Source: Verrucomicrobiota bacterium
GTDB taxonomy: Bacteria; Verrucomicrobiota; Verrucomicrobiia; Limisphaerales; VHDF01
Direction of reading: 5' to 3'
Assembly (NCBI GenBank): GCA_016871495.1
Contig: VHDF01000002.1
Location: forward strand, 1 to 64,000
DNA length: 64,000 bases
Shown in pieces: positions 1 through 64,000 of the stretch. The position numbers were made by a program, and so were the translations under genes. How positions within the stretch are numbered: position 1 is the stretch's first letter; each line of letters begins with the position of its first letter. The notes beneath the pieces were generated by a model. The model made no database searches. It was given only the letters and a program-made list of their open reading frames with translations, and was not told the DNA's origin.

Positions 1-43
1 TGCGGACGGATCCGTGCACTTGATTCTGGCCACGCCCAACTAA
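1..43 (+). CDS. C-terminal end of an unidentified protein (partial)
   Basis: An open frame enters from the left edge in frame 2 and ends at TAA (41-43). Only about 13 residues are visible (ADGSVHLILATPN), too few to name a family. Its reality is supported by the perfect intrinsic terminator about 35 bp downstream, which is on the same strand. The alternating hydrophobic residues would fit a beta strand of a secreted or propeller-type protein, but that is a guess. Confidence 0.5.
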   Translation, partial: ADGSVHLILATPN

Positions 44-76
44 ATCGACCGAACGAACGGAATCGCGGGACAATCA

Positions 77-111
77 GGCTGCGCGGGGCCAACGGCTCCG
101 CGCAGCCTTTT
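77..111 (+). terminator. Rho-independent terminator
   Basis: A perfect 10-bp stem (GGCTGCGCGG at 77-86, CCGCGCAGCC at 98-107) closes an 11-nt loop and is followed directly by TTTT (108-111). It would end transcription of the gene that stops at 43. Confidence 0.88.
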
Positions 112-470
112 CGCCGTTTCGGCACCCATCCTCGTCGGCCGTGGACTCAAGGGCTAGCGCTCCCGATTTGGGCTCTCGCGAATGGCGTGGGCCGGTCGGC
201 ACCACGGAGGGAAAGCTCTGGGCGGTCGTCGTGAGCTGCTTCTCGAGTTCGCCGTGGACGTAACGCAGAGCGTAAGTATTTTGAACTCCAAGGTTAAGAA
301 ACACCTACCCTCTGTTCTCTCAGGAACCCCTGGACCACTTTGGCGACAGCTTTCGCTCTGCAAGGTGGCATTGACTGATCGGAATCTGCCTTTTCACGAC
401 CCGAACGGAACCTGACCGCTCCGAGGCGTCGCCGCAAGAAAGAGCCCTTGAGAGGCTGAAAAGCGAACTG
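112..470. other. Non-coding stretch, no supported gene
   Basis: Short open frames occur on both strands, but none has a convincing start, ribosome site or recognisable protein. From about 376 the frame of the next gene is already open after a TGA at 373-375. It reads like coding sequence without an ATG, suggesting that the gene at 471 has lost its original N-terminus. Confidence 0.5.
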
Positions 471-977
471 GTGCATCCGCAAGTTGTCGGGGCGCGCCGT
501 TCACGGCGCTTCCGCTCGCTGACCATTCCGTTGAAAGGCGCGCCCGCACAACCGCAGCCGAAGCTTCCCGCGGTATTCCCCGCCCTGGTGCAGGATCGGA
601 CCGATTCGGAAGGATTGTTTGGGGCCGAGCTGCATCCGGATGGCAGGGTGCGTTTTATCGCCTTGACCGCTGCCGTGGAGGAGAAACCCATGTTGCATTT
701 GGGAGCGTCGCGATCGGTCAAACAGGGACTGCCCCCGCTGCCTGCGCCTGGAGTGACTGCCACCAGCCCTCGCATCGTACGCTTTCTTCTGACGAGAAGT
801 GAGTTGGAGATGGTGTGGAGCAGTGAGGCGGCGAGGACCTATGTGGTGCAAACCTCGAATGATCTCGTCGTCTGGCGGGATGTGGGCAGCGTCTCCGGTG
901 CGGGAACGGAGACCCGCTACACCACCCGGATTTCCACGGAACCCGGGGCGACCTATTTTCGCATTCAGCAACCCTAG
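471..977 (+). CDS. Small protein with a C-terminal 'FRI'-type module, possibly N-truncated
   Basis: Unrecognised 168-aa protein with a GTG start and no signal peptide. Residues ~100-165 form a module with the pattern Y-V-V-Q-T-S-N-D-L-x-x-W-R-D-V-G, then a T/S-rich strand and a terminal YFRIQQP. Similar modules end the proteins at 33532 and 54288 in this window, and I know this type from many secreted Verrucomicrobia proteins. The frame stays open upstream to ~376 without an ATG, so the visible protein is probably the remnant of a longer secreted one. An alternative is a genuine short protein using the GTG at 471. Confidence 0.5.
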   Translation: MHPQVVGARRSRRFRSLTIPLKGAPAQPQPKLPAVFPALVQDRTDSEGLFGAELHPDGRVRFIALTAAVEEKPMLHLGASRSVKQGLPPLPAPGVTATSPRIVRFLLTRSELEMVWSSEAARTYVVQTSNDLVVWRDVGSVSGAGTETRYTTRISTEPGATYFRIQQP

Positions 978-1362
978 CCCGGAAATCTCAGGTTTGTTCC
1001 GCGCTGGGGATTTCCGGGCTAGCGCCGGGTGGCTGGGATGCGACACGCGGGTGTTGAATGTCCGCCGGCTACGATTCAATCGAACCCGCAGTGTTGAAAC
1101 TCGATGGGGAACGTTTCCCTACCCCGTCGAGTGTGAAATAGGCGGGTGAGGCGATTTCGTTTCAATCCGCGGCTTCCGGCGGTCCGTCCCGGACCGCGCC
1201 CGCCGTCTCTGTCCTCCCTGCGATTCCTCCGCATTCTGTTGTTGCCAGGCGGGCGGGGGGTGACGTTGACTACGGCGTCCCTGGCGGGCGCAAGCTCCTC
1301 ATCCTGACGGAATTTGGTTTTCCGCGCCGGCGCGGGGCGGATTTGACCAGCGCGATGTCATT
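978..1362. other. Intergenic region upstream of the moxR operon
   Basis: No gene is supported here. It holds a 76-bp dispersed repeat (1075-1150) with a strong hairpin, and presumably the promoter of the operon starting at 1363. I could not assign -35/-10 boxes with confidence. The moxR ATG has no strong Shine-Dalgarno sequence. Confidence 0.5.
1075..1150 (+). repeat. 76-bp dispersed repeat, copy 1
   Basis: Hand alignment to the reverse complement of 14721-14796 needs no gaps and gives about 13 mismatches over 76 bp (about 83% identity). The core can fold as a hairpin: ACTCGATGGGG pairs with CCCCGTCGAGT through one G-U pair around a 12-nt loop carrying AACGTTTCC. The loop motif is kept in both copies, whereas stem pairing is weaker in copy 2. 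Function is unknown. It could be a dispersed repeat family member or a structured RNA. Confidence 0.7.
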
Positions 1363-2416
<1,054 letters not shown>

Positions 2417-2424
<8 letters not shown>

Positions 2425-3328
2425 TCGGTGGGCGCGCTGGTTGGATCCACTGGCCTTGGGGCGGCTTTCCGCGCAGCCCTTGGTCTCCTTGTCGGCGATG
2501 GAGGGGACGGTGTCGGGGCATCACAAGAGCCCGCACCGGGGGTCGAGCGTCGAATTTGCGGAGTATCGCAATTACGCTCCGGGGGACGACATTCGGCGGC
2601 TCGACTGGCGGGTCTTCGCCCGCACGGACCGTTTTTACCTGAAGGAGTTCGAGGCCGAGACGAATCTGAGGTGTTATCTGGTATTGGATGCCAGCGGTTC
2701 CATGGGGTTTACGGGGAAGGGAGGGGTGAACAAATTTGACTACGCGCGGCGGCTGGCCGCGGCGCTGGGGTATCTCGTGGTCCAGCAGGGAGACGCCGCG
2801 GGATTCAGTTGCATGGGCGACCGCGCGAAGGTCGAAGTTCCTCCCAAACGTCATCCCTCCCACTTGCAGTTGGTCCTGGAGAAACTGGACGAGGCGGAGG
2901 CTTCGGGTGAAACACGCGTGGTGGAGGCTTTGCACAGCCTGGCCGACCGGATTCGCCGAAGAGCGCTGGTGCTGGTGTTCACCGACGCCTTCTTCGATCC
3001 CGAGGCGTTGTTGAGCGCGCTGCAGCATCTGCGCTATCAGAAACACGACGTGGTCTTGTTTCAGTTGCTGGACCGGATGGAGTTGGACTTTCAATTCGAT
3101 CGCCCGGTGCGTTTCGTGGATTTGGAGGGTCCGATGAGTGTGGTGACGGAGCCAGGGTTGGTGCGTGACGAATACTTGCGGCAGTTGCACGGCCATTTGG
3201 ACCGGCTGTCCACGGGGTGCCGGGAATTCAAGGTGGATTACCGGCGTGTCGTCACGGATGAGGATTATGAGCGAGTGCTGGCCGGTTATTTGGTGGACCG
3301 GTTGCGGCTGGCGGGCGGGCTGATGTGA
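2417..3328 (+). CDS. DUF58 domain protein (VWA-like)
   Basis: A 303-aa DUF58 protein, the usual partner of MoxR ATPases. Residues ~36-80 carry the family hallmark (SVEFAEYRNYAPGDDIRRLD, then W-R). A VWA-type metal-binding site DASGS lies at 91-95. No signal peptide or membrane segment is evident, so it is probably cytoplasmic or membrane-associated through partners. The start at 2417 overlaps moxR by 8 bp, indicating translational coupling. The biochemical role of DUF58 is not established; by context it would be a substrate or adaptor of the MoxR ATPase in envelope maintenance. Confidence 0.92.
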
Positions 3329-3356
3329 TGCCTGGAAACGCGATGAGGATGCCGGC

Positions 3357-5354
3357 ATGACGTTCCTGCAGCCATGGATGTTCTGGGCGCTTCCGCTGGT
3401 CTTGCTGCCGGTGCTGATTCATCTGCTCAACCGGCTGAGACATCGTCCGCAGCCTTGGGCGGCGATGCGGTTTCTGCTGTTTGCGACGCGAACTTCCACG
3501 AGTCAGGCCAAGCTGCGCCAATTCCTGATTCTGTTGATGCGGGTTCTTGCCCTTTTGGCGTTGTTGTTTTTCCTGGCGAGGCCGCTCGCGGGGGGGTGGC
3601 TGGGGTGGGCGCTGGCACCGGCGCCGGACGTCATCGTTCTGATGCTCGATCGCTCGGCCAGCATGCAGACGAAGTTGTCGGAGGGTGGCGAGACGAGGCT
3701 TGAACAGGGTTTGCGAGTGATGGTGGAGGCCGCCCGGCCCTTTGAAGGATCAAGCCAGCTGGTGTGGATGGACAACACGGGGCGAGCCCCGTTGGCGTTG
3801 ACGAAGTTGAGCGAGGTGGAGGCGTTGAAACTGGGAGGGCCGACGGAAACCGCGGCCGACGTGCCTTCGATGCTGCAAGCGGCGTTGCGGTGGCTGCTGG
3901 ACAACAAGTCGGGCACCGCCGAAGTGTGGCTGGCATCGGACATGCAGAAAAGCAACTGGCGCCCCGACGATTCGCGTTGGGGTGATTTGACCGCGCAGTT
4001 GGCGGGATTACCGCAGAAAGTTCGGGTTCGAATCCTTCCCGTCCTTGGGCGAAGCGGTCCCAACCGTTCGGTGCGGCTGGAGGAATCCTATCGGCGCAAG
4101 CGCGGAGGCAAAGGCGAGCTCGCGATGACGTTGGATTTCTTGAAGACCGAGCCGGTGGCGGAAAGCATTCCCGTGGGAGTGACCCTCAACAGCAGCCGGA
4201 CCGATGTGGAAGTGGCGTTGGATAGCCAGGAATCGCGTTGGCGCCACGCAGTGGGGTTGGATATCCGCCAGGGCCGCGGGTGGGGTAAAGTGGAAGTGCC
4301 GGCCGACACGAATCCTTCCGACAATGCGGCCTATTTTGTCTATTCGGAGGACGTGCCGTTGCGGGCGGCGGTTTCGGCGAGAGAAGCGATCTCGGAGAGA
4401 GTGTTGGGATTGGCGGCGACAGCTTTTGGACAGGCGACGAACGGAGCGCCCCGCCTCGTCAAGCCAGACGTGGCGGGAGGCTGGGAGCGGGAGACCCTGG
4501 TGATCTGGCAGGGAGCTTTGCCGCAAGGGTCGCCCTCGGAGGAGTTGCGGCGCTGGGTGCAAGAAGGCGGGGTGGTGGTTTTCTTTCCGCCGGGCTTGGC
4601 GGATACCAATCGATTCGAGGGCATCGGCTGGGGTGAAGTGCAGAACGCTCTCGAAGCGAAACCGTTTCGCGTGGTGAAGTGGGACGAGAACCAGGGTCCC
4701 CTGGCACGAACGGATGAAGGATCGAGCCTTCCCATGGGTAACCTCATGATTCTAAAGCGCCAGGCCGTGGTCGGTGGTGGGACGGTTCTAGCGCCTTTCG
4801 AGGATGGAGCTCCTTTTTTGGCGAGGCAGGTTTTGGGCCGCGGCGAGATTTACTTTTGCGCTTCGTTGCCAGAGCCAACGTGGTCTGGATTGGCCGAAGG
4901 TCCCGTGCTGGTGCCGATGTTGCAACGGTTGCTGGCCTTGGGGGCGCGACGCTTGCAGCACGATCCCTCGGTCATCTGCGGCGAGATGGGGGTGGCCGAC
5001 GCGGGTTTGACCTGGACCGCGGTTGAAGGCGCGGGCCTGGATGCTCGCTTCAGGGCCGGGGTGTACCAGTCGAGAGACCGCTTGCTGGCAGTGAACCGGT
5101 CCCCGTTGGAAGACGACTGGGAAGCCGTGGAGGGAAGCGCGGCGGCGAACTTGCTGGGACCGGACAACGCACGACTCTGGGAAGGCAAGACCAGCGGTGG
5201 GGCGGGAGCCACCCAAGGTGAGATTTGGCGGTTCTTTCTCGCGGGTATGCTGTTGTTTCTCCTCGTGGAGGGATGGTTGATCTTGCCGGGGGCGGGGCCA
5301 TCCTCCGCGGCGGGCTCGGCACGTTCCATCCGGGTGGAAGGAGGCGGGATATGA
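3357..5354 (+). CDS. BatA-like membrane protein with VWA domain
   Basis: 665-aa protein with the N-terminal double-transmembrane region typical of BatA/'aerotolerance' proteins (segments ~7-24 and ~56-74, separated by a basic loop). It has a VWA domain with a MIDAS motif DRSAS at ~98-102. A large C-terminal part is probably exposed outside the membrane and ends in one more hydrophobic segment (~625-647). The start ATG lies 28 bp after the DUF58 gene. The end overlaps the next gene by ATGA. Known relatives are components of MoxR-linked envelope modules; the molecular activity is unproven. Confidence 0.88.
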   Translation: MTFLQPWMFWALPLVLLPVLIHLLNRLRHRPQPWAAMRFLLFATRTSTSQAKLRQFLILLMRVLALLALLFFLARPLAGGWLGWALAPAPDVIVLMLDRSASMQTKLSEGGETRLEQGLRVMVEAARPFEGSSQLVWMDNTGRAPLALTKLSEVEALKLGGPTETAADVPSMLQAALRWLLDNKSGTAEVWLASDMQKSNWRPDDSRWGDLTAQLAGLPQKVRVRILPVLGRSGPNRSVRLEESYRRKRGGKGELAMTLDFLKTEPVAESIPVGVTLNSSRTDVEVALDSQESRWRHAVGLDIRQGRGWGKVEVPADTNPSDNAAYFVYSEDVPLRAAVSAREAISERVLGLAATAFGQATNGAPRLVKPDVAGGWERETLVIWQGALPQGSPSEELRRWVQEGGVVVFFPPGLADTNRFEGIGWGEVQNALEAKPFRVVKWDENQGPLARTDEGSSLPMGNLMILKRQAVVGGGTVLAPFEDGAPFLARQVLGRGEIYFCASLPEPTWSGLAEGPVLVPMLQRLLALGARRLQHDPSVICGEMGVADAGLTWTAVEGAGLDARFRAGVYQSRDRLLAVNRSPLEDDWEAVEGSAAANLLGPDNARLWEGKTSGGAGATQGEIWRFFLAGMLLFLLVEGWLILPGAGPSSAAGSARSIRVEGGGI

Positions 5355-7621
5355 GCGGATGGACACTGGGCGCCTCGGCGGAAGTGATCGTGCTGGCGCT
5401 CATCGCATGGGTGGCTGCGGCAGGGTTGGGGTGGACGCATTATCGCCGCAGCGGCGGCAAAGGCTTGGTTGGCTGGCTGGAGGGATTTCGATTCCTCATT
5501 GTGAGTTTGTTGGTGGCCACCTTTTTGAAGCCGGAGAAGGTCACGCAAATCCGCCGCGAAGAAGCGCCGGAGGTGGCGGTGCTGCTGGATCAGACGGGCA
5601 GCATGCAAACGCGCGACGTGACCGAAGGCGGCAAGCTCATGCGCCGATCCGAGTGGCTGGGCCAGATTCAAACCTCGAATTACTGGGAAACGATCCGACC
5701 GGGAGCGAGGGTGGTCTTGGAACCTTTTGGAACCGGCGGGACGGCGAGTTCAAACGCGACCTTGTCCGCGTCTGCCACGTCTGCCACGAATGCCACGAAT
5801 GCCACGAATGCCACGAATGCCACGAATGCCACGAATGCCACGGCGGAGGGAACGGATTTGGACGCGGTTTTGCGATCCACTCTGAACCGCCACGGGAATC
5901 TGAAGGCGGTGTTGTTGTTGACGGATGGCACGTGGAACACCGGGCCTTCCCCGGTGGGGGTGGCCATGCGATACCGTGACGAGGGAGTGCCGATTTTCGC
6001 CCTGGGGGTGGGGCGGGAGTCGCCGGTGCCGGATTTGGTCTTGGCGGACGCGCAGGCGCCTTCCTACGGGCTGTTCGGTGAGCAGATCGCGATTCCATTC
6101 AAGGTCGTCAATCATTTGGCGCGCGAAGTCCGTTCCGCCGTCATCCTCGAGGATGGGAAGAAGGAGCTGGCCAGGCGGGAGGTGACCGTGCCGGCGCATG
6201 GCGAATTGCAAGAGGCCATCGTCTGGTTTCCCAGAGCGGCGGGGGAGACCCCGTTGCGGCTGCGCATTCCGGTCGAGCCGGATGAGGGTCTGCCGGAAAA
6301 CAACGCGCGCGATTTTTCGATTCAGATACGCGTCGAGACTTTGAAGGTTCTCGTCGTGGATTCCCTGCCCCGCTGGGAGTACCGATTTTTGCGCAACGCG
6401 CTGGAACGCGATCCGGGCGTGGAGATGAATTCGATTCTGTTTCACCCTCATATCGGGATGGGTGGCGGGCGCAAATACCTGGCCAAGTTTCCATCCACCA
6501 AGGAGCAGATTTCACGCTACGATGTGATTTTTCTCGGTGACGTGGGATTGGGAGAAGGGGAATTGACGGAAGGGGACGCCGAGCTGATGAAAGGTTTGGT
6601 CGAGCAGCAATCCAGCGGGCTGGTGTTCATTCCCGGCCGGCGCGGACGGCAACTGACCTTGTCGGGGACTGCGCTCAAGGATTTGTATCCGGTCGTGATG
6701 GAGCCGGGCAAACCGGACGGGGTGATCCTGCAAAACGAGGCGGCCCTGCAGTTATCCACGGCGGGGCGGCGGCATTGGCTGACGCGATTCGATTCCGACG
6801 AGAAGAAGAACGAGGAAATTTGGAAGCAGTTGGCGGGATTTTTTTGGTCTGCCGCAGTGGAGAAGAGCCGTCCCGGCTCCGACGTCCTGGCGGTGCATTC
6901 GGCGTTGCGCAACAATTGGGGGCGGGTGCCGATGCTGGTCACTCGAAACGCGGGCTCGGGGAAAGTGTTGTTCCTGGGAATGGACAGCGCGTGGCGATGG
7001 CGGTTGGGCGTGGAAGACCGCTATCACTACCGGTTTTGGAGCCAGGTCGTGCGGTGGATGGCTCATCCGCGGCATCTGGCGTCGAAACAGGGGATTCGCC
7101 TCACCTACAGTCCGGAGGTGCCTCGCGCCGGGGACACGGTTCACGTGCAGGTGATGGTGATGGACGCGGCGGGATTTCCGGCCGGCGAGGGGCCTGTGCA
7201 AGGCCGGATCGTGTCGCCCTCGGGACGGACCGAGCGGCTCGATTTCGCGGGAGTGTCGGGCGGATGGGGAGTTTTTGAAGGCATGTTCGTGGCGCGGCAG
7301 GGGGGACGGCACAAGATGGAAGTGAAAGCGGAGAAGCAGGGGCGGCAGTTGGAAACCGAAATCCAGGTGGAGGCGCCGTTGATCGAAAAAGCGGGGGAAC
7401 CGGTCAATGGAGCGGCGCTTCGTGAATTGGCCTCGCTGAGCAAAGGTTTGTTCGCGAGTTACGACCGGCTGGCGGACGTGGTCAAGCAATTGTCCGTCCT
7501 GCCCGATCCAAAGCCGATGGAGAGGAGATTGAGATTGTGGAGTGATCCGCGTTGGGGCGGATTCCTGTTGATTCTGCTCGGGTTGTATTGGACGGGGCGA
7601 AAGGTCGCGGGCATGATTTGA
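5351..7621 (+). CDS. Membrane VWA / glutamine-amidotransferase-like protein (BatB-like position)
   Basis: 756-aa protein. I start it at the ATG at 5351, which forms an ATGA overlap with the BatA-like gene; the frame is open further upstream but would run through that gene. Two N-terminal membrane segments (~10-28 and ~45-60) precede a VWA core with a variant MIDAS motif DQTGS (80-84). The middle (roughly 330-560, beginning VLVVDSLPRWEYRFLRNAL) resembles the amidotransferase-like domain of large VWA membrane proteins from Planctomycetes and Verrucomicrobia. A C-terminal hydrophobic segment ends the protein. Residues ~141-165 are a pure A-T-N/S tripeptide repeat coming from a 9-bp DNA repeat, probably a flexible surface loop inside the VWA domain. 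Confidence 0.85.
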   Translation: MSGWTLGASAEVIVLALIAWVAAAGLGWTHYRRSGGKGLVGWLEGFRFLIVSLLVATFLKPEKVTQIRREEAPEVAVLLDQTGSMQTRDVTEGGKLMRRSEWLGQIQTSNYWETIRPGARVVLEPFGTGGTASSNATLSASATSATNATNATNATNATNATNATAEGTDLDAVLRSTLNRHGNLKAVLLLTDGTWNTGPSPVGVAMRYRDEGVPIFALGVGRESPVPDLVLADAQAPSYGLFGEQIAIPFKVVNHLAREVRSAVILEDGKKELARREVTVPAHGELQEAIVWFPRAAGETPLRLRIPVEPDEGLPENNARDFSIQIRVETLKVLVVDSLPRWEYRFLRNALERDPGVEMNSILFHPHIGMGGGRKYLAKFPSTKEQISRYDVIFLGDVGLGEGELTEGDAELMKGLVEQQSSGLVFIPGRRGRQLTLSGTALKDLYPVVMEPGKPDGVILQNEAALQLSTAGRRHWLTRFDSDEKKNEEIWKQLAGFFWSAAVEKSRPGSDVLAVHSALRNNWGRVPMLVTRNAGSGKVLFLGMDSAWRWRLGVEDRYHYRFWSQVVRWMAHPRHLASKQGIRLTYSPEVPRAGDTVHVQVMVMDAAGFPAGEGPVQGRIVSPSGRTERLDFAGVSGGWGVFEGMFVARQGGRHKMEVKAEKQGRQLETEIQVEAPLIEKAGEPVNGAALRELASLSKGLFASYDRLADVVKQLSVLPDPKPMERRLRLWSDPRWGGFLLILLGLYWTGRKVAGMI
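5773..5844 (+). repeat. 9-bp tandem repeat (TGCCACGAA)n inside the VWA gene
   Basis: Six perfect copies of TGCCACGAA run from 5782 to 5835, with one diverged copy on each side (TGCCACGTC at 5773, TGCCACGGC at 5836). The unit is a multiple of three, so copy-number change keeps the reading frame and adds or removes A-T-N tripeptides. Confidence 0.95.
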
Positions 7622-7646
7622 AGTTCAGAGCCGATTGGCGCGCAGC

Positions 7647-10600
7647 ATGAAGGCCTCCGGAATGCAATTGAATCTTCCCGACAAGTTGAGGGCGAAATTC
7701 GACGCCCTGGAGCGAAAGCTCTGGCGCATCGACATGTTGCTGCTCGCCGGTCGAGCCGTGACGGCGGTGGCGGCGAGTTACGCCGGTCTGTGGCTCTGCG
7801 ATCGGGTGGGCGAGACGCCGTCCTGGTTGAGGTCGGCTTGGGCCTTTGCGGGCTTGGCCGGCATGGCCGCCGCCGGTTGGGTGTGGCGCTCACGATGGGG
7901 CGGAGCCGGAATGGACCTGGAGCGGCTCTCGTTGAGGGTTCAATCCCGGTATCGAGCGCTGGGAGACACATTGCTCGGGATTGTAGAACTGTCGGACGAA
8001 GCCAAGCGACCGGTGGGTTATTCGGAGGAGCTTTACGCGGCGGCGATTCAACAGGTGTCGGAGCGAGCGGCGGATTACGATTTTACGGCGGCGGCGGATC
8101 CGCGTCCGGCGCAAAAACAGTGGTGGGTTGCCGGTGGATTGAGCGCGGCGGCGGCGGCGACGGTGTTGGTTTCGCCTGAGGTGGCGGGCAATGCCGCGGC
8201 CCGCTGGCTGCGTCCGTGGTCAACGATCGAGCGCTACACTTTGGTCGGTTGGGCCGAGCCGGAACGTTCCATCACTGTGCCGCTCGGGGAACCGTTCAGC
8301 GTGGAAGGGCGTCCCGTTTACCGTTCCTTTTGGAAGCCCAAATCGGGGTGGGCGCGGATTGACCGAGGTGCGAAGCGGCCTTTCTCGATGACCGGAGAGC
8401 ATCTGCGAGCCGAGTTGCCAGGGTTGACCCAGGATAGCGAGATCGAAATCCGGCTGGGAGACGCCCGGAGGCGGGTTCAGGCGCGTCCTGTTCCTCGTCC
8501 CACCTTGCGGACCATGGGCGCTCAAGTCGAGTTTCCCGAATACTTGCAGTATGGCACCACCAACCTTTCGGTGCTGGGAGGGGTGGTCAGCGTGGTGGAG
8601 GGGAGCACGGTCCGCTGGGTGGGCGAGGCGAATCGAGCCCTGGCTGAGATCCACGGACGATCCGCGGAAAGCGAGAATGTGGCCTGGACGGTGCGGGACG
8701 CACGCTTCGAGAGCGGGCCGTTCAAGCCGTCCGCCACGGAAACCTGGACCTTGCATGGAAAAGACTCATGGGGGCTCACCAATTCGCCCGCCTGGATGCT
8801 GGCGGTGCAGGCCGAAAAGGATGTCGCGCCATCCGTCGAAATGACGGAGCTCGCGCGGGAAGTGGCCGTGCTGTCCACCGAGGTGATGGATATCAAGGTG
8901 GCGGCCCGGGACGATTTCGGAGTGAAAGATCTGGGGTTGCGGTGGGAGGATCTCGCGGCCTCGTCCGTTGAATCGGGCCAAACCCAGCGCGCGGAACCTT
9001 CAGCGGGTTATCGTCAGCGGGCGCGTTCACCGAGGGAAACGCGTTTTCAGGAGACGTTCAGTTTCAGTCCGAGTCTGCAGGGATTCAAAGCCGATTCGAG
9101 TTTCGATCTTTTGGCTTATGCCCATGATTTTCGACCAGGGCGCGAAGCTTCCCTCAGTTCGAGATACCGGGTGCACGTGCTGGGCGCGGAGCGGCACGCT
9201 GAAATGGTGCGGCAACGGTTGGAAGCGTTGCTGTCCAGGCTCGAGGAAGTGACGCGATCCGAGGAGCGCCTGGCGGATGGGACGAAGGCCTTGCAGGAGG
9301 CACTCGACAAACTGTCCGAGGAGGCCGCCGCCTCCAAGGCTTCAGAACTCGCGGAAGAGCAAAAGCTCGCAGCCGAGCTTCTTGAACAACTCGCGCAAGA
9401 AGGCTTGCGAACTTTGCGGGAGGCCGCGCGGAACCCCGCCCTCGACAACCAAACTCTGCGGCAGTGGGCCAGCCATTTGCAGGCGATGAAGGATGTGTCC
9501 GCCAAGTCCATGGCCAAAGCCGCCCAAGCTTTGCAGGCCGCGAAGAAAAATCCCAAACAACGCAGCGAAAAATTGGCCGAGGCGAAGAATCAAGAGGAAG
9601 AGGCCATCGAATCCCTTGAGCAGTTGCAAAAGGACGTCAACACCGGGCTTGACGATTTGCAGGCCCTCACCCTGGCCCAGCGCTTGAGAAAATTGGGGGA
9701 AGGCGAGCAATCGATTCAGACGCGGATGAACAAGGTCATTGGCGACACCATCGGCTTGTTGCCGTCCGAACTGGACGAGCGCCACCGCCGGCTGCACAAC
9801 ACCCTGGCTAAAGAGCAACAGGGACTGGAGGAAGAATCGAAAAAGGTCGAGGGCGAAATCAGCCGTTTCTTCGAGCGATCGAAGCGTCCCGAATACGGCC
9901 AGGTGACCCAGGCCATGAAAGGCGCCAAGCCCGCGGAAGAACTGGAAAAGGTGAGGGCCTTGATCGGGGAAAACATCGGAATGGAAGCCATGCAGCGGCT
10001 GGCTCTGTGGAGCTCACGCTTCGAGGAATGGGCGAAGGCCCTGGAACCCAAGTCCAAGTCCTCTTCGGGCGACAGCCAAGGCCAGCAATTTGGAGGCGAG
10101 GAGGCCGCGAAGCTGATGGAGATGTTGCTCGGGTTGTTGCGAGGACGCGAAGCCCAGGCGGGGATCAGGGAGCGCACCCGGATGCTCGACCAGGGTGAGC
10201 AGAAGGGCGAGCCCTATGAAGACGCTTCCCGCATGCTGGCCAGCGAGCAACAGAAACTGATTTTGCAGGTGCATTCCCTGCGGGAGGTGAATCCTGCCCG
10301 CGGACTGGATCCCTTGATGGCCGAGATCTTCAATAATATGCGTAAATCGGAAGGCCTGTTGAACAAGCCTCAGACCGATCAAGTCACCTTAGGCACCCAC
10401 GCCAAGTCGTTGGAATTGCTGACGGACGCCATCAACTTGATCAACGAGCAGACCGAGCGCGGACGGCCGCAAGGGGGTGAAGCACAGCAGGCCCCGTCCG
10501 CGGAGGAGATGGCGTTCTTGATGCAGATGATGCAGCAACAGGGCCAGGGCATGGCGCCCATGGCGGGTGAAGGAGGCAATCCCGGGCAAGGCGGAACTGG

Positions 10601-10754
10601 ATCCGGAACGGCCCAGGCGGCCGGCGCAGCCGAGGGACGCGGTTCAGCGGGGCGCGCTGTCTCCAAGGGCAGCGGCCAGGTGGGGACTTTGCCTGCGGAG
10701 TTTCGTGAAGCGCTCGAAGGTTACTTTCAAGGTTTGGAGAAATCGGAGCCATGA
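7647..10754 (+). CDS. Large DUF4175-like membrane-anchored coiled-coil protein
   Basis: About 1035 aa from the ATG at 7647; a TTG at 7635 and an ATG at 7662 are alternatives. Two N-terminal membrane segments (~25-45 and ~55-75) are followed by a beta-rich region. A very long charged, Gln/Glu/Lys/Ala-rich helical section (~520-900) has clear heptad character. The tail is rich in Gln, Met and Gly. Topology and size recall the DUF4175 family of envelope proteins; the match is by architecture rather than a strong motif. It lies 25 bp after the VWA gene and overlaps the next gene by ATGA, so it belongs to the moxR operon. Possible role: a scaffold spanning the periplasm. Confidence 0.72.
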   Translation: MKASGMQLNLPDKLRAKFDALERKLWRIDMLLLAGRAVTAVAASYAGLWLCDRVGETPSWLRSAWAFAGLAGMAAAGWVWRSRWGGAGMDLERLSLRVQSRYRALGDTLLGIVELSDEAKRPVGYSEELYAAAIQQVSERAADYDFTAAADPRPAQKQWWVAGGLSAAAAATVLVSPEVAGNAAARWLRPWSTIERYTLVGWAEPERSITVPLGEPFSVEGRPVYRSFWKPKSGWARIDRGAKRPFSMTGEHLRAELPGLTQDSEIEIRLGDARRRVQARPVPRPTLRTMGAQVEFPEYLQYGTTNLSVLGGVVSVVEGSTVRWVGEANRALAEIHGRSAESENVAWTVRDARFESGPFKPSATETWTLHGKDSWGLTNSPAWMLAVQAEKDVAPSVEMTELAREVAVLSTEVMDIKVAARDDFGVKDLGLRWEDLAASSVESGQTQRAEPSAGYRQRARSPRETRFQETFSFSPSLQGFKADSSFDLLAYAHDFRPGREASLSSRYRVHVLGAERHAEMVRQRLEALLSRLEEVTRSEERLADGTKALQEALDKLSEEAAASKASELAEEQKLAAELLEQLAQEGLRTLREAARNPALDNQTLRQWASHLQAMKDVSAKSMAKAAQALQAAKKNPKQRSEKLAEAKNQEEEAIESLEQLQKDVNTGLDDLQALTLAQRLRKLGEGEQSIQTRMNKVIGDTIGLLPSELDERHRRLHNTLAKEQQGLEEESKKVEGEISRFFERSKRPEYGQVTQAMKGAKPAEELEKVRALIGENIGMEAMQRLALWSSRFEEWAKALEPKSKSSSGDSQGQQFGGEEAAKLMEMLLGLLRGREAQAGIRERTRMLDQGEQKGEPYEDASRMLASEQQKLILQVHSLREVNPARGLDPLMAEIFNNMRKSEGLLNKPQTDQVTLGTHAKSLELLTDAINLINEQTERGRPQGGEAQQAPSAEEMAFLMQMMQQQGQGMAPMAGEGGNPGQGGTGSGTAQAAGAAEGRGSAGRAVSKGSGQVGTLPAEFREALEGYFQGLEKSEP

Positions 10755-11755
10755 CCGCGCGTTTGTTTCTTTCCCGATGCCGGGTCCTGCTTGTCCTTTT
10801 CGCATGTTGGGCGGGGACGGCCTTGCGTGCTCAGGAGCTTTTTGAAGGTGGATTGGATCCGCTTTCCACCCAAGTCGATCGTATCTACGTCAAGGGCTTG
10901 CAGTATCTGTTGAAGAATCAAGTTCCGGACGGTTACTGGCAGGAAACGGTGTACGGGAAAGAGCCGGCTGTGGTGGGGTTGTCCATGGTTGCGATGCTGG
11001 CGCATGGGGACGATCCGGAGGCGGGTCCCTACGCGGGGGCCATCAAGCGAGCTTTGAATTACGTGCTCAAGCAGCAGTCGGACACCGGCTACATCGGGCG
11101 GTCGATGTATAATCACGGATTTTCGACGCTGGCGCTCGCGGAGGCCTACGGGGTGGTCCAGGACGACCGGTTGGGTCCGGCGCTGACCAAGGCGGTGCGG
11201 TTGATTCTCAATTCGCAAAGCAAGAATCCACACGGAGGCTGGCGTTACACTCCCGAGAGCGGCGACGCCGACACGACCGTGAGCGGGGCGCAGATGGTGG
11301 CGTTGTTCGCGGCGCGCAACTCGGGTATCGCCGTGCCGGAAGAGGCGATTCAGAAAGGGTTGAAATACTTCGTGTCGATGCAAACTCCGGACGGGGGTTT
11401 TGGCTACACCACCGCGGTCTCGCCCAATGGACCACGCACCGCGATTGGCTGTTTGGTTTTCGCGCTGGCGAAGGAAAAGCAGTCGAAAACGTTTCAATCC
11501 GCGTTCGATTTTCTGAAGAAGGTTCAGGCCGAGAGTTCCTTTCAGCACTACTTCATCTACTACGCCGCCCAGGCCTACTTCCACGCGTCTCCGGAGGCCT
11601 GGCAAACATGGAATCGGGCGAATATTCGAAGTCTCGCCAGTTCGCAGAATCCGGATGGGAGTTGGGAAGGGCAGTTCGGTCCGACCTTCACGACGGCGTC
11701 CTCGCTGCTTTCCCTCGCGCTGAATTATCGTTACTTGCCGATTTATGAGCGTTGA
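10751..11755 (+). CDS. Secreted terpene-cyclase-fold (prenyltransferase/squalene oxidase repeat) protein
   Basis: 334 aa with a signal peptide (cleavage probably after LRA near residue 26) and repeated QxxxG/W-type alpha-alpha barrel motifs such as YLLKNQVPDGYW, KNPHGGWRY, QTPDGGFGYTT and SQNPDGSW. This is the squalene-cyclase/prenyltransferase repeat fold, but I see no DxDD-type catalytic motif, so it is likely a binding or structural relative. It overlaps both neighbours (ATGA at 10751 and 11 bp at 11745), placing it in the moxR operon. Such proteins often accompany MoxR/VWA operons in Planctomycetes and Verrucomicrobia. Exported, function unknown. Confidence 0.82.
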   Translation: MTARLFLSRCRVLLVLFACWAGTALRAQELFEGGLDPLSTQVDRIYVKGLQYLLKNQVPDGYWQETVYGKEPAVVGLSMVAMLAHGDDPEAGPYAGAIKRALNYVLKQQSDTGYIGRSMYNHGFSTLALAEAYGVVQDDRLGPALTKAVRLILNSQSKNPHGGWRYTPESGDADTTVSGAQMVALFAARNSGIAVPEEAIQKGLKYFVSMQTPDGGFGYTTAVSPNGPRTAIGCLVFALAKEKQSKTFQSAFDFLKKVQAESSFQHYFIYYAAQAYFHASPEAWQTWNRANIRSLASSQNPDGSWEGQFGPTFTTASSLLSLALNYRYLPIYER

Positions 11756-13181
11756 GAGCCGGATGTTCCGCGCGGAACGAGTTTTGACACGCTGGCTGGG
11801 CCCGGCCTGCGGGCTGGCAGCCTGGCTCGCCACCGGCCTCCTCCAGGGCGAAGGCGGCAGCACCAACCAGACGACACAGGATTTCCGGGGCATGATGCAG
11901 TTTCTGGATGGTTCGTCATTGCATGGACGCCTGGATCAAATGGATCCGGCTCGGGGAGTGTTCTGGCGGCATCCGGATGCGCTCGCCCCGATCCGGATGC
12001 GTCCCTCGAACCTCGCCTGGATCGGGTTTGAGAAACCCGTGGCGTTGAAATCCTCGATGAATCCCACCGGTCGATTTCGCTTGCGGAACGGGGACGAATT
12101 GTTTGGCACGCTGGTGGGCATGGGAGACAAACACGTCGAAATCGAGAGCTGGCTTGGCGGGGTGTTGCGACCTTTGCGCGAGGAATTGCAATCGGTCACC
12201 TTTTTGTCCAAGGGCTATTCGGTGCTCTATGAAGGTCCGACCGGCCTCGAGGGCTGGGTGCTGGGTCGGTCGATGCCGGGCCAGTCGGGCTGGCAATATC
12301 GGGATGGCGCGTTGATGGCCAGCACGGTGGGACTCGCCGGGCGTGATCTGGGACTGCAAGGTTCCGCGAGTTTCGAGTTCGACCTGGCCTGGACCTCCAA
12401 TTTCAACCTGGTGCTGATTCTCTACACCGACGTTTTGGACCGATTTGATTACGGGAGCAGTTGTTACATGTTTTATCTGGGTCCCGGATACATCAACGCC
12501 CAGCGCGTGCAGGCCAACACAGGCTTGAGCCAACTCGGTCCCCAGGCGCAGCTTCCGGATGGAATGAGGCGAAACCGGATGCGGCTCGAGCTTCGGTGCA
12601 ACCAGGAGGACGGGACCTTCACCGTCATGGCCGATGGCCGCCAAGTCCATCGCTGGAAGGATGCCGCAGGTTTCATTGGCAAAGGAAAGGGCATGACCTT
12701 TTTTTCCCAGATGGACGGCGGGGCCATTCGCATCAGCAACATCAAAGTTGCGGAATGGGATGGCCGGTATGAAACACCCGAAGGGGAGGATGCGGATCTG
12801 CGGCAGGATTTGGTTCGGCTCGCCAATAAGGACCGCGTGCAGGGAACCATCCGAAGCATTCAGGACGGCAGGCTCAAGGTTTCCACGGCCCAAGGTGATT
12901 TGGAGGTGCCGACTCCGAGAGTGACGCAGATCGTGCTGGGCCACACCAATGCTTTGGCCGCGGTCAAGCATCCGTGGGACGTGCGAGCCTTTTTTGCCGG
13001 GGGAGGCAGTGTTTCATTTCAGTTGTCGGGCTGGTCCCGGAACCTCGTGGAGGGAATGAGCCGCAGTCTGGGCCAGGTTAAACTCAAGCCCGAGAATATC
13101 CGGCAGATCCAATTCAATCTGGCCCGGCATCATGAGTTGGCGCCTTCGGGAGGTGGCCCTGACCAGGAGGAAGGCGAGTGA
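11745..13181 (+). CDS. Secreted LamG-like protein, paralogue 1
   Basis: 478-aa exported protein. The ATG at 11745 overlaps the previous gene by 11 bp; the ATG at 11763 is an alternative that gives a cleaner signal peptide. It contains a region like 'FRNGDELFGTLVGMG', then a jelly-roll (LamG/DUF1080-like) central domain (~190-330) with S-F-E-F-D-L-A-W and a fairly conserved K-V-A-E-W-D-G-R. A C-terminal part repeats an 'L-x-N-x-D-R-V-x-G-T-I' segment. It is clearly homologous to the next gene over most of its length. Probably surface-located; carbohydrate or matrix binding is an inference from the fold. Confidence 0.75.
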   Translation: MSVESRMFRAERVLTRWLGPACGLAAWLATGLLQGEGGSTNQTTQDFRGMMQFLDGSSLHGRLDQMDPARGVFWRHPDALAPIRMRPSNLAWIGFEKPVALKSSMNPTGRFRLRNGDELFGTLVGMGDKHVEIESWLGGVLRPLREELQSVTFLSKGYSVLYEGPTGLEGWVLGRSMPGQSGWQYRDGALMASTVGLAGRDLGLQGSASFEFDLAWTSNFNLVLILYTDVLDRFDYGSSCYMFYLGPGYINAQRVQANTGLSQLGPQAQLPDGMRRNRMRLELRCNQEDGTFTVMADGRQVHRWKDAAGFIGKGKGMTFFSQMDGGAIRISNIKVAEWDGRYETPEGEDADLRQDLVRLANKDRVQGTIRSIQDGRLKVSTAQGDLEVPTPRVTQIVLGHTNALAAVKHPWDVRAFFAGGGSVSFQLSGWSRNLVEGMSRSLGQVKLKPENIRQIQFNLARHHELAPSGGGPDQEEGE

Positions 13182-14596
13182 TGAAACGAGGGCGGGCGGA
13201 CTCTACTTGGGCCGGGTGGGTTGCGGGCTGCGCGATCGGGCTGGCCTGCTGGGCTTCGAACGGACCGGCGGCGCGGGCGCAGTCGGGATCGGAGAGTGGC
13301 GTGGCCCGGCGTGACGAATTGCGATTTCGGAATGGAGACGTGCTCTTCGGCAAGCTGGGCTCGATTTCACCGCGCGCGGGAGTCGCCTGGTCTCATCCGG
13401 ACGCGGAAGATGCTCTGCTTTTCGGGGGCGGAGCGATCACCGAAATCCATTTTGGCCCGCTGGCAGAGGAGCCGTCGCAGACAAACTCCTGCCGCCTGAT
13501 TTTCATGAATCGGGACCAGATTGAGGGAGACCTCATTCGTTGCGATGCCGAGCAGGTCATTTTTGACACGGCCTTCGCGGGAAGATTGATGATACCACGT
13601 TCGAGGGTGGACACGATCATCCCGCTCGATGCCAAGCGCCGGACGGTGTTTTCCGGGCCCGAAGGTTTGGAAGGCTGGACGATGGGCAAGGTTTCCGGGG
13701 TGATCACGGATTCCGGCCAATGGGGTTATCACAATGGCGCCTTTTTGGCGGCGAAGGCGGCATCGATCGCGCGCGACGTTCAACTGCCGGATCTCTCGGT
13801 GATTGAGTTCGATCTGAATTGGAAAGGGATGTTTTACATCGCGGTGGCCCTTTACACGGATTACCTGCATCCCGTGAATCTGGCCAACAAGGATCAAGAG
13901 CCCAATTTTGGCGGATTCTACAGCCTGCAACTCAATACCTACGCGGCCAATCTGCTGGCGGTGAAGAAGTCCGATCCGATCAAGTATCTCGGACAAGTGG
14001 CCGTGGGCTCATTCAATCAAAAGAGCTCCGCGCACATCGAAATTCGGTCCAACCGGCACAAGAAGACGGTGGCCTTGCTGGTGGACGGGTTGTTGATCAA
14101 GCAATGGACCGACAACGAGGATTTTGCTGGCAAAGGCACGGGGCTTCGGTTCGTTCACCAAGGCCAGGGTTCGATCAAGCTTTCGAGGTTGCGGGTGACG
14201 GAATGGGACGGGCAGTTCGAGGAGCCGCGCAGCCATCCGTGGGATTCGAAGGACGACTTGGCCAAGCTGCGCAACGGAGACCGGGTGATGGGCAAAGTCG
14301 AGAAGCTTGAGAATGGCCAACTGTTCGTGAGCGCGACGGCGACCAAGCTGACCGTGCCGCTCAACAGGGTGAAACAAATCGAGTTGGCGGGCACGGGGGT
14401 GGAGGCTGGCAACGCCGCGCCTCATGAGATGCGGGCATCCTTGCGCCGCGGAGGCACCCTGACCTTCCGGCTTGAGAACTGGACCACCAACGGCGTGGAA
14501 ATCACCAGCACGAATTTCGGACGAGTGCTTTGCTCGCCCTGGGTTTTCGAACGAGTGGTGTTCGGCCCGAAAGCTTTCGTTCCTCGAACGGATTGA
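13178..14596 (+). CDS. Secreted LamG-like protein, paralogue 2
   Basis: 472-aa exported protein with an N-terminal hydrophobic signal (~12-32). It shares with its upstream neighbour the order 'FRNGD-LFG-LG', 'GPEGLEGW-MG', 'IEFDL-W', an aromatic-rich strand, 'ADG/VDG-K-W', 'V-EWDG-(Y/F)E-P' and a C-terminal 'L-NGDRV-G' repeat, so the pair arose by tandem duplication. The start overlaps the previous gene by ATGA. It is the last gene of the moxR operon. No catalytic residues are recognisable; the jelly-roll core suggests ligand binding. Confidence 0.75.
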   Translation: MMKRGRADSTWAGWVAGCAIGLACWASNGPAARAQSGSESGVARRDELRFRNGDVLFGKLGSISPRAGVAWSHPDAEDALLFGGGAITEIHFGPLAEEPSQTNSCRLIFMNRDQIEGDLIRCDAEQVIFDTAFAGRLMIPRSRVDTIIPLDAKRRTVFSGPEGLEGWTMGKVSGVITDSGQWGYHNGAFLAAKAASIARDVQLPDLSVIEFDLNWKGMFYIAVALYTDYLHPVNLANKDQEPNFGGFYSLQLNTYAANLLAVKKSDPIKYLGQVAVGSFNQKSSAHIEIRSNRHKKTVALLVDGLLIKQWTDNEDFAGKGTGLRFVHQGQGSIKLSRLRVTEWDGQFEEPRSHPWDSKDDLAKLRNGDRVMGKVEKLENGQLFVSATATKLTVPLNRVKQIELAGTGVEAGNAAPHEMRASLRRGGTLTFRLENWTTNGVEITSTNFGRVLCSPWVFERVVFGPKAFVPRTD

Positions 14597-15003
14597 ATCC
14601 TCCGAGGAAGGGATGGCAGCGCTTTTACCGCCGGACAAAGTGCCCTCGGCGCTGCTGCTGCAACGGGTCACGGAGGCACGAAGGCACGGAGATGGGGAGC
14701 ATCCCGGACCCGATAACTCTCTGACCCGCCTATTCCCCACTCGACTGGGTTTGGAAACGTTTCTCATTGAGTTTCAGCATTGCGGGTTGGATCGAACCAC
14801 GCCCCCTGTTCGACAACCGGCTGCATTTCCCAGGCTACACCCCGTTGGAGGGAGTTCTTCCTCGAACCACCCCTCGTGCGTGCGTTTTCGTGCAACAACG
14901 CGAGTTCGCTGGGGACGGAGCTCTCTGGTTTTTCATGGCTGAATAGTAGTGAAACCCATGCGGTGTTGTCGTATGAGCGTGGGGAGCATCGAGGATATCC
15001 TGC
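14597..15003. other. Intergenic region with repeat copy 2
   Basis: No gene is supported. Open frames here have poor starts and a composition unlike real genes. It contains the inverted second copy of the 76-bp repeat (14721-14796) and presumably the promoter of the gene at 15004. Confidence 0.55.
14721..14796 (-). repeat. 76-bp dispersed repeat, copy 2 (inverted)
   Basis: The reverse complement aligns without gaps to 1075-1150 (about 63 of 76 identical by hand). Conserved blocks are AACCCGCA, TGAAACTC, AACGTTTCC, GTCGAGT and AATAGGCGGGT. It lies 125 bp after the operon, and copy 1 lies about 210 bp before it. Confidence 0.7.
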
Positions 15004-15384
15004 ATGAAAGCCAAATCACCCAGCAGCATTGATGAATACATCGCCGGGTTTCCGCCCGCAGTTCAGAAGTCCCTCCGGAAGCTACGAACTCTCGTTCGCG
15101 AAGTTGCGCCTGAGGCGGAGGAAGTACTGAAGTATCGCATCCCCACCTTCGTTCTGGGGCGTAATCTGGTGCATTTCACGGCTTTCGAAAGGCACATTGG
15201 ATTTTATCCGACTCCCTCGGCCATTGAGGCCTTCAAAACAGAATTGAAGGATTTTGTGCACGCGAAAGGATCGGTTCAATTTCCGCTCAGCAAGCCGATT
15301 CCGTTGGATCTGGTGAAAGCCATGATTCAGTTCTGCGTGAAGGAAGTCCGGGAGCATGCGGCCAAGCGAACAAAGAAGAAATAA
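15004..15384 (+). CDS. DUF1801 (YdhG/YdeI-like) protein
   Basis: 126-aa DUF1801 protein. The family signature is visible: SIDEYIAGFPPAVQKSLRKL near the N-terminus, APEAEEVLKYRIPTF (~35-50), then HIGFYPTPSAIEAF (~64-77) and a C-terminal FPLSKPIPLDLVKAM. The lysine-rich tail ends the protein. DUF1801 proteins have a YdhG-like fold that has been compared with frataxin-like iron chaperones, but the function is not established. Cytoplasmic, stand-alone gene. The ATG at 15004 fits the normal family N-terminus. Confidence 0.9.
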   Translation: MKAKSPSSIDEYIAGFPPAVQKSLRKLRTLVREVAPEAEEVLKYRIPTFVLGRNLVHFTAFERHIGFYPTPSAIEAFKTELKDFVHAKGSVQFPLSKPIPLDLVKAMIQFCVKEVREHAAKRTKKK

Positions 15385-15765
15385 TCATCGACGTGTCTGT
15401 CCATTCGTTTTGAGGGCTCTCCGAGAGTCCGACGGGTTGCTTTTTCCTGCATCGCTTACGCACCGGACCAGGCCGAAGTGCAAGGCTGCTCATGGCTGGA
15501 ACCTCGACCCACGGATCTGTTTTGGCGGATACCCGGGTGCCGCGGGCTTGGCCGGCGACGAATCACAGTGGAAGCGGCACGTGAGCGATGCGCTCGGCGA
15601 GACGGTGCTGTCGCGCGAAGTGTTCCCACTACCGAAGGTCAACCAGCCGGCCATTCTCGAAATTTTCTTGAGTTTGGGGGCGCTTTACCTTGATGTTCTC
15701 GCGTCACCCCTAACGCGTTAGACCAGAGGTAATTGCCTTTAAGCTTTGTTTCGATAGGCTCGCTT
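15385..15765. other. Intergenic region upstream of hppA
   Basis: No convincing gene. An open frame at 15478-15693 and a partly coding-like frame ending at 15721 have no recognisable product and no clear start; they could be the residue of a decayed gene. The hppA promoter should lie within this stretch. Confidence 0.45.
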
Positions 15766-18210
15766 ATGATGAATGTTCAAAGAACCTTCCCTCGCTTCGT
15801 TTACTGGATCTTGCTCTTCCTGGCGGTATCGAGCCGTTTGCTTGCCGGAGAGGCGGACATCCGGATCCCTGACTTGAGCCAGACGCGGTTTTCACTTCCC
15901 GGGGGGACCGCCACCGGTCATGGGTTGATGTATTTTGGCATCGTGGTCTGCGCCTTGGGGGCCGCCTACGGGTGGTGGCAGTATATCGCCACGCGAAGGC
16001 TTCCGGTCCATGAGACGATGCGGGCGGTCTCCAACATCATCTGGGAAACCTGCAAAACCTATCTGCTGCAACAGGGCAAATTTCTCTCGGTGTTGTGGAC
16101 GTTGATCGCGATCTGCATCGTCTACTACTTTCAATTCCTTCAGCACAAGAGCTGGCTGGACGTCGGCATCATTCTGTTGTGCTCGATTTTGGGCATCCTG
16201 GGTTCCTACGGGGTTGCTTGGTTCGGCATCCGCATCAACACGGTCGCGAACGCCAGAACCGCTTTCGCGGCGCTGCAGGGCAATCCGCTGCACACGTTGA
16301 TGATCCCGTTGCAATCCGGCATGAGCGTCGGATTGCTGCTGGTTTGCGTCGAGCTGTTCTTCATGATCGTCATTCTCACCTTCCTGCCGCAGGCCTTGGT
16401 GGGACCGTGCTTCATCGGCTTCGCCATCGGCGAGTCCTTGGGCGCGAGTGCGCTTCGGATTTGCGGGGGTATCTTCACCAAGATCGCGGATATCGGAGCG
16501 GATCTGATGAAGATCATTTTCAAACTGCCAGAGGATGATCCCAAGAATCCCGGCGTCATTGCGGACTGCACGGGGGACAACGCCGGAGACAGTGTGGGAC
16601 CGACGGCGGACGGCTTTGAAACTTACGGCGTCACCGGAGTGGCGTTGATCGCGTTTCTGGCTCTGGCGTTGAAGGACGCGGCGGCGATTTGCGGCCAGTT
16701 GATCATCTGGATTTTTGTCATGCGCATCCTGATGGTGATCACGTCGCTGATTTCCTACGAGATCAACCGGGTGGCCAGCCGATCCATTTACGGCGGACGG
16801 AAGGAGTTTGAGTTGGAGGCGCCCTTGACCCACTTGGTCTGGATCACGTCCCTCGTCTCGATTGCCATTACTTTTGTGGCCAGCAAGATGATGCTCGGTG
16901 GATTCGTGGGATTGGATGGCAAGCCGGCGCCGGACCTGTGGTGGATCCTTTCCTCCATCATCAGTTGCGGAACGTTGGCGGGTGCCTTGATTCCTGAATT
17001 TACGAAGGTGTTCACCAGCACCTCGTCGCGACATGTGGCGGAAATCACGAACGCGTCAAGACACGGCGGCGCTTCTTTGAACATTCTCTCGGGCTTTGTC
17101 GCCGGTAATTTTTCCGCGTTTTGGAAGGGTCTGGTCATCCTTTCCTTGATGCTCGTGAGTTACGTGCTCTCCAAGGATGCGTCCGTGGCGTCGATGATGC
17201 CGAAAGAGTACGCTTTCGCCGGTCCGATTTTCGCCTTCGGTCTGGTGGCCTTCGGTTTTCTGGGCATGGGCCCCGTGACCATCGCGGTGGATAGTTTTGG
17301 TCCGGTCACGGACAACGCCCAGTCGGTTTATGAGTTGAGCCGGATCGAGTCGATTCCCAACGTGTCCAGGGAAATTGAGCGTGATTTCGGGTTCAAGCCC
17401 AATTTCGAGCACGCCAAGGATCAGTTGGAGAAAGGAGATGGTGCCGGCAACACGTTCAAAGCCACCGCCAAACCGGTGTTGATCGGCACCGCGGTCGTGG
17501 GTGCGACGACGATGGTCTTCGGCATCATCATGCTCCTGGAGCAAACCTACGGCAATGTGATCGCCAAGCTGAGTTTGGTGCAGCCTGAAGTGATGCTCGG
17601 GTTGTTGATGGGCGGGTCCGTGATCTATTGGTTTACGGGAGCCTCCACTCAAGCCGTGGTCACCGGAGCCTATCGCGCGGTGGTCTTTATCAAAGAGAAC
17701 ATGAAACTCGACAGCGCTACGGCGTCCGTCCAGGACAGCAAGAAGGTGGTGGAGATTTGCACGGTCTATGCGCAGAAGGGGATGGTGAACATCTTCATGG
17801 TCATCTTCGCGCTCTCCCTGGGATTGCCGTTCTTCGATCCTTATTTCTTCATCGGCTACCTGGTGGCGATGGCGTTCTTTGGATTGTTCCAAGCCATCTT
17901 CATGGCCAACGCGGGAGGGGCGTGGGACAACGCCAAAAAAATCGTGGAAGTCGATTTGCGGCAAAAGGGAACTCCGTTGCACGCGGCGACCGTGGTGGGT
18001 GACACGGTGGGAGATCCTTTCAAGGACACCTCCTCGGTGTCCCTCAACCCTGTGATCAAGTTCACGACGTTGTTTGGTTTGCTGGCGGTGGAGATCGCCG
18101 TGCACATGAAAAACACCACGATGAAAACCGGCATTGGGATCGCGTGCCTGGTGGTGGCCCTGTTCTTCGTCTATCGCTCCTTCTACGGAATGCGCATTCC
18201 TGAAGAATGA
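15766..18210 (+). CDS. hppA: Membrane-bound proton/sodium-translocating pyrophosphatase (divergent)
   Basis: About 814-aa polytopic enzyme that couples hydrolysis of cytoplasmic PPi to ion pumping. Visible hallmarks are DIGADL (242-247), PEDDPKNPGVIAD, GDNAGDSVG (270-278), GPVTDNAQS, GNTFKAT (561-567) and the C-terminal GDTVGDPFKDTSSVSLNP. Lysine at position 565 in the GNTxK block is the mark of K+-independent enzymes. The core signature differs from the common GDNVGDCAG-MAAD-LFE form, placing it in an unusual subgroup. I prefer ATG 15766 over a TTG at 15733 because it gives a typical signal-like first helix. Ion specificity cannot be read by eye. Confidence 0.9.
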   Translation: MMNVQRTFPRFVYWILLFLAVSSRLLAGEADIRIPDLSQTRFSLPGGTATGHGLMYFGIVVCALGAAYGWWQYIATRRLPVHETMRAVSNIIWETCKTYLLQQGKFLSVLWTLIAICIVYYFQFLQHKSWLDVGIILLCSILGILGSYGVAWFGIRINTVANARTAFAALQGNPLHTLMIPLQSGMSVGLLLVCVELFFMIVILTFLPQALVGPCFIGFAIGESLGASALRICGGIFTKIADIGADLMKIIFKLPEDDPKNPGVIADCTGDNAGDSVGPTADGFETYGVTGVALIAFLALALKDAAAICGQLIIWIFVMRILMVITSLISYEINRVASRSIYGGRKEFELEAPLTHLVWITSLVSIAITFVASKMMLGGFVGLDGKPAPDLWWILSSIISCGTLAGALIPEFTKVFTSTSSRHVAEITNASRHGGASLNILSGFVAGNFSAFWKGLVILSLMLVSYVLSKDASVASMMPKEYAFAGPIFAFGLVAFGFLGMGPVTIAVDSFGPVTDNAQSVYELSRIESIPNVSREIERDFGFKPNFEHAKDQLEKGDGAGNTFKATAKPVLIGTAVVGATTMVFGIIMLLEQTYGNVIAKLSLVQPEVMLGLLMGGSVIYWFTGASTQAVVTGAYRAVVFIKENMKLDSATASVQDSKKVVEICTVYAQKGMVNIFMVIFALSLGLPFFDPYFFIGYLVAMAFFGLFQAIFMANAGGAWDNAKKIVEVDLRQKGTPLHAATVVGDTVGDPFKDTSSVSLNPVIKFTTLFGLLAVEIAVHMKNTTMKTGIGIACLVVALFFVYRSFYGMRIPEE

Positions 18211-18487
18211 GAGCCCAGTTTTCGATCAGGCTCTGGCTCTTGACGGCAGCAGTACCGCCTCGAAACTCCCGGCGTGTTTCGCGACGGGGAAGTTTAGGCC
18301 CTGGGGGACCGCGCCTTGTGTAACGCTCAACACGTCTGTCTTGTTTTTGCCAAAGGCGAACCCGTTGAACTCCTTGACGAAACGGGGACGCCCAGGTTGG
18401 CAAACCGCAGAGCGGTTTGAACTCGTGTGCTGAGCAACAACTCAAGCACGATCCTTTTCCCGTCCCATCGCAGGTGAAAAATGCGGG
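18211..18487. other. Intergenic region between hppA and hslR
   Basis: No gene. It contains a perfect 8-bp inverted repeat, CAAACCGC (18401-18408) and GCGGTTTG (18412-18419), with a 3-nt spacer. There is no T-run, so it is not a standard terminator and may be a small palindromic repeat. Confidence 0.45.
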
Positions 18488-18883
18488 CTAGAAGTCAGGT
18501 TCTGCGAATGAATCGAGCAGGCGACGCTCTCTCTTCGTGGGGCGTCCGGCCCCTTTGGTGCGGCGGGGTGGCATCGCCAAGACAGAAGCGGCGTCGGATT
18601 GCGCCGGTGCAGGTGGCGTGAGATCCTCTGCGAATTCCTTGGCGACTGTTGCACTCACCCGTTGTTGCAGAGGGCCAAGAACTTTGAACGTCAGTGCCTG
18701 GGATCCGCGCTGGATTTCATAAACCTCACCGGCGCGGATTTCATGGGCCGGTTTGAGGTTGCGTCCATCGCATTTGACATGGCCGGCTTTGCAGGCCTCG
18801 ATGGCCAGGGCGCGAGTCTTGAAAAGACGAACGGCCCACAGCCACTTATCGATCCGGCAGCGCGTTGCTTCGGCATTGGACAT
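18488..18883 (-). CDS. hslR: S4-domain RNA-binding heat-shock protein Hsp15-like
   Basis: 131-aa protein starting MSNAEATRCRIDKWLWAVRL. The frame is open further upstream, but the Hsp15 N-terminus begins here (ATG complement at 18881-18883). The S4 RNA-binding fold is at ~9-60, with RIDKWLWAVRLFKTRALA and AGHVKCDGRNLKPAHEIRAG. The C-terminal part is basic (GRPTKRERR), as in Hsp15. Members of this family recycle stalled 50S subunits carrying peptidyl-tRNA. Divergent from the lipoprotein gene at 18976, so both promoters share the ~90-bp gap. Confidence 0.88.
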   Translation of the reverse strand: MSNAEATRCRIDKWLWAVRLFKTRALAIEACKAGHVKCDGRNLKPAHEIRAGEVYEIQRGSQALTFKVLGPLQQRVSATVAKEFAEDLTPPAPAQSDAASVLAMPPRRTKGAGRPTKRERRLLDSFAEPDF

Positions 18884-18975
18884 GCAGTTTCCGTAGCACT
18901 TTCCGGTCTGGAAAAGCGATGGAAAAGCGGGCTTTGACATTGACCCGGGACGCGGTCCGACGGATACATTTCGGG

Positions 18976-19968
18976 ATGCCACTCCGCCAATTTGGGATTG
19001 CCCTTTTGCTCTTGGCCTTGTTCGCGGCGGGATGCCAATCGCCGTGCTGCGACCGGTGCGGCATGGGTGGAACGGGTGGCGGTCAGGTGGCGCTGGAGCA
19101 CGCCGAAGGACGAGTGCGGGTGAGTTTGGATGGGCAACTGTTTACGGAGTATCACTACCAGAATGTGTCGCGTCCCTTTCTTTTTCCCATTCTGGGGCCG
19201 GGTTCGGTGAAAATGACAAGAAGTTGGCCGATGTCCGAAGCCCCGAACGAGGAACGCGATCATCCCCACCATCGTTCGCTGTGGTACGCGCATGGCAGCA
19301 TCAACGGCCAGGATTTTTGGTCCGAATCGGCCAAAGCCGGGCGGACCGTGCACGAACGCTTTCTCAAAGTCGCTTCGGGCCGCAAGTCAGGCATGCTTCA
19401 CACCGCGAACAAGTTGGTGGCTCGGGATGGCGCCATCGTGGCCACCGATGAGCGCTTGTATCGGTTCTCCACCGAGGGCGAAGTCAAGATCATCGATGTC
19501 GAAATCACGGTTATTGCCAGTCATGGTCCACTCACGTTCGGTGACACCAAGGAGGGGTCGATGGCGATTCGACTGGCGGAAACCATGCGTTTGAAGGGCA
19601 AGGTGGGCCAGGGCCACATCGTCAACAGTGAAGGCATTCGCGATGGGGAGACGTGGGGGAAACGCGCGCGCTGGGTGGATTATTATGGCCCGGTTGAAGG
19701 AAAGACCGTGGGCGTGGCCATGTTCGATCATCCGTCGAATCCGAGGCATCCGACGTGGTGGCATGTTCGCGACTACGGCTTGTTCGCGGCGAATCCGTTT
19801 GGCATTCACGATTTCGAAAAGAAACCCGCCGGCACGGGCGACCTGAAAATTCGCGCCGGTGAAAAAGTGACGTGGAAATATCGGATCTTATTTCACCCCG
19901 GGAACGAGCAGGAAGCCCGCATCGCCGAGCGTTATCAGGCTTACGCGGGTTCCGGTCATTCCCATTGA
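18976..19968 (+). CDS. PmoA-family (DUF6807) lipoprotein
   Basis: 330 aa from the ATG at 18976, chosen because it begins a lipoprotein signal: MPLRQFGIALLLLALFAAGC with the lipobox Cys at residue 20. The body has the DUF6807/PmoA pattern: R-P-F-L-F-P-(I/V)-x-G-P, D-H-P-H-H-R-S-L-W-Y-A-H-G, DFW, and a later DYYGPVEGKTVGVAMFDHPSNPRHP followed by TWWHVRDYGLFAANPFG. The family occurs in sugar-degradation loci of Planctomycetes and Verrucomicrobia; its exact activity is not known. First gene of a three-gene operon with the Gfo/Idh/MocA oxidoreductase (24-bp gap) and a LamG-like protein. Confidence 0.88.
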   Translation: MPLRQFGIALLLLALFAAGCQSPCCDRCGMGGTGGGQVALEHAEGRVRVSLDGQLFTEYHYQNVSRPFLFPILGPGSVKMTRSWPMSEAPNEERDHPHHRSLWYAHGSINGQDFWSESAKAGRTVHERFLKVASGRKSGMLHTANKLVARDGAIVATDERLYRFSTEGEVKIIDVEITVIASHGPLTFGDTKEGSMAIRLAETMRLKGKVGQGHIVNSEGIRDGETWGKRARWVDYYGPVEGKTVGVAMFDHPSNPRHPTWWHVRDYGLFAANPFGIHDFEKKPAGTGDLKIRAGEKVTWKYRILFHPGNEQEARIAERYQAYAGSGHSH

Positions 19969-19992
19969 TGCCGTGTTTTCAACCCTTTCATT

Positions 19993-21474
19993 ATGAACGC
20001 CACGAAATCAGATTCACCCTTGGTCTCGAACCCAACCACTCGCCGGAGCTTTCTCAAAGCGTCCCTGGCCGCCGGAGCTGCCGTGAGCTTCTCGGCCCAA
20101 TCGTGGGCGCAAGTTGCCGGGGCCAACGAACGAATTCGAGCCGGTGTGATCGGTTTCAAAGGAAGGGGCGGCGATCACATTTCAGGGCTGCGCGGACTGA
20201 CCGGGTCCGGTGTCCAGATCGCGGCGCTGTGCGACGTGGACAAGGATGTGCTGGCCGGAGGAGTCGAGACCTTCAGCAAGCGCGGAGAAGCTGTCAAAGG
20301 TTACGCGGACCTTCGGCGCATGCTCGATGATCGCGATATCGATGTCGTGACGATTGCGACGCCGAATCACTGGCATTCCTTGGCAGCCATCTGGGCCGTC
20401 CAGGCTGGCAAAGACGTCTATGTCGAAAAACCTGTCTCCCACAACGTTTGGGAAGGGCGCAAGCTGGTCGAAGCCGCGCGAAAGTACCGGCGCATCGTGC
20501 AGACCGGTACTCAGAGCCGCTCCAGCCAGGCGATCAAAGAGGCCGTGGAATGGGTCAGAAGCCGCAAATTGGGCAAGATCGTGATTGCCCGCGGCTTGTG
20601 CTACAAGCCCCGGGGGTCGATCGGAAAGGTGCCTGGTTTTCAGACTGTTCCCGACCACATCGACTACCACCTCTGGTGCGGTCCCGCCCCGATGGATCCT
20701 GTCCGCCGCGCCAAACTGCACTACGACTGGCATTGGATCTGGAACTACGGCAACGGCGACCTCGGGAATCAAGGGATTCATCAAATGGATATTGCCCGCT
20801 GGTTCCTGGGCGAGCAGCAGCTTTCCTCCAAGGTTTTCAGCATTGGCGCCCGGCTTGGCTACGATGACGATGGAGAAACCGCCAATACCCAGTTGGTCTG
20901 GCATCACTATCCTTCCGCCCCTTTGATCTTCGAAGTCCGGGGCCTTCCCGCCAAAACAGGCGCCAAGGAAATGGACAAGTACAAGGGCGGCAGCGTGGCG
21001 GTGATTATTGAATGCGAACGCGGCTATGTGCTGATTCCGAATTATTCCAGCGCGACCGCCTACACGCACGATGGGATGGAGATCAAGAAGTGGTCGGGCA
21101 GCACGAACCACTACGAGAATTTCATCAACGCCGTGCGCAGCCGGAAGACGTCCGATCTGACTGCCGATATTTTGGAAGGGCATCTTTCCAGCGCCTTGTG
21201 CCACACCGGCAACATTTCCTATCGCTTGGGCCGGAAGTCTTCCGTGAACGAGATGCGCGAACGCATTCAAGGCTTGCGTGGCGCTGAGGAAACCCTGGGA
21301 CGCATGGTCGAACATTTACAAGCCAACGGGGTATCGCTGACGGAGCACCAGCTTGTGCTGGGCGATTACCTGGAGATGAATCCGAAGACCGAACGGTTCC
21401 TCAATCATCGCGAGGCCGATGCTTTACTCACCCGCCATTACCGCCGGCCGTTCGTCGTGCCTGAACGCGTTTGA
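19993..21474 (+). CDS. Gfo/Idh/MocA family oxidoreductase, Tat-exported
   Basis: 493 aa. A twin-arginine signal (TRRSFLKASLAAGAAVSFSA) within the first ~40 residues predicts export in folded form. The NAD(P)-binding Rossmann half starts at IRAGVIGFKGRGGDH, continues with the C-D-V-D strand, and has EKPVSHNVWEGRKL carrying the family's EKP motif (Lys conserved). The C-terminal half holds GNGDLGNQGIHQMDIARWFLG, typical of the large secreted subgroup. The enzymes oxidise or epimerise sugars or inositols; the substrate is unknown here. Operon partner of the PmoA lipoprotein. Confidence 0.92.
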   Translation: MNATKSDSPLVSNPTTRRSFLKASLAAGAAVSFSAQSWAQVAGANERIRAGVIGFKGRGGDHISGLRGLTGSGVQIAALCDVDKDVLAGGVETFSKRGEAVKGYADLRRMLDDRDIDVVTIATPNHWHSLAAIWAVQAGKDVYVEKPVSHNVWEGRKLVEAARKYRRIVQTGTQSRSSQAIKEAVEWVRSRKLGKIVIARGLCYKPRGSIGKVPGFQTVPDHIDYHLWCGPAPMDPVRRAKLHYDWHWIWNYGNGDLGNQGIHQMDIARWFLGEQQLSSKVFSIGARLGYDDDGETANTQLVWHHYPSAPLIFEVRGLPAKTGAKEMDKYKGGSVAVIIECERGYVLIPNYSSATAYTHDGMEIKKWSGSTNHYENFINAVRSRKTSDLTADILEGHLSSALCHTGNISYRLGRKSSVNEMRERIQGLRGAEETLGRMVEHLQANGVSLTEHQLVLGDYLEMNPKTERFLNHREADALLTRHYRRPFVVPERV

Positions 21475-21478
21475 TCTT

Positions 21479-22195
21479 ATGCTGCGGCCATCGCTCCGCC
21501 GCCCGGCCGTGCTGGGAATTCTATGCTCGCTGGTCCTGGGAATGGCGGGCGCACCCGCGCCGGAATGGAAGCGGGTGGTGTACGAGCAGGATTTTTCACG
21601 GCCCGAATCCCTCAAGGAACTCCGAGTGACGGATCCCCGCGCTTGGAGGTGGTCGGAGACCGGTGGGGGCGCGCTCGAGCTTTTCCAGCAGAGCAAGTAT
21701 CAGGCTCCGGTCCGGTCCCCCTTCAACCTCGCCTTGTTGAGCAAGCACCGGTTCCGGGATTTCGTCTTGGAACTGGAGTGCCAGCAAACGAGCCAGGAAT
21801 ACGGACACAGGGACTTGTGTTTTTTCTTCGGGCTGCAGTCGCCCACGCGATTCTATTACGCTCATCTGGCGACGTCGGCCGACAACCACGCCCACAATAT
21901 TTTTCGAGTCAACGAAACGCCGCGGGTGAAGGTCGGGACCGAGACCACTCGGGGTGTCGCCTGGGGAGCCACGAATCAATGGCACAAGATTCGCATCGAG
22001 CGAAACGCGGACGATGGAACGATCCGGGTATTTTTCAACGACATGACTCGCCCCGTCATGGCGGCTCAGGACAAGACTTTCCTGGAAGGTTATGTGGGTT
22101 TGGGATCGTTTGACGACGTGGGGCGTTTTCGAAGGCTTCGTCTCGAAGGGACGGCGGTGGATGGGGCCGGGGGCGCATTTTACACCGCCTTTTGA
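21479..22195 (+). CDS. Secreted LamG/DUF1080-like protein
   Basis: 238 aa from the ATG at 21479, which lies 4 bp after the oxidoreductase stop and opens a signal peptide (RRPAVLGILCSLVLGMAGA). One jelly-roll domain is visible: VVYEQDFSRPESLKELRVTD, then RDFVLELECQQ, HRDLCFFFGLQSPTRFYYAHL and KIRIERNADDGTIRVFFND, ending with a GLGSFDDVGRFRRLRLEG strand. This matches the concanavalin/3-keto-glycoside-hydrolase (DUF1080) type fold. With its two upstream neighbours it probably acts on an external sugar or glycoside. Actual hydrolase activity is not shown. Confidence 0.8.
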   Translation: MLRPSLRRPAVLGILCSLVLGMAGAPAPEWKRVVYEQDFSRPESLKELRVTDPRAWRWSETGGGALELFQQSKYQAPVRSPFNLALLSKHRFRDFVLELECQQTSQEYGHRDLCFFFGLQSPTRFYYAHLATSADNHAHNIFRVNETPRVKVGTETTRGVAWGATNQWHKIRIERNADDGTIRVFFNDMTRPVMAAQDKTFLEGYVGLGSFDDVGRFRRLRLEGTAVDGAGGAFYTAF

Positions 22196-22647
22196 GGGAG
22201 CGCCTTCCTGGCCTCCTGGCTCCATCTCCTTCTTCGCTGTTTCCCTGAACTTCTGTGCGTCCGCTCATGGCTTGAACCCGGCGTGAAGCCGTGACCTTCG
22301 GCGCACGCCGTTGACGGCGCCTCATTATGGACAGCGCGACGACGTGGTTTGGACCACGGAGACTGGAGCAGGGGGGGGCGCTTGGGAGGGACAGAGATCT
22401 CGGGTTCTTGCTCTAGGGTCTTAGAAGTCTGAAGAACCGGTGGCGGCCCCCAGTGGTGGTGGTGACCCGAAGTGTGCTGTTGCCCAGGCTCTCGACCGGT
22501 TCGCACCCGTATGGGATCCATGAATCAGGGTTCTCCGGTGTTTCGGTGGTTTGCAACATCCATCCGTATTGTCCAAAATCGCCACGACCTATGATATATC
22601 CGGGCTAAGGTTTCCCATCCCGGGGCTTGGCGAGGGTGGGTTGGGTT
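22196..22647. other. Intergenic region with small hairpins, no gene
   Basis: Nothing coding is supported. Two perfect short inverted repeats are visible: CGCCGT-TG-ACGGCG near 22303-22316 and CGTGGT-TTGG-ACCACG near 22343-22358. Neither is followed by a T-run. The region separates convergent genes (21479 plus, 22648 minus). Confidence 0.45.
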
Positions 22648-24123
22648 CTAGCTGGAAGCCGAGTGATCCGAAGGGGTGGGGTCCTCGAGATGGAATTTAG
22701 CGACGCGTTTGCGAAGCGTGGCCCGGGTGATGCCTAGAATTTTCGCCGCTTGAACTTGGTTCCCGCGAGTTTCTTTGAGCGCGTGGCGGACGAGTTCTTT
22801 TTCCACCGCCGGCAATACCTTCAGTGTCGGGTGTTTACGAGCCCATCGGAAGAGCGACCTGGCAATTCCCTCCATTTCCGCCATGTTGTCCGGAACCGCC
22901 GGTGAGGACGTTGGCGAGGGCGCAGGGGACGAGGGTTGAGCGGTCGCGGGGAGGGCAGGAAGAGGGCCCGTGAAGAGATCTCTGGCGAGGATAACTTCCC
23001 CGGTGGCAATGACCAAGGCCCTTTGGATGGCGTTTTCCAGCTCTCTGACATTGCCCGGCCAGGCATGCTCGGTCATGGCCTGGAGAGCTTCGGCTGAAAG
23101 CGATTTGCGGGCGGAGGTTTTCGATTTCTGGAGTTTGCGTAAAAAGTATTGCGCCAGCATGGGGATGTCTTCAGGCCGCTCGCGCAGGGGCGGCATGCGG
23201 AAGCGCACCACGTTCAATCGGTAGTAGAGATCCTCGCGAAAGGAACGAGCAGCGACCGTTTCTTCGAGCTGGCGGTTCGTGGCGGCGATCATTCGGACGT
23301 CCGCCTGAAACGTCTGATTTCCACCGACGCGCTCAAAGGCGCCGCTTTGGAGAACGCGGAGGATTTTGGCTTGAGTGGCTGGCGGCATGTCGCCGATTTC
23401 GTCGAGGAAAAGCGTGCCCCGGTGGCATTGTTCAAATTTTCCGACACGGAGTTGGGTTGCGCCGGTGAAGGCGCCTTTCTCGTGGCCGAAGAGTTCGGAT
23501 TCCAGCAGATTCTCGGGGATGGCGGCGCAATTGATCGCGAGAAAGGGTTGCTGGTTGCGCTGGCTGTGATGATAGATCGCTCGAGCCACGAGTTCCTTGC
23601 CTGTTCCGCTTTCCCCGGTGATGAGAACCGTTGCATCCGAAGACGCCAACTGTCCAATCAGCTTGAAGACCGCCTGCATCGGCTCGCTTTGTCCGACGAT
23701 GCCGAGTTCGGAGTCCCCGGTGTCCGGAGTGGAGGCGAAGTTCACGACCTCCTTCATGTCGCGGGAGGCTTTGAGGGCGTTCTCGACCACTTGCTTGAGC
23801 TTCGGGATATCGAAGGGTTTGAGAAGGTAATCGAAGGCTCCGAGCTTCATGGCTTCGATGGCCGTGTGCGTGGTGCCGTAGGCGGTCATCATAATGATGG
23901 GAATCTTGGCGTCGGATTCCCGAATTCTTCGGAGTGCTTCCAGTCCCGACATTCCGGCCATGCGAACGTCCATAATGACGAGGTCGGGATTGAATTTGGG
24001 CAGGAGCCGGAGACCTTCATCGCCGCCCGGGGCGGTGGCGATGGTCAAATCCGGCTGATTGAAGATCCGCCGAAAGGAATACTGCACATCGGCTTCGTCG
24101 TCGATGAGGAGGATTTTATTCAT
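22648..24123 (-). CDS. NtrC-family sigma-54-dependent response regulator
   Basis: 491 aa from the ATG at 24123 (MNKILLIDDEADVQ); an upstream extension lacks homology. The receiver domain (1-120) has phospho-acceptor Asp52 in VIMDVRMAGMSG and a T/K pair further on. The AAA+ domain has Walker A GESGTGKE (170-177), the sigma-54 contact loop GAFTGA (217-222) and Walker B GTLFLDEIGD. A Fis-type helix-turn-helix ends the protein (ETRGNQVQAAKILGITRATL). It activates sigma-54 promoters when phosphorylated. No histidine kinase is adjacent. It overlaps the upstream flippase-like gene by 8 bp, so the two are co-translated. Confidence 0.96.
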   Translation of the reverse strand: MNKILLIDDEADVQYSFRRIFNQPDLTIATAPGGDEGLRLLPKFNPDLVIMDVRMAGMSGLEALRRIRESDAKIPIIMMTAYGTTHTAIEAMKLGAFDYLLKPFDIPKLKQVVENALKASRDMKEVVNFASTPDTGDSELGIVGQSEPMQAVFKLIGQLASSDATVLITGESGTGKELVARAIYHHSQRNQQPFLAINCAAIPENLLESELFGHEKGAFTGATQLRVGKFEQCHRGTLFLDEIGDMPPATQAKILRVLQSGAFERVGGNQTFQADVRMIAATNRQLEETVAARSFREDLYYRLNVVRFRMPPLRERPEDIPMLAQYFLRKLQKSKTSARKSLSAEALQAMTEHAWPGNVRELENAIQRALVIATGEVILARDLFTGPLPALPATAQPSSPAPSPTSSPAVPDNMAEMEGIARSLFRWARKHPTLKVLPAVEKELVRHALKETRGNQVQAAKILGITRATLRKRVAKFHLEDPTPSDHSASS

Positions 24124-25204
24124 GGCCGGGTGTGGAGGAGGGTGACGCAAGGGAACGGCGGTCACGGGAGCACAGATACACGAGTCCGCCGATCATACTC
24201 CAGAACAGACTTCCGGCGTAGGCCAGCAGCGCGAGGGAAAGGGCGGCGGTGGCGGAAACGCCCCATGCGGGAGAGGCCAAGGTGGCGACGTAGAGATTCT
24301 CCCGCACTCCCAGGCCGCTCGGAGTGATGGGAAGCGCGGAAACGCAAATGATGGAGGGCACGATGAGGAGCAGGAAGGAAACGGGGATGTGGAGTTGAAG
24401 CCCTTTGGCCAGGGCGGCGACTTGAAGCACGCAGCAGGCATTGAGCAGCGCGGAGAGCAGCAGTGAACGAATCAAGTAGCTGGGGTTGCGACCGAAGGGG
24501 CGGCAGGCTTCGACGCTTTTCTCGAGCGTTTCACCTTGAGGCAGCCGGCGCAGCCAGGGTCGGACCTGGGGGAAACGTTTGGAGAGTCCGCTCCAGAGCA
24601 GGGCGCCGCCGAGCAGGGTGAGAGTGGCGAACATGGCGAACACGAAGTAGGAAAGGGATTGGACCGGGGCCGACGCGTGGATCCGCGGCCAATTGAAGGG
24701 GATCATGGCCACGGCGAAGGCGAGCATGGAAAAGAGCCCGAAAATCCGGTCCACGACGACGGTGACCACGGCTTCGGTTTTGAGGTGTTGCGTTTCGCCA
24801 GCCGCGTAGTACGCCTTCATCAAGTCACCGCCGGTGGAACCGAGGAGGAATGAGTTGAAGAAGTGGGCGATGAGACTGAAGGTGGTGGCCCGTTTCGAGT
24901 CGAGGGGAATCTTTTGAAGTTCGAGGGCCATTTTCCATCGCGCGACGCCGAGGGCGAGAGTGGCGCCCATAAACACGAGGGAAACAGCCAGCCAAGCCGG
25001 GGGCATGGAGGCGAGGGTTTTGCCAAGGCTGCGCGGCCCAAGGGTCCAGGCGCGTTTCCATTGTTCGGGAAGCGGCAGTTGGTCCCAGGCCGACGCCGGC
25101 TCGGAAGGGGGGGCGAGGTGCCTGGCTTCGTTGACGAAAATGGAATGGAAAATCCAAAGCATCAGGACGAAGCAGATCGCGGGGCGCGCGGCGGACTTCA
25201 ACAT
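24116..25204 (-). CDS. Lysylphosphatidylglycerol-synthase-TM / flippase-like membrane protein (UPF0104)
   Basis: 362-aa polytopic protein with about eight hydrophobic segments. Family features include NSFLLGSTGGDLMKAYYA (~114-131), VVDRIFGLFSMLAFA and the late SALPITPSGLGVRENLYV. These match the membrane domain of MprF-like proteins without the aminoacyltransferase part. Family members translocate or modify lipids, glycolipids or archaeal glycans; the substrate here is unknown. Middle gene of a minus-strand operon: isomerase-like gene 15 bp upstream, response regulator overlapping downstream. Confidence 0.88.
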   Translation of the reverse strand: MLKSAARPAICFVLMLWIFHSIFVNEARHLAPPSEPASAWDQLPLPEQWKRAWTLGPRSLGKTLASMPPAWLAVSLVFMGATLALGVARWKMALELQKIPLDSKRATTFSLIAHFFNSFLLGSTGGDLMKAYYAAGETQHLKTEAVVTVVVDRIFGLFSMLAFAVAMIPFNWPRIHASAPVQSLSYFVFAMFATLTLLGGALLWSGLSKRFPQVRPWLRRLPQGETLEKSVEACRPFGRNPSYLIRSLLLSALLNACCVLQVAALAKGLQLHIPVSFLLLIVPSIICVSALPITPSGLGVRENLYVATLASPAWGVSATAALSLALLAYAGSLFWSMIGGLVYLCSRDRRSLASPSSTPGHE

Positions 25205-25219
25205 GAAGGAAAGTCCTGC

Positions 25220-26137
25220 TTAGTCCTCGCCCCAGAGCGATTTGAGGTGGGCCACGCCTTCTCGCAGAGCTTCCGGAGGAACACCGGGATTGAGTTCAAA
25301 AACCTTGATGTGGTCGGGGCGGACGTGGGGTTTGAGAGCGGCGAAATCGATCATGCCTGTGCCGGGCGGGCAGTGGTCGCGTCCCGGGAATTGAACATCG
25401 TGGATGTGGAAACCCGCGAGGTAGTCCGACATGGATTCGAGGTGGAAAGTGTGCTGGATGAAGCCGAGGTTTTCCTTGATCTGGGCGTGGCCGGTATCGT
25501 GCCAATACCGGATGTTGGGCCTGGCGGTCCATTCGCGGAAGAACATGAGGGAATCGTTTTCGAGAGGAATTTCCTCGAGCGCTTCGCGATTCTCGATGCC
25601 CAGGAGGAGGCCCCGGGCGGCGGCTTGTTCGGCGAGGCGTCCGAGCATCTGGTTCGCGAGTTGGACCGGTTTTTCCTTCTTCTCCTCTCGTTTACGTTCG
25701 GCCTCCTCGCAGAGTTTGGCGAACTTGGGAGAGTCTTTGCCCCCTTCGCCCAGCATATCGATGAGGCGGTCGGTGTAGTCCTTCATATCGATGCAGCCCA
25801 TATGAAGAACGACCAGTTTGGCTTTGACGCGTTCGGCGGTTTCGAGCGTCTTGAGTGAATGACGGTAGGCATTTTCGCGCTCCCGCTCGTCGGAGGAGGT
25901 GAATTTGAACAGGTTGGGCGCGGCATGGTTGACCCCGATGGGGAGGGGACAGAAATTATGGAGGGTCGAGATCTTGATCTCGCCTGCGTCCACGGCGGCG
26001 AGGACCCCGGGGAGGAGGCTGATGCGGATTCCGTGACTGAGTTCCGCGTATTCGAAGCCGAGGTCGCGAATTTCGCGAAGCATGGCTCGGCCGTCGGTAT
26101 GGCGGCTCGAGTTCCAGCAGGTGGAGAGGGAGTACAT
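25220..26137 (-). CDS. Sugar phosphate isomerase/epimerase (AP-endonuclease-2 TIM barrel)
   Basis: 305 aa of the xylose-isomerase-like TIM-barrel superfamily. Visible strands and metal-site residues include LSTLHNF-type, VVLHMGC, LLLGIENREALEEIP (Glu of the metal site), IRYWHDTGHAQI (Asp/His) and AGFHIHDVQFPGRDHCPPG (His/Asp). No signal peptide, so cytoplasmic. Such enzymes isomerise or epimerise sugars or inositols; this subgroup's substrate is not known to me. It begins the operon that continues with the flippase-like and regulator genes. A terminator separates it from rpsU upstream. Confidence 0.9.
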   Translation of the reverse strand: MYSLSTCWNSSRHTDGRAMLREIRDLGFEYAELSHGIRISLLPGVLAAVDAGEIKISTLHNFCPLPIGVNHAAPNLFKFTSSDERERENAYRHSLKTLETAERVKAKLVVLHMGCIDMKDYTDRLIDMLGEGGKDSPKFAKLCEEAERKREEKKEKPVQLANQMLGRLAEQAAARGLLLGIENREALEEIPLENDSLMFFREWTARPNIRYWHDTGHAQIKENLGFIQHTFHLESMSDYLAGFHIHDVQFPGRDHCPPGTGMIDFAALKPHVRPDHIKVFELNPGVPPEALREGVAHLKSLWGED

Positions 26138-26154
26138 GCGTTGATGGTTGGAAA

Positions 26155-26189
26155 CAAAAAACCGGGTCCGAAGAGCATTCGGAACCCGG
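26155..26189 (-). terminator. Rho-independent terminator after rpsU
   Basis: Read on the minus strand: a GC-rich ~10-bp stem (arms 26179-26189 and 26162-26171, one bulged base) is followed by a run of six T (A-run at 26156-26161 on the plus strand). It ends the rpsU transcript just downstream of its stop. Confidence 0.85.
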
Positions 26190-26207
26190 CCATGAAATCG
26201 ATGGGGA

Positions 26208-26405
26208 TCAGGCGTCGGCGTAGCGAGCGCTGAGCATGGCGGAGAACCGCGCCATCTTCATCTTGCGGCGCCGGCGTTCGCTGGGTTTTTCGAAATGCCG
26301 ATGATTGCGCACTTCTTTGAGTGTGCCTTCCCGGTCCACTTTCTTCTTCAACCGGCGAAGCGCTTTTTCAACGGATTCGCCCTTCCTGAGCTTGGTTTCG
26401 GTCAA
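26208..26405 (-). CDS. rpsU: Small ribosomal subunit protein bS21
   Basis: 65 aa. The frame is open upstream, but bS21 homology begins at a TTG (complement of 26403-26405), giving T-E-T-K-L-R-K-G-E-S-V-E-K-A-L. A purine-rich AGAGGAAG lies upstream of it. The basic bS21 pattern continues with RRLKKKVDREGTLKEV and FEKPSERRRRKMKMA. The length is exactly typical (about 65-70 aa). bS21 sits on the 30S platform near the anti-Shine-Dalgarno region and aids initiation. Monocistronic, with its own terminator at 26155-26189. Confidence 0.93.
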   Translation of the reverse strand: MTETKLRKGESVEKALRRLKKKVDREGTLKEVRNHRHFEKPSERRRRKMKMARFSAMLSARYADA

Positions 26406-26557
26406 CTTAGTTTCACTTCCTCTCTGGATGTCGCTGGAGATCGAGGTGGTTGCCACGACCCAGACAGTTCGTCGAGTTAGGGGGGTGAAGCTATCGAGGC
26501 AAAGCGGGTGTGTCAATCTTCCCGGTCAACAAATTAAGCCTGAGGTCAGCCCGTGGA

Positions 26558-29032
26558 CTATTGCGCTGTAACTCTTTCCCGCTTAGGATCGTAGAGGGGT
26601 TTGAGATGGGCTTCGGCCTCTTTCATCTCGCCGTTGAGGTTGATGGCATAGGGGCCGGGCAGCGGATCCTGGGGGTGGGCGGAAGGATGAAGGGGGACGT
26701 AGGCGGTGGCAACGGATCGTCCCACCGTATGTCCATAAGCTCCGGAGAGCGTATATCCGACGGGTTTGCCTTGGCAAAGCACCGGCTCGGAACCCCAAAG
26801 CATCGCTTCCGGATCTTTGAGGGTGAGCAAGACCAAAGCTTTAGTTCTTGGGAGAGATCGTTTTTGGAGCAAAGCGACGCGTCCCAGGAATGGTTTGTTC
26901 CAATCGATGGCGAATTGGAGTCCCGCCTCGATCGGGGTATCCCAAGGGGATAATTCGGCGCCCCAGGCTCGAAAGCCCTTTTCCAATCGGAGCGAATTGA
27001 TGGCATAGTGGCCGGCGTTTCGCAGGCCCCAGGGAGCGCCTGCCACCATGAGAGCCTCGTACGCGGACGCCATTTGCTCCACAGGAACATGAAGTTCCCA
27101 GCCGAGTTCTCCGACGTAAGTGATGCGCAGTGCGAGCGCAGAGACGTGTCCAAGGTCGATGAGTTTGCCTGTTCCGAAGGGGAAAGACTCATGATCCAGT
27201 TCGGCGTTGGTCACGGCACTGAGGATTTTCCGGGAATGGGGCCCCATCAGGCCCAGAACTCCGAAGGCGTTGGTGACATTCGAAAGCTTGAAGTTGGGGT
27301 AGGCCAGTGCGTTTTTTCGGATCCAATGGGCATCCCGCACGGCTTGGGAGGTGCCGGAGATGAGATAGAAGGAGGACTCGCTTTCGCGGAAGAGAGTCAG
27401 GTCGCTTTCGAATCCCCCGTGCTGGTTGAACATGCCCGTGTAAACAATTCGACCAGGTGGAACGTCGATCTTATTGCCGCAGAGATGCTCCAGCAGCGGC
27501 AAGGCGTCCTGGCCCGAGCAATGGAATTTGCTAAATCCGGACTGGTCGAAAAGGGCTGCCGATTGGCGGGCGGCGAGGTGCTCGGCGGCGTGCCAAGGGA
27601 ACCAGTGAGGGCGGCCAAACGTGTAATCAAGCTCCGCCTTTTCTCCTGGCGGAGCGAAGACATTCGGACGTTCCCAGCCTGCTTTGACTCCGAAAACGGC
27701 CCCTTGGCCGGCCAGGATGGAATGCAAGGCACTGCGGCGAACGCCTCGACCGGTTTCGAACTCCCGATTGGGCCATGCCATCTGGTAATGCAGCCCGAGG
27801 GTTTCGGTGACACGGGTGCGAAGGAAGCTCCGGTTATTTGCCCAGGGGCCGAAACGGCGGATGTCCACGGACCAAAGATCGATGGAGGGTTCCCCGTCCA
27901 GGATCCACTCCGCGAGGTAATTGCCCGCGCCTCCCGCGGTGGCAATGCCCGCGGAGTTGAATCCGGCGCAGACGAAAAGGTTCTTCAGTTCCGGGGTTTC
28001 GCCGATGAGGAACTGATTGTCCGGGGTGAAGCTTTCGGGTCCATTGACGAATCGCGCGTAGCGGGACTTTTCCAGGGCGGGGATGCGCCAGGCGCCGTGC
28101 TTGAGCGGCTCGTCGAATTTTTCCCAGTCGGGTTCGAGCAGTTTGAAGGAAAAGTCGTCGGGAATGCGGTCCACCATCCAAGGTTTCGTGAACTTCTGAA
28201 ACGCGCCGAGCATCACGGATTGGCCTTCGCCTCGAAAGTAGATGCACAGGTCTGGATCGCGTCCGAGCGGGAGTTCATCGAAGGCCCCTTCGATCGGTTC
28301 GGAGACAACGTAGTGATGTTCGACGGGATAGAGGGGGAGATTGACCCCGGAGCGAAGGGCCAGATCGCGGGACCACATGCCGCCCGCGATGACGACGCGT
28401 TCGGCATGGATCAGGCCTTGATTTGTTTCCACGCCGATGACGGTGTCTTTTCGGGTGACGAGGGCGATGGCGCGCGCTCCTTCGATGATTTTGGCTCCCA
28501 TCCGGGCGGCGGCTTTCGCGAGGGCGACAGGGACTTCTTTGGGTATGACTTTGCCATCGTGCGGGAGCCAGGCTGCGCCGAGAAGGTCGTCGATGCGGAT
28601 CAAAGGCCAGCGTTCCCGCGCTTCCTGTGCGGAAATCATGGTGGCTTCGACCCCCATTAATTCGGCCATGGCGCAGGTGCGCTGGAGTTGGATCATGCGG
28701 TCCTTGGATTTGGCGACAATGACGCTCCCGACTTGTTTCCAGCCCACGTCATGACCGCTTTCCCGATGGATGCGGGCGTAGAGATCCGCGCTGGCTTGAT
28801 TGATGCGCGTCATGCTGGTGGTCGTTCGGAGTCTTCCGACCATGCCGGCGGCGTGCCACGAGGTTCCGCCTCCGACGCGGGATTGCTCGAGGAGGACGAC
28901 GTCGGTGCATCCTCGCAGGGCGAGGTGGTAAGCGGCGCTGGCTCCGGCGACGCCGCCACCGAGGATGACGATCTTGGCTGCGGGCGGGAGTGGAGTTTTG
29001 GGGAATGGGGATGGATCGACTGGGGCGTTCAT
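26558..29032 (-). CDS. FAD-dependent dimethylglycine/sarcosine dehydrogenase-like enzyme
   Basis: 824 aa, full length for the family. An FAD-binding Rossmann motif GGGVAG lies at ~25-30. GGGTSWHAAGMVGRL (~54-68) carries His60, equivalent to the histidine that links covalently to FAD in dimethylglycine dehydrogenases. The N-terminal ~430 residues are a DAO-type oxidoreductase. The C-terminal ~390 residues form a GcvT/aminomethyltransferase-like folate-binding domain (for example LGLMGPHSRKIL, GELGWELHVP, RLEKGFRAWGAELSPWDTP). It probably demethylates N-methyl amino acids to give methylene-THF. No signal peptide. Stand-alone gene between rpsU and the tRNA pair. Confidence 0.92.
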   Translation of the reverse strand: MNAPVDPSPFPKTPLPPAAKIVILGGGVAGASAAYHLALRGCTDVVLLEQSRVGGGTSWHAAGMVGRLRTTTSMTRINQASADLYARIHRESGHDVGWKQVGSVIVAKSKDRMIQLQRTCAMAELMGVEATMISAQEARERWPLIRIDDLLGAAWLPHDGKVIPKEVPVALAKAAARMGAKIIEGARAIALVTRKDTVIGVETNQGLIHAERVVIAGGMWSRDLALRSGVNLPLYPVEHHYVVSEPIEGAFDELPLGRDPDLCIYFRGEGQSVMLGAFQKFTKPWMVDRIPDDFSFKLLEPDWEKFDEPLKHGAWRIPALEKSRYARFVNGPESFTPDNQFLIGETPELKNLFVCAGFNSAGIATAGGAGNYLAEWILDGEPSIDLWSVDIRRFGPWANNRSFLRTRVTETLGLHYQMAWPNREFETGRGVRRSALHSILAGQGAVFGVKAGWERPNVFAPPGEKAELDYTFGRPHWFPWHAAEHLAARQSAALFDQSGFSKFHCSGQDALPLLEHLCGNKIDVPPGRIVYTGMFNQHGGFESDLTLFRESESSFYLISGTSQAVRDAHWIRKNALAYPNFKLSNVTNAFGVLGLMGPHSRKILSAVTNAELDHESFPFGTGKLIDLGHVSALALRITYVGELGWELHVPVEQMASAYEALMVAGAPWGLRNAGHYAINSLRLEKGFRAWGAELSPWDTPIEAGLQFAIDWNKPFLGRVALLQKRSLPRTKALVLLTLKDPEAMLWGSEPVLCQGKPVGYTLSGAYGHTVGRSVATAYVPLHPSAHPQDPLPGPYAINLNGEMKEAEAHLKPLYDPKRERVTAQ

Positions 29033-29342
29033 GAATGAAGCGGGAGAAAGCTAGCGAATTCGAGGGGTGGGAACAATGTCCTTTCCTGTGTATCCCGATG
29101 TTGTTGGTAGGGCGGGCCTGTCCCAGCCCGCCGCCCACGGGATGCAAAACATCATGCTCCGGCGGCGCGCCGGGACGGACGCGCCCTACCTGCATCACCG
29201 GCAACATCGGGATGCACCGTGTCCTTTCGAGGGGGTGAAAAGGAGCTTGCGGGCTGGAGGGCTGTTGAATAGGGTTCGCGCCGCTTTTGGGTTGGAATGG
29301 CGTGTCTGCTTGTGGCGCGCTCACGGATTCAGGAGCGGAAGA
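29033..29342. other. Intergenic region with a long palindromic element
   Basis: No gene supported. Most of it is taken up by an inverted-repeat element (29091-29213); the remainder precedes tRNA-Lys and may hold its promoter. Confidence 0.55.
29091..29213. repeat. Palindromic (REP/BIME-like) element
   Basis: Left arm 29092-29135 and right arm 29161-29213 are imperfect inverted repeats. ATCCCGATGTTG pairs with CAACATCGGGAT. GGTAGGGCG followed by a GTCCC/GC/CGCCGCC block pairs with the mirror block starting GGCGGCGCG. About 25 nt separate the arms, and an extra ~9 bp is inserted in one arm. The bases just outside (GTCCTTTC both sides, inverted) extend the symmetry. Not a terminator. Confidence 0.7.
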
Positions 29343-29418
29343 GGGTTGGTAGCTCAGTTGGTAGAGCAGTGCCCTTTTAAGGCATTGGTCCGGGGTTCGA
29401 GTCCCCGCCAACCCACCA
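29343..29418 (+). tRNA. tRNA-Lys (anticodon TTT)
   Basis: 76 nt including an encoded CCA end. Acceptor GGGTTGG pairs with CCAACCC. The D-arm is GCTC/GAGC. The anticodon loop CTTTTAA carries TTT between stem GTGCC/GGCAT. The T-arm is CGGGG-TTCGAGT-CCCCG. All stems close. Confidence 0.97.
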
Positions 29419-29483
29419 TTTTTCATATGCTTTGGACGTGACAGGGTGAAGCGGATGTCCATAGCATTCCGAGCTTTGGTCGT

Positions 29484-29559
29484 GACCCTATCGTCCAGTG
29501 GCCTAGGACACCGCCCTTTCACGGCGGTAACACGGGTTCGAATCCCGTTAGGGTCGCCA
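29484..29559 (+). tRNA. tRNA-Glu (anticodon TTC)
   Basis: 76 nt including an encoded CCA end. Acceptor GACCCTA pairs with TAGGGTC. The D-arm is GTCC/GGAC. Anticodon loop CTTTCAC carries TTC, with stem CCGCC/GGCGG. The T-arm is ACGGG-TTCGAAT-CCCGT. It lies 65 bp after tRNA-Lys and is probably co-transcribed. Confidence 0.97.
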
Positions 29560-29617
29560 ACTTTTCCTGGCGATTTCGCCGAATCTCCGATCCCGGCTTA
29601 AAGCCTTTCCCCCGTCC

Positions 29618-30280
29618 ATGGAGATGAAGTGTTTCGGACTGATGGCCCGCAGGACGCTATGGTGGCCCACAGCGCGAGGTTGGTTGGCGATGGGGTTGGC
29701 GCTGGCCGTAACGGGTTCGGCCGTGTTCTTCCGATGGCTCCCCTTTCTCGCCGTGCATCGTCCGATTGCGGCGAGTGTGTTGGTCATCGAAGGGTGGGTG
29801 GCGGATCATGCAATGCGGGAAGGGGTGAGGGAGTTCAGGAGGGGGCGGTATGAACGGGTTTATGTGACGGGGGGACCCTTGGACGCGGGGGCTCCACTGA
29901 GCGAGCATAAGACCTACGCCGAGCTGGGAAGGAAGGTTTTACTCGAGCTGGGGGTGGACGCGAGCGCGGTGGTTTCGGTGCCGGCGCCGTGGGTGAAGGC
30001 TGATCGAACCTACGCTTCGGCGGTGGCGTTGCGAGATTGGTTTCGGAAGAGCGGCAACGTGCCGGAAACGATGAATCTGTTAAGCGTCGGCCCCCATGCG
30101 AGGCGTTCGGGATTCTTGTTCGAGGCGGCGTTTGGGGACGCGACGCGAGTGGGGGTCTTCAAGGTCGCGGAGGTCGATTATGACGAGTCTCGATGGTGGA
30201 CCACGAGTGCCGGGGTTCGGTCGGTGCTCGACGAGACGATCGCTTATTGGTACGCGCGATTGTTCTTTCGTCCGGACTGA
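29618..30280 (+). CDS. DUF218 (YdcF/SanA/ElyC-like) membrane-anchored protein
   Basis: 220 aa with one N-terminal membrane segment (~22-45). The DUF218 core follows: ASVLVIEGWVADHAMREGV, YERVYVTGGPLDAG, SEHKTYAELGRKVLLELGV and VKADRTYASAVALRDWF. Members include ElyC and SanA, linked to envelope or peptidoglycan precursor metabolism; catalytic activity is unproven. Start at the ATG at 29618 (MEMKCFG); the ATG at 29624 or 29642 is possible. Immediately downstream of the tRNA pair, no operon partner on the same strand. Confidence 0.78.
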   Translation: MEMKCFGLMARRTLWWPTARGWLAMGLALAVTGSAVFFRWLPFLAVHRPIAASVLVIEGWVADHAMREGVREFRRGRYERVYVTGGPLDAGAPLSEHKTYAELGRKVLLELGVDASAVVSVPAPWVKADRTYASAVALRDWFRKSGNVPETMNLLSVGPHARRSGFLFEAAFGDATRVGVFKVAEVDYDESRWWTTSAGVRSVLDETIAYWYARLFFRPD

Positions 30281-30319
30281 ATCGTGCTCGGCAGAAACCG
30301 TGGTGGGGTGGAGCAGGGG

Positions 30320-31720
30320 CTACGGTTTGCTCGACCAGTCGAGGCAATAGAGGCGGTCCTCGCTTCTCAAGTAGAGTTTTTTGCGCGACAACACGGGCGC
30401 AACCCAGCAGGGGTAATGCAGTTCCGGGACTTGCCAGCGGCTGATTTCATGGGGGGCTTCCGGTGTGGGAGCGAAGATTCCAAGCAATCCGCCTTCTCCA
30501 AGGACGATGAGTTTTTTCTCGGCGAGGATGGCGGCGGCGCGTCCGAACACAGGAGGTGTGGGGCTGCTGCGAGGGACCCAGCTTTCCTCGCGATCCCAGA
30601 GAGTCTTTCCCGTTTTGAATTCGATGCAGCGGAAGGAAGCATCCGGTTCGTTGCGTCCGGTGAACCCGTAGAGGTGTCCCTCGACGAGGAAAGGCTGGCT
30701 CCAGTGGAGTTCCATGCCGAGCCCGGCCCAAACCTGGTCGAAATCTTTGAGGGAGGGTTTGACTTGGAGGAGGAATGAACCGACTCGGTAGTAGGTGGCG
30801 GAGACGAAAATCTGATCCCCTGTGATGAGAGGGGTGGTGGCGTTGACCGAATCATTCAGACGCGAGCGGAACCACCGGCTGAACCACACCTCACCGTTCT
30901 CCGGGTTGAGGGCGACGAGGCCTTGGCGCATCAAGCAAAAAGCAACGCGCCGTCCATGGATGGTGGCCACGATGGGAGAGGCGTAACTGGCTTGTTTTTC
31001 GCTCGGATTCCAGACGACGGTCCGGTCGCCGGGCCAGCCGATCATGGGTTGTCCTTCCCAGTTCTTGCGGCCGACTGATTCCCAGAGGGTTTTTCCGGTG
31101 TTCGCGTCGAAGGCGACCATGCCGGATTGAGGCTGGCCACCGACCATGACAAGGAGTTTATCTCCTTCGAGCCATGGGGTGGAGCCGACGCCGAAGAAGG
31201 CCGAGGGGATGCTCCAGTCGGCAGTGGTGTCGCGAGTCCAGACAGGTTTTCCCGTTTGGAGGTCGAGGCAGAGGAGTTTTCCTTCGGCTCCGAAGGTATA
31301 GCAGCGGTTGGAAGTAAGGAGCGGAGTGCAACGGGGCCCGTTATTGTATCCGTATGGATCCTCGTACGTGGTGGCGTAAGAATGCTTCCAAAGTGTGGAT
31401 CCCGTGCTGGACTGCATGCACTCCACGACTTCCTCGTTCTTGAGACGGTGGAAGAGGACGAGTTTCTGGTCCAAGACCGAAGGCGCGGAGTAGCCAGTCC
31501 CCACCGTTCGTTTCCAGTGGACTGCGGGGCCTGCGGGAGGAATTTTGGAGAGGAGCCCTGTTTCGGCGGAGGTTCCGTCCGCATTTGGGCCCAGGAATTT
31601 GGGCCAATCACCGATGGAGTTGGCCTGCGCGGAGAGGAAGATTGCGAACAGCCCAAAGCCGATAGATTTCCAGACCCGCCCCCATGCGGGTGAACGGCTT
31701 AGATCGTGTTTCCCCGTCAC
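30320..31720 (-). CDS. Secreted PQQ-like beta-propeller protein
   Basis: 466 aa with a signal peptide (~17-34, SIGFGLFAIFLSAQA). Propeller repeats of the PQQ-enzyme type are visible: VVECMQSSTGSTLWKHSY, LLCLDLQTGKPVWTRDT, MVAFDANTGKTLWESVGRK, LVALNPENGEVWFSRWF and CIEFKTGKTLWDREESW, each with the G-K-x-(L/V)-W closing strand. It begins with DWPKFLGPNADG, usual in Planctomycetes/Verrucomicrobia outer-surface PQQ-like proteins. No dehydrogenase active-site residues are recognisable, so it is more likely a binding or scaffold protein. It lies 3 bp after the SMP-30-like gene in one operon. Confidence 0.9.
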   Translation of the reverse strand: MTGKHDLSRSPAWGRVWKSIGFGLFAIFLSAQANSIGDWPKFLGPNADGTSAETGLLSKIPPAGPAVHWKRTVGTGYSAPSVLDQKLVLFHRLKNEEVVECMQSSTGSTLWKHSYATTYEDPYGYNNGPRCTPLLTSNRCYTFGAEGKLLCLDLQTGKPVWTRDTTADWSIPSAFFGVGSTPWLEGDKLLVMVGGQPQSGMVAFDANTGKTLWESVGRKNWEGQPMIGWPGDRTVVWNPSEKQASYASPIVATIHGRRVAFCLMRQGLVALNPENGEVWFSRWFRSRLNDSVNATTPLITGDQIFVSATYYRVGSFLLQVKPSLKDFDQVWAGLGMELHWSQPFLVEGHLYGFTGRNEPDASFRCIEFKTGKTLWDREESWVPRSSPTPPVFGRAAAILAEKKLIVLGEGGLLGIFAPTPEAPHEISRWQVPELHYPCWVAPVLSRKKLYLRSEDRLYCLDWSSKP

Positions 31721-31723
31721 GGG

Positions 31724-32791
31724 TCAGCGGGATGAGAAGCCTTTGCCCTTGGTTAAGGTTTTGATGCGGCAAAGCGTGTGATTCGCGGTGATGTAGAGGG
31801 TCGAGCCGTCGTCACCCCAGCCGCAATTCGCGGTGGGTTCACCGGTGTCGATGGTGCCGAGGTGCTTTCCCTGGGCATTCAGCACCAGGACTCCGCCCGG
31901 GCCGGTGGCGAAGAGAAATCCTTTGCGGTCGACTTTGAGGCCATCGGGAAGTCCCTTTTTGCTTGCGACCATCGGAGTGGCGTCGAAGAGAATTCGTCCG
32001 TTGGCGATGGTGCCATCCTCCTGGACATCGTAGGCCCAGTAATGGGCTTTGGCGGGGTCGGAGACGGCGACGTAGAGTGTTTTCTCGTCCGGGGAGAGTG
32101 CGATCCCGTTCGGGAAGGTCAATTTGTCGGTCAGCAAAACGACGGTTCCGTCGAGGCGCCTCAGATAGACGCCGTTGAACATGAGTTCTTTCCTGGGGTC
32201 GTTGTTGTTGCCTTCAAGACCGTAGGGAGGGTCGGTGAAATACAATTCGCCTTTCCGGTTGAAGACGAGATCGTTGGGGCTGTTGAAACGGCGAAACTTG
32301 TGATACTCCGCGAGGGTGGTGAAAGATCCGTTGGGTTCGAGCCGGGCGACGCGGCGGTCCCCATGCTGGCAGAGGACGATGTTCCCTTTGGAATCGACCG
32401 TGAGGCCATTGGATCCGGGTTCTCCGCCGCGGGTGACGGATCCCGTGTAGCCGCTGGGGAACAGAAACTCGCGAGTGCCGACGCCTTCCTTCCATTTGAA
32501 AACCACATTGCGAGGCACATCGGAGAACACGAGGTATTCCCCGTTTTTGATCCAAACGGGCCCTTCGGACCACACAAAGCCGTCGGCGAGTTTTTCGAGT
32601 TTTGCGTCCTGGGCGAGGAGCATGTCGAGCGCGGGATCGAGTCTTTCGATGGAGCCGAAGGTTGGATAAACCTTCTTGACGGGTTTGGAGCTCTTTTTCT
32701 TGGGTGCAGCGAGTGTGTTTTCAGCGACAAGGGCACTGAGGCAGGCGCACAACGCGGTCAAAACGAGGGGTCTGAGAATTCGAGAAGTCAT
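31724..32791 (-). CDS. Secreted SMP-30/gluconolactonase-like protein
   Basis: 355 aa from the ATG at 32791, which opens a signal peptide (LRPLVLTALCACLSALVAENTLA); the longer frame adds no homology. Six-bladed propeller features of the SMP-30/gluconolactonase family include GFVWSEGPVWIKNGEYLVFSD (metal-site Glu), GSNGLTVDSKGNIVLCQHGDRR, NSPNDLVFNRKGELYFTDPPYG (Asn/Asp of the metal site) and FPNGIALSPDEKTLYVAVSD (Asn/Asp). Lactone hydrolysis is the family activity. First gene of an operon with the PQQ-like protein. Confidence 0.9.
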   Translation of the reverse strand: MTSRILRPLVLTALCACLSALVAENTLAAPKKKSSKPVKKVYPTFGSIERLDPALDMLLAQDAKLEKLADGFVWSEGPVWIKNGEYLVFSDVPRNVVFKWKEGVGTREFLFPSGYTGSVTRGGEPGSNGLTVDSKGNIVLCQHGDRRVARLEPNGSFTTLAEYHKFRRFNSPNDLVFNRKGELYFTDPPYGLEGNNNDPRKELMFNGVYLRRLDGTVVLLTDKLTFPNGIALSPDEKTLYVAVSDPAKAHYWAYDVQEDGTIANGRILFDATPMVASKKGLPDGLKVDRKGFLFATGPGGVLVLNAQGKHLGTIDTGEPTANCGWGDDGSTLYITANHTLCRIKTLTKGKGFSSR

Positions 32792-33138
32792 ACTCCGGAT
32801 CGGTGGCTTTCGGTGTCTTGGAGAATCGGAGGATTCATCGAGGAGGGTCAAGGGCAAAACAGTTGTTCTCACTTTGCCCCGGAGCGCGGCGGTGTCGTCC
32901 TTCGACCCGTCGCAGCATGATCAACAATCTGGCGTCTTCCGACCTGCCCGCGCGCCGTGGCTGGTTTCCACCGCAGCCGCGCTTCCCAAAATGAGAATGG
33001 CTGAGGGCAAAAGGTTGGGATTGTGGTTTACCGGTGTTTCTGCTTACGGTGATCGGTCCTCCGAAAAATTGCACGAACGACTCAAGGCCGGCCAGTTTCC
33101 GACTTGCATCTTTTCAGGAGGAAAATCGCAGTAACGAG
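32792..33138. other. Divergent intergenic region
   Basis: Separates the SMP-30 operon (minus) from the genes at 33139 onward (plus). Open frames on both strands lack starts and homology. An AGGAGG at about 33115-33120 precedes the ATG at 33139 by too much (about 18 nt) to be its usual ribosome site. No other element recognised. Confidence 0.45.
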
Positions 33139-33474
33139 ATGCTTATGAAAACTTCGACCCTAATACTCTCCTCGGCGGCGGCGGCCATCCTTTCCGTCCT
33201 GCCCGTTCAAGCCATTGTCATTGGAGGTGGCGTGACCTCGGGGACCGGGATCTTCAAGAAGCTGACGGTTCCATTCACCGAATCCGATCCCGACAACACG
33301 GTCGGAGACGACACCTTTCAGGATCCCAATCTTTATGCGTTTGACGAGGATCAGAACGTGGCCGTGGGGCCCGGGGCGTTGTCGGCCGATCTCGTTCCTG
33401 GAGGCGGGCACCGGTTCGATCGACGCATAAACGATTTTCCTTCACTCCGGAACTCTCTTGAGTTACTGCACTAA
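33139..33474 (+). CDS. Short secreted protein, probably 3'-truncated
   Basis: 111 aa from the ATG at 33139 (a second ATG at 33145), with a clear signal peptide (TSTLILSSAAAAILSVLPVQA). The mature part (FKKLTVPFTESDPDNTVGDDTFQ, split here only in words, and NLYAFDEDQNVAVG) resembles the N-terminal third of secreted Verrucomicrobia proteins that normally run past 200 aa. After ~residue 95 the sequence turns Arg/Phe/Asn-rich (HRFDRRINDF), unlike a secreted protein, and stops soon. I read this as the original frame being lost near 33405-33425 by an indel or deletion. Confidence 0.5.
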   Translation: MLMKTSTLILSSAAAAILSVLPVQAIVIGGGVTSGTGIFKKLTVPFTESDPDNTVGDDTFQDPNLYAFDEDQNVAVGPGALSADLVPGGGHRFDRRINDFPSLRNSLELLH

Positions 33475-33531
33475 TGTTCCAAGTAACCCTAAAGAGCTAT
33501 GCATTCATTTCATCACAATCGAGGGAGGCTT

Positions 33532-36225
33532 ATGGCCTGTCGAAACGAGCTCAACCCGAAGCCTGTGGGCTTGATCATGGCGGGTCTATTGGCCGCCAGT
33601 ACGGTGGCGATCTGGGCGGGGCCCAAAGGGGAAATCACGGTGCGTCATCGGGGAGAGGCGAGGATTACCATCGATGGCGATCTGAGTGATTGGCCGCTGG
33701 ACAAGTTCAAAGCGCCGTCTCAGCAGCCTGTTTTTCCGGAAGGTCAGAATGCGGAAATGACCTCCGCCAAAGGGGATCATTTGATCTTCGACAAGCGCCG
33801 GGTGGGCCTCTTCAATGGGACTGAGGCCAGCGCGTTTGGCCCGGGTGATTCGGACTTTGGCGCCGCGACTTATTTCACTTACGACGCGAAGTATCTCTAC
33901 ATTTTGTCCGTTCACATTGACGACTTCGTGCGCGACGATCGGGATACCACTGAATTCGGAACCAGTGGATTTTTGAATGACGGATTCGAATTCTTTCTCG
34001 ATACCAAAGGTGACAGCACCGACTGCATTTCGGACGACGGATTTCCGAACGTGGATCAGGGCGAGCCCAACGCGGACGATTTTCAAGTCACCGTGGGTGT
34101 GAACAGCACGTTCAAACCGGCAGGGTCCGGTCCCAATGTCCTGGGGGCGAGGCAAACGATCGAACGCGGTGGCAATCCCGCTTTGATCGGCGACACCAAG
34201 GGGGGGCCGGGCGGTCTCTATCGCGATCAACTCGATGCGATTGGCGGCCCGGATATCCGGGCGCGGAAGTATGACGATCTGCGCGCGGCGGGCGCCAGGA
34301 ATCCTGAAATCGCGGCCAAGCCTGGAGTGAAGTTTTCGGGTTATGCGATCGAAATGCGCATTCCGCTGCGCGGGCGGATTCCGAACATGACGACCGATCA
34401 TGCCATGGGTTTCGAATTATTTTGGCGCGACGTGGACAAGATCGCCAGCGATCCCGAAGGCAAAGATCCAGGCGCGGGCGGCGGCGATATCAGTTGGGCG
34501 TCTTGGGGGCAGAGCACCGATGTCCCGTGCACGGATCCGAAAAAGAGCCTTTTCACGGCATCCAACTGGGGGCGGCTGGTTTTCGACAAGGCCGATCCTC
34601 TGGTGCCGATTCCGGCTGGAAAGCCCAGTGTTCTGTTTGTGACCTCGAACGCCGACAACATGGCCAATGCGGACGCCGACCTGGTGGAACTGCTGGAGAA
34701 CCATGGATTGGGCGTGGTGGCTTTTACCGCGGGAGGCAGCACGCCGGAAGGGCTGCAGCAAGCGGCCCGAGGGAAGAGCGTCGTCTACATTTCAGAAACC
34801 ATTGGATCGACCTCGGTGGTGGATCCGCCGGGCACGCCCACCGGCATCTTCAGTTTGAAAGACACGGATGTGCCTGTCGTTTCGGCGGAGGCTTACATGT
34901 ATGACAACGCCGACTGGGTGACGCGTGATCCCAATGGGTCGAATGATTTCACGCAGTGGGGCAATTCCAGCCGGTCTGAGCTGGTGGACACGCCCATTGC
35001 CGACGGACGCGACTCGTTGTTCATACGCAAGGCCGACCATCCCATTGCCAAGGGATTCAGTGCCAAGGTGAAGGTGCATCATGACCTTTACAGTTTGAAT
35101 TACGGACTGCCTTCGCCCGACGCGGATGTCGTGGCTTCGATCCAGCAGGACGGCACTTATCCGACGATTTTCGTTTACGAGAAGGGCGACAAGCTTCAGG
35201 ACGGCAGTGTGGCGCCTAACAAGCGCATTGGCGTGTTTCTCGGGCAAAACGCGGCGCCGGACTTCAACACCGCGTTGTCCTTCACCAATATCACCGCGGA
35301 CGGTCGGGCCTTGCTTGTCAATACCATTGCCTACGCGGCGGGAGTGACCTCGAGCGATGGATTGATCAAGTCGGTGACCGCGACCGGAGGTGACTTGGCG
35401 CCTGACGTGGTCGTCTCAGGGCAAACTTACACGGATCCGGCGGGTGCGACGGTGGTGGTTCCTCATTTTGGTGAAGACGCGTTCGGCTTCATTGATCGCA
35501 CTCATCAATGGAATGGTGCGGCCACGAATCTGTCTTTGCCGGCGTACTTGCAAGGTCGTCCCTACGTCATGACTCGCAACAACAATCGGGACAACGCCGA
35601 TTTGAAGATCAAGATTGAGCTCTCCGGTCCAGGGACCGTGTATTTGCTGGTGGACAACCGCGTTGGTGATCCGGAGGGCGGTGATAGTTCCAATCCTCCC
35701 AACATTGGTCCTGGCGCGCCGAACATGACCTGGGTCTCGGCTGAGAATGGCTGGTTCCCGGTGCGCACCGGACACAATCGGACGGGTGACACGACTCGTC
35801 CGGATGAAGTTGGATACGACGAGGGTGCCACGCCGGCGGATGTCGGACCTGGTGTGAGCCTCAATCAGTGGGGCTCCGTGTATGCCAAGCGATTGGGGGC
35901 GGCGGGCACGGTGGAGCTCGCGGCCCAGTTGCAGGGCCGGAACATGTATGGCGCGGTCGTGTCGAAGGATCTGCCGCCGGGCGGTGTGCCGGTGGCCCCA
36001 CCGCCTCCCGCGGAGAAGATCAATATCACCACGATTAAGGCTGAAGGCGCCGCGCTCTCGATCACCTGGACAGGTGGGGCGGGTCCCTTCCTGGTGCAAA
36101 AGAAGGCGAGTTTGTCGGATGCTGCCTGGATGAATGTGAAGACCACGGCCGATCGCACGACACTCGTGGTGAACGATGGTGCGTCGGGCTTTTATCGCAT
36201 TCAGGACGGAGCCCAGGGTTATTGA
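33532..36225 (+). CDS. Secreted CBM9/DOMON-like protein with C-terminal 'YRI' module
   Basis: 897 aa from the ATG at 33532; GGAGG lies at 33524-33528 but only 3 nt away, so an ATG at 33499 is possible. A signal-anchor-like segment is at ~13-32. The N-terminal ~300 residues match a carbohydrate-binding module 9/DOMON-like fold (ITIDGDLSDWPLDKF, YFTYDAKYLYILSVHIDD, FEFFLDTKGD, YAIEMRIPL). A middle domain (~370-600) resembles a class-I glutaminase/ThuA-like region (VLFVTSNADNMANAD). The end carries a ~65-aa module closing in FYRIQDGA. Probably surface-bound and involved in polysaccharide binding. Confidence 0.8.
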   Translation: MACRNELNPKPVGLIMAGLLAASTVAIWAGPKGEITVRHRGEARITIDGDLSDWPLDKFKAPSQQPVFPEGQNAEMTSAKGDHLIFDKRRVGLFNGTEASAFGPGDSDFGAATYFTYDAKYLYILSVHIDDFVRDDRDTTEFGTSGFLNDGFEFFLDTKGDSTDCISDDGFPNVDQGEPNADDFQVTVGVNSTFKPAGSGPNVLGARQTIERGGNPALIGDTKGGPGGLYRDQLDAIGGPDIRARKYDDLRAAGARNPEIAAKPGVKFSGYAIEMRIPLRGRIPNMTTDHAMGFELFWRDVDKIASDPEGKDPGAGGGDISWASWGQSTDVPCTDPKKSLFTASNWGRLVFDKADPLVPIPAGKPSVLFVTSNADNMANADADLVELLENHGLGVVAFTAGGSTPEGLQQAARGKSVVYISETIGSTSVVDPPGTPTGIFSLKDTDVPVVSAEAYMYDNADWVTRDPNGSNDFTQWGNSSRSELVDTPIADGRDSLFIRKADHPIAKGFSAKVKVHHDLYSLNYGLPSPDADVVASIQQDGTYPTIFVYEKGDKLQDGSVAPNKRIGVFLGQNAAPDFNTALSFTNITADGRALLVNTIAYAAGVTSSDGLIKSVTATGGDLAPDVVVSGQTYTDPAGATVVVPHFGEDAFGFIDRTHQWNGAATNLSLPAYLQGRPYVMTRNNNRDNADLKIKIELSGPGTVYLLVDNRVGDPEGGDSSNPPNIGPGAPNMTWVSAENGWFPVRTGHNRTGDTTRPDEVGYDEGATPADVGPGVSLNQWGSVYAKRLGAAGTVELAAQLQGRNMYGAVVSKDLPPGGVPVAPPPPAEKINITTIKAEGAALSITWTGGAGPFLVQKKASLSDAAWMNVKTTADRTTLVVNDGASGFYRIQDGAQGY

Positions 36226-36227
36226 CA

Positions 36228-36842
36228 GTGCTCTTGAGCGGCGGAGCGGAGAAGCCAAACGCCGTGGAGACACCATGATCCGGGGCTGGCACGTTGAGCC
36301 TGTCCGGCAACACCTTGACCTACTCGATCAGTTATCGAGGTCTGAAGGCGGGCGCAACGGCGGCGCACATCCATGGGCCAGGGACGACGGATCAGGCGGT
36401 AGGTGTGCTGGTCGCATTGACCGGTGCGGCCGGAACCGAAGGGGTGTTATCCGGCACCTTGAACCTGACCGACGAACAGAAGGGCCATATTCTGGCTGGA
36501 CGGACCTATGTGAACCTTTATACGAGCGCGCACCCGGGGGGCGAAATTCGCGGGCAGATCGCGCCGGCGGAATTGAAGGTGACCTTGAGCGGTGCGGCGG
36601 AACGTCCGAATCCTGTGACCACCGCGGCGACGGCGGCTCACATTCACGGCCCGGCCACGACCGAGCAGGCAGCGGGTGTTTTGAAAGGGCTCGCCACCCC
36701 GAGCGGAACTTCGGGAAGACTCACCGGATCGATCACACTGGACTTGGCGCAATTGAGCGCGTTGTTGGATGGCAAGACCTACGTGAACATCCACACGACG
36801 GGCCAGGGCGGCGGTGAACTGCGTGGGCAGATTTTGCCCTGA
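36228..36842 (+). pseudogene. CHRD-domain protein, broken by frameshift, nonsense codon and internal deletion
   Basis: Two CHRD domains are readable in one frame. The frame starts inside the end of the preceding gene and contains an in-frame TGA at 36276-36278 between ETP and SGAGTLSLSG, where CHRD proteins are continuous. The open part from a TTG at 36294 encodes 182 aa with AAHIHGPGTTDQAVGVL and TYVNLYTSAHPGGEIRGQI. The second CHRD goes straight from VTTAA to TAAHIHGP, missing about 25 residues that domain 1 has. No signal peptide is left. It may have been a separate gene or an extension of the 33532 protein. Expression of the downstream open part cannot be excluded. Confidence 0.7.
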
Positions 36843-36860
36843 CCGTTGTAGGTTTATGAC

Positions 36861-36892
36861 AAGCCCGGCGCGAAAGCGCCGGGCTTTTTTTT
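36861..36892 (+). terminator. Rho-independent terminator
   Basis: Perfect 11-bp stem AAGCCCGGCGC / GCGCCGGGCTT with a GAAA tetraloop, followed by a run of T. It ends the CBM9/CHRD transcript. Confidence 0.95.
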
Positions 36893-37210
36893 GATTCAGG
36901 GGACATCGAAGCCCTCGCGCCGGCTTGTCACGGTGCATCAGAGGTTGTCGGTGACCGGGTTGTCGTGGTCACGAAGACAGCCCTGTCTGCTGTGGCGCAG
37001 GCTGCCCAGCCTGCGGGGCGACGAAGGGAACCCGGCTCGTGGAGAGCATGGAAGGGCCTCGTTCTTAACCCGTCGGGCCGAAGGGCCGTCGGCGAGACGG
37101 CAGGCTGGGCAACCTGCGCCAGACTCCACACCACGTCGGGATGCACGGGGCTTGTCCTATTCATTAAAATGGCGCTTTTCACACTGCTGGACCGGGCCTA
37201 TTTTGAGTGC
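36893..37210. other. Intergenic region with palindromic element
   Basis: No gene supported. Between the terminator and the sulfatase start it holds a 129-bp inverted-repeat element (36993-37121) and a TCGGGATGCAC segment that also flanks the element at 29091. Confidence 0.55.
36993..37121. repeat. Palindromic repeat element
   Basis: Arm TGGCGCAGGCTGCCCAGCCTGC (split: TGGCGCAG at 36993 and GCTGCCCAGCCTGC ending 37014) is mirrored by GGCAGGCTGGGCAAC plus CTGCGCCA (37099-37121) with one mismatch. Each arm is itself partly palindromic (GCAGGCTG-CC-CAGCCTGC). The centre contains a third palindrome around GGGCCGAAGGGCC (~37074-37086). Confidence 0.7.
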
Positions 37211-38749
37211 ATGCTCTTTCCCCGCAGGTTGGCATTGGGTTTGGCCGTTCTTGCTCTCGTGGCGAGTTCATGCTCCCAGGGATTCGCTCAGGATGTGGTT
37301 CGGCCGCGGCTTCCGAACGGCAAGCGGCCTAACATCGTTTGGATTACGGTGGATGACATGTCGCCGCATTTTTCCTGTTATGGCGAGACGACGATTCGCA
37401 CTCCTCATGTGGACGCGCTGGCGGCCCGAGGGACCTTGTTTCGCCGGGCGTTTGTGACGGCGCCGATCTGTTCGATCAGCCGCTCGGCATTGATCACCGG
37501 CTGCTATCAGACGACCCTGGGATGCCAGAATCATCGCAGTGGATCCGTGCGTTTTCCGATTCGGCTGCCGGAGGGGATGAAGACCGTCCCCGAGCTTTTG
37601 CGAAGCGCGGGCTATCACACGAGCAATGTGTCGAGGGATGATTTCCAGGGGGGCAAGGAAAAGGTGGCGATTGCCAAGACGGACTACAACTTCGTTTGGG
37701 ATCGAGGAGCGTTCTATGACGAATCGTCCTGGACGGAGCGCAAGGAGGGTGCGCCCTTCTTCGTTCAGATTCAACTGCATGGGGGGAAGCATCGAGGCCA
37801 GGCGCCGGGCACGAATTGGCCGGCTCGAGTTCGCGCGACGCTCGGGAGGGAGACCCCTCCGTCCACCGTGACGCTGCCTCCGATGTTGCCGGATGACCCT
37901 GTGATTCGCGCGGACTGGGCACAGTATTTGGACACCGTTCGCTACACGGACTGGGAGGTGGGGCGGATCGTGGAGAAGTTGCGGGAACGGGGTGAACTCG
38001 ACAACACCGTCATTTTTTTCTGGACCGATCACGGCATCAGCCATGTGAGGCACAAGCAATTCCTCTACGAGGGTGGAATCCATGTGCCGCTGGTGGTCGC
38101 GGGACCGGGGGTGCCCCGCGGCGAGACCCGGTCGGATTTGGTTGAACATATTGATATCGCGGCGGCCACGCTGGGGCTAGCAGGGGTGGAACGTCCTGAA
38201 CGTATGCAGGGGCGGAATTTTTTCGCCAGCGATTGGAGACCCAAGGCGTTTGTGTTTGCCGCCAGAGATCGGGCGGATGAGACCGTGGACCGCATCCGGT
38301 CGGCGAGGAGCGAGCGCTGGAAATACATTCGCAACTCTTTTACCAACCGCCCTTATCTCCAGCCGAATCGTTACAAAGACGACAAGGCGATTGTGCAGGT
38401 CATGCGACGGTTGCATGCGGGGGGCAAACTGAATGAAGCGCAACGACTGGTCATGGCGGAGAGTCGTCCGGCGGAGGAGTTATATGATTTGGAGGTGGAT
38501 CCGCATGAATTGACGAATCTGGCATCCGAGCCATCCCGGAAGGCGACCTTGGAAACGATGAGGAAGGTCCTTGATGATTGGGAGGAACGGACGGGAGACC
38601 GGGGCCGGGACTTGGAACCCGAGGAAGTGTATTTGAACTATGTGAAGGATGAGCGTCCCGAGGGCGGGCGAGGGAATCGGAACCCTATTTTTGACGCGAA
38701 TGTGGAATTGATGCGGCGCTGGGCGAAGGAAAGACCCATGATGCGATGA
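37211..38749 (+). CDS. Sulfatase family enzyme with atypical active-site motif
   Basis: 512 aa from the ATG at 37211, which begins a signal (RRLALGLAVLALVASSC, lipobox-like Cys21). Formylglycine-type sulfatase fold: NIVWITVDDMSPHFSCYG (metal Asp48/Asp49), RTPHVDALAARGTLFRRAF, then the modification site APICSISRSALITG with Cys87 and Arg91. FFWTDHGISHVRHKQFLYEGG and a C-terminal EELYDLEVDPHELTNLA complete the family pattern. The usual C-x-P/A-x-R pentapeptide reads C-S-I-S-R here, with Ile instead of Pro/Ala. Coupled by ATGA to the next sulfatase. Likely acts on sulfated polysaccharides outside the cytoplasm. Confidence 0.9.
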   Translation: MLFPRRLALGLAVLALVASSCSQGFAQDVVRPRLPNGKRPNIVWITVDDMSPHFSCYGETTIRTPHVDALAARGTLFRRAFVTAPICSISRSALITGCYQTTLGCQNHRSGSVRFPIRLPEGMKTVPELLRSAGYHTSNVSRDDFQGGKEKVAIAKTDYNFVWDRGAFYDESSWTERKEGAPFFVQIQLHGGKHRGQAPGTNWPARVRATLGRETPPSTVTLPPMLPDDPVIRADWAQYLDTVRYTDWEVGRIVEKLRERGELDNTVIFFWTDHGISHVRHKQFLYEGGIHVPLVVAGPGVPRGETRSDLVEHIDIAAATLGLAGVERPERMQGRNFFASDWRPKAFVFAARDRADETVDRIRSARSERWKYIRNSFTNRPYLQPNRYKDDKAIVQVMRRLHAGGKLNEAQRLVMAESRPAEELYDLEVDPHELTNLASEPSRKATLETMRKVLDDWEERTGDRGRDLEPEEVYLNYVKDERPEGGRGNRNPIFDANVELMRRWAKERPMMR

Positions 38750-40311
38750 TCGGTAAAATCGCTATCTGGTTATGGTTCGCAGGGGTGATGGTCACCGCCG
38801 CACAAGCCACGAGAGGAGAGGACGTTTCAGAATCCGAGTTCAGGGGAGAGCGCCGTCCGAACATCTTGTTCATTCTGACGGACGATCAGGGGCCTTGGGC
38901 CTTTGGAGCCTCGGGGAATCCCGACGCGCGGACGCCTCATTTGGATCAGTTGGCGCTGCAGGGAGGCCGCTTCGTCAACGCGTTTTGCCCGACCCCGGTG
39001 TGCAGTCCGGCGAGGGCGAGCCTGCTTTCGGGGCGATATGGAAGTGAGTTGGGCATTCTGGATTGGATCCATCCCCAGAAGGATCCGGAGTTGGGATTGA
39101 ATCCGGCCTTGGAGGTGTGGCCGCGTCTTTTGCAGTCGCGGGGATACGCCACCGCGTTGTTTGGGAAGTGGCATCTTGGAAATCTGGACCGCCATCATCC
39201 CAGCCGATTTGGGTACGACACCTTTTTTGGGTTTCGTGGCGGTGGCGTGGATCCTCGAGACGCGGTGTTGGAAAAGGAGGGGAAGACGGGGAGGCGGGAA
39301 GGATTCGTGGTCGAGCTTTTGACGGAGGAGGCGATCCAATGGATTCGGTCGCGAGACCGTTCGCGTCTGTTCCTGGCCAGTGTGCATTTTCGCGAACCGC
39401 ATGCAGCGTATTTGCCGGTGCCGGAAGAGGACTGGCGGCGGGTGAAGGATCTCGAGCCGGGTCTGCCATTTCCCCGTGTGGCTGGATTGGATGAGGCGAG
39501 GGCGCGTCGAAGTTTGCGCGAGTATTATGCCTCGGTGGCGGCTCTCGATCGCAACGTGGGGAGGTTATTGGCGGTGCTGGATGCAGAGGGCTTGGCGGAT
39601 TCGACGTTGGTGGTGTTTACTTCCGATCACGGTTACAACCTTGGCCATCATGGTTTGATCTTCAAAGGTAATGCGCAATGGATGCTGGAGGCGGGGAAGA
39701 TTCCGCCGGGCACGGCGCGCGTCCCTTCCGGGCAGCGTCCCAATCTGTTCGATACCTCGATCAAGGTGCCATTATTGGTTCGGTGGCCGGGCGTGATTCC
39801 GCCGGGATCCATTTACTACGAGATGGTTTCGCACCTGGATTGGCTGGCGACGATGGCCGAGGTGGCAGGACCGGGCTCGGGCCGGGAAGTGAAACACCTC
39901 GGTCATGGCCGAAGCATGGTTGGGCTTTGGCGAGGCGAAGGTTTCCCGGACCGGGGTTTCAGTCGAAATGAGGGGGCGGGATTTTTTCCAGAATGCGGCG
40001 GTGTCCGATCTGGAGAGCGGAAGGCCGGAAGGAGCGATCAGGCGTGGCGGCGGGAGTTGTTTGCCGAATACTCCATGAGGCATGGTGCCACCCTGGATCT
40101 CCGCATGGTAAGGACGGAAAAGTGGAAACTTGTGCGGGCCTTGGGCGCGCCCGAGCGGGACGAACTTTACCATCTTGAAGAGGACCCCATGGAGGAGCGG
40201 AACTTGATCGCGTCCATCGATGCCAAGACCCGAGTGATTTTGAAGCAATTGGATCGCAAGCTGCGAGGGCATTGGGCCGGATTACGGAAGGGGGCATCGC
40301 ACCAGGAATGA
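38746..40311 (+). CDS. Sulfatase family enzyme
   Basis: 521 aa with a signal peptide (IAIWLWFAGVMVTAAQA). Metal-binding NILFILTDDQGPW (Asp46/Asp47) and a canonical formylglycine site CSPAR (86-90) in PTPVCSPARASLLSG. Also GKWHLGN, TSDHGYNLGHHGLIFKG and the C-terminal DELYHLEEDPMEERNL. Length is normal. The start overlaps the previous sulfatase by ATGA, so the pair is co-translated and may act sequentially on one sulfated glycan. A sulfatase-maturating enzyme is not in the window. Confidence 0.95.
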   Translation: MIGKIAIWLWFAGVMVTAAQATRGEDVSESEFRGERRPNILFILTDDQGPWAFGASGNPDARTPHLDQLALQGGRFVNAFCPTPVCSPARASLLSGRYGSELGILDWIHPQKDPELGLNPALEVWPRLLQSRGYATALFGKWHLGNLDRHHPSRFGYDTFFGFRGGGVDPRDAVLEKEGKTGRREGFVVELLTEEAIQWIRSRDRSRLFLASVHFREPHAAYLPVPEEDWRRVKDLEPGLPFPRVAGLDEARARRSLREYYASVAALDRNVGRLLAVLDAEGLADSTLVVFTSDHGYNLGHHGLIFKGNAQWMLEAGKIPPGTARVPSGQRPNLFDTSIKVPLLVRWPGVIPPGSIYYEMVSHLDWLATMAEVAGPGSGREVKHLGHGRSMVGLWRGEGFPDRGFSRNEGAGFFPECGGVRSGERKAGRSDQAWRRELFAEYSMRHGATLDLRMVRTEKWKLVRALGAPERDELYHLEEDPMEERNLIASIDAKTRVILKQLDRKLRGHWAGLRKGASHQE

Positions 40312-40374
40312 GCTTCCGGCTGGAGCGAGTTTGCCGGGCTGGACGCGTGAGAAGAGGGAGGTTAGTTTCGGGTC

Positions 40375-40659
40375 ATGTCGAAATCAGCCCGAGGTGCGTC
40401 GAACAGTGCCGAATCCGAATCGGCCGAGCTTCCGTTTGAAGATGCCTTGAAGCGTTTGGAGGAGGTTGTGGAGTCGATGGAGACGGGAGATTTGCCTTTG
40501 GACAAGCTCATGAAACAGTACGAGGAGGGAAGCCGTCTGGTGGCGTTGTGTCAGAAGCGGCTTGCCGAGGCCGAGCAGAAAATGGCGCAGATCGAGCGCA
40601 AGGCCGATGGGGAAATTGTGGTGAAGCCGTTGCGGTTGGAAGAAGGCTCCTCGTCGTAA
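40375..40659 (+). CDS. xseB: Exodeoxyribonuclease VII small subunit
   Basis: 94 aa. The XseB signature is clear: LPFEDALKRLEEVVESMETGDLPLDKLMKQYEEG, shown here only as family description, with LALCQKRL-type EAEQKM following. It is two helices, as expected. It forms exonuclease VII with XseA and degrades single-stranded DNA into oligonucleotides. xseA is not adjacent in this window, and the neighbours (sulfatases, ABC importer) are unrelated. ATG 40375 is 63 bp after the sulfatase stop. Confidence 0.95.
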   Translation: MSKSARGASNSAESESAELPFEDALKRLEEVVESMETGDLPLDKLMKQYEEGSRLVALCQKRLAEAEQKMAQIERKADGEIVVKPLRLEEGSSS

Positions 40660-40848
40660 GAGCGTCGCCACTCGTCCTTGGCATGGATCAGCGGGAGAGA
40701 GCTGGTTTGGTGCGGCTTTGCCTTCGAGGGCGTCTGAGTCCCATGCAAGAGCATCTCCTTCCACCATCGGTCACACGCGTCCTTCGTCCGTAAGTCTCAA
40801 GATGGTCCGGGGTTGAAATGTCTTTGGGGCTTCCCTAGGCTTTGGGTC

Positions 40849-41835
40849 ATGAAATCACCCCTCTCCTGGTGTTGGGCACTCTTGACTTCTTTGGTGATGA
40901 CGGGTTTTGCGGCGGACAAGCCGCTGACGGTGGCTGTGATCCCGAAAGGCACGACGCACGAGTTTTGGAAGTCCATCAACGCGGGCGCTTTCAAAGCCAG
41001 GGACGAGCTTCGTGCGCAGGGGGTCAAGATCGAAGTCGTCTGGAAGGGTCCCCTGAAAGAGGATGACCGCGATCAGCAGATTTCGCTGGTCGAAAATTTT
41101 ACGACCCGCCGCGTGGATGGAATTGTGCTGGCGCCGCTGGATTCGCAGGCGATGGTGCGTCCGGTGGAGACGGCGATGCGGGCGAAGGTGCCGGTGGTGG
41201 TCATCGATTCGGGATTGAAGACCGACAAACACGTCAGTTTTATTGCGACTGACAACTACAAGGGCGGCGTGCTGGCTGCGCAGCACATGGGGAAGGTCTT
41301 GGGTGGGAAGGGCAATGTGATCCTGCTCCGTTACCAGGTGGGCTCGGCCAGCACGGAGGAGCGGGAAGCCGGGTTCCTCGACACGCTGAAGAAGGATTTC
41401 CCGGGAATCAAAATCATCTCCTCGGATCAGTACGCGGGGCCCACGCGCGAGACGGGCTACCAGGCTTCGCAGAATTTGCTCAATCGATTTGGCAGGGACG
41501 TGAACGGGATCTTTTGTCCTTGCGAGCCGCCCACGGTGGCGATGGCGAAGGCGTTGCGGGACGCGGGCCGAGCGGGAGGCAAAGTGAAGATGATCGGGTT
41601 CGATTCCGGGAGCCAGTCGGTCGCCGATCTCAAGCGTGGAGACGTCCAGGGTTTGGTGGTGCAGAATCCGGTCTACATGGGGTACGAGGGAGTCATGACG
41701 ATGGTAAGACATCTTCGCGGCAAGGCGGTGGAGAGGCGGATTGACACGGGAGTCGTGCTCGCGACGACGGAGAACATGGAGCAGTCGGAAATCAAGGAGC
41801 TGCTTTATCCGCCGATCGACAAGTATTTGAAGTAG
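40849..41835 (+). CDS. Sugar-type ABC transporter substrate-binding protein
   Basis: 328 aa from the ATG at 40849, which gives a signal peptide (SPLSWCWALLTSLVMTGFAA); a TTG at 40813 is in frame upstream but less likely. Periplasmic binding protein of the ribose/xylose class: LTVAVIPKGTTHEFWKSINAGA, VDGIVLAPLD, VPVVVIDSGL, FIATDNYKGGVLAAQHM, KVKMIGFDSG and DVQGLVVQNPVYMGYEG. The ligand cannot be read from sequence. Operon: ATPase 29 bp downstream, permease overlapping. Confidence 0.93.
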   Translation: MKSPLSWCWALLTSLVMTGFAADKPLTVAVIPKGTTHEFWKSINAGAFKARDELRAQGVKIEVVWKGPLKEDDRDQQISLVENFTTRRVDGIVLAPLDSQAMVRPVETAMRAKVPVVVIDSGLKTDKHVSFIATDNYKGGVLAAQHMGKVLGGKGNVILLRYQVGSASTEEREAGFLDTLKKDFPGIKIISSDQYAGPTRETGYQASQNLLNRFGRDVNGIFCPCEPPTVAMAKALRDAGRAGGKVKMIGFDSGSQSVADLKRGDVQGLVVQNPVYMGYEGVMTMVRHLRGKAVERRIDTGVVLATTENMEQSEIKELLYPPIDKYLK

Positions 41836-41864
41836 TTCGACGGCCCACCTTTTTTCTCGCACGG

Positions 41865-43427
41865 ATGGATCCGTCGTCGCATGAGGTGAATTCCGTGTCG
41901 GTTCCCGCGGGTGGGGTTCTCAGACTGAGGATGGCGGGGGTGCACAAGAGTTTCGGCGCGACGCGGGCGTTGCGCGGGGTTCATTTGGAAGTGGGGACGG
42001 GAGAGATCCACGCTTTGATTGGGGAAAACGGGGCGGGGAAGAGCACGTTGATGAAGATCCTCAGCGGCGCCTGTTTGGCAGACGAGGGGATTGTGGAGTT
42101 GGATGGGAAACCGTTTGTGCCTTCGTCCCCTTTGCACGCGCGGGCCGAAGGCATCGCGATGATTTACCAGGAGTTGACGCTGGCGCCGCATCTCAGTGTC
42201 GAGGAGAACATCCTGTTGGGGGCCGAGCCCTCGCGCTGGGGATGGTTGAGGCAGGGACGGCGGCGAGAGATGGCGCACGCAGCGCTCCAGGAACTTCACC
42301 ACGAAAACATTTCCTGCGAAGCGCTGGCGGGTGAATTGACGATTGCCGAGCAGCAGGTGGTGGAAATCGCGCGGGCGTTGATCGGATCACCGCGCGTGCT
42401 GATCATGGATGAGCCCACCAGCAGTCTGACCCAAGTGGACACGGAGAATCTCTTCCGTGTGATCCGCAAGTTGAAGCAGCGCAGGGTGAGCGTCGTCTAC
42501 ATCAGTCATTTCCTGGAGGAATGCCTGGCCTTGTGCGATCGCTTCTCCGTCTTGAGGGATGGAGAAAGTATTTCCTCGGGTGCCATGGGTGAAACCGACT
42601 TGAGCCGGATCATCCGCGACATGGCGGGAAGGGAAATCTCGGAAATTTATCCGCGCACGCCTCGAACGGCGGGCGACGTGGTTTATGAGTGGCGGGGTTT
42701 GGCGGGAGTCCGCAAGCCAAGCGGGGTGGATTTGAGTTTGAGGGCGGGCGAGGTCCTGGGCGTGGCGGGATTGGTTGGGGCGGGCCGGACCGAGTCGTTG
42801 CGCGCGGCGTTTGGTCTGGACCGGGCCAGAGCCGGCGAGATCCGAGTGTTTGGGACCCGGGTTGAGTCCCCCACGCCGAAGCGGAATCTGGATGCGGGCG
42901 TCGGCTTGGTCAGCGAGAATCGCAAGGAGGAGGGTTTGATGCTGGCACGGGATTTGGCGGACAATCTGGCCATGACGCGATTTGGTCCGTTTTCGAAGTG
43001 GGGGTTTATATCACGCCGGCGGCAAAGGGAGTGTGCGTGGAGTTGGATGGAGAAGCTCTCGGTGAAAGCGGCGGGTCCGGATCAGACCATCGGGGAGTTA
43101 TCGGGGGGCAATCAGCAGAAAGTCGCGTTGGCCCGCTTGTTGCATCATGAAGCGAGGGTTTTGCTTTTGGACGAGCCGACCCGTGGCATTGATGTGGGAA
43201 GCAAAGCGCAGATTTACAGTGTGATCTCGGAATTGGCGGCCGCGGGCAAGGCGGTGATTGTGGTCAGCTCTTATCTGCCGGAGTTGCTGGGGGTCTGCGA
43301 CCGGGTGGCGGTGATGTGCCGGGGCGCGTTGAAGGAAATTCGCCCGGTCGAGGAATGGGACGAACATTCGATTATGACGGCGATGGTGGGGGCGGAAGGG
43401 GTGGCGGGAGAGGGGGGGCGCGTGTGA
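41865..43427 (+). CDS. Sugar ABC transporter ATPase (two ABC domains, RbsA/MglA type)
   Basis: 520 aa with two tandem ABC cassettes. Domain 1 has Walker A GENGAGKS (53-60), the variant signature AGELTIAEQQ and Walker B VLIMDEPTSSLT. Domain 2 has the degenerate Walker A GLVGAGRTE usual for this class, signature ELSGGNQQK and Walker B LLLDEPTRGID. This is the fused ATPase of simple-sugar importers. It overlaps the permease gene by GTGA (43424-43427). Confidence 0.95.
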   Translation: MDPSSHEVNSVSVPAGGVLRLRMAGVHKSFGATRALRGVHLEVGTGEIHALIGENGAGKSTLMKILSGACLADEGIVELDGKPFVPSSPLHARAEGIAMIYQELTLAPHLSVEENILLGAEPSRWGWLRQGRRREMAHAALQELHHENISCEALAGELTIAEQQVVEIARALIGSPRVLIMDEPTSSLTQVDTENLFRVIRKLKQRRVSVVYISHFLEECLALCDRFSVLRDGESISSGAMGETDLSRIIRDMAGREISEIYPRTPRTAGDVVYEWRGLAGVRKPSGVDLSLRAGEVLGVAGLVGAGRTESLRAAFGLDRARAGEIRVFGTRVESPTPKRNLDAGVGLVSENRKEEGLMLARDLADNLAMTRFGPFSKWGFISRRRQRECAWSWMEKLSVKAAGPDQTIGELSGGNQQKVALARLLHHEARVLLLDEPTRGIDVGSKAQIYSVISELAAAGKAVIVVSSYLPELLGVCDRVAVMCRGALKEIRPVEEWDEHSIMTAMVGAEGVAGEGGRV

Positions 43428-44500
43428 ACACGGGGCAAGCTCGGTCATCATGGATTCGGTGGTTCAGGCGCCTGGGGCCGGTCGTGGGATTTGCCGTGGT
43501 GGGGCTTTTGTTTGTGGTGTTGCTAGGGTGGAAGGACGTGGTGGATCAGATGGAGAAGGAGGATCTGAAGGGGTGGGACGGGTGGCGACGCGCCTGGGGA
43601 TCTTCGGGCTTCGAAGGGTTGAAGGCGTTCCTCAGTGTGACGAACATCAAGACCGTGCTTTCCCAGACCGTGATTGTTGCCATCGGATCTTTGGGCATGA
43701 CGCTGATTATTGTCAGCGGGGGAATTGATTTGAGCGTGGGCTCGGTTGTCGCGTTGACCAGCGTGCTGGGTGCGACTCTGGCTGCGCAGGAATGGGGCTC
43801 TTTTGGGGTGATTGCGGCGACCGTCCTTGCCGGTGGGATGATCGGCGCGATCAATGGAGGATTGATCGCGGGCCTGCGCATGATGCCCTTCATCGTCACG
43901 CTCGGCATGATGGGGGTGGCGCGTGGATTGGCCAAGTGGCTCGCCAAGAATCAAACCGTGAATTACCCGGAATCAGCGGGTGTGAACCATTTGATGAAAC
44001 TGGAAGACCTCGATCATTTTCTCCCGCTGCCATCGGGGGTGTGGCTGGCGGGAGGGTTGGCGGTGTTGCTGGCGATCCTCATGAATCGAACCGTGTTCGG
44101 GCGGCATGTTTTTGCGATTGGATCCAATGAGGCCACCGCACGGCTTTGCGGCATTCGGGTGCCATGGACCAAGGCGTTCATCTATGCACTGGGGGGTGTG
44201 TTTTTTGGATTCGCAGGACTGATGCAAATGACCCGGCTGACGCAGGGGGATCCGTCGGGCGCGGTCGGACTCGAGCTCGACATGATTGCTGCCGTGGTGA
44301 TTGGCGGAGCGAGTTTGAGCGGTGGAACGGGCAGTGTGGCGGGCTCGATGATGGGCGCGCTGATTATTCAGTTGCTGAGGAACGGATCGAGCCTGATGGC
44401 TTGGCCGAATTACACGCAAGAGATCATTATCGGTGTGGTCATCATCCTGGCGGTGGGGCTGGATCGCTGGCGACAGAGCCAGGAGCCGCGATCGGGGTGA
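43424..44500 (+). CDS. Sugar ABC transporter permease (RbsC type)
   Basis: 358 aa from the GTG at 43424 (GTGA overlap with the ATPase stop, G-rich ribosome site before it). About eight to ten hydrophobic segments. Family motifs are IIVSGGIDLSVGSVVALTSV, GLRMMPFIVTLGMMGVARG, FAIGSNEATARLCGIRVP and AAVVIGGASLSGGTGSVAG. An unusual soluble loop (~45-75: KDVVDQMEKEDLKGWDG) lies after the first membrane segment. The last 59 bp overlap the convergent GIY-YIG gene. Confidence 0.95.
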   Translation: MNTGQARSSWIRWFRRLGPVVGFAVVGLLFVVLLGWKDVVDQMEKEDLKGWDGWRRAWGSSGFEGLKAFLSVTNIKTVLSQTVIVAIGSLGMTLIIVSGGIDLSVGSVVALTSVLGATLAAQEWGSFGVIAATVLAGGMIGAINGGLIAGLRMMPFIVTLGMMGVARGLAKWLAKNQTVNYPESAGVNHLMKLEDLDHFLPLPSGVWLAGGLAVLLAILMNRTVFGRHVFAIGSNEATARLCGIRVPWTKAFIYALGGVFFGFAGLMQMTRLTQGDPSGAVGLELDMIAAVVIGGASLSGGTGSVAGSMMGALIIQLLRNGSSLMAWPNYTQEIIIGVVIILAVGLDRWRQSQEPRSG

Positions 44501-45242
44501 AACCAAAATGTTCGCGCAGGGTGTCCACGCTCTCGCGGAAAAGGTTTTTTTCGAAAAGAGAAGCCGAAGATCTTTGGCGGGACTCCACCCAAGTCAAAAG
44601 CTCATCGTCGGACCCGGAGAAGAGTGCCTCGAGAAGAGTCGAGAACTGATCCTGGTCAAGACCGGGCGGGGGCCACGGATGAATTCGGGCTTCCACTGGC
44701 ACCTGCGAGGTGAACCAACCCGCGGGAAGTTCGGCCCAGTCAGAATCGGGTCGGGACCCCATCCAGAGGATTCTTAACAGCCGGCTGCGAATCCAGCGGG
44801 CCGCTGCGCCGAACGGAGGCGAAGCGTGCCACCCCGGCGCAACATCGTCCGCGATTTCCATGCGAAGTCCGTCGGGGTCGAGGGTCCAGACGATGCGGCG
44901 GGGTGGTCCGCGCCACACCCCGGCGCGATTGAACCTGGGTTTGAGTTCCAAGAGCATCGCGGCCTCCACTTGCAAAGCCTCTGTTTCGGACTCGCACGAT
45001 TTCCAGTCGATGGCGACGGTATGATGAAGCAGGCGCCGAGTTCGCCGGAGCATGCGATCGGGATTGCTGACGCGATAACTCGCGAGGCGTTGGCGCAGGC
45101 TCTTGGCTTTGCCCACGTAGAGGATGGTGCCGCCGGCGTCCTTCATCCAATACACTCCCGGGTGGGTAGGCAGCGTGCGGAAGAAATCCGGCCCCAGCCG
45201 TTCGACCAGGGGTTTGGGGTCGGGAAAGAGCCTGAGCTGCAT
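44442..45242 (-). CDS. GIY-YIG nuclease-domain protein
   Basis: 266 aa from the ATG at 45242 (MQLRLFPDPKPLVERLG); the frame is open upstream but overlaps tsaB without homology. The N-terminal ~100 residues form a GIY-YIG endonuclease domain like that of UvrC: HPGVYWMKDAGGTILYVGKAKSL, then RLASYR and the E-A-x-x-x-E-x-x-L helix (ALQVEAAMLLELKPRFN) with the catalytic Glu. The C-terminal ~150 residues match nothing I know. It lies 14 bp after tsaB and is probably co-transcribed with it. Overlaps the ABC permease gene tail to tail by 59 bp. Confidence 0.82.
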   Translation of the reverse strand: MQLRLFPDPKPLVERLGPDFFRTLPTHPGVYWMKDAGGTILYVGKAKSLRQRLASYRVSNPDRMLRRTRRLLHHTVAIDWKSCESETEALQVEAAMLLELKPRFNRAGVWRGPPRRIVWTLDPDGLRMEIADDVAPGWHASPPFGAAARWIRSRLLRILWMGSRPDSDWAELPAGWFTSQVPVEARIHPWPPPGLDQDQFSTLLEALFSGSDDELLTWVESRQRSSASLFEKNLFRESVDTLREHFGFTPIAAPGSVASDPAPPPG

Positions 45243-45256
45243 GGGGCGGATCCCGG

Positions 45257-45913
45257 TTAGCTGGTTTCGATTTTGAAGCGGGGCGGGGGCGCTTTGACAA
45301 ATGCCACCGGCCGAAGATGGATCGGTTCGAGGGAGCCTGGGGTGGTGAAAATGCGCTCCCGTCCGGCGAGCAAGGCGATGGCGTGGGCGTCGGGATAACG
45401 AGGGGTGACGTGGGAGGCGAGCTTGGGCATGTCGGGTCCATGCATCGGTATGCCGGCCGCAGCCATGGCTTCGAGTTCCGCCCGCGAGGCCAGCCGCAGG
45501 TTTTCCGCGCATGCGGCGCCTTCCGGAGTGAGGGAATAGAGACCCAGGGCGAACTCGCCCCGTTGCGCATCGGCCACGAGGGCGTGGCGTCCGCGGTGAC
45601 CTTCCATGCTCAATCGGTGCGCCAGGGCGTCGAAACTGCGCACTCCGAGGGCCGGGGTGCCATGTACGGCTTCAAAACCGATGGCGGTGGCAATGGCGAG
45701 ACGGACCCCTGTGAACGATCCGGGGCCCAATCCAATGGCCACCCTTTCGATCTCGCCTGATTTCCAGCCGGCGGCGGCCAGGCCTTGCTGGATCAGAGGC
45801 AGAGTGCGGTCCGCGGTGGCAAGGCTTTCGGAAGATTCCCAGACGAGCTCGTTGTTGTTTATGAAGGCGACGCCACGGCGCGAGGTGGAGCTTTCAATCG
45901 CCAGGATCTTCAT
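45257..45913 (-). CDS. tsaB: tRNA t6A modification protein TsaB
   Basis: 218 aa of the ASKHA fold. The N-terminus KILAIESSTSRRGVAF and the signature VAIGLGPGSFTGVRLAIATA (~58-77) identify TsaB, followed by GVRSFDALA and DAQRGEFALGLYS. TsaB pairs with TsaD and, with TsaE, makes N6-threonylcarbamoyladenosine at tRNA position 37. It overlaps tsaE by 20 bp. tsaD is not in the window. Confidence 0.96.
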   Translation of the reverse strand: MKILAIESSTSRRGVAFINNNELVWESSESLATADRTLPLIQQGLAAAGWKSGEIERVAIGLGPGSFTGVRLAIATAIGFEAVHGTPALGVRSFDALAHRLSMEGHRGRHALVADAQRGEFALGLYSLTPEGAACAENLRLASRAELEAMAAAGIPMHGPDMPKLASHVTPRYPDAHAIALLAGRERIFTTPGSLEPIHLRPVAFVKAPPPRFKIETS

Positions 45914-46343
45914 AATGAATTTCGCGTTCCGTTTCTGATCTTGGCACGATGAAGACTTGGCGGGCGAGCGGGATCCCCAGATTCTTCCACCAGTCCAGCC
46001 CCCATCGATCGAACCACTCCACGACGCTCAGGCCGGGAGGCGCTTCCAGCCAGTGGAGAAGGTCGGCGCGGTGGAGGGATTCCGGTTGATCCAACCGGTA
46101 GAAGTCGAAGTGATGCATGGGGAGCCGGCCGCCTTCATAGAGATTGACGAGGGCAAAAGTGGGCGAATGGACACGGCCGGCGAAGCCGAGGCCGCGAGCG
46201 ATGCCGCGGGTCAGCAGTGTTTTTCCAGCGCCGAGCTCGCCCGCGAGCCCGATGACCCAGCCTGCGCGGGCTTCTCTTCCCCAGCCGTCGCCGAGTGCAA
46301 GCGTTTCCTCAGGGGACTTTGAAATGTGTGTAACCCTCTTCAT
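45894..46343 (-). CDS. tsaE: tRNA t6A modification ATPase TsaE
   Basis: 149 aa P-loop protein with Walker A GELGAGKT (35-42), followed by SPTFALVNLYEGG (switch region) and HFDFYRLDQPE. The conserved VVEWFDRWG near the end is the TsaE signature. Essential partner of TsaB/TsaD in t6A synthesis. The start overlaps the end of thiL by 35 bp; I kept the ATG at 46343 because the family N-terminus (THISKSPEETLALG) begins right there. Confidence 0.96.
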   Translation of the reverse strand: MKRVTHISKSPEETLALGDGWGREARAGWVIGLAGELGAGKTLLTRGIARGLGFAGRVHSPTFALVNLYEGGRLPMHHFDFYRLDQPESLHRADLLHWLEAPPGLSVVEWFDRWGLDWWKNLGIPLARQVFIVPRSETEREIHYEDPGD

Positions 46344-47244
46344 GCAGTTGCCGCATTCGTCCGTGTTCGCGCATGCGCAACACGACAGGCTCGATGCACT
46401 TGCCGATGCAGGAGATTCGAGTCTTCGGAAAGGCCTCTTTCCAGGCGTCCTTGAGTGTGACGGCCTCTGCGGCGGGGACGGCGAAGAGGAGTTCGAAATC
46501 CTCGCCTTCGGTGAGGGCCGCGAGCAGCGGAGTCTTCCCGCCGGGGGTGGCGGCGGCCAATCGAGCGGCCCGGCTGACGGGGATCGCCTCGGCGAGCAAT
46601 TCCACTCCGACGCCGCTTGCGCGCATGAGGTGACGCACGTCCCCGGCCAAGCCGTCGCTCAAATCGATCATGGCATGAATGTGGAAGCGATCCCGAAGCC
46701 AGCGGGCCTCGGCGAGGCGGGGTTCGAAGTCGAGGTGTTTACCCTGGAGCGAGCCGCCGAGGTCGCCTGTCACGAACAACGCGTCGCCCACCCTCGCGCC
46801 GGATCTCCGCAGCTCCTTCCCCGCGGGGACGAGGCCGATCAACGCGACGGAGAGCAGGAGCCGGTCGGGGTTGGTGGTGGTTTCGCCTCCGACGATGGCG
46901 ACTTGGTGCTGGGCGGCGAGCGCTCCCAATCCATCGTAAATACGGCAGACGGTTTCGGGCGAATACGATCCGGGGAGTGCCAGAGTGACGACGGCGGCGA
47001 GCGGGGTGCCGCCCATGGCCGCGATGTCACTGAGACAGCGGGCCAGAGCCTTTCGTCCGACGCGGTGCGGGTCGGTTTCTTTTGTGAAATGGATGCCTTC
47101 GACCACGGCATCGGTTTTGAACAGGAGCCGCTGGCCTGGGATGCCGGCATCCACCACGGCGCAGTCGTCGCCCGCTCCGACCACCACACTCGGTCCGGTG
47201 GGCAGCCCAGGGAGCAGTTGTTGGATGAGTTCGAATTCGTTCAT
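46309..47244 (-). CDS. thiL: Thiamine-monophosphate kinase
   Basis: 311 aa. ThiL features are NEFELIQQLL, VGAGDDCAVVD (~22-32), KTDAVVEGIHF, VGRKALARCLSDIAAMGG, the G-G-E-T-T-x-N-P-D strand and DLSDGLAGDVRHLM. It phosphorylates thiamine monophosphate to thiamine diphosphate. Overlaps the CPBP protease gene by ATGA at 47241-47244 and tsaE by 35 bp, so it sits in the middle of a five-gene run. No TPP riboswitch is visible upstream. Confidence 0.97.
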   Translation of the reverse strand: MNEFELIQQLLPGLPTGPSVVVGAGDDCAVVDAGIPGQRLLFKTDAVVEGIHFTKETDPHRVGRKALARCLSDIAAMGGTPLAAVVTLALPGSYSPETVCRIYDGLGALAAQHQVAIVGGETTTNPDRLLLSVALIGLVPAGKELRRSGARVGDALFVTGDLGGSLQGKHLDFEPRLAEARWLRDRFHIHAMIDLSDGLAGDVRHLMRASGVGVELLAEAIPVSRAARLAAATPGGKTPLLAALTEGEDFELLFAVPAAEAVTLKDAWKEAFPKTRISCIGKCIEPVVLRMREHGRMRQLHEEGYTHFKVP

Positions 47245-47930
47245 GACGCCGCGGAGAGAATCCAGCAGAAGTTTACCGCATTGAAAAGGCTATGGGCAAG
47301 AATGGGCGCGAGCAGGTTTTGAGTACGCTCGTAGAGCGAGGACAAAATCAGCGCGAAAGCGGTGAGGGACAGGAAGGTCGGCAAATTCGCGTGGATGGCG
47401 GCGAAGACCACCGCGGTGCCCCAGAACGCCAGGCGTGGAAAGCCCAGGGCTTTCAGGACCGGATAGAGGATGCCTCGGAAAAGCAACTCCTCGGCGGCGG
47501 GGGCGAGCACGATGGCGGAGAAGCCAAACACCACGCGTTCGAATAGGCCTCGTGTCTGTTGGAGTGTCCTGACGGCTTGCTGAGTTTCCAGATTCAGATC
47601 GGATCTTGTCATCACCAGGCTGGACAGCTCGCCGAGCGCGAGGGAGACGGGCAGCGCAAGGGCGGTTGCGGCGGCGGCGAACAAGGCCACCTTCCGCGCC
47701 GACCCGTGCTCGAAGCCGAAGGCTTGGTTCCAGGTCATGCCCTGGGCGCGGACGAATCTCCAGGCCAGCCAAAGGACCCATCCGTGAAAAGTGGCGGCAC
47801 CGATCAAATGATTGAGAAACTGCAGATCCGGGGAGGGCGTGGTCATGCCCGGGCCGATGAGTTTGGGCAGGCCCGCGATGAGGACGGCTCCGAGGAACAT
47901 GCCGGCAAAGAGCCAGAGCAGGAGATTCAT
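47241..47930 (-). CDS. CPBP-family intramembrane glutamic endopeptidase
   Basis: 229 aa from the ATG at 47930, which opens the first membrane segment (NLLLWLFAGMFLGAVLIAGL); an ATG at ~47966 is an alternative. Polytopic, with the three CPBP motifs: EELLFRG (E147, E148, R152), a FAAIHANLPTF segment with His, and PILAHSLFNAVNF with His/Asn. The family includes Rce1-like CAAX proteases and bacteriocin-immunity proteases. First gene of the thiL-tsaE-tsaB run; ATGA overlap with thiL. Confidence 0.9.
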   Translation of the reverse strand: MNLLLWLFAGMFLGAVLIAGLPKLIGPGMTTPSPDLQFLNHLIGAATFHGWVLWLAWRFVRAQGMTWNQAFGFEHGSARKVALFAAAATALALPVSLALGELSSLVMTRSDLNLETQQAVRTLQQTRGLFERVVFGFSAIVLAPAAEELLFRGILYPVLKALGFPRLAFWGTAVVFAAIHANLPTFLSLTAFALILSSLYERTQNLLAPILAHSLFNAVNFCWILSAAS

Positions 47931-48057
47931 GACCGGCTCGAGTTTCCAGTGCTTCGCGTGGTGCATGGGTGGGCCGCTTGATCCTACTGAGCTGCGACGG
48001 GTGATGCCAAGTCGTTGAGCCAAGCCCCAGGCTGAGAGCGCCCGAGGCTCCGGTGGT

Positions 48058-48900
48058 TCAGGAGGTCGCCGCGGCTTCAGCGACGCGTTCCAGGATGACG
48101 TCTGGCAAGTGAGGTTCGCATCCGATGCTGAGAGAGTACCACACCCGCTTGCCGTTCCGTTCGGTGGGATTCCGCCAGGTAGGCAAGCCTTGAGAGCAGC
48201 GCTCGCGCACGACCCGTTCCGATTCCCCGAGCATCATGGGGATGTCCTCGTGGGAGTGGAGTCCGTCGCTGATGAAGAACGGCACGACGACGATGTTGCG
48301 GGAGGCGGCCAGCGTGTAACACGCTTCGATGCGCGGATCCTCCTCCATGAAAATCGCGTGAACTTCGGCAAAAAGGCCCCGGCTTTGGATCAATTCTACC
48401 TGACGTTCGATGGCTTTGCGGCTGTTCTCGTTGTTGCCGGTGCCATGGCCCGCGATGAACAGCGCGGTCTCGGAGAGCCTCGGAGCGGTTGGAAACGGAT
48501 GGGCGGCAAGGATCGCACGGGCGCGTTCGATGAGGACCTCCGTCATGCTGGGATGGGTGCCGACGGGCCCGCAGTAGTAGAGCGTTTGGCCGGGTTGGCG
48601 CAGGATTCGGCTTCGGCCGGGACCGACGCCAAACCCGAGTTCGCGCGGAATGATCTCTTCAGTGAAATAACCTTCGCTAATGAACAAGGGGACGATGAAG
48701 ACCCGGGGGCTGTCGACCCCGCGCAAGACCGCGCAGATTTGGGGTTCAAGCTTCCAAAAACCTTCGATCACCTGGCGAAAGAGCCCTCGCCTGCGCAGCG
48801 CGTCCGCGTGCAGGTGGGTGGGTGCGCTGGACTCGGCGTTGAGGGTTGAGCCGTGGCCGATCAACACCAGCGCGGCATCGGAGTAGTTGCCATCAGGCAT
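48058..48900 (-). CDS. cbiX: CbiX/sirohydrochlorin chelatase-like protein
   Basis: 280 aa built of two related halves, as in two-domain CbiX/SirB proteins. Half 1 begins ALVLIGHGSTLNAES with the metal-site His and contains VFIVPLFISEGYFTEEIIPRELG. Half 2 begins ALFIAGHGTGNNENSRKAI and contains VVVPFFISDGLHSHEDIPMMLG with its His. Family members insert Co or Fe into sirohydrochlorin for cobalamin or siroheme. No other tetrapyrrole gene is nearby, so the true metal and pathway are open. Confidence 0.88.
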   Translation of the reverse strand: MPDGNYSDAALVLIGHGSTLNAESSAPTHLHADALRRRGLFRQVIEGFWKLEPQICAVLRGVDSPRVFIVPLFISEGYFTEEIIPRELGFGVGPGRSRILRQPGQTLYYCGPVGTHPSMTEVLIERARAILAAHPFPTAPRLSETALFIAGHGTGNNENSRKAIERQVELIQSRGLFAEVHAIFMEEDPRIEACYTLAASRNIVVVPFFISDGLHSHEDIPMMLGESERVVRERCSQGLPTWRNPTERNGKRVWYSLSIGCEPHLPDVILERVAEAAATS

Positions 48901-49006
48901 GCGTCATGGATAACCGTGACGGGCCGAAGCCGCAAGCCGGGTTCGGAAAATCGGCCGGAAAAATGCGTGACCCCGGGGCTTCGGAGGCCTAAGTTGCGCC
49001 GCGCAA

Positions 49007-50998
49007 ATGGACGCCAGGCGGATCGATGATCTTCTCGAAAAGGCCATTCTGGGCCTGCTTTTGCTGGCCCTTTTTTGGGGGGTCTTGGGGTTTGGCGCGG
49101 TGCGGGCGAGCGAATTTGCCGGTCTTGAATGGCTCGCGTCGCTTTTGGGGGTGCTTTGGCTTGTGCGGCTGTGGTTACGTCCCGAGGAGCGTCTGTTCTG
49201 GCCTCCCCTGCTTTGGATGATTTTGTTATTTACGGCCTACGCTGGGGTGAGGTGGGCGGGTTCGCCCATCGAGTACGTCGCTCGTGACGAATGCCGCCGC
49301 GTGTTGCTGTATGCGATGTTTTTCATCGTCGCGGTCAACAATGCCAATTCCCAGGAATCCGCCTCGTGGGTCGTGGGAAGTTTGCTCGTTTTGGGGGCCA
49401 TGGTATCCACCTATGCGCTGTACCAATTCCTCACGGAGTCCAATCGGGTCTGGCATTTGGAACGGCCCGACGTCTATGCGCGGCGGGGATCGGGCACCTA
49501 CATTTGCCCGAATCACCTGGCGGGTTTTCTCGAAATGCTTTTCCCGGTGGGGCTGGCCTACACCTTGATCGGGCGGCTGGGGCACAAGACACGCATTCTG
49601 GCGGGCTATGCCACGTTGATGATTCTGCTTGGGCTTGCGGTTTCGATTTCGCGCGGCGGGTGGATTGCCTCGGGTCTTTCGGTTTTCCTCTTTCTGGCGC
49701 TGCTGTCCCGGCAGCCCTCGCATCGCCTTCCGGCCATCTTGGCGGTGGTGTTGTTGCTCGCGGGAACGGGTTACGCGGCCACCCGTTCCGAAGCCATCAC
49801 CAAGCGGTTCGAGAAGATGCTCAAACCCGGGCAACTCGAATATGCTTTGCAACGGGTGCATTTGTGGAAGCCCGCGTGGAAGATCTGGCGTGATCACCCC
49901 TGGCTCGGCGCGGGTCCCGGGCATTTCGATCCGGTTTTCCGGCAGTATCGTCCGCCGGATTACCAAGTGCGTCCGGTTCGTGCTCACAATGATTATCTGA
50001 ACACGTTGGCGGACTGGGGGGTGGCTGGGGCTGCGATCGTGGGGGCCGCTTGGGTTCTGTTGTTTGCCGGCGTCGCGAAGACCTGGAAGTTTGTTCAACG
50101 CTCGACCGACTTGGGCAGCAAGACAAGCAATCGCTTCGCTTTGGTGTTAGGGGCCACCTGCGGCCTGATGGCGCTGTTGTTTCACTCGTTTGTCGATTTC
50201 AATTTTCATATTCCCGCCAACGCGTTGACCGCGGTGGTGCTGATGGCTTTGTTGAGCGCTCACTTGCGATACGCGACGGACTCCTATTGGGTGCCAGGGC
50301 GGTGGTGGATTCGTATCGCCGTTTCCGTCATGCTGGTCGCGGGCAGCCTCACTCTGGCGGCGGCGGCTTGGCGGGCCGGACGTGAGGCCCGCGTGCTGGC
50401 GGAAGTGGAGCGGCAAGGACTCCTGATGGAATCGATCCGGCGGGATTCGGAAGCCGCCGGCCGGTACGATCCCCAGGATGTGGAGTTGATGCGGAACCTG
50501 GGTCGTGATTGGGTCAAGGCGCAGGCGGCGCATCTGGCTCGTTTGGAGGAAGCCGTCCGGGCCGAGCCCATGAATGGCGATACTTGGTATCAGCTGGGCG
50601 AGGCGGTGAGACTTTCCGTTTGGCAACGCAATACACCGGATGTGCCGGAGGGGCTGAAGAAAGCCATGGGCGCCTTTTCTCAAGCCGCGTTGATGAACCC
50701 GCTCGATCCTTATCCTCCCCTGCGCCAGGGCATGTGCCTCGATCATTTGCGGCGGCACGCGGAAGCGCGGCCTTACTATGAACGGGCGCTGCGCCTCGAT
50801 CCCCATGGTTATTACACGGTGGCGCATCTGGGGTGGCATTTCGTGCAGTTGCGCGAGTGGGCGATGGCGCGCGAGTGGTTTGAAAAATCACTCCAACTCA
50901 AGCCGGCGACGATGCCGGACGCGAATCCGATCGCTTACGCGTATCTCAGGATCGTGAATCGCATGCTTGCGGAATCCACCAACGCGGCTCCTCGCTGA
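49007..50998 (+). CDS. O-antigen ligase (WaaL-like) with TPR domain
   Basis: 663 aa. The N-terminal ~430 residues hold about ten to twelve membrane segments with the Wzy/WaaL ligase loop: R-R-G-S-G-T-Y-I-C-P-N-H-L-A-G-F-L near ~165, and GAGPGHFDPVFRQYRPPDYQ near ~300, then RAHNDYLNTLADWG with the conserved His. The C-terminal ~200 residues are TPR-like helices (WYQLGEAVRLS, DPYPPLRQGMCLDHLRRHAEA, YYTVAHLGWHFVQLREWAMA). It would join or polymerise polysaccharide at the outer face of the inner membrane. No glycosyltransferase cluster lies beside it. Confidence 0.9.
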   Translation: MDARRIDDLLEKAILGLLLLALFWGVLGFGAVRASEFAGLEWLASLLGVLWLVRLWLRPEERLFWPPLLWMILLFTAYAGVRWAGSPIEYVARDECRRVLLYAMFFIVAVNNANSQESASWVVGSLLVLGAMVSTYALYQFLTESNRVWHLERPDVYARRGSGTYICPNHLAGFLEMLFPVGLAYTLIGRLGHKTRILAGYATLMILLGLAVSISRGGWIASGLSVFLFLALLSRQPSHRLPAILAVVLLLAGTGYAATRSEAITKRFEKMLKPGQLEYALQRVHLWKPAWKIWRDHPWLGAGPGHFDPVFRQYRPPDYQVRPVRAHNDYLNTLADWGVAGAAIVGAAWVLLFAGVAKTWKFVQRSTDLGSKTSNRFALVLGATCGLMALLFHSFVDFNFHIPANALTAVVLMALLSAHLRYATDSYWVPGRWWIRIAVSVMLVAGSLTLAAAAWRAGREARVLAEVERQGLLMESIRRDSEAAGRYDPQDVELMRNLGRDWVKAQAAHLARLEEAVRAEPMNGDTWYQLGEAVRLSVWQRNTPDVPEGLKKAMGAFSQAALMNPLDPYPPLRQGMCLDHLRRHAEARPYYERALRLDPHGYYTVAHLGWHFVQLREWAMAREWFEKSLQLKPATMPDANPIAYAYLRIVNRMLAESTNAAPR

Positions 50999-51077
50999 AA
51001 CCGTCTCTGAGGCTCTCAAGGCGCCAGGACCCGGAGCGTTGGAATCCCAATCCCCCTCCAAGACCGGTGAGGGGCTC

Positions 51078-51108
51078 AAAAAAAAACCGCCGGTCGTTGG
51101 ACCGGCGG
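51078..51108 (-). terminator. Rho-independent terminator after the RRM gene
   Basis: Minus-strand reading: 9-bp perfect stem CCGCCGGTC / GACCGGCGG (arms 51087-51095 and 51100-51108, 4-nt loop) followed by nine T (A-run 51078-51086). Confidence 0.95.
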
Positions 51109-51137
51109 CTTGAGAAAACGGACTGTGTGCGGGGTGC

Positions 51138-51464
51138 TTAGTGGCGAGCGCCACGGTATCCGCCGCCGCCACCGCCACCACCGCCACCACCGGACCGGGG
51201 AGGACGTTCCTCGCGCGGACGGGCGATGTTGACCGTCAGGGGACGGCCTTGGAGGTCCTTGCCGTGGAACATTTCAACCGCCTTCTCTGCTTCATCCTTC
51301 GATCCGAATTCGACGAAAGCGAATCCACGGGATTTGCCGGTGAACTTGTCCAGCATCAAGTTGACCGAAGTCACGACGCCCGCTTGGGAGAAGTGGTCTT
51401 GCAAGTCGTTTTCCATCGTCTGGTAAGAGAGATTACCAACGAACAGACGTGTATCATTCTGCAT
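51138..51464 (-). CDS. RRM-domain RNA-binding protein, glycine-rich
   Basis: 108 aa from the ATG at 51464 (MQNDTRLFVGNLSYQT); the longer frame has no homology. One RNA recognition motif with RNP2 LFVGNL (7-12) and RNP1 KSRGFAFV (44-51), then a tail RSGGGGGGGGGGGYRGARH-like in composition (11 Gly in a row). This is the bacterial/cyanobacterial Rbp-type RRM protein, thought to bind single-stranded RNA and often cold-induced. Strong terminator directly downstream; single-gene transcript, divergent from pyrD. Confidence 0.93.
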   Translation of the reverse strand: MQNDTRLFVGNLSYQTMENDLQDHFSQAGVVTSVNLMLDKFTGKSRGFAFVEFGSKDEAEKAVEMFHGKDLQGRPLTVNIARPREERPPRSGGGGGGGGGGGYRGARH

Positions 51465-51687
51465 AGGGATTACCGCAAAGGAAACTCCGTGGGGAAACGC
51501 TGCACAGGCAGGATCCATGAACACCACTCCAGGCAGCCTGGAGGCGACACTGTCTTCTGACACCAACACCGCAATTTCATCTGCTGAGCTCCACGCTAGC
51601 AAAGCCTGGTTCCGCGTCAATCGGGATATTTGGGGGATTTTTCCACGCTCGACACCGGCGCCGGCGCGGAACGAATCTCGCCGCGAA

Positions 51688-52815
51688 ATGAGCTGGCTCT
51701 ACCGGCAGGCGATTCGCCCTTTCCTTTTCCGCTGCGATTCGGAGCGGATCCATCGCCGGGTCTTGGACTTCCTCGGGCGGATTTCCCGATCCCGCGCCGG
51801 GTTGAACTTGACGCGGCACCTCTACGGCGCGGAACGGATTTCCCCGGTGCGGTGCTTTGGATTGGAGTTCCCGAATCCCGTCGGATTGGCGGCGGGCATG
51901 GACAAGTTCGCCGAGGCGGTCCCGGTGTGGGAGGCGTTAGGTTTTGGGTTCGCCGAGTTAGGCGGCGTCACCTGGTTGGAGCAGCCGGGGAATCCGGCGC
52001 CCCGCATGTTTCGCGTGCCCTGCGACCGCGCTTTGATCAATCGCATGGGCTTCAACAATCCCGGTGCAGAGGCTCTGGCACGCTCGCTGCGGGGATGGCG
52101 AGAGCGGGGATTCTGGCCGGCGCATCCGGTGGGCATCAACCTGGGCAAATCCAAGGCGACCCCGCTGGAGCAAGCGGCGGAGGATTACGAGAAATCGTTT
52201 CGATGTTTGCGGGCATGGGCCGATTTCTTTGTCGTCAATGTCAGCTCTCCCAACACCCCGAATCTCCGGCAACTGCAGGACAAGCAGGCCTTGGACGAAA
52301 TCCTCGACCGGCTGCAGCGGGTCAATCGCGAGCCTTTGAGCGGGAGTCCGCCTGCGCCGCGCCCCATTTTGGTGAAAGTCGCGCCCGATCTGAGTTTCGA
52401 GGCGTTGGACGAGATTCTGGCTTTGGCGGAGCCGCGCGGATTGGCGGGAATTGTGGCGACGAACACGACGATTGCCAGGCCGGAGGGGGTGAAGGATGAG
52501 GATCCGAGCCGGAGGAGCTACCGCGAACAGGGCGGGATGAGTGGAGCTCCATTGCGGCGGCGCAGCACGGAGGTCATTCGCCATCTTTTCAAGCAATCCC
52601 GGGGAAAGGTGCCCCTCATCGGCGTGGGGGGGATCTTCGACGAGGACGACGCTTGGGAGAAAGTGACGGCGGGGGCGACTCTCGTGCAGTGTTATACCGG
52701 CTTGGTTTACGAAGGTCCGGGATTGGCGGCCCGTCTGGTGCGAGGATTGAGGCGGTGCATGGAGCGGGAAGGGGTGCGCGACTGGAGTGAAGCCGTGGGT
52801 TCCGCCTGCCGTTGA
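51688..52815 (+). CDS. pyrD: Dihydroorotate dehydrogenase (quinone-type, class 2)
   Basis: 375 aa from the ATG at 51688, chosen because the class-2 N-terminal helix (SWLYRQAIRPFLFRCDSERIH) starts here; upstream codons in the open frame have no homology. Typical motifs are NPVGLAAGMDKFAEAV, GFGFAELGGVTW, NRMGFNNPGAEALA, VNVSSPNTPNLRQLQ (catalytic Ser region), KVAPDLSFE, GIVATNTT, GGMSGAPLRRRS and IGVGGIFDEDDA. It oxidises dihydroorotate to orotate at the inner membrane using quinone. Stand-alone; converges with the kinase gene. Confidence 0.96.
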   Translation: MSWLYRQAIRPFLFRCDSERIHRRVLDFLGRISRSRAGLNLTRHLYGAERISPVRCFGLEFPNPVGLAAGMDKFAEAVPVWEALGFGFAELGGVTWLEQPGNPAPRMFRVPCDRALINRMGFNNPGAEALARSLRGWRERGFWPAHPVGINLGKSKATPLEQAAEDYEKSFRCLRAWADFFVVNVSSPNTPNLRQLQDKQALDEILDRLQRVNREPLSGSPPAPRPILVKVAPDLSFEALDEILALAEPRGLAGIVATNTTIARPEGVKDEDPSRRSYREQGGMSGAPLRRRSTEVIRHLFKQSRGKVPLIGVGGIFDEDDAWEKVTAGATLVQCYTGLVYEGPGLAARLVRGLRRCMEREGVRDWSEAVGSACR

Positions 52816-52824
52816 AAAGGGTTC

Positions 52825-53826
52825 CTATCTTTTCCACCATCCCCGCGCTCCGCCCGGCTGGCTCTGGCGGAGTTGGCTGACGAGCAACTGGCTGCGGGAC
52901 GCGGTCAGGGCCATCATGAAGTCGTCGTAGGTTTGGTAGCGGTCGGACGGACTCTTCGCCATGGCGACGGTGATGGCTTCGCTCGTGGGCGCGGTGATAC
53001 CGGGCACGACGAGGTGAGGGGGGGTCAGCGGTGTGTGAACCTGGGCGGAGACAACCTCCTCGATGGATTGGGCTTCGAACGGGACGTGGCCGGTGAGCGC
53101 GTGGTATAGGGTGCCTGCCAGGCTGTAGAGGTCGGAGAGAAAGGTCTCGCCCTGGCGCATGACTTTTTCCGGGGCGATGTAATAAGGAGTCCCCCACACT
53201 GCATTGTCCTCCTCGCTTTCCTCGCCCGCGTTGCGGGCGAGTCCGAAATCCACCAACTTGGGTTCGCCGTCGGCATTGAACAGAATGTTTCCTGGTTTGA
53301 TGTCGCGGTGGAGCAGTCCGTGTTTGAGCGCGGTGGCCAGGGCGGAGGCGACCTTGATGCCGACATCAAGGACATCCAGTTCGGGCAGGTTCTTTTCCTT
53401 TTCAATGCGGCCATCGAGGCTGCCGCGATCGGCGAGCTCCATGACGAGGAAGCGCTGACCCTCGTGCTCTTCGAAGGTGTAGATGTGGATGATGTTCGTG
53501 TGGTTGAGGGCGGCGCAGGCACGGGCCTCGCGATAGAAGCTTTCCAAGGCGGCGGGATCCTCGGCGATATCGCGGCGCATGAGTTTGACGGCAACTTCCC
53601 GGTGGAGGGCCCGGTCGTAGGCTCGATACACGGTGCCCATGCCTCCCGAAGCGATCGGCTGGCGCAGTTCGAACTGGCGCATGGTCACCGGCATCATGAC
53701 CGGGTGGCTGCATTTCGGGCAGGCGGTCGTGGCGAAAGCGGGAAGGTCTGTGGCGATAAACACTTTCCCGCCGCAACCACCGCAGCTCACCATTTTGAGC
53801 GGTTTTCGATCTTCTGTGGCAGACAT
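52825..53826 (-). CDS. Ser/Thr protein kinase with N-terminal zinc-ribbon-like motif
   Basis: 333 aa Hanks-type kinase. Residues 15-39 contain CGGC ... CPKC, a likely zinc ribbon. The kinase domain (52-~310) has the glycine loop ASGGMGTVY (59-67), Lys81 in VAVKLM, HRDIKPGN (173-180), DFG (193-195), the activation segment GTPYYIAPE and DLYSLAGTLYHALTG. All catalytic residues are present. No membrane segment follows the kinase, so it is a short cytoplasmic form without a sensor domain. No phosphatase or FHA partner is adjacent. Confidence 0.95.
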   Translation of the reverse strand: MSATEDRKPLKMVSCGGCGGKVFIATDLPAFATTACPKCSHPVMMPVTMRQFELRQPIASGGMGTVYRAYDRALHREVAVKLMRRDIAEDPAALESFYREARACAALNHTNIIHIYTFEEHEGQRFLVMELADRGSLDGRIEKEKNLPELDVLDVGIKVASALATALKHGLLHRDIKPGNILFNADGEPKLVDFGLARNAGEESEEDNAVWGTPYYIAPEKVMRQGETFLSDLYSLAGTLYHALTGHVPFEAQSIEEVVSAQVHTPLTPPHLVVPGITAPTSEAITVAMAKSPSDRYQTYDDFMMALTASRSQLLVSQLRQSQPGGARGWWKR

Positions 53827-54073
53827 GGGGCGGCATTCATAAAGGGGTTTTCCGCCTGCGACAAGGGGCTTTCCTCAACGCCTGAAGCGAAGCTGGAGTT
53901 TTGCCCTGTGAATCGAGCTTGTCCCCGGGTCCCGAGCAGCGCCGGGGAGGCAGGATTCGGTCGATGAACTCCTTCATTTTGTTACTCAACTGACACGCCG
54001 GGCCGGTCTTGTTTCACCTTTGTTACGTTCGCGTCATGAATCCGTCAACAGGGACTCCTAACGTCGCTCCCTC

Positions 54074-54352
54074 GTGAAAATCGCGGCTGTTGGTTTATTC
54101 ATCATGATGGTGGCGGGGAGCGCCCAGGGTGCGGCCCCCGATTCGCCCCTGGCGCTTTCGCGCGAGGCGATCGCCCAATGGACACAAACCCGGCAGTTGA
54201 TTTCGCAGACCCGGGCGGCCTGGGAGAGCGACCGGGAAACCCTGAAACAAACACAGTCCCTTTACGAAAGGGAACTCCAGGCCGTTCGTGATCAACTGGG
54301 AAAGGTTTCAACCAACAATTCCGTGGCCGATAAAGAGCGCGCCCGAGATTGA
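54074..54352 (+). pseudogene. N-terminal fragment of a DUF3450-like secreted protein
   Basis: 92 aa from a GTG at 54074 with a signal peptide (KIAAVGLFIMMVAGSAQGA). Residues 28-90 (EAIAQWTQTRQLISQTRAAW, then DRETLKQTQSLYERELQAV) match the beginning of DUF3450-type coiled-coil periplasmic proteins, which are normally ~250 aa and accompany ExbB/ExbD-type motors. The frame ends abruptly in KERARD-stop near 54350. It is followed in another frame by an unrelated C-terminal module. Read as a 5' gene fragment left by a deletion; a short peptide could still be made. Confidence 0.6.
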
Positions 54353-54554
54353 TTTGTCGATTGCGGGCGGCACGGTGCAAATCCGGTTCGCATCGAAGTC
54401 GGGGGTTCGTTACACATTGCAAACAGCGGTCAGCCTGGGTGCGCCCACCGCCTGGACGGATGCCGGTGCCCCCGTATCGGGCACCGGCGCTGAACTGATG
54501 CTTTCCGAACCTATTGGTGGTTCGAGCAAGTTCTACCGTGTGTCAGCGCAATGA
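54288..54554 (+). pseudogene. C-terminal 'FYRV' module fragment, fused out of frame
   Basis: From about 54340 the frame reads APEIDLSIAGGTVQIRF, SGVRYTLQTAVSL, TAWTDAGAPVSGTGAEL and KFYRVSAQ. This is the same kind of ~65-aa C-terminal module as in the proteins at 471 and 33532. The first part of the open frame (54288-54335) is only the out-of-frame shadow of the DUF3450 fragment, so no genuine start is visible. It appears to be the 3' end of another secreted-protein gene joined to the DUF3450 5' end. Confidence 0.55.
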
Positions 54555-54620
54555 CCTGCGGTAAGGGGTAAATGAATTGGGTGGCCGGATCCACCCAATC
54601 CTGGACAACTGAAAAACAAG

Positions 54621-54664
54621 CGGGCTCGGGACTATGCCGTGTGGGTCCTGAGCCCGTATTTTTT
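54621..54664 (+). terminator. Rho-independent terminator
   Basis: Stem CGGGCTCGGGAC (54621-54632) / GTCCTGAGCCCG (54645-54656), 11 of 12 paired, followed by TATTTTTT. It terminates the plus-strand fragments that end at 54554. Confidence 0.9.
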
Positions 54665-54696
54665 GCGCACGACCCTTTCGAGCAAGATCCTGCTGA

Positions 54697-55491
54697 TCAA
54701 GTCTTGGAGGGAGTGGAATGGCGGCGTGCTGCCATCAGCTTTCGATTGAATTCGACCAACTCGGTGTAGCGCACCCCGGTACCGCCGAACAGATCGAGGG
54801 CCGATCCGATCGTGAGATCAACCCGGCCCTGACCTGCCGACTCGACCGCCTGGAAATCCTCCAAGCTGGAAGCGCCGCCTGCGTAGGTCGAAGGGATGGG
54901 GGAGTGTTCGCCCAGGAGACGGACCAGGTTCAGGTCCACCCCGCGACACAGACCTTCCACATCCACGGCGTGGATCAGGAATTCGCCGCAGTGGTGAGAA
55001 AGTTCGCGGAGCACTACTGCTGAAACCGAAAGCGATGTAAATTTCTGCCAGCGATCGGTGACGACCCAATAATGGTTGTTCCGAATCCGGCAGCTGAGGT
55101 CAAGAACCAGCCGGTTCTTTCCGACCGTTTGGACCATTTCAGAAAGGCGGTTCTGGTCGAGGGCACCCTCACGAAAAACGTACGAAGTGACAATGATGTG
55201 GGATGCTCCAGCGTCGAGAAAGGGTTTGGCATTGCCCGGGTGAATGCCGCCTCCAAGTTGAAGTCCGCCCGGGAAGGCGCGGAGGGCGGCGAGGGCGGCT
55301 GGTTCGTTTCCCGGTCCGAGCATGATGACATGGCCGCCCTGGAGTTGGTCTTGCCGGTAAAGCTCGGCGAAGTATTCGGGCGGGTGGGTCGAGACGAAGT
55401 TCGTTTTGAGCCCGGCTTCATGATCCGACAGCGTGCCGCCGACGATTTGTTTCACTTTGCCTTGGTGCAGGTCGATGCAGGGTCGGAACAT
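54697..55491 (-). CDS. hisA: Phosphoribosylformimino-AICAR ribotide isomerase, eukaryotic-type HisA
   Basis: 264-aa TIM barrel. It starts FRPCIDLHQGKVKQIVGGTL (catalytic Asp7) and has GGHVIMLGPGNEPAAL, GGLQLGGGIHPGNAKPFLDAG, HIIVTSYVFREG, RLVLDLSCRIRNNHYWVVTD, EFLIHAVDVEGLCRGVD, PSTYAGGASSLEDF and RVDLTIGSALDLFGG. This pattern is that of the fungal/plant HIS6/HISN3 isomerase rather than usual bacterial HisA. It converts ProFAR to PRFAR in histidine synthesis. The partner hisH lies about 8 kb away at the right edge, so the his genes are scattered. Confidence 0.93.
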   Translation of the reverse strand: MFRPCIDLHQGKVKQIVGGTLSDHEAGLKTNFVSTHPPEYFAELYRQDQLQGGHVIMLGPGNEPAALAALRAFPGGLQLGGGIHPGNAKPFLDAGASHIIVTSYVFREGALDQNRLSEMVQTVGKNRLVLDLSCRIRNNHYWVVTDRWQKFTSLSVSAVVLRELSHHCGEFLIHAVDVEGLCRGVDLNLVRLLGEHSPIPSTYAGGASSLEDFQAVESAGQGRVDLTIGSALDLFGGTGVRYTELVEFNRKLMAARRHSTPSKT

Positions 55492-55551
55492 GGATGGAGC
55501 CCGCCGTCGCGGTCCCGGGCATTAGGGGGCGGGAGGGGGGAGGGTTAAAGC

Positions 55552-55586
55552 AAAAAAACAAGAGGAGCCCGGTGTCGCCGGGCTCC
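55552..55586 (-). terminator. Rho-independent terminator after wspR
   Basis: Minus-strand reading: perfect 9-bp stem GGAGCCCGG / CCGGGCTCC (55564-55572, 55578-55586, 5-nt loop), a short spacer, then seven T (A-run at 55552-55558). Confidence 0.85.
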
Positions 55587-55696
55587 CCCTTCGGTAAGCG
55601 GGCCTGATCCTGGGACCGCTGTTTCAGACCGAACAGACGAGATTAGAGCATGGACCTTGCCAGCATCGAATTTGCGAAACGGCAGAGTTTGGGGAG

Positions 55697-56743
55697 CTAA
55701 ATGTCCTTGAAAGCGTTGGGATCCTCCGCCCGTTGAGAAATGACCACACGATTGCGTCCGTTCCGTTTGGCTTGATAGAGCGCCTCATCAGCATCGCGGA
55801 TAAGGTCGCTGGCCTCGGTGCAGTCCGCCGGGATGCAGGAGGAGGCTCCGACGCTGATGGTGACGTGGTCGCTGAAGGGGGATTTCAGGTGATCGAGCTT
55901 GAGCTGATCGATTGCGGCTCTCATGCGTTCCGCAATGGTCGCGACACCCGAGGCACCGGCGTCGGGCAGGATGACGGCGAACTCTTCGCCCCCGAAGCGA
56001 GCGACGAGGTCCGAGGCTCGAAAGATCGAACGATTGAGCTCGGAGGCGATGCGCCGAAGGCATTCATCTCCGGCGGTATGTCCGTAGTGGTCGTTGAACA
56101 TCTTGAACGCGTCGATGTCGATGAGCGCCAATCCCAGGGGGGGTCCGGCGCGGGAGGCTCGTCTCCACTCGGCGGTGTAGCGTTCCTCGAACGCGCGGCG
56201 GTTGGCGATACCGGTCAGCGCGTCGATGCTGGAGAGCCGCTGCAGAGCCGCGTTGGCATCCTTGAGCTCGCGTTGGGATTGATGCAACGCTCGAAGCGTC
56301 GCGAAATTGGAGGCATGGAGCCGAATGCGGGCTGTGAGTTCGATGGCATCGGGCAGTTTGACGAGGTAATCGCTGGCCCCTCTCAGGAAAGCGTCGCGCT
56401 TGATCGCCGAATCCTCTTTCGACGAAAGCACAATAATGGGGATCTCCCTCGTTTCGGCATGCGAATGATATTCGCGAACCAGGGTCATTCCGTCCAAGTC
56501 AGGCATCACCAAGTCCTGGAGAATGACGGAAGGCTTGAACTGTTTGGCTTCCTCGATGGCCTGTCGGGGATCGAGGCAGTAGTGGAGCTGGATGTCTTTC
56601 TCCTGGGAGAGCATCCTTTGGATGACCTCGACCACCATGCGCTGGTCATCGACGAGCAGGACCCGTGTTGCTCGCGCTATTTCCGGAACGGGTTCAGCGT
56701 TTGTTTCCGGCGGAGGGGAAGAGGGCAAAGGGCCTGCGGGCAT
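55697..56743 (-). CDS. wspR: Response regulator with GGDEF diguanylate cyclase (WspR-like)
   Basis: 348 aa, the same size as Pseudomonas WspR. The receiver domain has VLLVDDQRMVVEVIQRML, phospho-site SVILQDLVMPDLDGMTL, IPIIVLSSKEDSAIKRDAF and GASDYLVKLPDAIELTARIR, all closely like WspR. A linker helix is followed by the GGDEF domain with active-site GGEEF (in LVARFGGEEFAVILPD), an intact RxxD inhibitory site (RASD, five residues before GGEEF), and NGRNRVV at the end. It makes cyclic di-GMP when phosphorylated. Divergent from the WspA-like receptor genes. Confidence 0.93.
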   Translation of the reverse strand: MPAGPLPSSPPPETNAEPVPEIARATRVLLVDDQRMVVEVIQRMLSQEKDIQLHYCLDPRQAIEEAKQFKPSVILQDLVMPDLDGMTLVREYHSHAETREIPIIVLSSKEDSAIKRDAFLRGASDYLVKLPDAIELTARIRLHASNFATLRALHQSQRELKDANAALQRLSSIDALTGIANRRAFEERYTAEWRRASRAGPPLGLALIDIDAFKMFNDHYGHTAGDECLRRIASELNRSIFRASDLVARFGGEEFAVILPDAGASGVATIAERMRAAIDQLKLDHLKSPFSDHVTISVGASSCIPADCTEASDLIRDADEALYQAKRNGRNRVVISQRAEDPNAFKDI

Positions 56744-56979
56744 GCCCTTTCATCGGCAGGGCCAGGAAGGACTTGAGAAAGTTCACAAGGGCGTGATTCC
56801 CGGTTCAAACCGTTCGTTATTCCCGCGTCGCATCGCCCGCCGGGAAAGGTTAAGCCGGGCGGTAGAACCGCCGATAGCAGGATCAAGGCTTTGATTGAGG
56901 ATCGGGTTTGCGATCCCAGGCCCTGACGAGCGGCACGAGTCGGGGCGGCTGGGAAAGCGAGACCGATGGCTCGACTCCT

Positions 56980-58155
56980 ATGAACCATCCAAGTTTTAGC
57001 AAGCGCCTGATGGTGTTTCAGGCTGGATCCTGTCTGGCGAGTGCTCTTGTTGGCGCTTGGGCTGGCTCCCCCGAGCAGCGGGGCGAGTGGTCTTGGTGGT
57101 TGTCCATCTTTTCGACCCTCGCGGGTTTGTCGGTCCTGGGAGGGTGGCTGCTGTGGCGGGGTTTTGAGCAGGAATTAGCCTCGATGGAGCGTTCCCTCCG
57201 CAAAGTCGTTTCCGGGGAGTTTGGCGTGCGGGGTCCCCGGAGGGGCTGGAGGGAGTTGATGAGGTTGCGCTCCGCCCTGGACTCTTTGTTTGGCAACGTG
57301 GAGGTTTTGGCCGAGCGAGCCCGAAGTTCTGGGGCGCATTTGAAGCGCATGCTGGATGCCTTGGGCTCCGCGTCGCGACAGCAGGAATCCGCTTCCGGTG
57401 AGTTGCTGGCCGCGACGCAACGCATCGGGTCCAGCGCCCGACAAATCAGCGAAACGGCGGATGGTTTGATCCGCACCGTGGCCGACGTGGACAAGTTGGC
57501 GAACTTGGCCGCCGAGTCCGCCGACCGCGGCAAGTCGGGGGTGCAGCGCATGGAGCAAAGCATTCATCAGATTGCCGGGGCTTCCTCGTCGATCGCCTCG
57601 AAGCTTGCGGTTTTGAACGAGCGCGCGGCGAACATCAGCTCGGTGGTCACGACCATCAACAAGGTGGCGGATCAGACCAACTTGCTTTCCTTCAACGCGG
57701 CCATCGAAGCGGAAAAGGCCGGCGAGTTCGGCCTGGGCTTTGCGGTGGTGGCGACCGAAATCCGCCGGCTCGCCGATCAGACCGCGATCGCGACGCGCGA
57801 CATCGAGAAGATGATTCGCGAGATCCAGACCGCCGTGTCGGCGGGGGTCATGGGCATGGACAAATTCGGCGAGGAGGTGCGGCGGGGAGTGGAGGAGATC
57901 AGCCAGGTGAATCTGCAACTCACGCAAATCATTCATCAGGTGAAGGGATTGGTGCCCCGGTTCTCCGAAGTGACGGGAGGCGTGCAGGCGCAAATGTCGG
58001 GGGCGCATGAGATCAGCGAAACGCTCATCCTTTTCAACACTCACGCGCGGCAAACCAGCCGCGCCATGGAGCACGCGGGTGACGCGGTTCAGCTCTTGAG
58101 CCGGGCCGCCTCAGATCTAAAAACCGGGGTTGAGCGGTTCCGTCCGGCCGCTTGA
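56980..58155 (+). CDS. WspA-like methyl-accepting chemotaxis receptor, no periplasmic domain
   Basis: 391 aa from the ATG at 56980 (NHPSFSKRLMVFQAG). Two membrane segments (~10-30, ~38-58) are joined by a very short loop, so there is no periplasmic sensor domain. The cytoplasmic signalling hairpin has the tip [20 protein letters not shown], then [28 protein letters not shown] replaces the common E-A-A-R-A-G-E, as in WspA receptors. Further on, GVMGMDKFGEEVRRGVEEI is also WspA-like. It should control a CheA-type kinase that phosphorylates WspR; such a kinase is not in the window. Confidence 0.9.
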   Translation: MNHPSFSKRLMVFQAGSCLASALVGAWAGSPEQRGEWSWWLSIFSTLAGLSVLGGWLLWRGFEQELASMERSLRKVVSGEFGVRGPRRGWRELMRLRSALDSLFGNVEVLAERARSSGAHLKRMLDALGSASRQQESASGELLAATQRIGSSARQISETADGLIRTVADVDKLANLAAESADRGKSGVQRMEQSIHQIAGASSSIASKLAVLNERAANISSVVTTINKVADQTNLLSFNAAIEAEKAGEFGLGFAVVATEIRRLADQTAIATRDIEKMIREIQTAVSAGVMGMDKFGEEVRRGVEEISQVNLQLTQIIHQVKGLVPRFSEVTGGVQAQMSGAHEISETLILFNTHARQTSRAMEHAGDAVQLLSRAASDLKTGVERFRPAA

Positions 58156-58173
58156 ACCGTACAGTTTGCGAGC

Positions 58174-59460
58174 ATGAAACGATTGAACATCACTCTCCGG
58201 ATTTACCTCGGATTCCTCCTTTTCATCGTGCTGATCGCGGCAGCCGGCTGGATGGGGACCCATTTCCTGGATCGTATTGTCCACGAGGCACGCCGTTTCT
58301 CTGAAGCGCAAGCCCCGCTCAACGAGTTGTTTGCCGAAATGGATCGCATCGGAGGCGAGCTCGATGCGCGGTCCGCAGCCGCCTCCGACAGGGCGCCCTC
58401 GACTCAGGCGTGGCGGGTTCGCCTCGCTCAAGCCCGGGCGGTCGCCGTCACGCGGGAAGCCGAGATTTCCCGAGCGATCGCCGATTCGACCTCCAACCTG
58501 AGAGCGGTGCTCCGCGCGGCTTTTGTGGCGGGGGTGGTGATTTCCGTCCTTGCGGCTGGAATGATTTCCCGTTCGATCCGGCTCCCCCTGAGACAACTGG
58601 TGGACGGCATGGAACGTCTTCGTCAGGGCGACTTTACTCAGCGGCTCAAATTGGCGGCCGAAGGGGAATTTGAAGAGGTGGGGGAAGGAGTGAATGAGAC
58701 CGTGGTTGAACTGTCCAGGTTGGTCGGCGCCGTGCAGGTGTCCGGCGGGCAGGTGGCAAACTCCTCGAACGAGATTGCCTCGGCCTCCCGGCAGCAGCAG
58801 ACGACCGCGAGCCAGATCGCGAGGACTACCATGGAGATCGGGGCGACTTCGAACGAAATCACCGCCACGGCCTAGGAACTCGTGATGACGATTCGGAGTT
58901 TGAGCGACGTCGCGGTCCAAACCGCGGAGTTGGCCAATTCCGGGCAAGCCGGATTGATGAGGATGCAAAGCACCATTCAGCAACTCATGGAGTCGTCCTG
59001 GGGGATCGCCTCAAAGTTGCGGGTCCTCAATGAAAAAGCGGCCAACATCAATTCGGTCGTCACCACGATTGGCAAGGTGGCGGACCAGACCAATTTACTT
59101 TCGTTGAACGCGGCCATCGAAGCCGAGAAGGCGGGTGAAGCCGGACTCGGCTTTGCGGTGGTGGCGGGTGAGATTCGGCGTCTGGCCGACCAGACCGCGG
59201 TGGCGACTCAGGACATCGAGGAAATGGTCAAGGAGATCCAGGCTGCCGTGAACAACGGAGTGGAGGGCATGGAAAAATTCGGCGAATCGGTCAGGCAGGG
59301 CGTGAGCGACGTGAGCCAGGTGGGCGCGCAACTTGGTCAGATCATTGACCAAGTGCAGGCCCTTTCACCGCGGTTTGACGCCGTCAATCAGGGAGTCGAA
59401 GCCCAGGCCACCGGGGCGTAGCAAATCAGCGAGGCGCTGGCGCAGTTGAGTTCCTCGGCC
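58174..59460 (+). pseudogene. Second WspA-like receptor, interrupted by two in-frame TAG codons
   Basis: One continuous homologous frame: TM1 (~9-27), a short periplasmic domain, TM2 (~112-130), HAMP (SIRLPLRQLVDGMERLRQGD) and the signalling domain. It contains TAG at 58873-58875 (between EITATA and ELVMTIRSL) and again at 59419-59421 (between QATGA and QISEALAQL). On both sides the frame is unchanged and the homology to the receptor at 56980 continues ([21 protein letters not shown]). The 5' part alone would be 233 aa and the middle piece (58882-59421) 179 aa. The C-terminus switches to unrelated sequence near 59460. Tandem duplicate of the preceding gene, apparently inactivated. Confidence 0.85.
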
Positions 59461-59470
59461 CGCGCTCCCG

Positions 59471-60052
59471 GTGTTGGTCTTGAGCGCCGGATCCAACGGG
59501 TCCTGGTTGCCAGTCCTCTCTGCTTTGAGGGCTTGCGCCAGACTCTCCAAGCCCGTCCGCCGGGTGCAGTGCCTGGCCGCCTTGGCGAAATGGCTGCAAG
59601 GAGGTGACCGCAGCACCACCGCGCCCGAGCGCCGATCCGTCGTGGATCCAGGCATGGCGGGCCGATTGCCGCTGAGGATCTTGATCGCGGACGACAACCC
59701 GGTGAATCAAAAGGTGGGCCGTTCGATGCTGAACCGCATGGGATACGCCCCGGATCTCGCCGATCATGGGGGTGCCGTCTTGGATCTGCTGAAGACGCGG
59801 GTTTACGATTTGATCTTGCTCGATGTCCAGATGCCAGTCCTGGACGGCTATGAAGTCTGCCGACACATTCGCCAGAGTGCGGGGGAGGGAGTCAAGCCGG
59901 TCCTCATCGCGCTCACCGGCAATGCGATGGTGGGGGATCGCGAAAAGTGCCTGGCTGCGGGCATGGACGACTATTTGAGCAAACCCGTTCGGATCGAGGC
60001 TTTGGCCGGACTGCTGGAGAAATGGGGGTCTCAACGAAATCTGGCGCGTTGA
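59471..60052 (+). CDS. Receiver-domain protein, C-terminal fragment of a hybrid sensor kinase
   Basis: 193 aa from a GTG at 59471. The first ~55 residues look like the end of one degenerate receiver domain (VLVLSAGSNGSW ... ARLSKPVRRVQCLAALAKWL). Residues ~68-185 form a complete receiver domain: LRILIADDNPVNQKVGRSML, DLILLDVQMPVLDGYEVC (phospho-Asp), VLIALTGNAMVGDREKCLAAG and DYLSKPVRIEAL. No kinase or ATP-binding part precedes it; the upstream sequence is the receptor pseudogene instead. Probably the tail of a double-receiver hybrid histidine kinase. The intact receiver could still act as a stand-alone phosphate acceptor. Confidence 0.65.
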   Translation: MLVLSAGSNGSWLPVLSALRACARLSKPVRRVQCLAALAKWLQGGDRSTTAPERRSVVDPGMAGRLPLRILIADDNPVNQKVGRSMLNRMGYAPDLADHGGAVLDLLKTRVYDLILLDVQMPVLDGYEVCRHIRQSAGEGVKPVLIALTGNAMVGDREKCLAAGMDDYLSKPVRIEALAGLLEKWGSQRNLAR

Positions 60053-60128
60053 AACGCTGCGAAAATCGCGTTGATGCCCTGGCTTTTCGCGACTACGTTG
60101 CGGAGCTGTGCTTGATGATCGATCCTAT

Positions 60129-61016
60129 ATGAGGGACCCCATGGCGGGCTCGGGCCGCTGGCGTTCGGGCACCATGATCGTCATTCTCGCCAATGTGGCG
60201 GTGTTTTTTCTCTTGGAAATTCACCGCGTGGCAGCCACGCGCTTGACGATCGAAGGCTATCTGCAAGGGCATTTTCTGGCCCTCAGCTGGTCGAGCCTGA
60301 TGCAAGGGCAGATCTGGCAGTTGGCCACGTTTCAGTTCTTGCACGGCGGCATCATCCACCTGCTCTTCAATGGCTTGACGATCTATTTTTTTGGCAAGCC
60401 CCTGGAGGAATCTCTCGGACGCAGGGGCTTCTACAAACTTTACTTCTTGTCCGGAACGGCCGGGGGAGTACTGCAGGTCATCCTGGCCGCCTTGTTCCCT
60501 CACTGGGTTCCGGACGCGTCGGTCGTGGGCGCTTCCGCCGGTGCGTTCGGGCTCGTGGCCGCGTTTGCCATGATGAATCCGGAGCGGGTCCTGACCTTTC
60601 TCCTTTTTTTGTGCATCCCGGTCAGCATGAAGGCTTGGGTGCTGCTCTTGATCAGCGGCGCCTTGGCGCTCTACGGATTGCTTTTCTCGAAGGACAACAT
60701 CGCTCACGCCGCGCATTTGGGCGGCATGCTTTGCGGCATGGGGTTCGTTTTTGCGATGGCCAAGGGCTGGTCTCTTTCAAGCTGGCTGCCCAAGCCTGCT
60801 CCCTCCTCGCGTCCGCGCGAGTTGGTGACCGCTTCCACCGCGAGAAAAAAGGCTTGGAGCAAAGCCGGGCCGGAACCCGAGGCCACCCCCGAGGAGTTTA
60901 TCAGCCGGGAAGTGGACCCGATCTTGGACAAGATCTCCGCGCACGGGATCCACAGCCTGACCGAGCGCGAACGTCGCATTCTCGAAGCGGCCCGGCATCG
61001 CATGACCAAGCGATGA
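60129..61016 (+). CDS. Rhomboid-family intramembrane serine protease
   Basis: 295 aa from the ATG at 60129; a GTG at 60108 and an ATG at 60141 are alternatives. Six to seven membrane segments. LHGGIIHLLFNGLTIY (His72, His77, Asn81) is the rhomboid oxyanion region. VVGASAGAFGL carries catalytic Ser136, and NIAHAAHLGGMLCG carries catalytic His196. The C-terminal ~80 residues are cytoplasmic and end with an E-R-R-I-L-E-A-A-R helix (as in the family members I know with a DUF6576-like tail). Cleaves substrates within the membrane; targets unknown. Upstream of purB by 58 bp. Confidence 0.9.
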   Translation: MRDPMAGSGRWRSGTMIVILANVAVFFLLEIHRVAATRLTIEGYLQGHFLALSWSSLMQGQIWQLATFQFLHGGIIHLLFNGLTIYFFGKPLEESLGRRGFYKLYFLSGTAGGVLQVILAALFPHWVPDASVVGASAGAFGLVAAFAMMNPERVLTFLLFLCIPVSMKAWVLLLISGALALYGLLFSKDNIAHAAHLGGMLCGMGFVFAMAKGWSLSSWLPKPAPSSRPRELVTASTARKKAWSKAGPEPEATPEEFISREVDPILDKISAHGIHSLTERERRILEAARHRMTKR

Positions 61017-61074
61017 CCATGCTTCGCCGCCGACTCCGCTTCGCCTTCCGTCCGACCCTGGCGCGCCTTTTCCC

Positions 61075-62391
61075 ATGATCCCACGCTATTCTCGTCCCGC
61101 CATGCGGGAGATCTGGACCGAACACCATAAACTGCAGATCTGGCTCCGCATCGAGTTGCTCGCGGCGGAAGCGCTCACGCGGGAGGGCGTGGTGCCCCGG
61201 CGTGACTATGCCATCCTTCGGCGCAAGGCGGCGTTCGACCTTGATCGCGCCAAGGAACTGGAGAAGACCCTCAATCATGACGTGATCGCCTTCACCACGA
61301 GTGTGGCTGAAAAGATCGACGATCCCGCCAGTCGCTGGCTGCATTTTGGACTGACCAGCAGCGATGTGGTGGACACCGCCTTCGCCGTCCAATTGACACA
61401 ATCCGCGGATCTCTTGCTAGCCGGGGTCGCGGAACTGTTGAGCGTGATTGCGACCAAAGCCCGGGAGCACAAGCGGACTCCGTGCATTGGGCGCAGCCAC
61501 GGGATTCACGCCGAACCCACGACGTTCGGACTCAAACTGGCGCTGATGCATGATGAGTTCGTTCGGGCGGAGCGCCGGTTGCGCCAGGCCAGGGAGACGA
61601 TTGCGGTGGGGAAACTGTCCGGAGCGGTGGGCACCAGCGCCCATCTTTCTCCTGGCGTGGAGGCGTTCGTGTGCCGCCGGCTGGGGTTGAGACCCGCGCC
61701 CATTGCCACCCAGGTCGTGCAGCGGGATCTCCACGCCGAATTCATGCAAACGCTGGCCCTGGTCGCCGCCAGCATCGAGCGCTGGGCCACCGAATTCCGG
61801 CATCTCCAGCGCACCGAGGTGCTGGAAGCCGAGGAGTTTTTTTCGAAGGGCCAGAAGGGCAGCAGTGCCATGCCCCACAAGCGAAACCCGATCACGGGCG
61901 AGCGCTTGACCGGATTGGCGCGCGTCTTGCGCGGCCACGCGGTCGCGGCGCTTGAAAATGTCGCCCTCTGGCACGAGCGCGACATCAGCCACAGCTCGGT
62001 CGAGCGCGTGATTTTTCCGGACAGTTGCACCTTGCTGGATTACATGCTCGCCACGCTCGCCGGATTGACCGGCGGCCTGATCGTTTACCCCGAGAACATG
62101 AGGCGGAATCTCGGCTTATCGCTCGGGATGTGGAATTCGCAAACCGTTCTGCTGGCGCTCATCCGCAAGGGACTTTCCCGGGAAGAGGCCTACGAGCGAG
62201 TGCAACGCAATGCCATGGCCACCTGGGCTGCCAAGCATGCTGGACGCGAGGACGCTGATTTCCTCCAACAACTGCGAAGCGATCCCGAGGTGTCCCGCTT
62301 CTTCAAGAAGGGCGAATTGGAACAACTCTGCTCGCTCGATTTCCACCTGGCACAAGTGGACCGCCGCTTCAAGAAGCTCGGCCTGGGTTGA
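61075..62391 (+). CDS. purB: Adenylosuccinate lyase
   Basis: 438 aa, full length. Fumarase-superfamily signature SSAMPHKRNP (263-272) on the mobile catalytic loop with its Ser, GRSHGIHAEPTTFG (~139-152, catalytic His), and HFGLTSSDVVDTA (~90-102). Catalyses two steps: SAICAR to AICAR, and adenylosuccinate to AMP. The C-terminal ADSL-type domain (YPENMRRNLGLSLG) is intact. The ATG at 61075 gives the usual short N-terminus before YSRPAMREIW. Converges with exbD. Confidence 0.97.
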   Translation: MIPRYSRPAMREIWTEHHKLQIWLRIELLAAEALTREGVVPRRDYAILRRKAAFDLDRAKELEKTLNHDVIAFTTSVAEKIDDPASRWLHFGLTSSDVVDTAFAVQLTQSADLLLAGVAELLSVIATKAREHKRTPCIGRSHGIHAEPTTFGLKLALMHDEFVRAERRLRQARETIAVGKLSGAVGTSAHLSPGVEAFVCRRLGLRPAPIATQVVQRDLHAEFMQTLALVAASIERWATEFRHLQRTEVLEAEEFFSKGQKGSSAMPHKRNPITGERLTGLARVLRGHAVAALENVALWHERDISHSSVERVIFPDSCTLLDYMLATLAGLTGGLIVYPENMRRNLGLSLGMWNSQTVLLALIRKGLSREEAYERVQRNAMATWAAKHAGREDADFLQQLRSDPEVSRFFKKGELEQLCSLDFHLAQVDRRFKKLGLG

Positions 62392-62459
62392 GGCCTCTCC
62401 GCAGGGGCGGCACCGGCCGCGCCGGGTCGGTCTCCGTGATTCCGCGAGAGCCGCGGCGT

Positions 62460-62873
62460 TTATTTGCCTTCGTTCTTGGTCAGAGCGCTGACGTTCTTGA
62501 TGCGCGCCGATTTCGCCGCGTCCATGACTTTGACAATGACACCGAACGGAGCGTCATGGTCGGCTCGAATCGCCAGTTGCACCTCGGGATTGCCGGCCGA
62601 AGCGGCCTTCAGTTCCCCCGCGAGCCTTTCATAGGTCACGGGACGCTCCCCCACATAGAGATGCGGCTCCCGGGGGGCGATCGTGACCACGAGCGAGGCT
62701 TCGGATCCGCCCGCTTTGCCTTGCTTGGATTCCGGCAAGGCAAGCTTCAAAGCCGGCTGTTGCTTGAAGGTCGTGGTGGCCATCAGGAAAATGAGCAACA
62801 CCATCAGGATGTCAATGAGCGACACGATAATGATGGCCGGTGTTTGCCGCCGTTTGCGCGTGATGAACCTCAT
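62460..62873 (-). CDS. exbD: Biopolymer transport protein ExbD/TolR
   Basis: 137 aa with one N-terminal membrane segment (IIIVSLIDILMVLLIFLMATTT) carrying the conserved Asp that translocates protons (S-L-I-D), and a periplasmic domain ending VMDAAKSARIKNVSAL. Forms the motor with ExbB that energises TonB- or Tol-type systems. The start overlaps exbB by ATGA-type 4 bp (62870-62873). Confidence 0.95.
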   Translation of the reverse strand: MRFITRKRRQTPAIIIVSLIDILMVLLIFLMATTTFKQQPALKLALPESKQGKAGGSEASLVVTIAPREPHLYVGERPVTYERLAGELKAASAGNPEVQLAIRADHDAPFGVIVKVMDAAKSARIKNVSALTKNEGK

Positions 62874-63514
62874 GGCGTTCTCGACTCCTTCGATCCGGCA
62901 TCCCGCGCCGTCCGATACACCCGGCGCAAGAACTCGTCACACACCAACTCCATTTCCACGGCGAGGTTTTCCACTTTCTTGCTGAGGGAACTCCAGGCGA
63001 TCAGGGCGGGGATGGCCGTCAGAAGACCTCCCAACGCGGTGTTCAGGGCGATGGCGACGCCGCGGGCCATTTCGGTGTTGTTGCCGAGTCCTGCCTTGCC
63101 CATGTCGCCGAAGAGGGTGATCAGGCCGTGAATGGTGCCCACGAGCCCGAGCAAAGGCGCGATGCCGACCACGATTTCGAGGACCACCAGGCCCCGTTCC
63201 ATCCGCACGACCTCATGCCGGGCCTGCGTTTGCAAGGAATCCGCGTTTTCATCGCGTGGCCAGTCACGGTGTTCCGAGGCCAGAAGCAAGAGCCGGCTCA
63301 AAGGCGAGGGTTGCTGGCGGCAGACGCGCTCGACCAGCTCAATGTCCTGCAACGTCCGGCATTGTTCCACCGCCGCTTGCACCGCCGGTGGAAGGATGAC
63401 GAGCCGGCGCAGCGTCCAGGCGCGCTCCACGATTAATCCGACCGCCACCACCGAGGCGATCACGAGCAGGACCATGACCGGACCGCCCGAACGCAGGAAT
63501 TCAAGAATACTCAT
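62870..63514 (-). CDS. exbB: MotA/TolQ/ExbB proton channel protein
   Basis: 214 aa with three membrane segments: near the N-terminus (GGPVMVLLVIASVVAVGLIV), in the middle (VVLEIVVGIAPLLGLVGTIHGLI, carrying the typical P-L-L-G-L-x-G-T) and later (ALNTALGGLLTAIPALIAW). The L-G-T-x-x-G-(L/M)-I and T-x-x-G-L-x-x-A-I-P motifs are those of ExbB/TolQ. Partner of ExbD in the same two-gene operon. No tonB or outer-membrane receptor lies next to it here. Confidence 0.94.
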   Translation of the reverse strand: MSILEFLRSGGPVMVLLVIASVVAVGLIVERAWTLRRLVILPPAVQAAVEQCRTLQDIELVERVCRQQPSPLSRLLLLASEHRDWPRDENADSLQTQARHEVVRMERGLVVLEIVVGIAPLLGLVGTIHGLITLFGDMGKAGLGNNTEMARGVAIALNTALGGLLTAIPALIAWSSLSKKVENLAVEMELVCDEFLRRVYRTARDAGSKESRTP

Positions 63515-63616
63515 GATAGGAAAGTCTGCTTGCTCTTATCCAGATCCTCTCGCTCCGGCAACCGCCAAAACGGATGATCGCGGTTCGGGCCGAATCCGTT
63601 CGAAGGTGAACAGGGC

Positions 63617-64000
63617 TCAAGCACTTTGGCAGAAGTCGAGAAAGTTTTTCAGCACTCTCAGCCCCATCGACTGGCTTTTTTCGGGATGAAATTGTGTGGC
63701 AAAGACGTGGCCGCTCCAAACGGATGACGCGAAGAAAACCCCGTGGTCGGTGCGGCTCGCCACAATCGACGCCTCCTCAGGTTCAGGAAAATAACTGTGG
63801 ACGAAGTAGAAATAGGCGTGGTCAGGAATGCCCAAAAACAAGGGGTTGTTCGGGAGGGATAGATGCACTTGATTCCATCCGATTTGGGGAATCTTGAGGC
63901 CGGGGGTCGCGGGGAAACGCCGGACCCGCCCCTTGAAGATACCGAGTCCCGCGGCGCAGGAATGGAATTCTTCGCTGCGTTCGAACAACGCCTGGTAGCC
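63617..64000 (-). CDS. hisH: Imidazole glycerol phosphate synthase, glutaminase subunit (C-terminal part)
   Basis: Partial gene entering from the right edge; about 127 codons are visible, beginning G-Y-Q-A-L-F-E-R-S-E-E, which follows the catalytic Cys segment outside the window. Visible HisH features are GLGIFKGRVRRFP, KIPQIGWNQVHL, FYFVHSYFPEP and the catalytic His/Glu in VFATQFHPEKSQ, then GLRVLKNFLDFC. The subunit releases ammonia from glutamine for HisF. It lies 102 bp upstream of exbB on the same strand. Confidence 0.95.
   Translation of the reverse strand, partial: GYQALFERSEEFHSCAAGLGIFKGRVRRFPATPGLKIPQIGWNQVHLSLPNNPLFLGIPDHAYFYFVHSYFPEPEEASIVASRTDHGVFFASSVWSGHVFATQFHPEKSQSMGLRVLKNFLDFCQSA

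Follow-up and report, generated by a model that had tools for sequence, protein, structure and literature searches.

A hisA gene of the HIS6/HISN3 type

How does a bacterial genome come to encode a HisA protein resembling those of yeast and plants, and was the gene acquired from a eukaryote? The question is raised by a gene within a 64,000-nucleotide stretch of a Verrucomicrobiota genome (referred to here as the window), in which a first-pass annotation described a "eukaryotic-type HisA" in a histidine pathway of mosaic origin. We find that the gene is a typical representative of a HisA class widespread in bacteria and not a recent eukaryotic import. It very probably encodes the only detected 5'-ProFAR isomerase of this cell, from a class that substitutes for classical HisA.

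The open reading frame reported by the annotation is present and intact (Table 1). No strand had been named for it; it lies on the minus strand, and the plus-strand reading of the same interval is interrupted by a stop. All of the cited motifs occur in the minus-strand translation. The protein matches the NCBIfam model TIGR02129 ("hisA_euk") with 358.8 bits (E = 1.8e-107), well above the curated cut-off of 229.3 that defines the family, and over the full length of the profile (positions 3–255 of 255), whereas it scores 60.7 bits against the bacterial HisA model TIGR00007 (cut-off 228.95) and falls outside that family. The database description of TIGR02129 mentions Fibrobacter. Among proteins of solved structure the best sequence matches are plant HISN3 (9fcf, 281 bits) and yeast His6 (2agk, 228.2 bits), and the residues conserved among yeast, plant, and bacterial members of the family (CIDLH..KVKQIVG, GGHVI, DLSCR, RWQ, DVEG, and GSALD.FGG) are all present. 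The GC content of the gene is 0.594 (0.604 for the window), and its GC3 of 0.682 is slightly under that of five other window genes (0.721–0.775).

Table 1. Features of the hisA region, in window coordinates.
Feature	Coordinates	Strand	Remarks
Ser/Thr protein kinase-like gene	52825..53826	-	Top model match 251.6 bits (under the cut-off of 450); no evident connection with the histidine pathway
hisA, TIGR02129 type (HIS6/HISN3-like ProFAR isomerase)	54697..55491	-	Intact ORF, 264 aa, ATG start
Terminator-like hairpin and T run	55551..55590	-	Lies in the gap separating hisA from the diguanylate cyclase gene upstream
Response regulator with GGDEF (diguanylate cyclase) domain	55697..56743	-	TIGR00254, 176.5 bits (cut-off 37.4); no evident link to histidine synthesis
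hisH, bacterial type, stand-alone	63635..64000, on to contig position 64237 (G000:C2:63635-64237)	-	TIGR01855, 205 bits (cut-off 105.4)

Histidine genes of the window genome

The window gene would encode the cell's sole detected enzyme for step four of histidine synthesis (EC 5.3.1.16), predicted to be a (beta/alpha)8 barrel performing the Amadori rearrangement of ProFAR to PRFAR, which would then pass to an ordinary stand-alone HisH/HisF synthase. A search of the genome with PF00977 returned three places: a stand-alone HisF of 264 aa on contig C96 (TIGR00735, 365.1 bits), the window hisA, and a below-cut-off match on contig C17. The C17 gene has no NCBIfam model match at E ≤ 1e-20 and may be read as ThiG, judging from its sequence alone. 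No other HisA was found by this search, including the second, bacterial hisA that the first-pass annotation had named as a thing to look for; the genome is a draft of 201 contigs that is 97% complete, and an overlooked copy is conceivable. The hisH that the annotation placed nearby is indeed of the ordinary bacterial kind and lies on the same contig.

The hisA gene is not adjacent to other his genes: hisH lies at a distance of about 8 kb, and hisF is on a different contig. This lack of linkage would suit a paralogue that does some job other than that of HisA, as a HisF2/WbuZ-like protein or another kind of barrel enzyme, and barrel proteins of related type may act in other pathways (the HisF-like gene of locus L192 scores under both the HisF and WbuZ cut-offs). 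However, the protein scores only 57.2 bits against WbuZ (cut-off 299.7) and 53.5 bits against HisF2 (cut-off 310) while lying far above the cut-off of hisA_euk, and the HisF and HisH that are present need a HisA, for which no other candidate was found. We consider a paralogue of this sort extremely improbable, and assign the gene as hisA. A dual HisA/TrpF role was also considered and is not needed because a separate TrpF is present elsewhere in the genome.

The hairpin between hisA and the upstream diguanylate cyclase gene has 13 pairs, nine of them G-C, followed by GTTTTTTT, and would set hisA apart as its own transcription unit. Two terminator-like sites were found in the scan, compared with a mean of 1.7 in shuffled sequences, and the hairpin is a consensus match only. 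When window positions 44001–64000 were compared with the 16 kb around hisA in a relative of the same order (G295), the matches were confined to hisA and its antisense reading. Elsewhere in the window, a methyl-accepting chemotaxis-like gene (58174–59421) appears to be split by a stop, giving two in-frame ORFs (58174–58875 and 58882–59421), through either decay or a sequence error. Two tRNA genes are present on the plus strand at 29343–29415 and 29484–29556 (Rfam, 74.8 and 66 bits).

Predicted structure and active site

An AlphaFold2 model of the window HisA, built from 32 aligned members, has a mean pLDDT of 93.6 and a pTM of 0.90. In a structure search, its matches to plant HISN3 (Z of 40.4 and 39.6, rmsd 1.4) and yeast His6 (Z of 33.5, rmsd 1.1) stand well above those to classical HisA and PriA, for which the highest Z is 26.8 (rmsd 2.4). 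The likeness to Medicago truncatula HISN3 (PDB 9fcf and 9fcg) extends over the whole barrel, with 52–53% identity in the structural alignment and the same motifs, but that is a plant enzyme, its structures are of a D57N mutant (with ProFAR in 9fcf), and the trees differ in where they place the plant row among bacteria. Saccharomyces cerevisiae His6 (PDB 2agk) shares the family and fold at 45% identity; it differs in having VAMNKWQ, close to the VAMNRWQ of one same-class genome group, where the window protein has VTDRWQ. Classical HisA (TIGR00007; Salmonella HisA, PriA, and Thermotoga HisA) has the same barrel fold, with Z of about 24–27 and 18–22% identity, and presumably catalyses the same reaction, but forms a separate clade.

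Four residues, D7, D131, H174, and E179, are invariant among the 32 aligned members. In an alignment with ten classical rows, two of them are shared with classical HisA: D7, the first Asp, and D131, which follows the fourth strand. The residue mutated in the plant D57N crystals falls at the D7 position. In contrast, the T-D...DG motif of bacterial HisA aligns with an H-A...EG stretch in the window protein that holds H174 and E179. By analogy with the classical enzymes, D7 and D131 are the likely acid-base residues and E179 would take the place of the Asp of the DG motif, with the role of H174 likewise suggested by that comparison.

Two HisA types within the phylum

Among 387 genomes of the same phylum, the TIGR02129 type is present above cut-off in 160, the window genome included, spanning 19 family codes. 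TIGR00007 is matched above its curated cut-off in 195 and at E < 1e-46 in 205, and with the latter threshold no genome contains both types and 22 contain neither, one of these (G246) having a weak TIGR02129 match (1.0e-25). A search using TIGR00007 only would call HisA missing in the 160 genomes that use the other form.

At least two genera contain both types. In genus g4 classical HisA is encoded by G051, G184, G301, and G286 (the last at 224.4 bits, just below cut-off) and the TIGR02129 type by G021 and others, and in genus g18 the classical type occurs in G085 and G260 and the TIGR02129 type in G140 and G292. Because the two classes exclude each other and yet occur together within single genera, hisA offers a clean case of gene displacement. 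In many lineages this widely spread bacterial class appears to take the place of the classical enzyme, one gene standing in for the other.

Replacement in place was considered by comparing the genes within about 8 kb of hisA between related genomes of differing HisA type. No flanking gene was shared at an E-value of 1e-12 in any of seven cross-type comparisons (G140-G085, G140-G260, and G292-G085 in genus g18; G119-G134 and G119-G158 in family f12; G021-G184 and G021-G051 in genus g4), and since no flanking gene is common to these pairs, the two types are not at one locus there. In the four classical g4 genomes hisA directly precedes a second, HisF-like match, which in the three of four checked scores 266.9–284.1 bits on TIGR00735 (cut-off 294.55) with an incomplete matched stretch; in G021 the TIGR02129-type hisA is far from the HisF-like match.

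Two further arrangements were noted in this sample. Genome G157 contains two nearly identical HIS6-type hisA copies about 1.9 kb apart (L228:1038-1808 and 2975-3742), which may be either a recent duplication or an assembly artefact. Three g4 genomes that are 98–99% complete (G005, G069, and G105) match neither HisA model at E ≤ 0.001, and therefore have no HisF-like gene either; the histidine pathway has possibly been lost within this genus.

Spread of the class among bacteria

A scan of named genomes, using an alignment headed by the plant protein, gave at least 596 pattern matches, at least 592 of which encode a relative. The best 80 of these 592 or more, ranked by similarity to the plant sequence and hence favouring plant-like sequences, include members from Desulfobacterota, Lachnospiraceae, Paenibacillaceae, Endozoicomonadaceae, Latescibacterota, Gemmatimonadota, Armatimonadota, Nitrospinota, and Planctomycetota. 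Four samples from outside the window phylum, each containing a centre genome picked for having the gene, gave TIGR02129-type genes in 20 of 247 genomes of the Desulfobacter latus phylum (19 of 246 without the centre genome), 5 of 299 in the Kineothrix phylum (4 of 298), 3 of 299 in the Endozoicomonas phylum (2 of 298), and 30 of 194 in one order of that last phylum (29 of 193).

TIGR00007 was matched above cut-off in none of six further genomes with the TIGR02129 type, and twelve additional genomes of this type were examined by PF00977 scan only. One metagenome-assembled genome (MAG), G1240, has both types, with a classical HisA (276.5 bits on TIGR00007) adjoining HisF and a TIGR02129-type gene on a contig of only 4.5 kb. 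Another, G1239, has an additional HisF-like gene below both the HisF and WbuZ cut-offs, and in G1238 the PF00977 scan gave no strong HisF match.

The bacterial members from Cohnella, Lachnospiraceae, Desulfobacter, and Endozoicomonas are of the same family as the window HisA, but in Cohnella fermenti the gene sits within a full his operon whereas the window gene stands alone. The Cohnella genes form one run, hisZ-hisG-hisD-hisB-hisH-hisA-hisF-hisIE, in which hisA is of the TIGR02129 type (361 bits), and this is strong genetic evidence for a HisA role of the type in bacteria. In a Paenibacillus MAG and in Cohnella luojiensis, the TIGR02129-type gene is adjacent to another strong His_biosynth match, both lying on one strand. 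Family membership, the single HisA found in the window genome, and the Cohnella operon context together point to ProFAR isomerase activity for the window protein. No assay of a bacterial enzyme of this type was found in the literature passages available. A literature search, with most subscription journals outside its scope, found no paper naming TIGR02129 and, in the available passages of PMC2530860, PMC1963479, PMC7478625, PMC8305728, PMC2481427, PMC9026213, PMC5404923, PMC7311316, and PMC11528492, no description of the spread of the class in bacteria, so that prior publication is possible.

Phylogeny and the origin of the eukaryotic enzymes

When 14 bacterial HisA and 6 HisF rows were included in the tree (L124 and L126 being left out), the 32 TIGR02129-type rows, yeast and plant included, form one side of a branch with 100/99 support. 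The window protein thus lies outside ordinary bacterial HisA, as the first-pass annotation had supposed, yet its nearest rows are not the eukaryotic HIS6 and HISN3 sequences to which the annotation had tied it: in all four trees, each with two eukaryotic rows at most, the nearest rows are bacterial. In two trees, the relatives from the window phylum group with rows from Verrucomicrobia, Kiritimatiellales, and Victivallis, by which the phylum is most likely Verrucomicrobiota broadly defined.

These placements bear on the possibility that a fungal, algal, or plant hisA entered the window lineage or an ancestor of it, with loss of the resident copy. Such a transfer would agree with the name and signature of the family, with the grouping of yeast in three trees with same-class sequences of the window phylum, and with the like view that Fani and co-workers take of another step, the hisHF fusion of two delta-proteobacteria, in the passages available of PMC1963479. 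But eukaryotic nearest relatives, as a recent transfer would leave, were not seen with the two eukaryotic rows included, and the type is spread across many phyla, occurs in 19 family codes of the window phylum, and occupies the hisA position in a complete bacterial operon of Cohnella. Because the type is widespread in bacteria and the nearest rows are bacterial (two eukaryotic sequences being compared), there is no call for a eukaryotic transfer into the window genome, and we regard one as very unlikely. We infer that bacterial genes of the TIGR02129 type are not eukaryotic imports and that the class is of great age. The assignment of the window gene to the HIS6/HISN3 family in preference to ordinary bacterial HisA therefore holds, but the labels "eukaryotic" and "mosaic" are misleading for a type so common in the phylum and found in a complete Cohnella operon, and the former readily prompts mistaken reports of genes passing from eukaryotes to bacteria.

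Yeast His6 and plant HISN3 would instead be branches of this bacterial class. For the first tree, thinning at 72% identity reduced 113 rows to 81; for the second, 34 Bacillota rows were reduced to 8 and 21 rows were added; and for a later one 14 rows were removed and 14 added. In this later tree the type is divided by a branch of 100/99 support into two halves, one of 29 rows with yeast and one of 47 rows with the plant protein. The yeast half is marked by (V/I)A(M/T/S)(N/D)(R/K)WQ and also takes in a Pseudomonadota group along with many genomes of the same class; the plant half, which includes the other bacteria, mostly has VTDRWQ. The window HisA has VTDRWQ and is placed near the join, falling in the yeast half in one tree (28 rows, 94/84) and in the other half in two, such that its exact place is unsettled. 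The plant protein also moves between trees, grouping with Desulfobacter and others (10 rows, 92/97), within a wider group (20 rows, 95/92), or beside Lachnospiraceae (89/12).

A single clade of yeast and plant was rejected for each of three row sets (p-AU 0.0405, 0.00123, and 0.00643), at log-likelihood costs of 42.7, 59.3, and 48.3, respectively; the constrained group was chosen after the first tree had been seen, and the results for all three sets are given. The yeast branch is long (1.05–1.2 in three trees), and in two of these trees the bootstrap had not stabilised. The tree within the type is unrooted and includes two eukaryotic sequences, and the direction of transfer is not readable from it; rooting with HisF and bacterial HisA gave a joining branch of length 10 and a root on yeast (rest 61/77), which we treat as uninformative. 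As a tentative proposal, the "eukaryotic" HisA could be a bacterial class gained separately by fungi and plants from different bacterial lineages, fungal HIS6 from the branch represented today by the VAMNRWQ-bearing class of the window phylum and by a Pseudomonadota order, and plant HISN3 from the VTDRWQ branch. Separate origins are a possibility based on two eukaryotic sequences; if true, the histidine pathway of eukaryotes is not a single inheritance at the HisA step. With yeast and plant placed apart, where the eukaryotic enzyme came from becomes a question that can be tested.

Other unusual histidine proteins

Several bacterial genomes with HIS6-type HisA have other histidine proteins of unusual architecture. 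HisH-HisF fusions resembling eukaryotic HIS7 are encoded in Desulfobacter latus (L194:350-1942, 530 aa) and in a Nitrospirota MAG (L195:860-2560, 566 aa), with both halves above the HisH and HisF cut-offs. Blautia sp. MSJ-19 (L226:1325-2608) and Kineothrix alysoides (L227:34-1329, minus strand) encode HisIE proteins of 427–431 aa, the first ~220 aa of which begin as a degenerate HisF/HisA-like barrel. Pfam His_biosynth matches these at 78.5 and 67.6 bits (residues 6–133 and 8–132, respectively), and a Tyr is present at the catalytic Asp position (PCLYL and PCIYL). In K. alysoides hisD is located about 0.6 kb from the HisIE gene.
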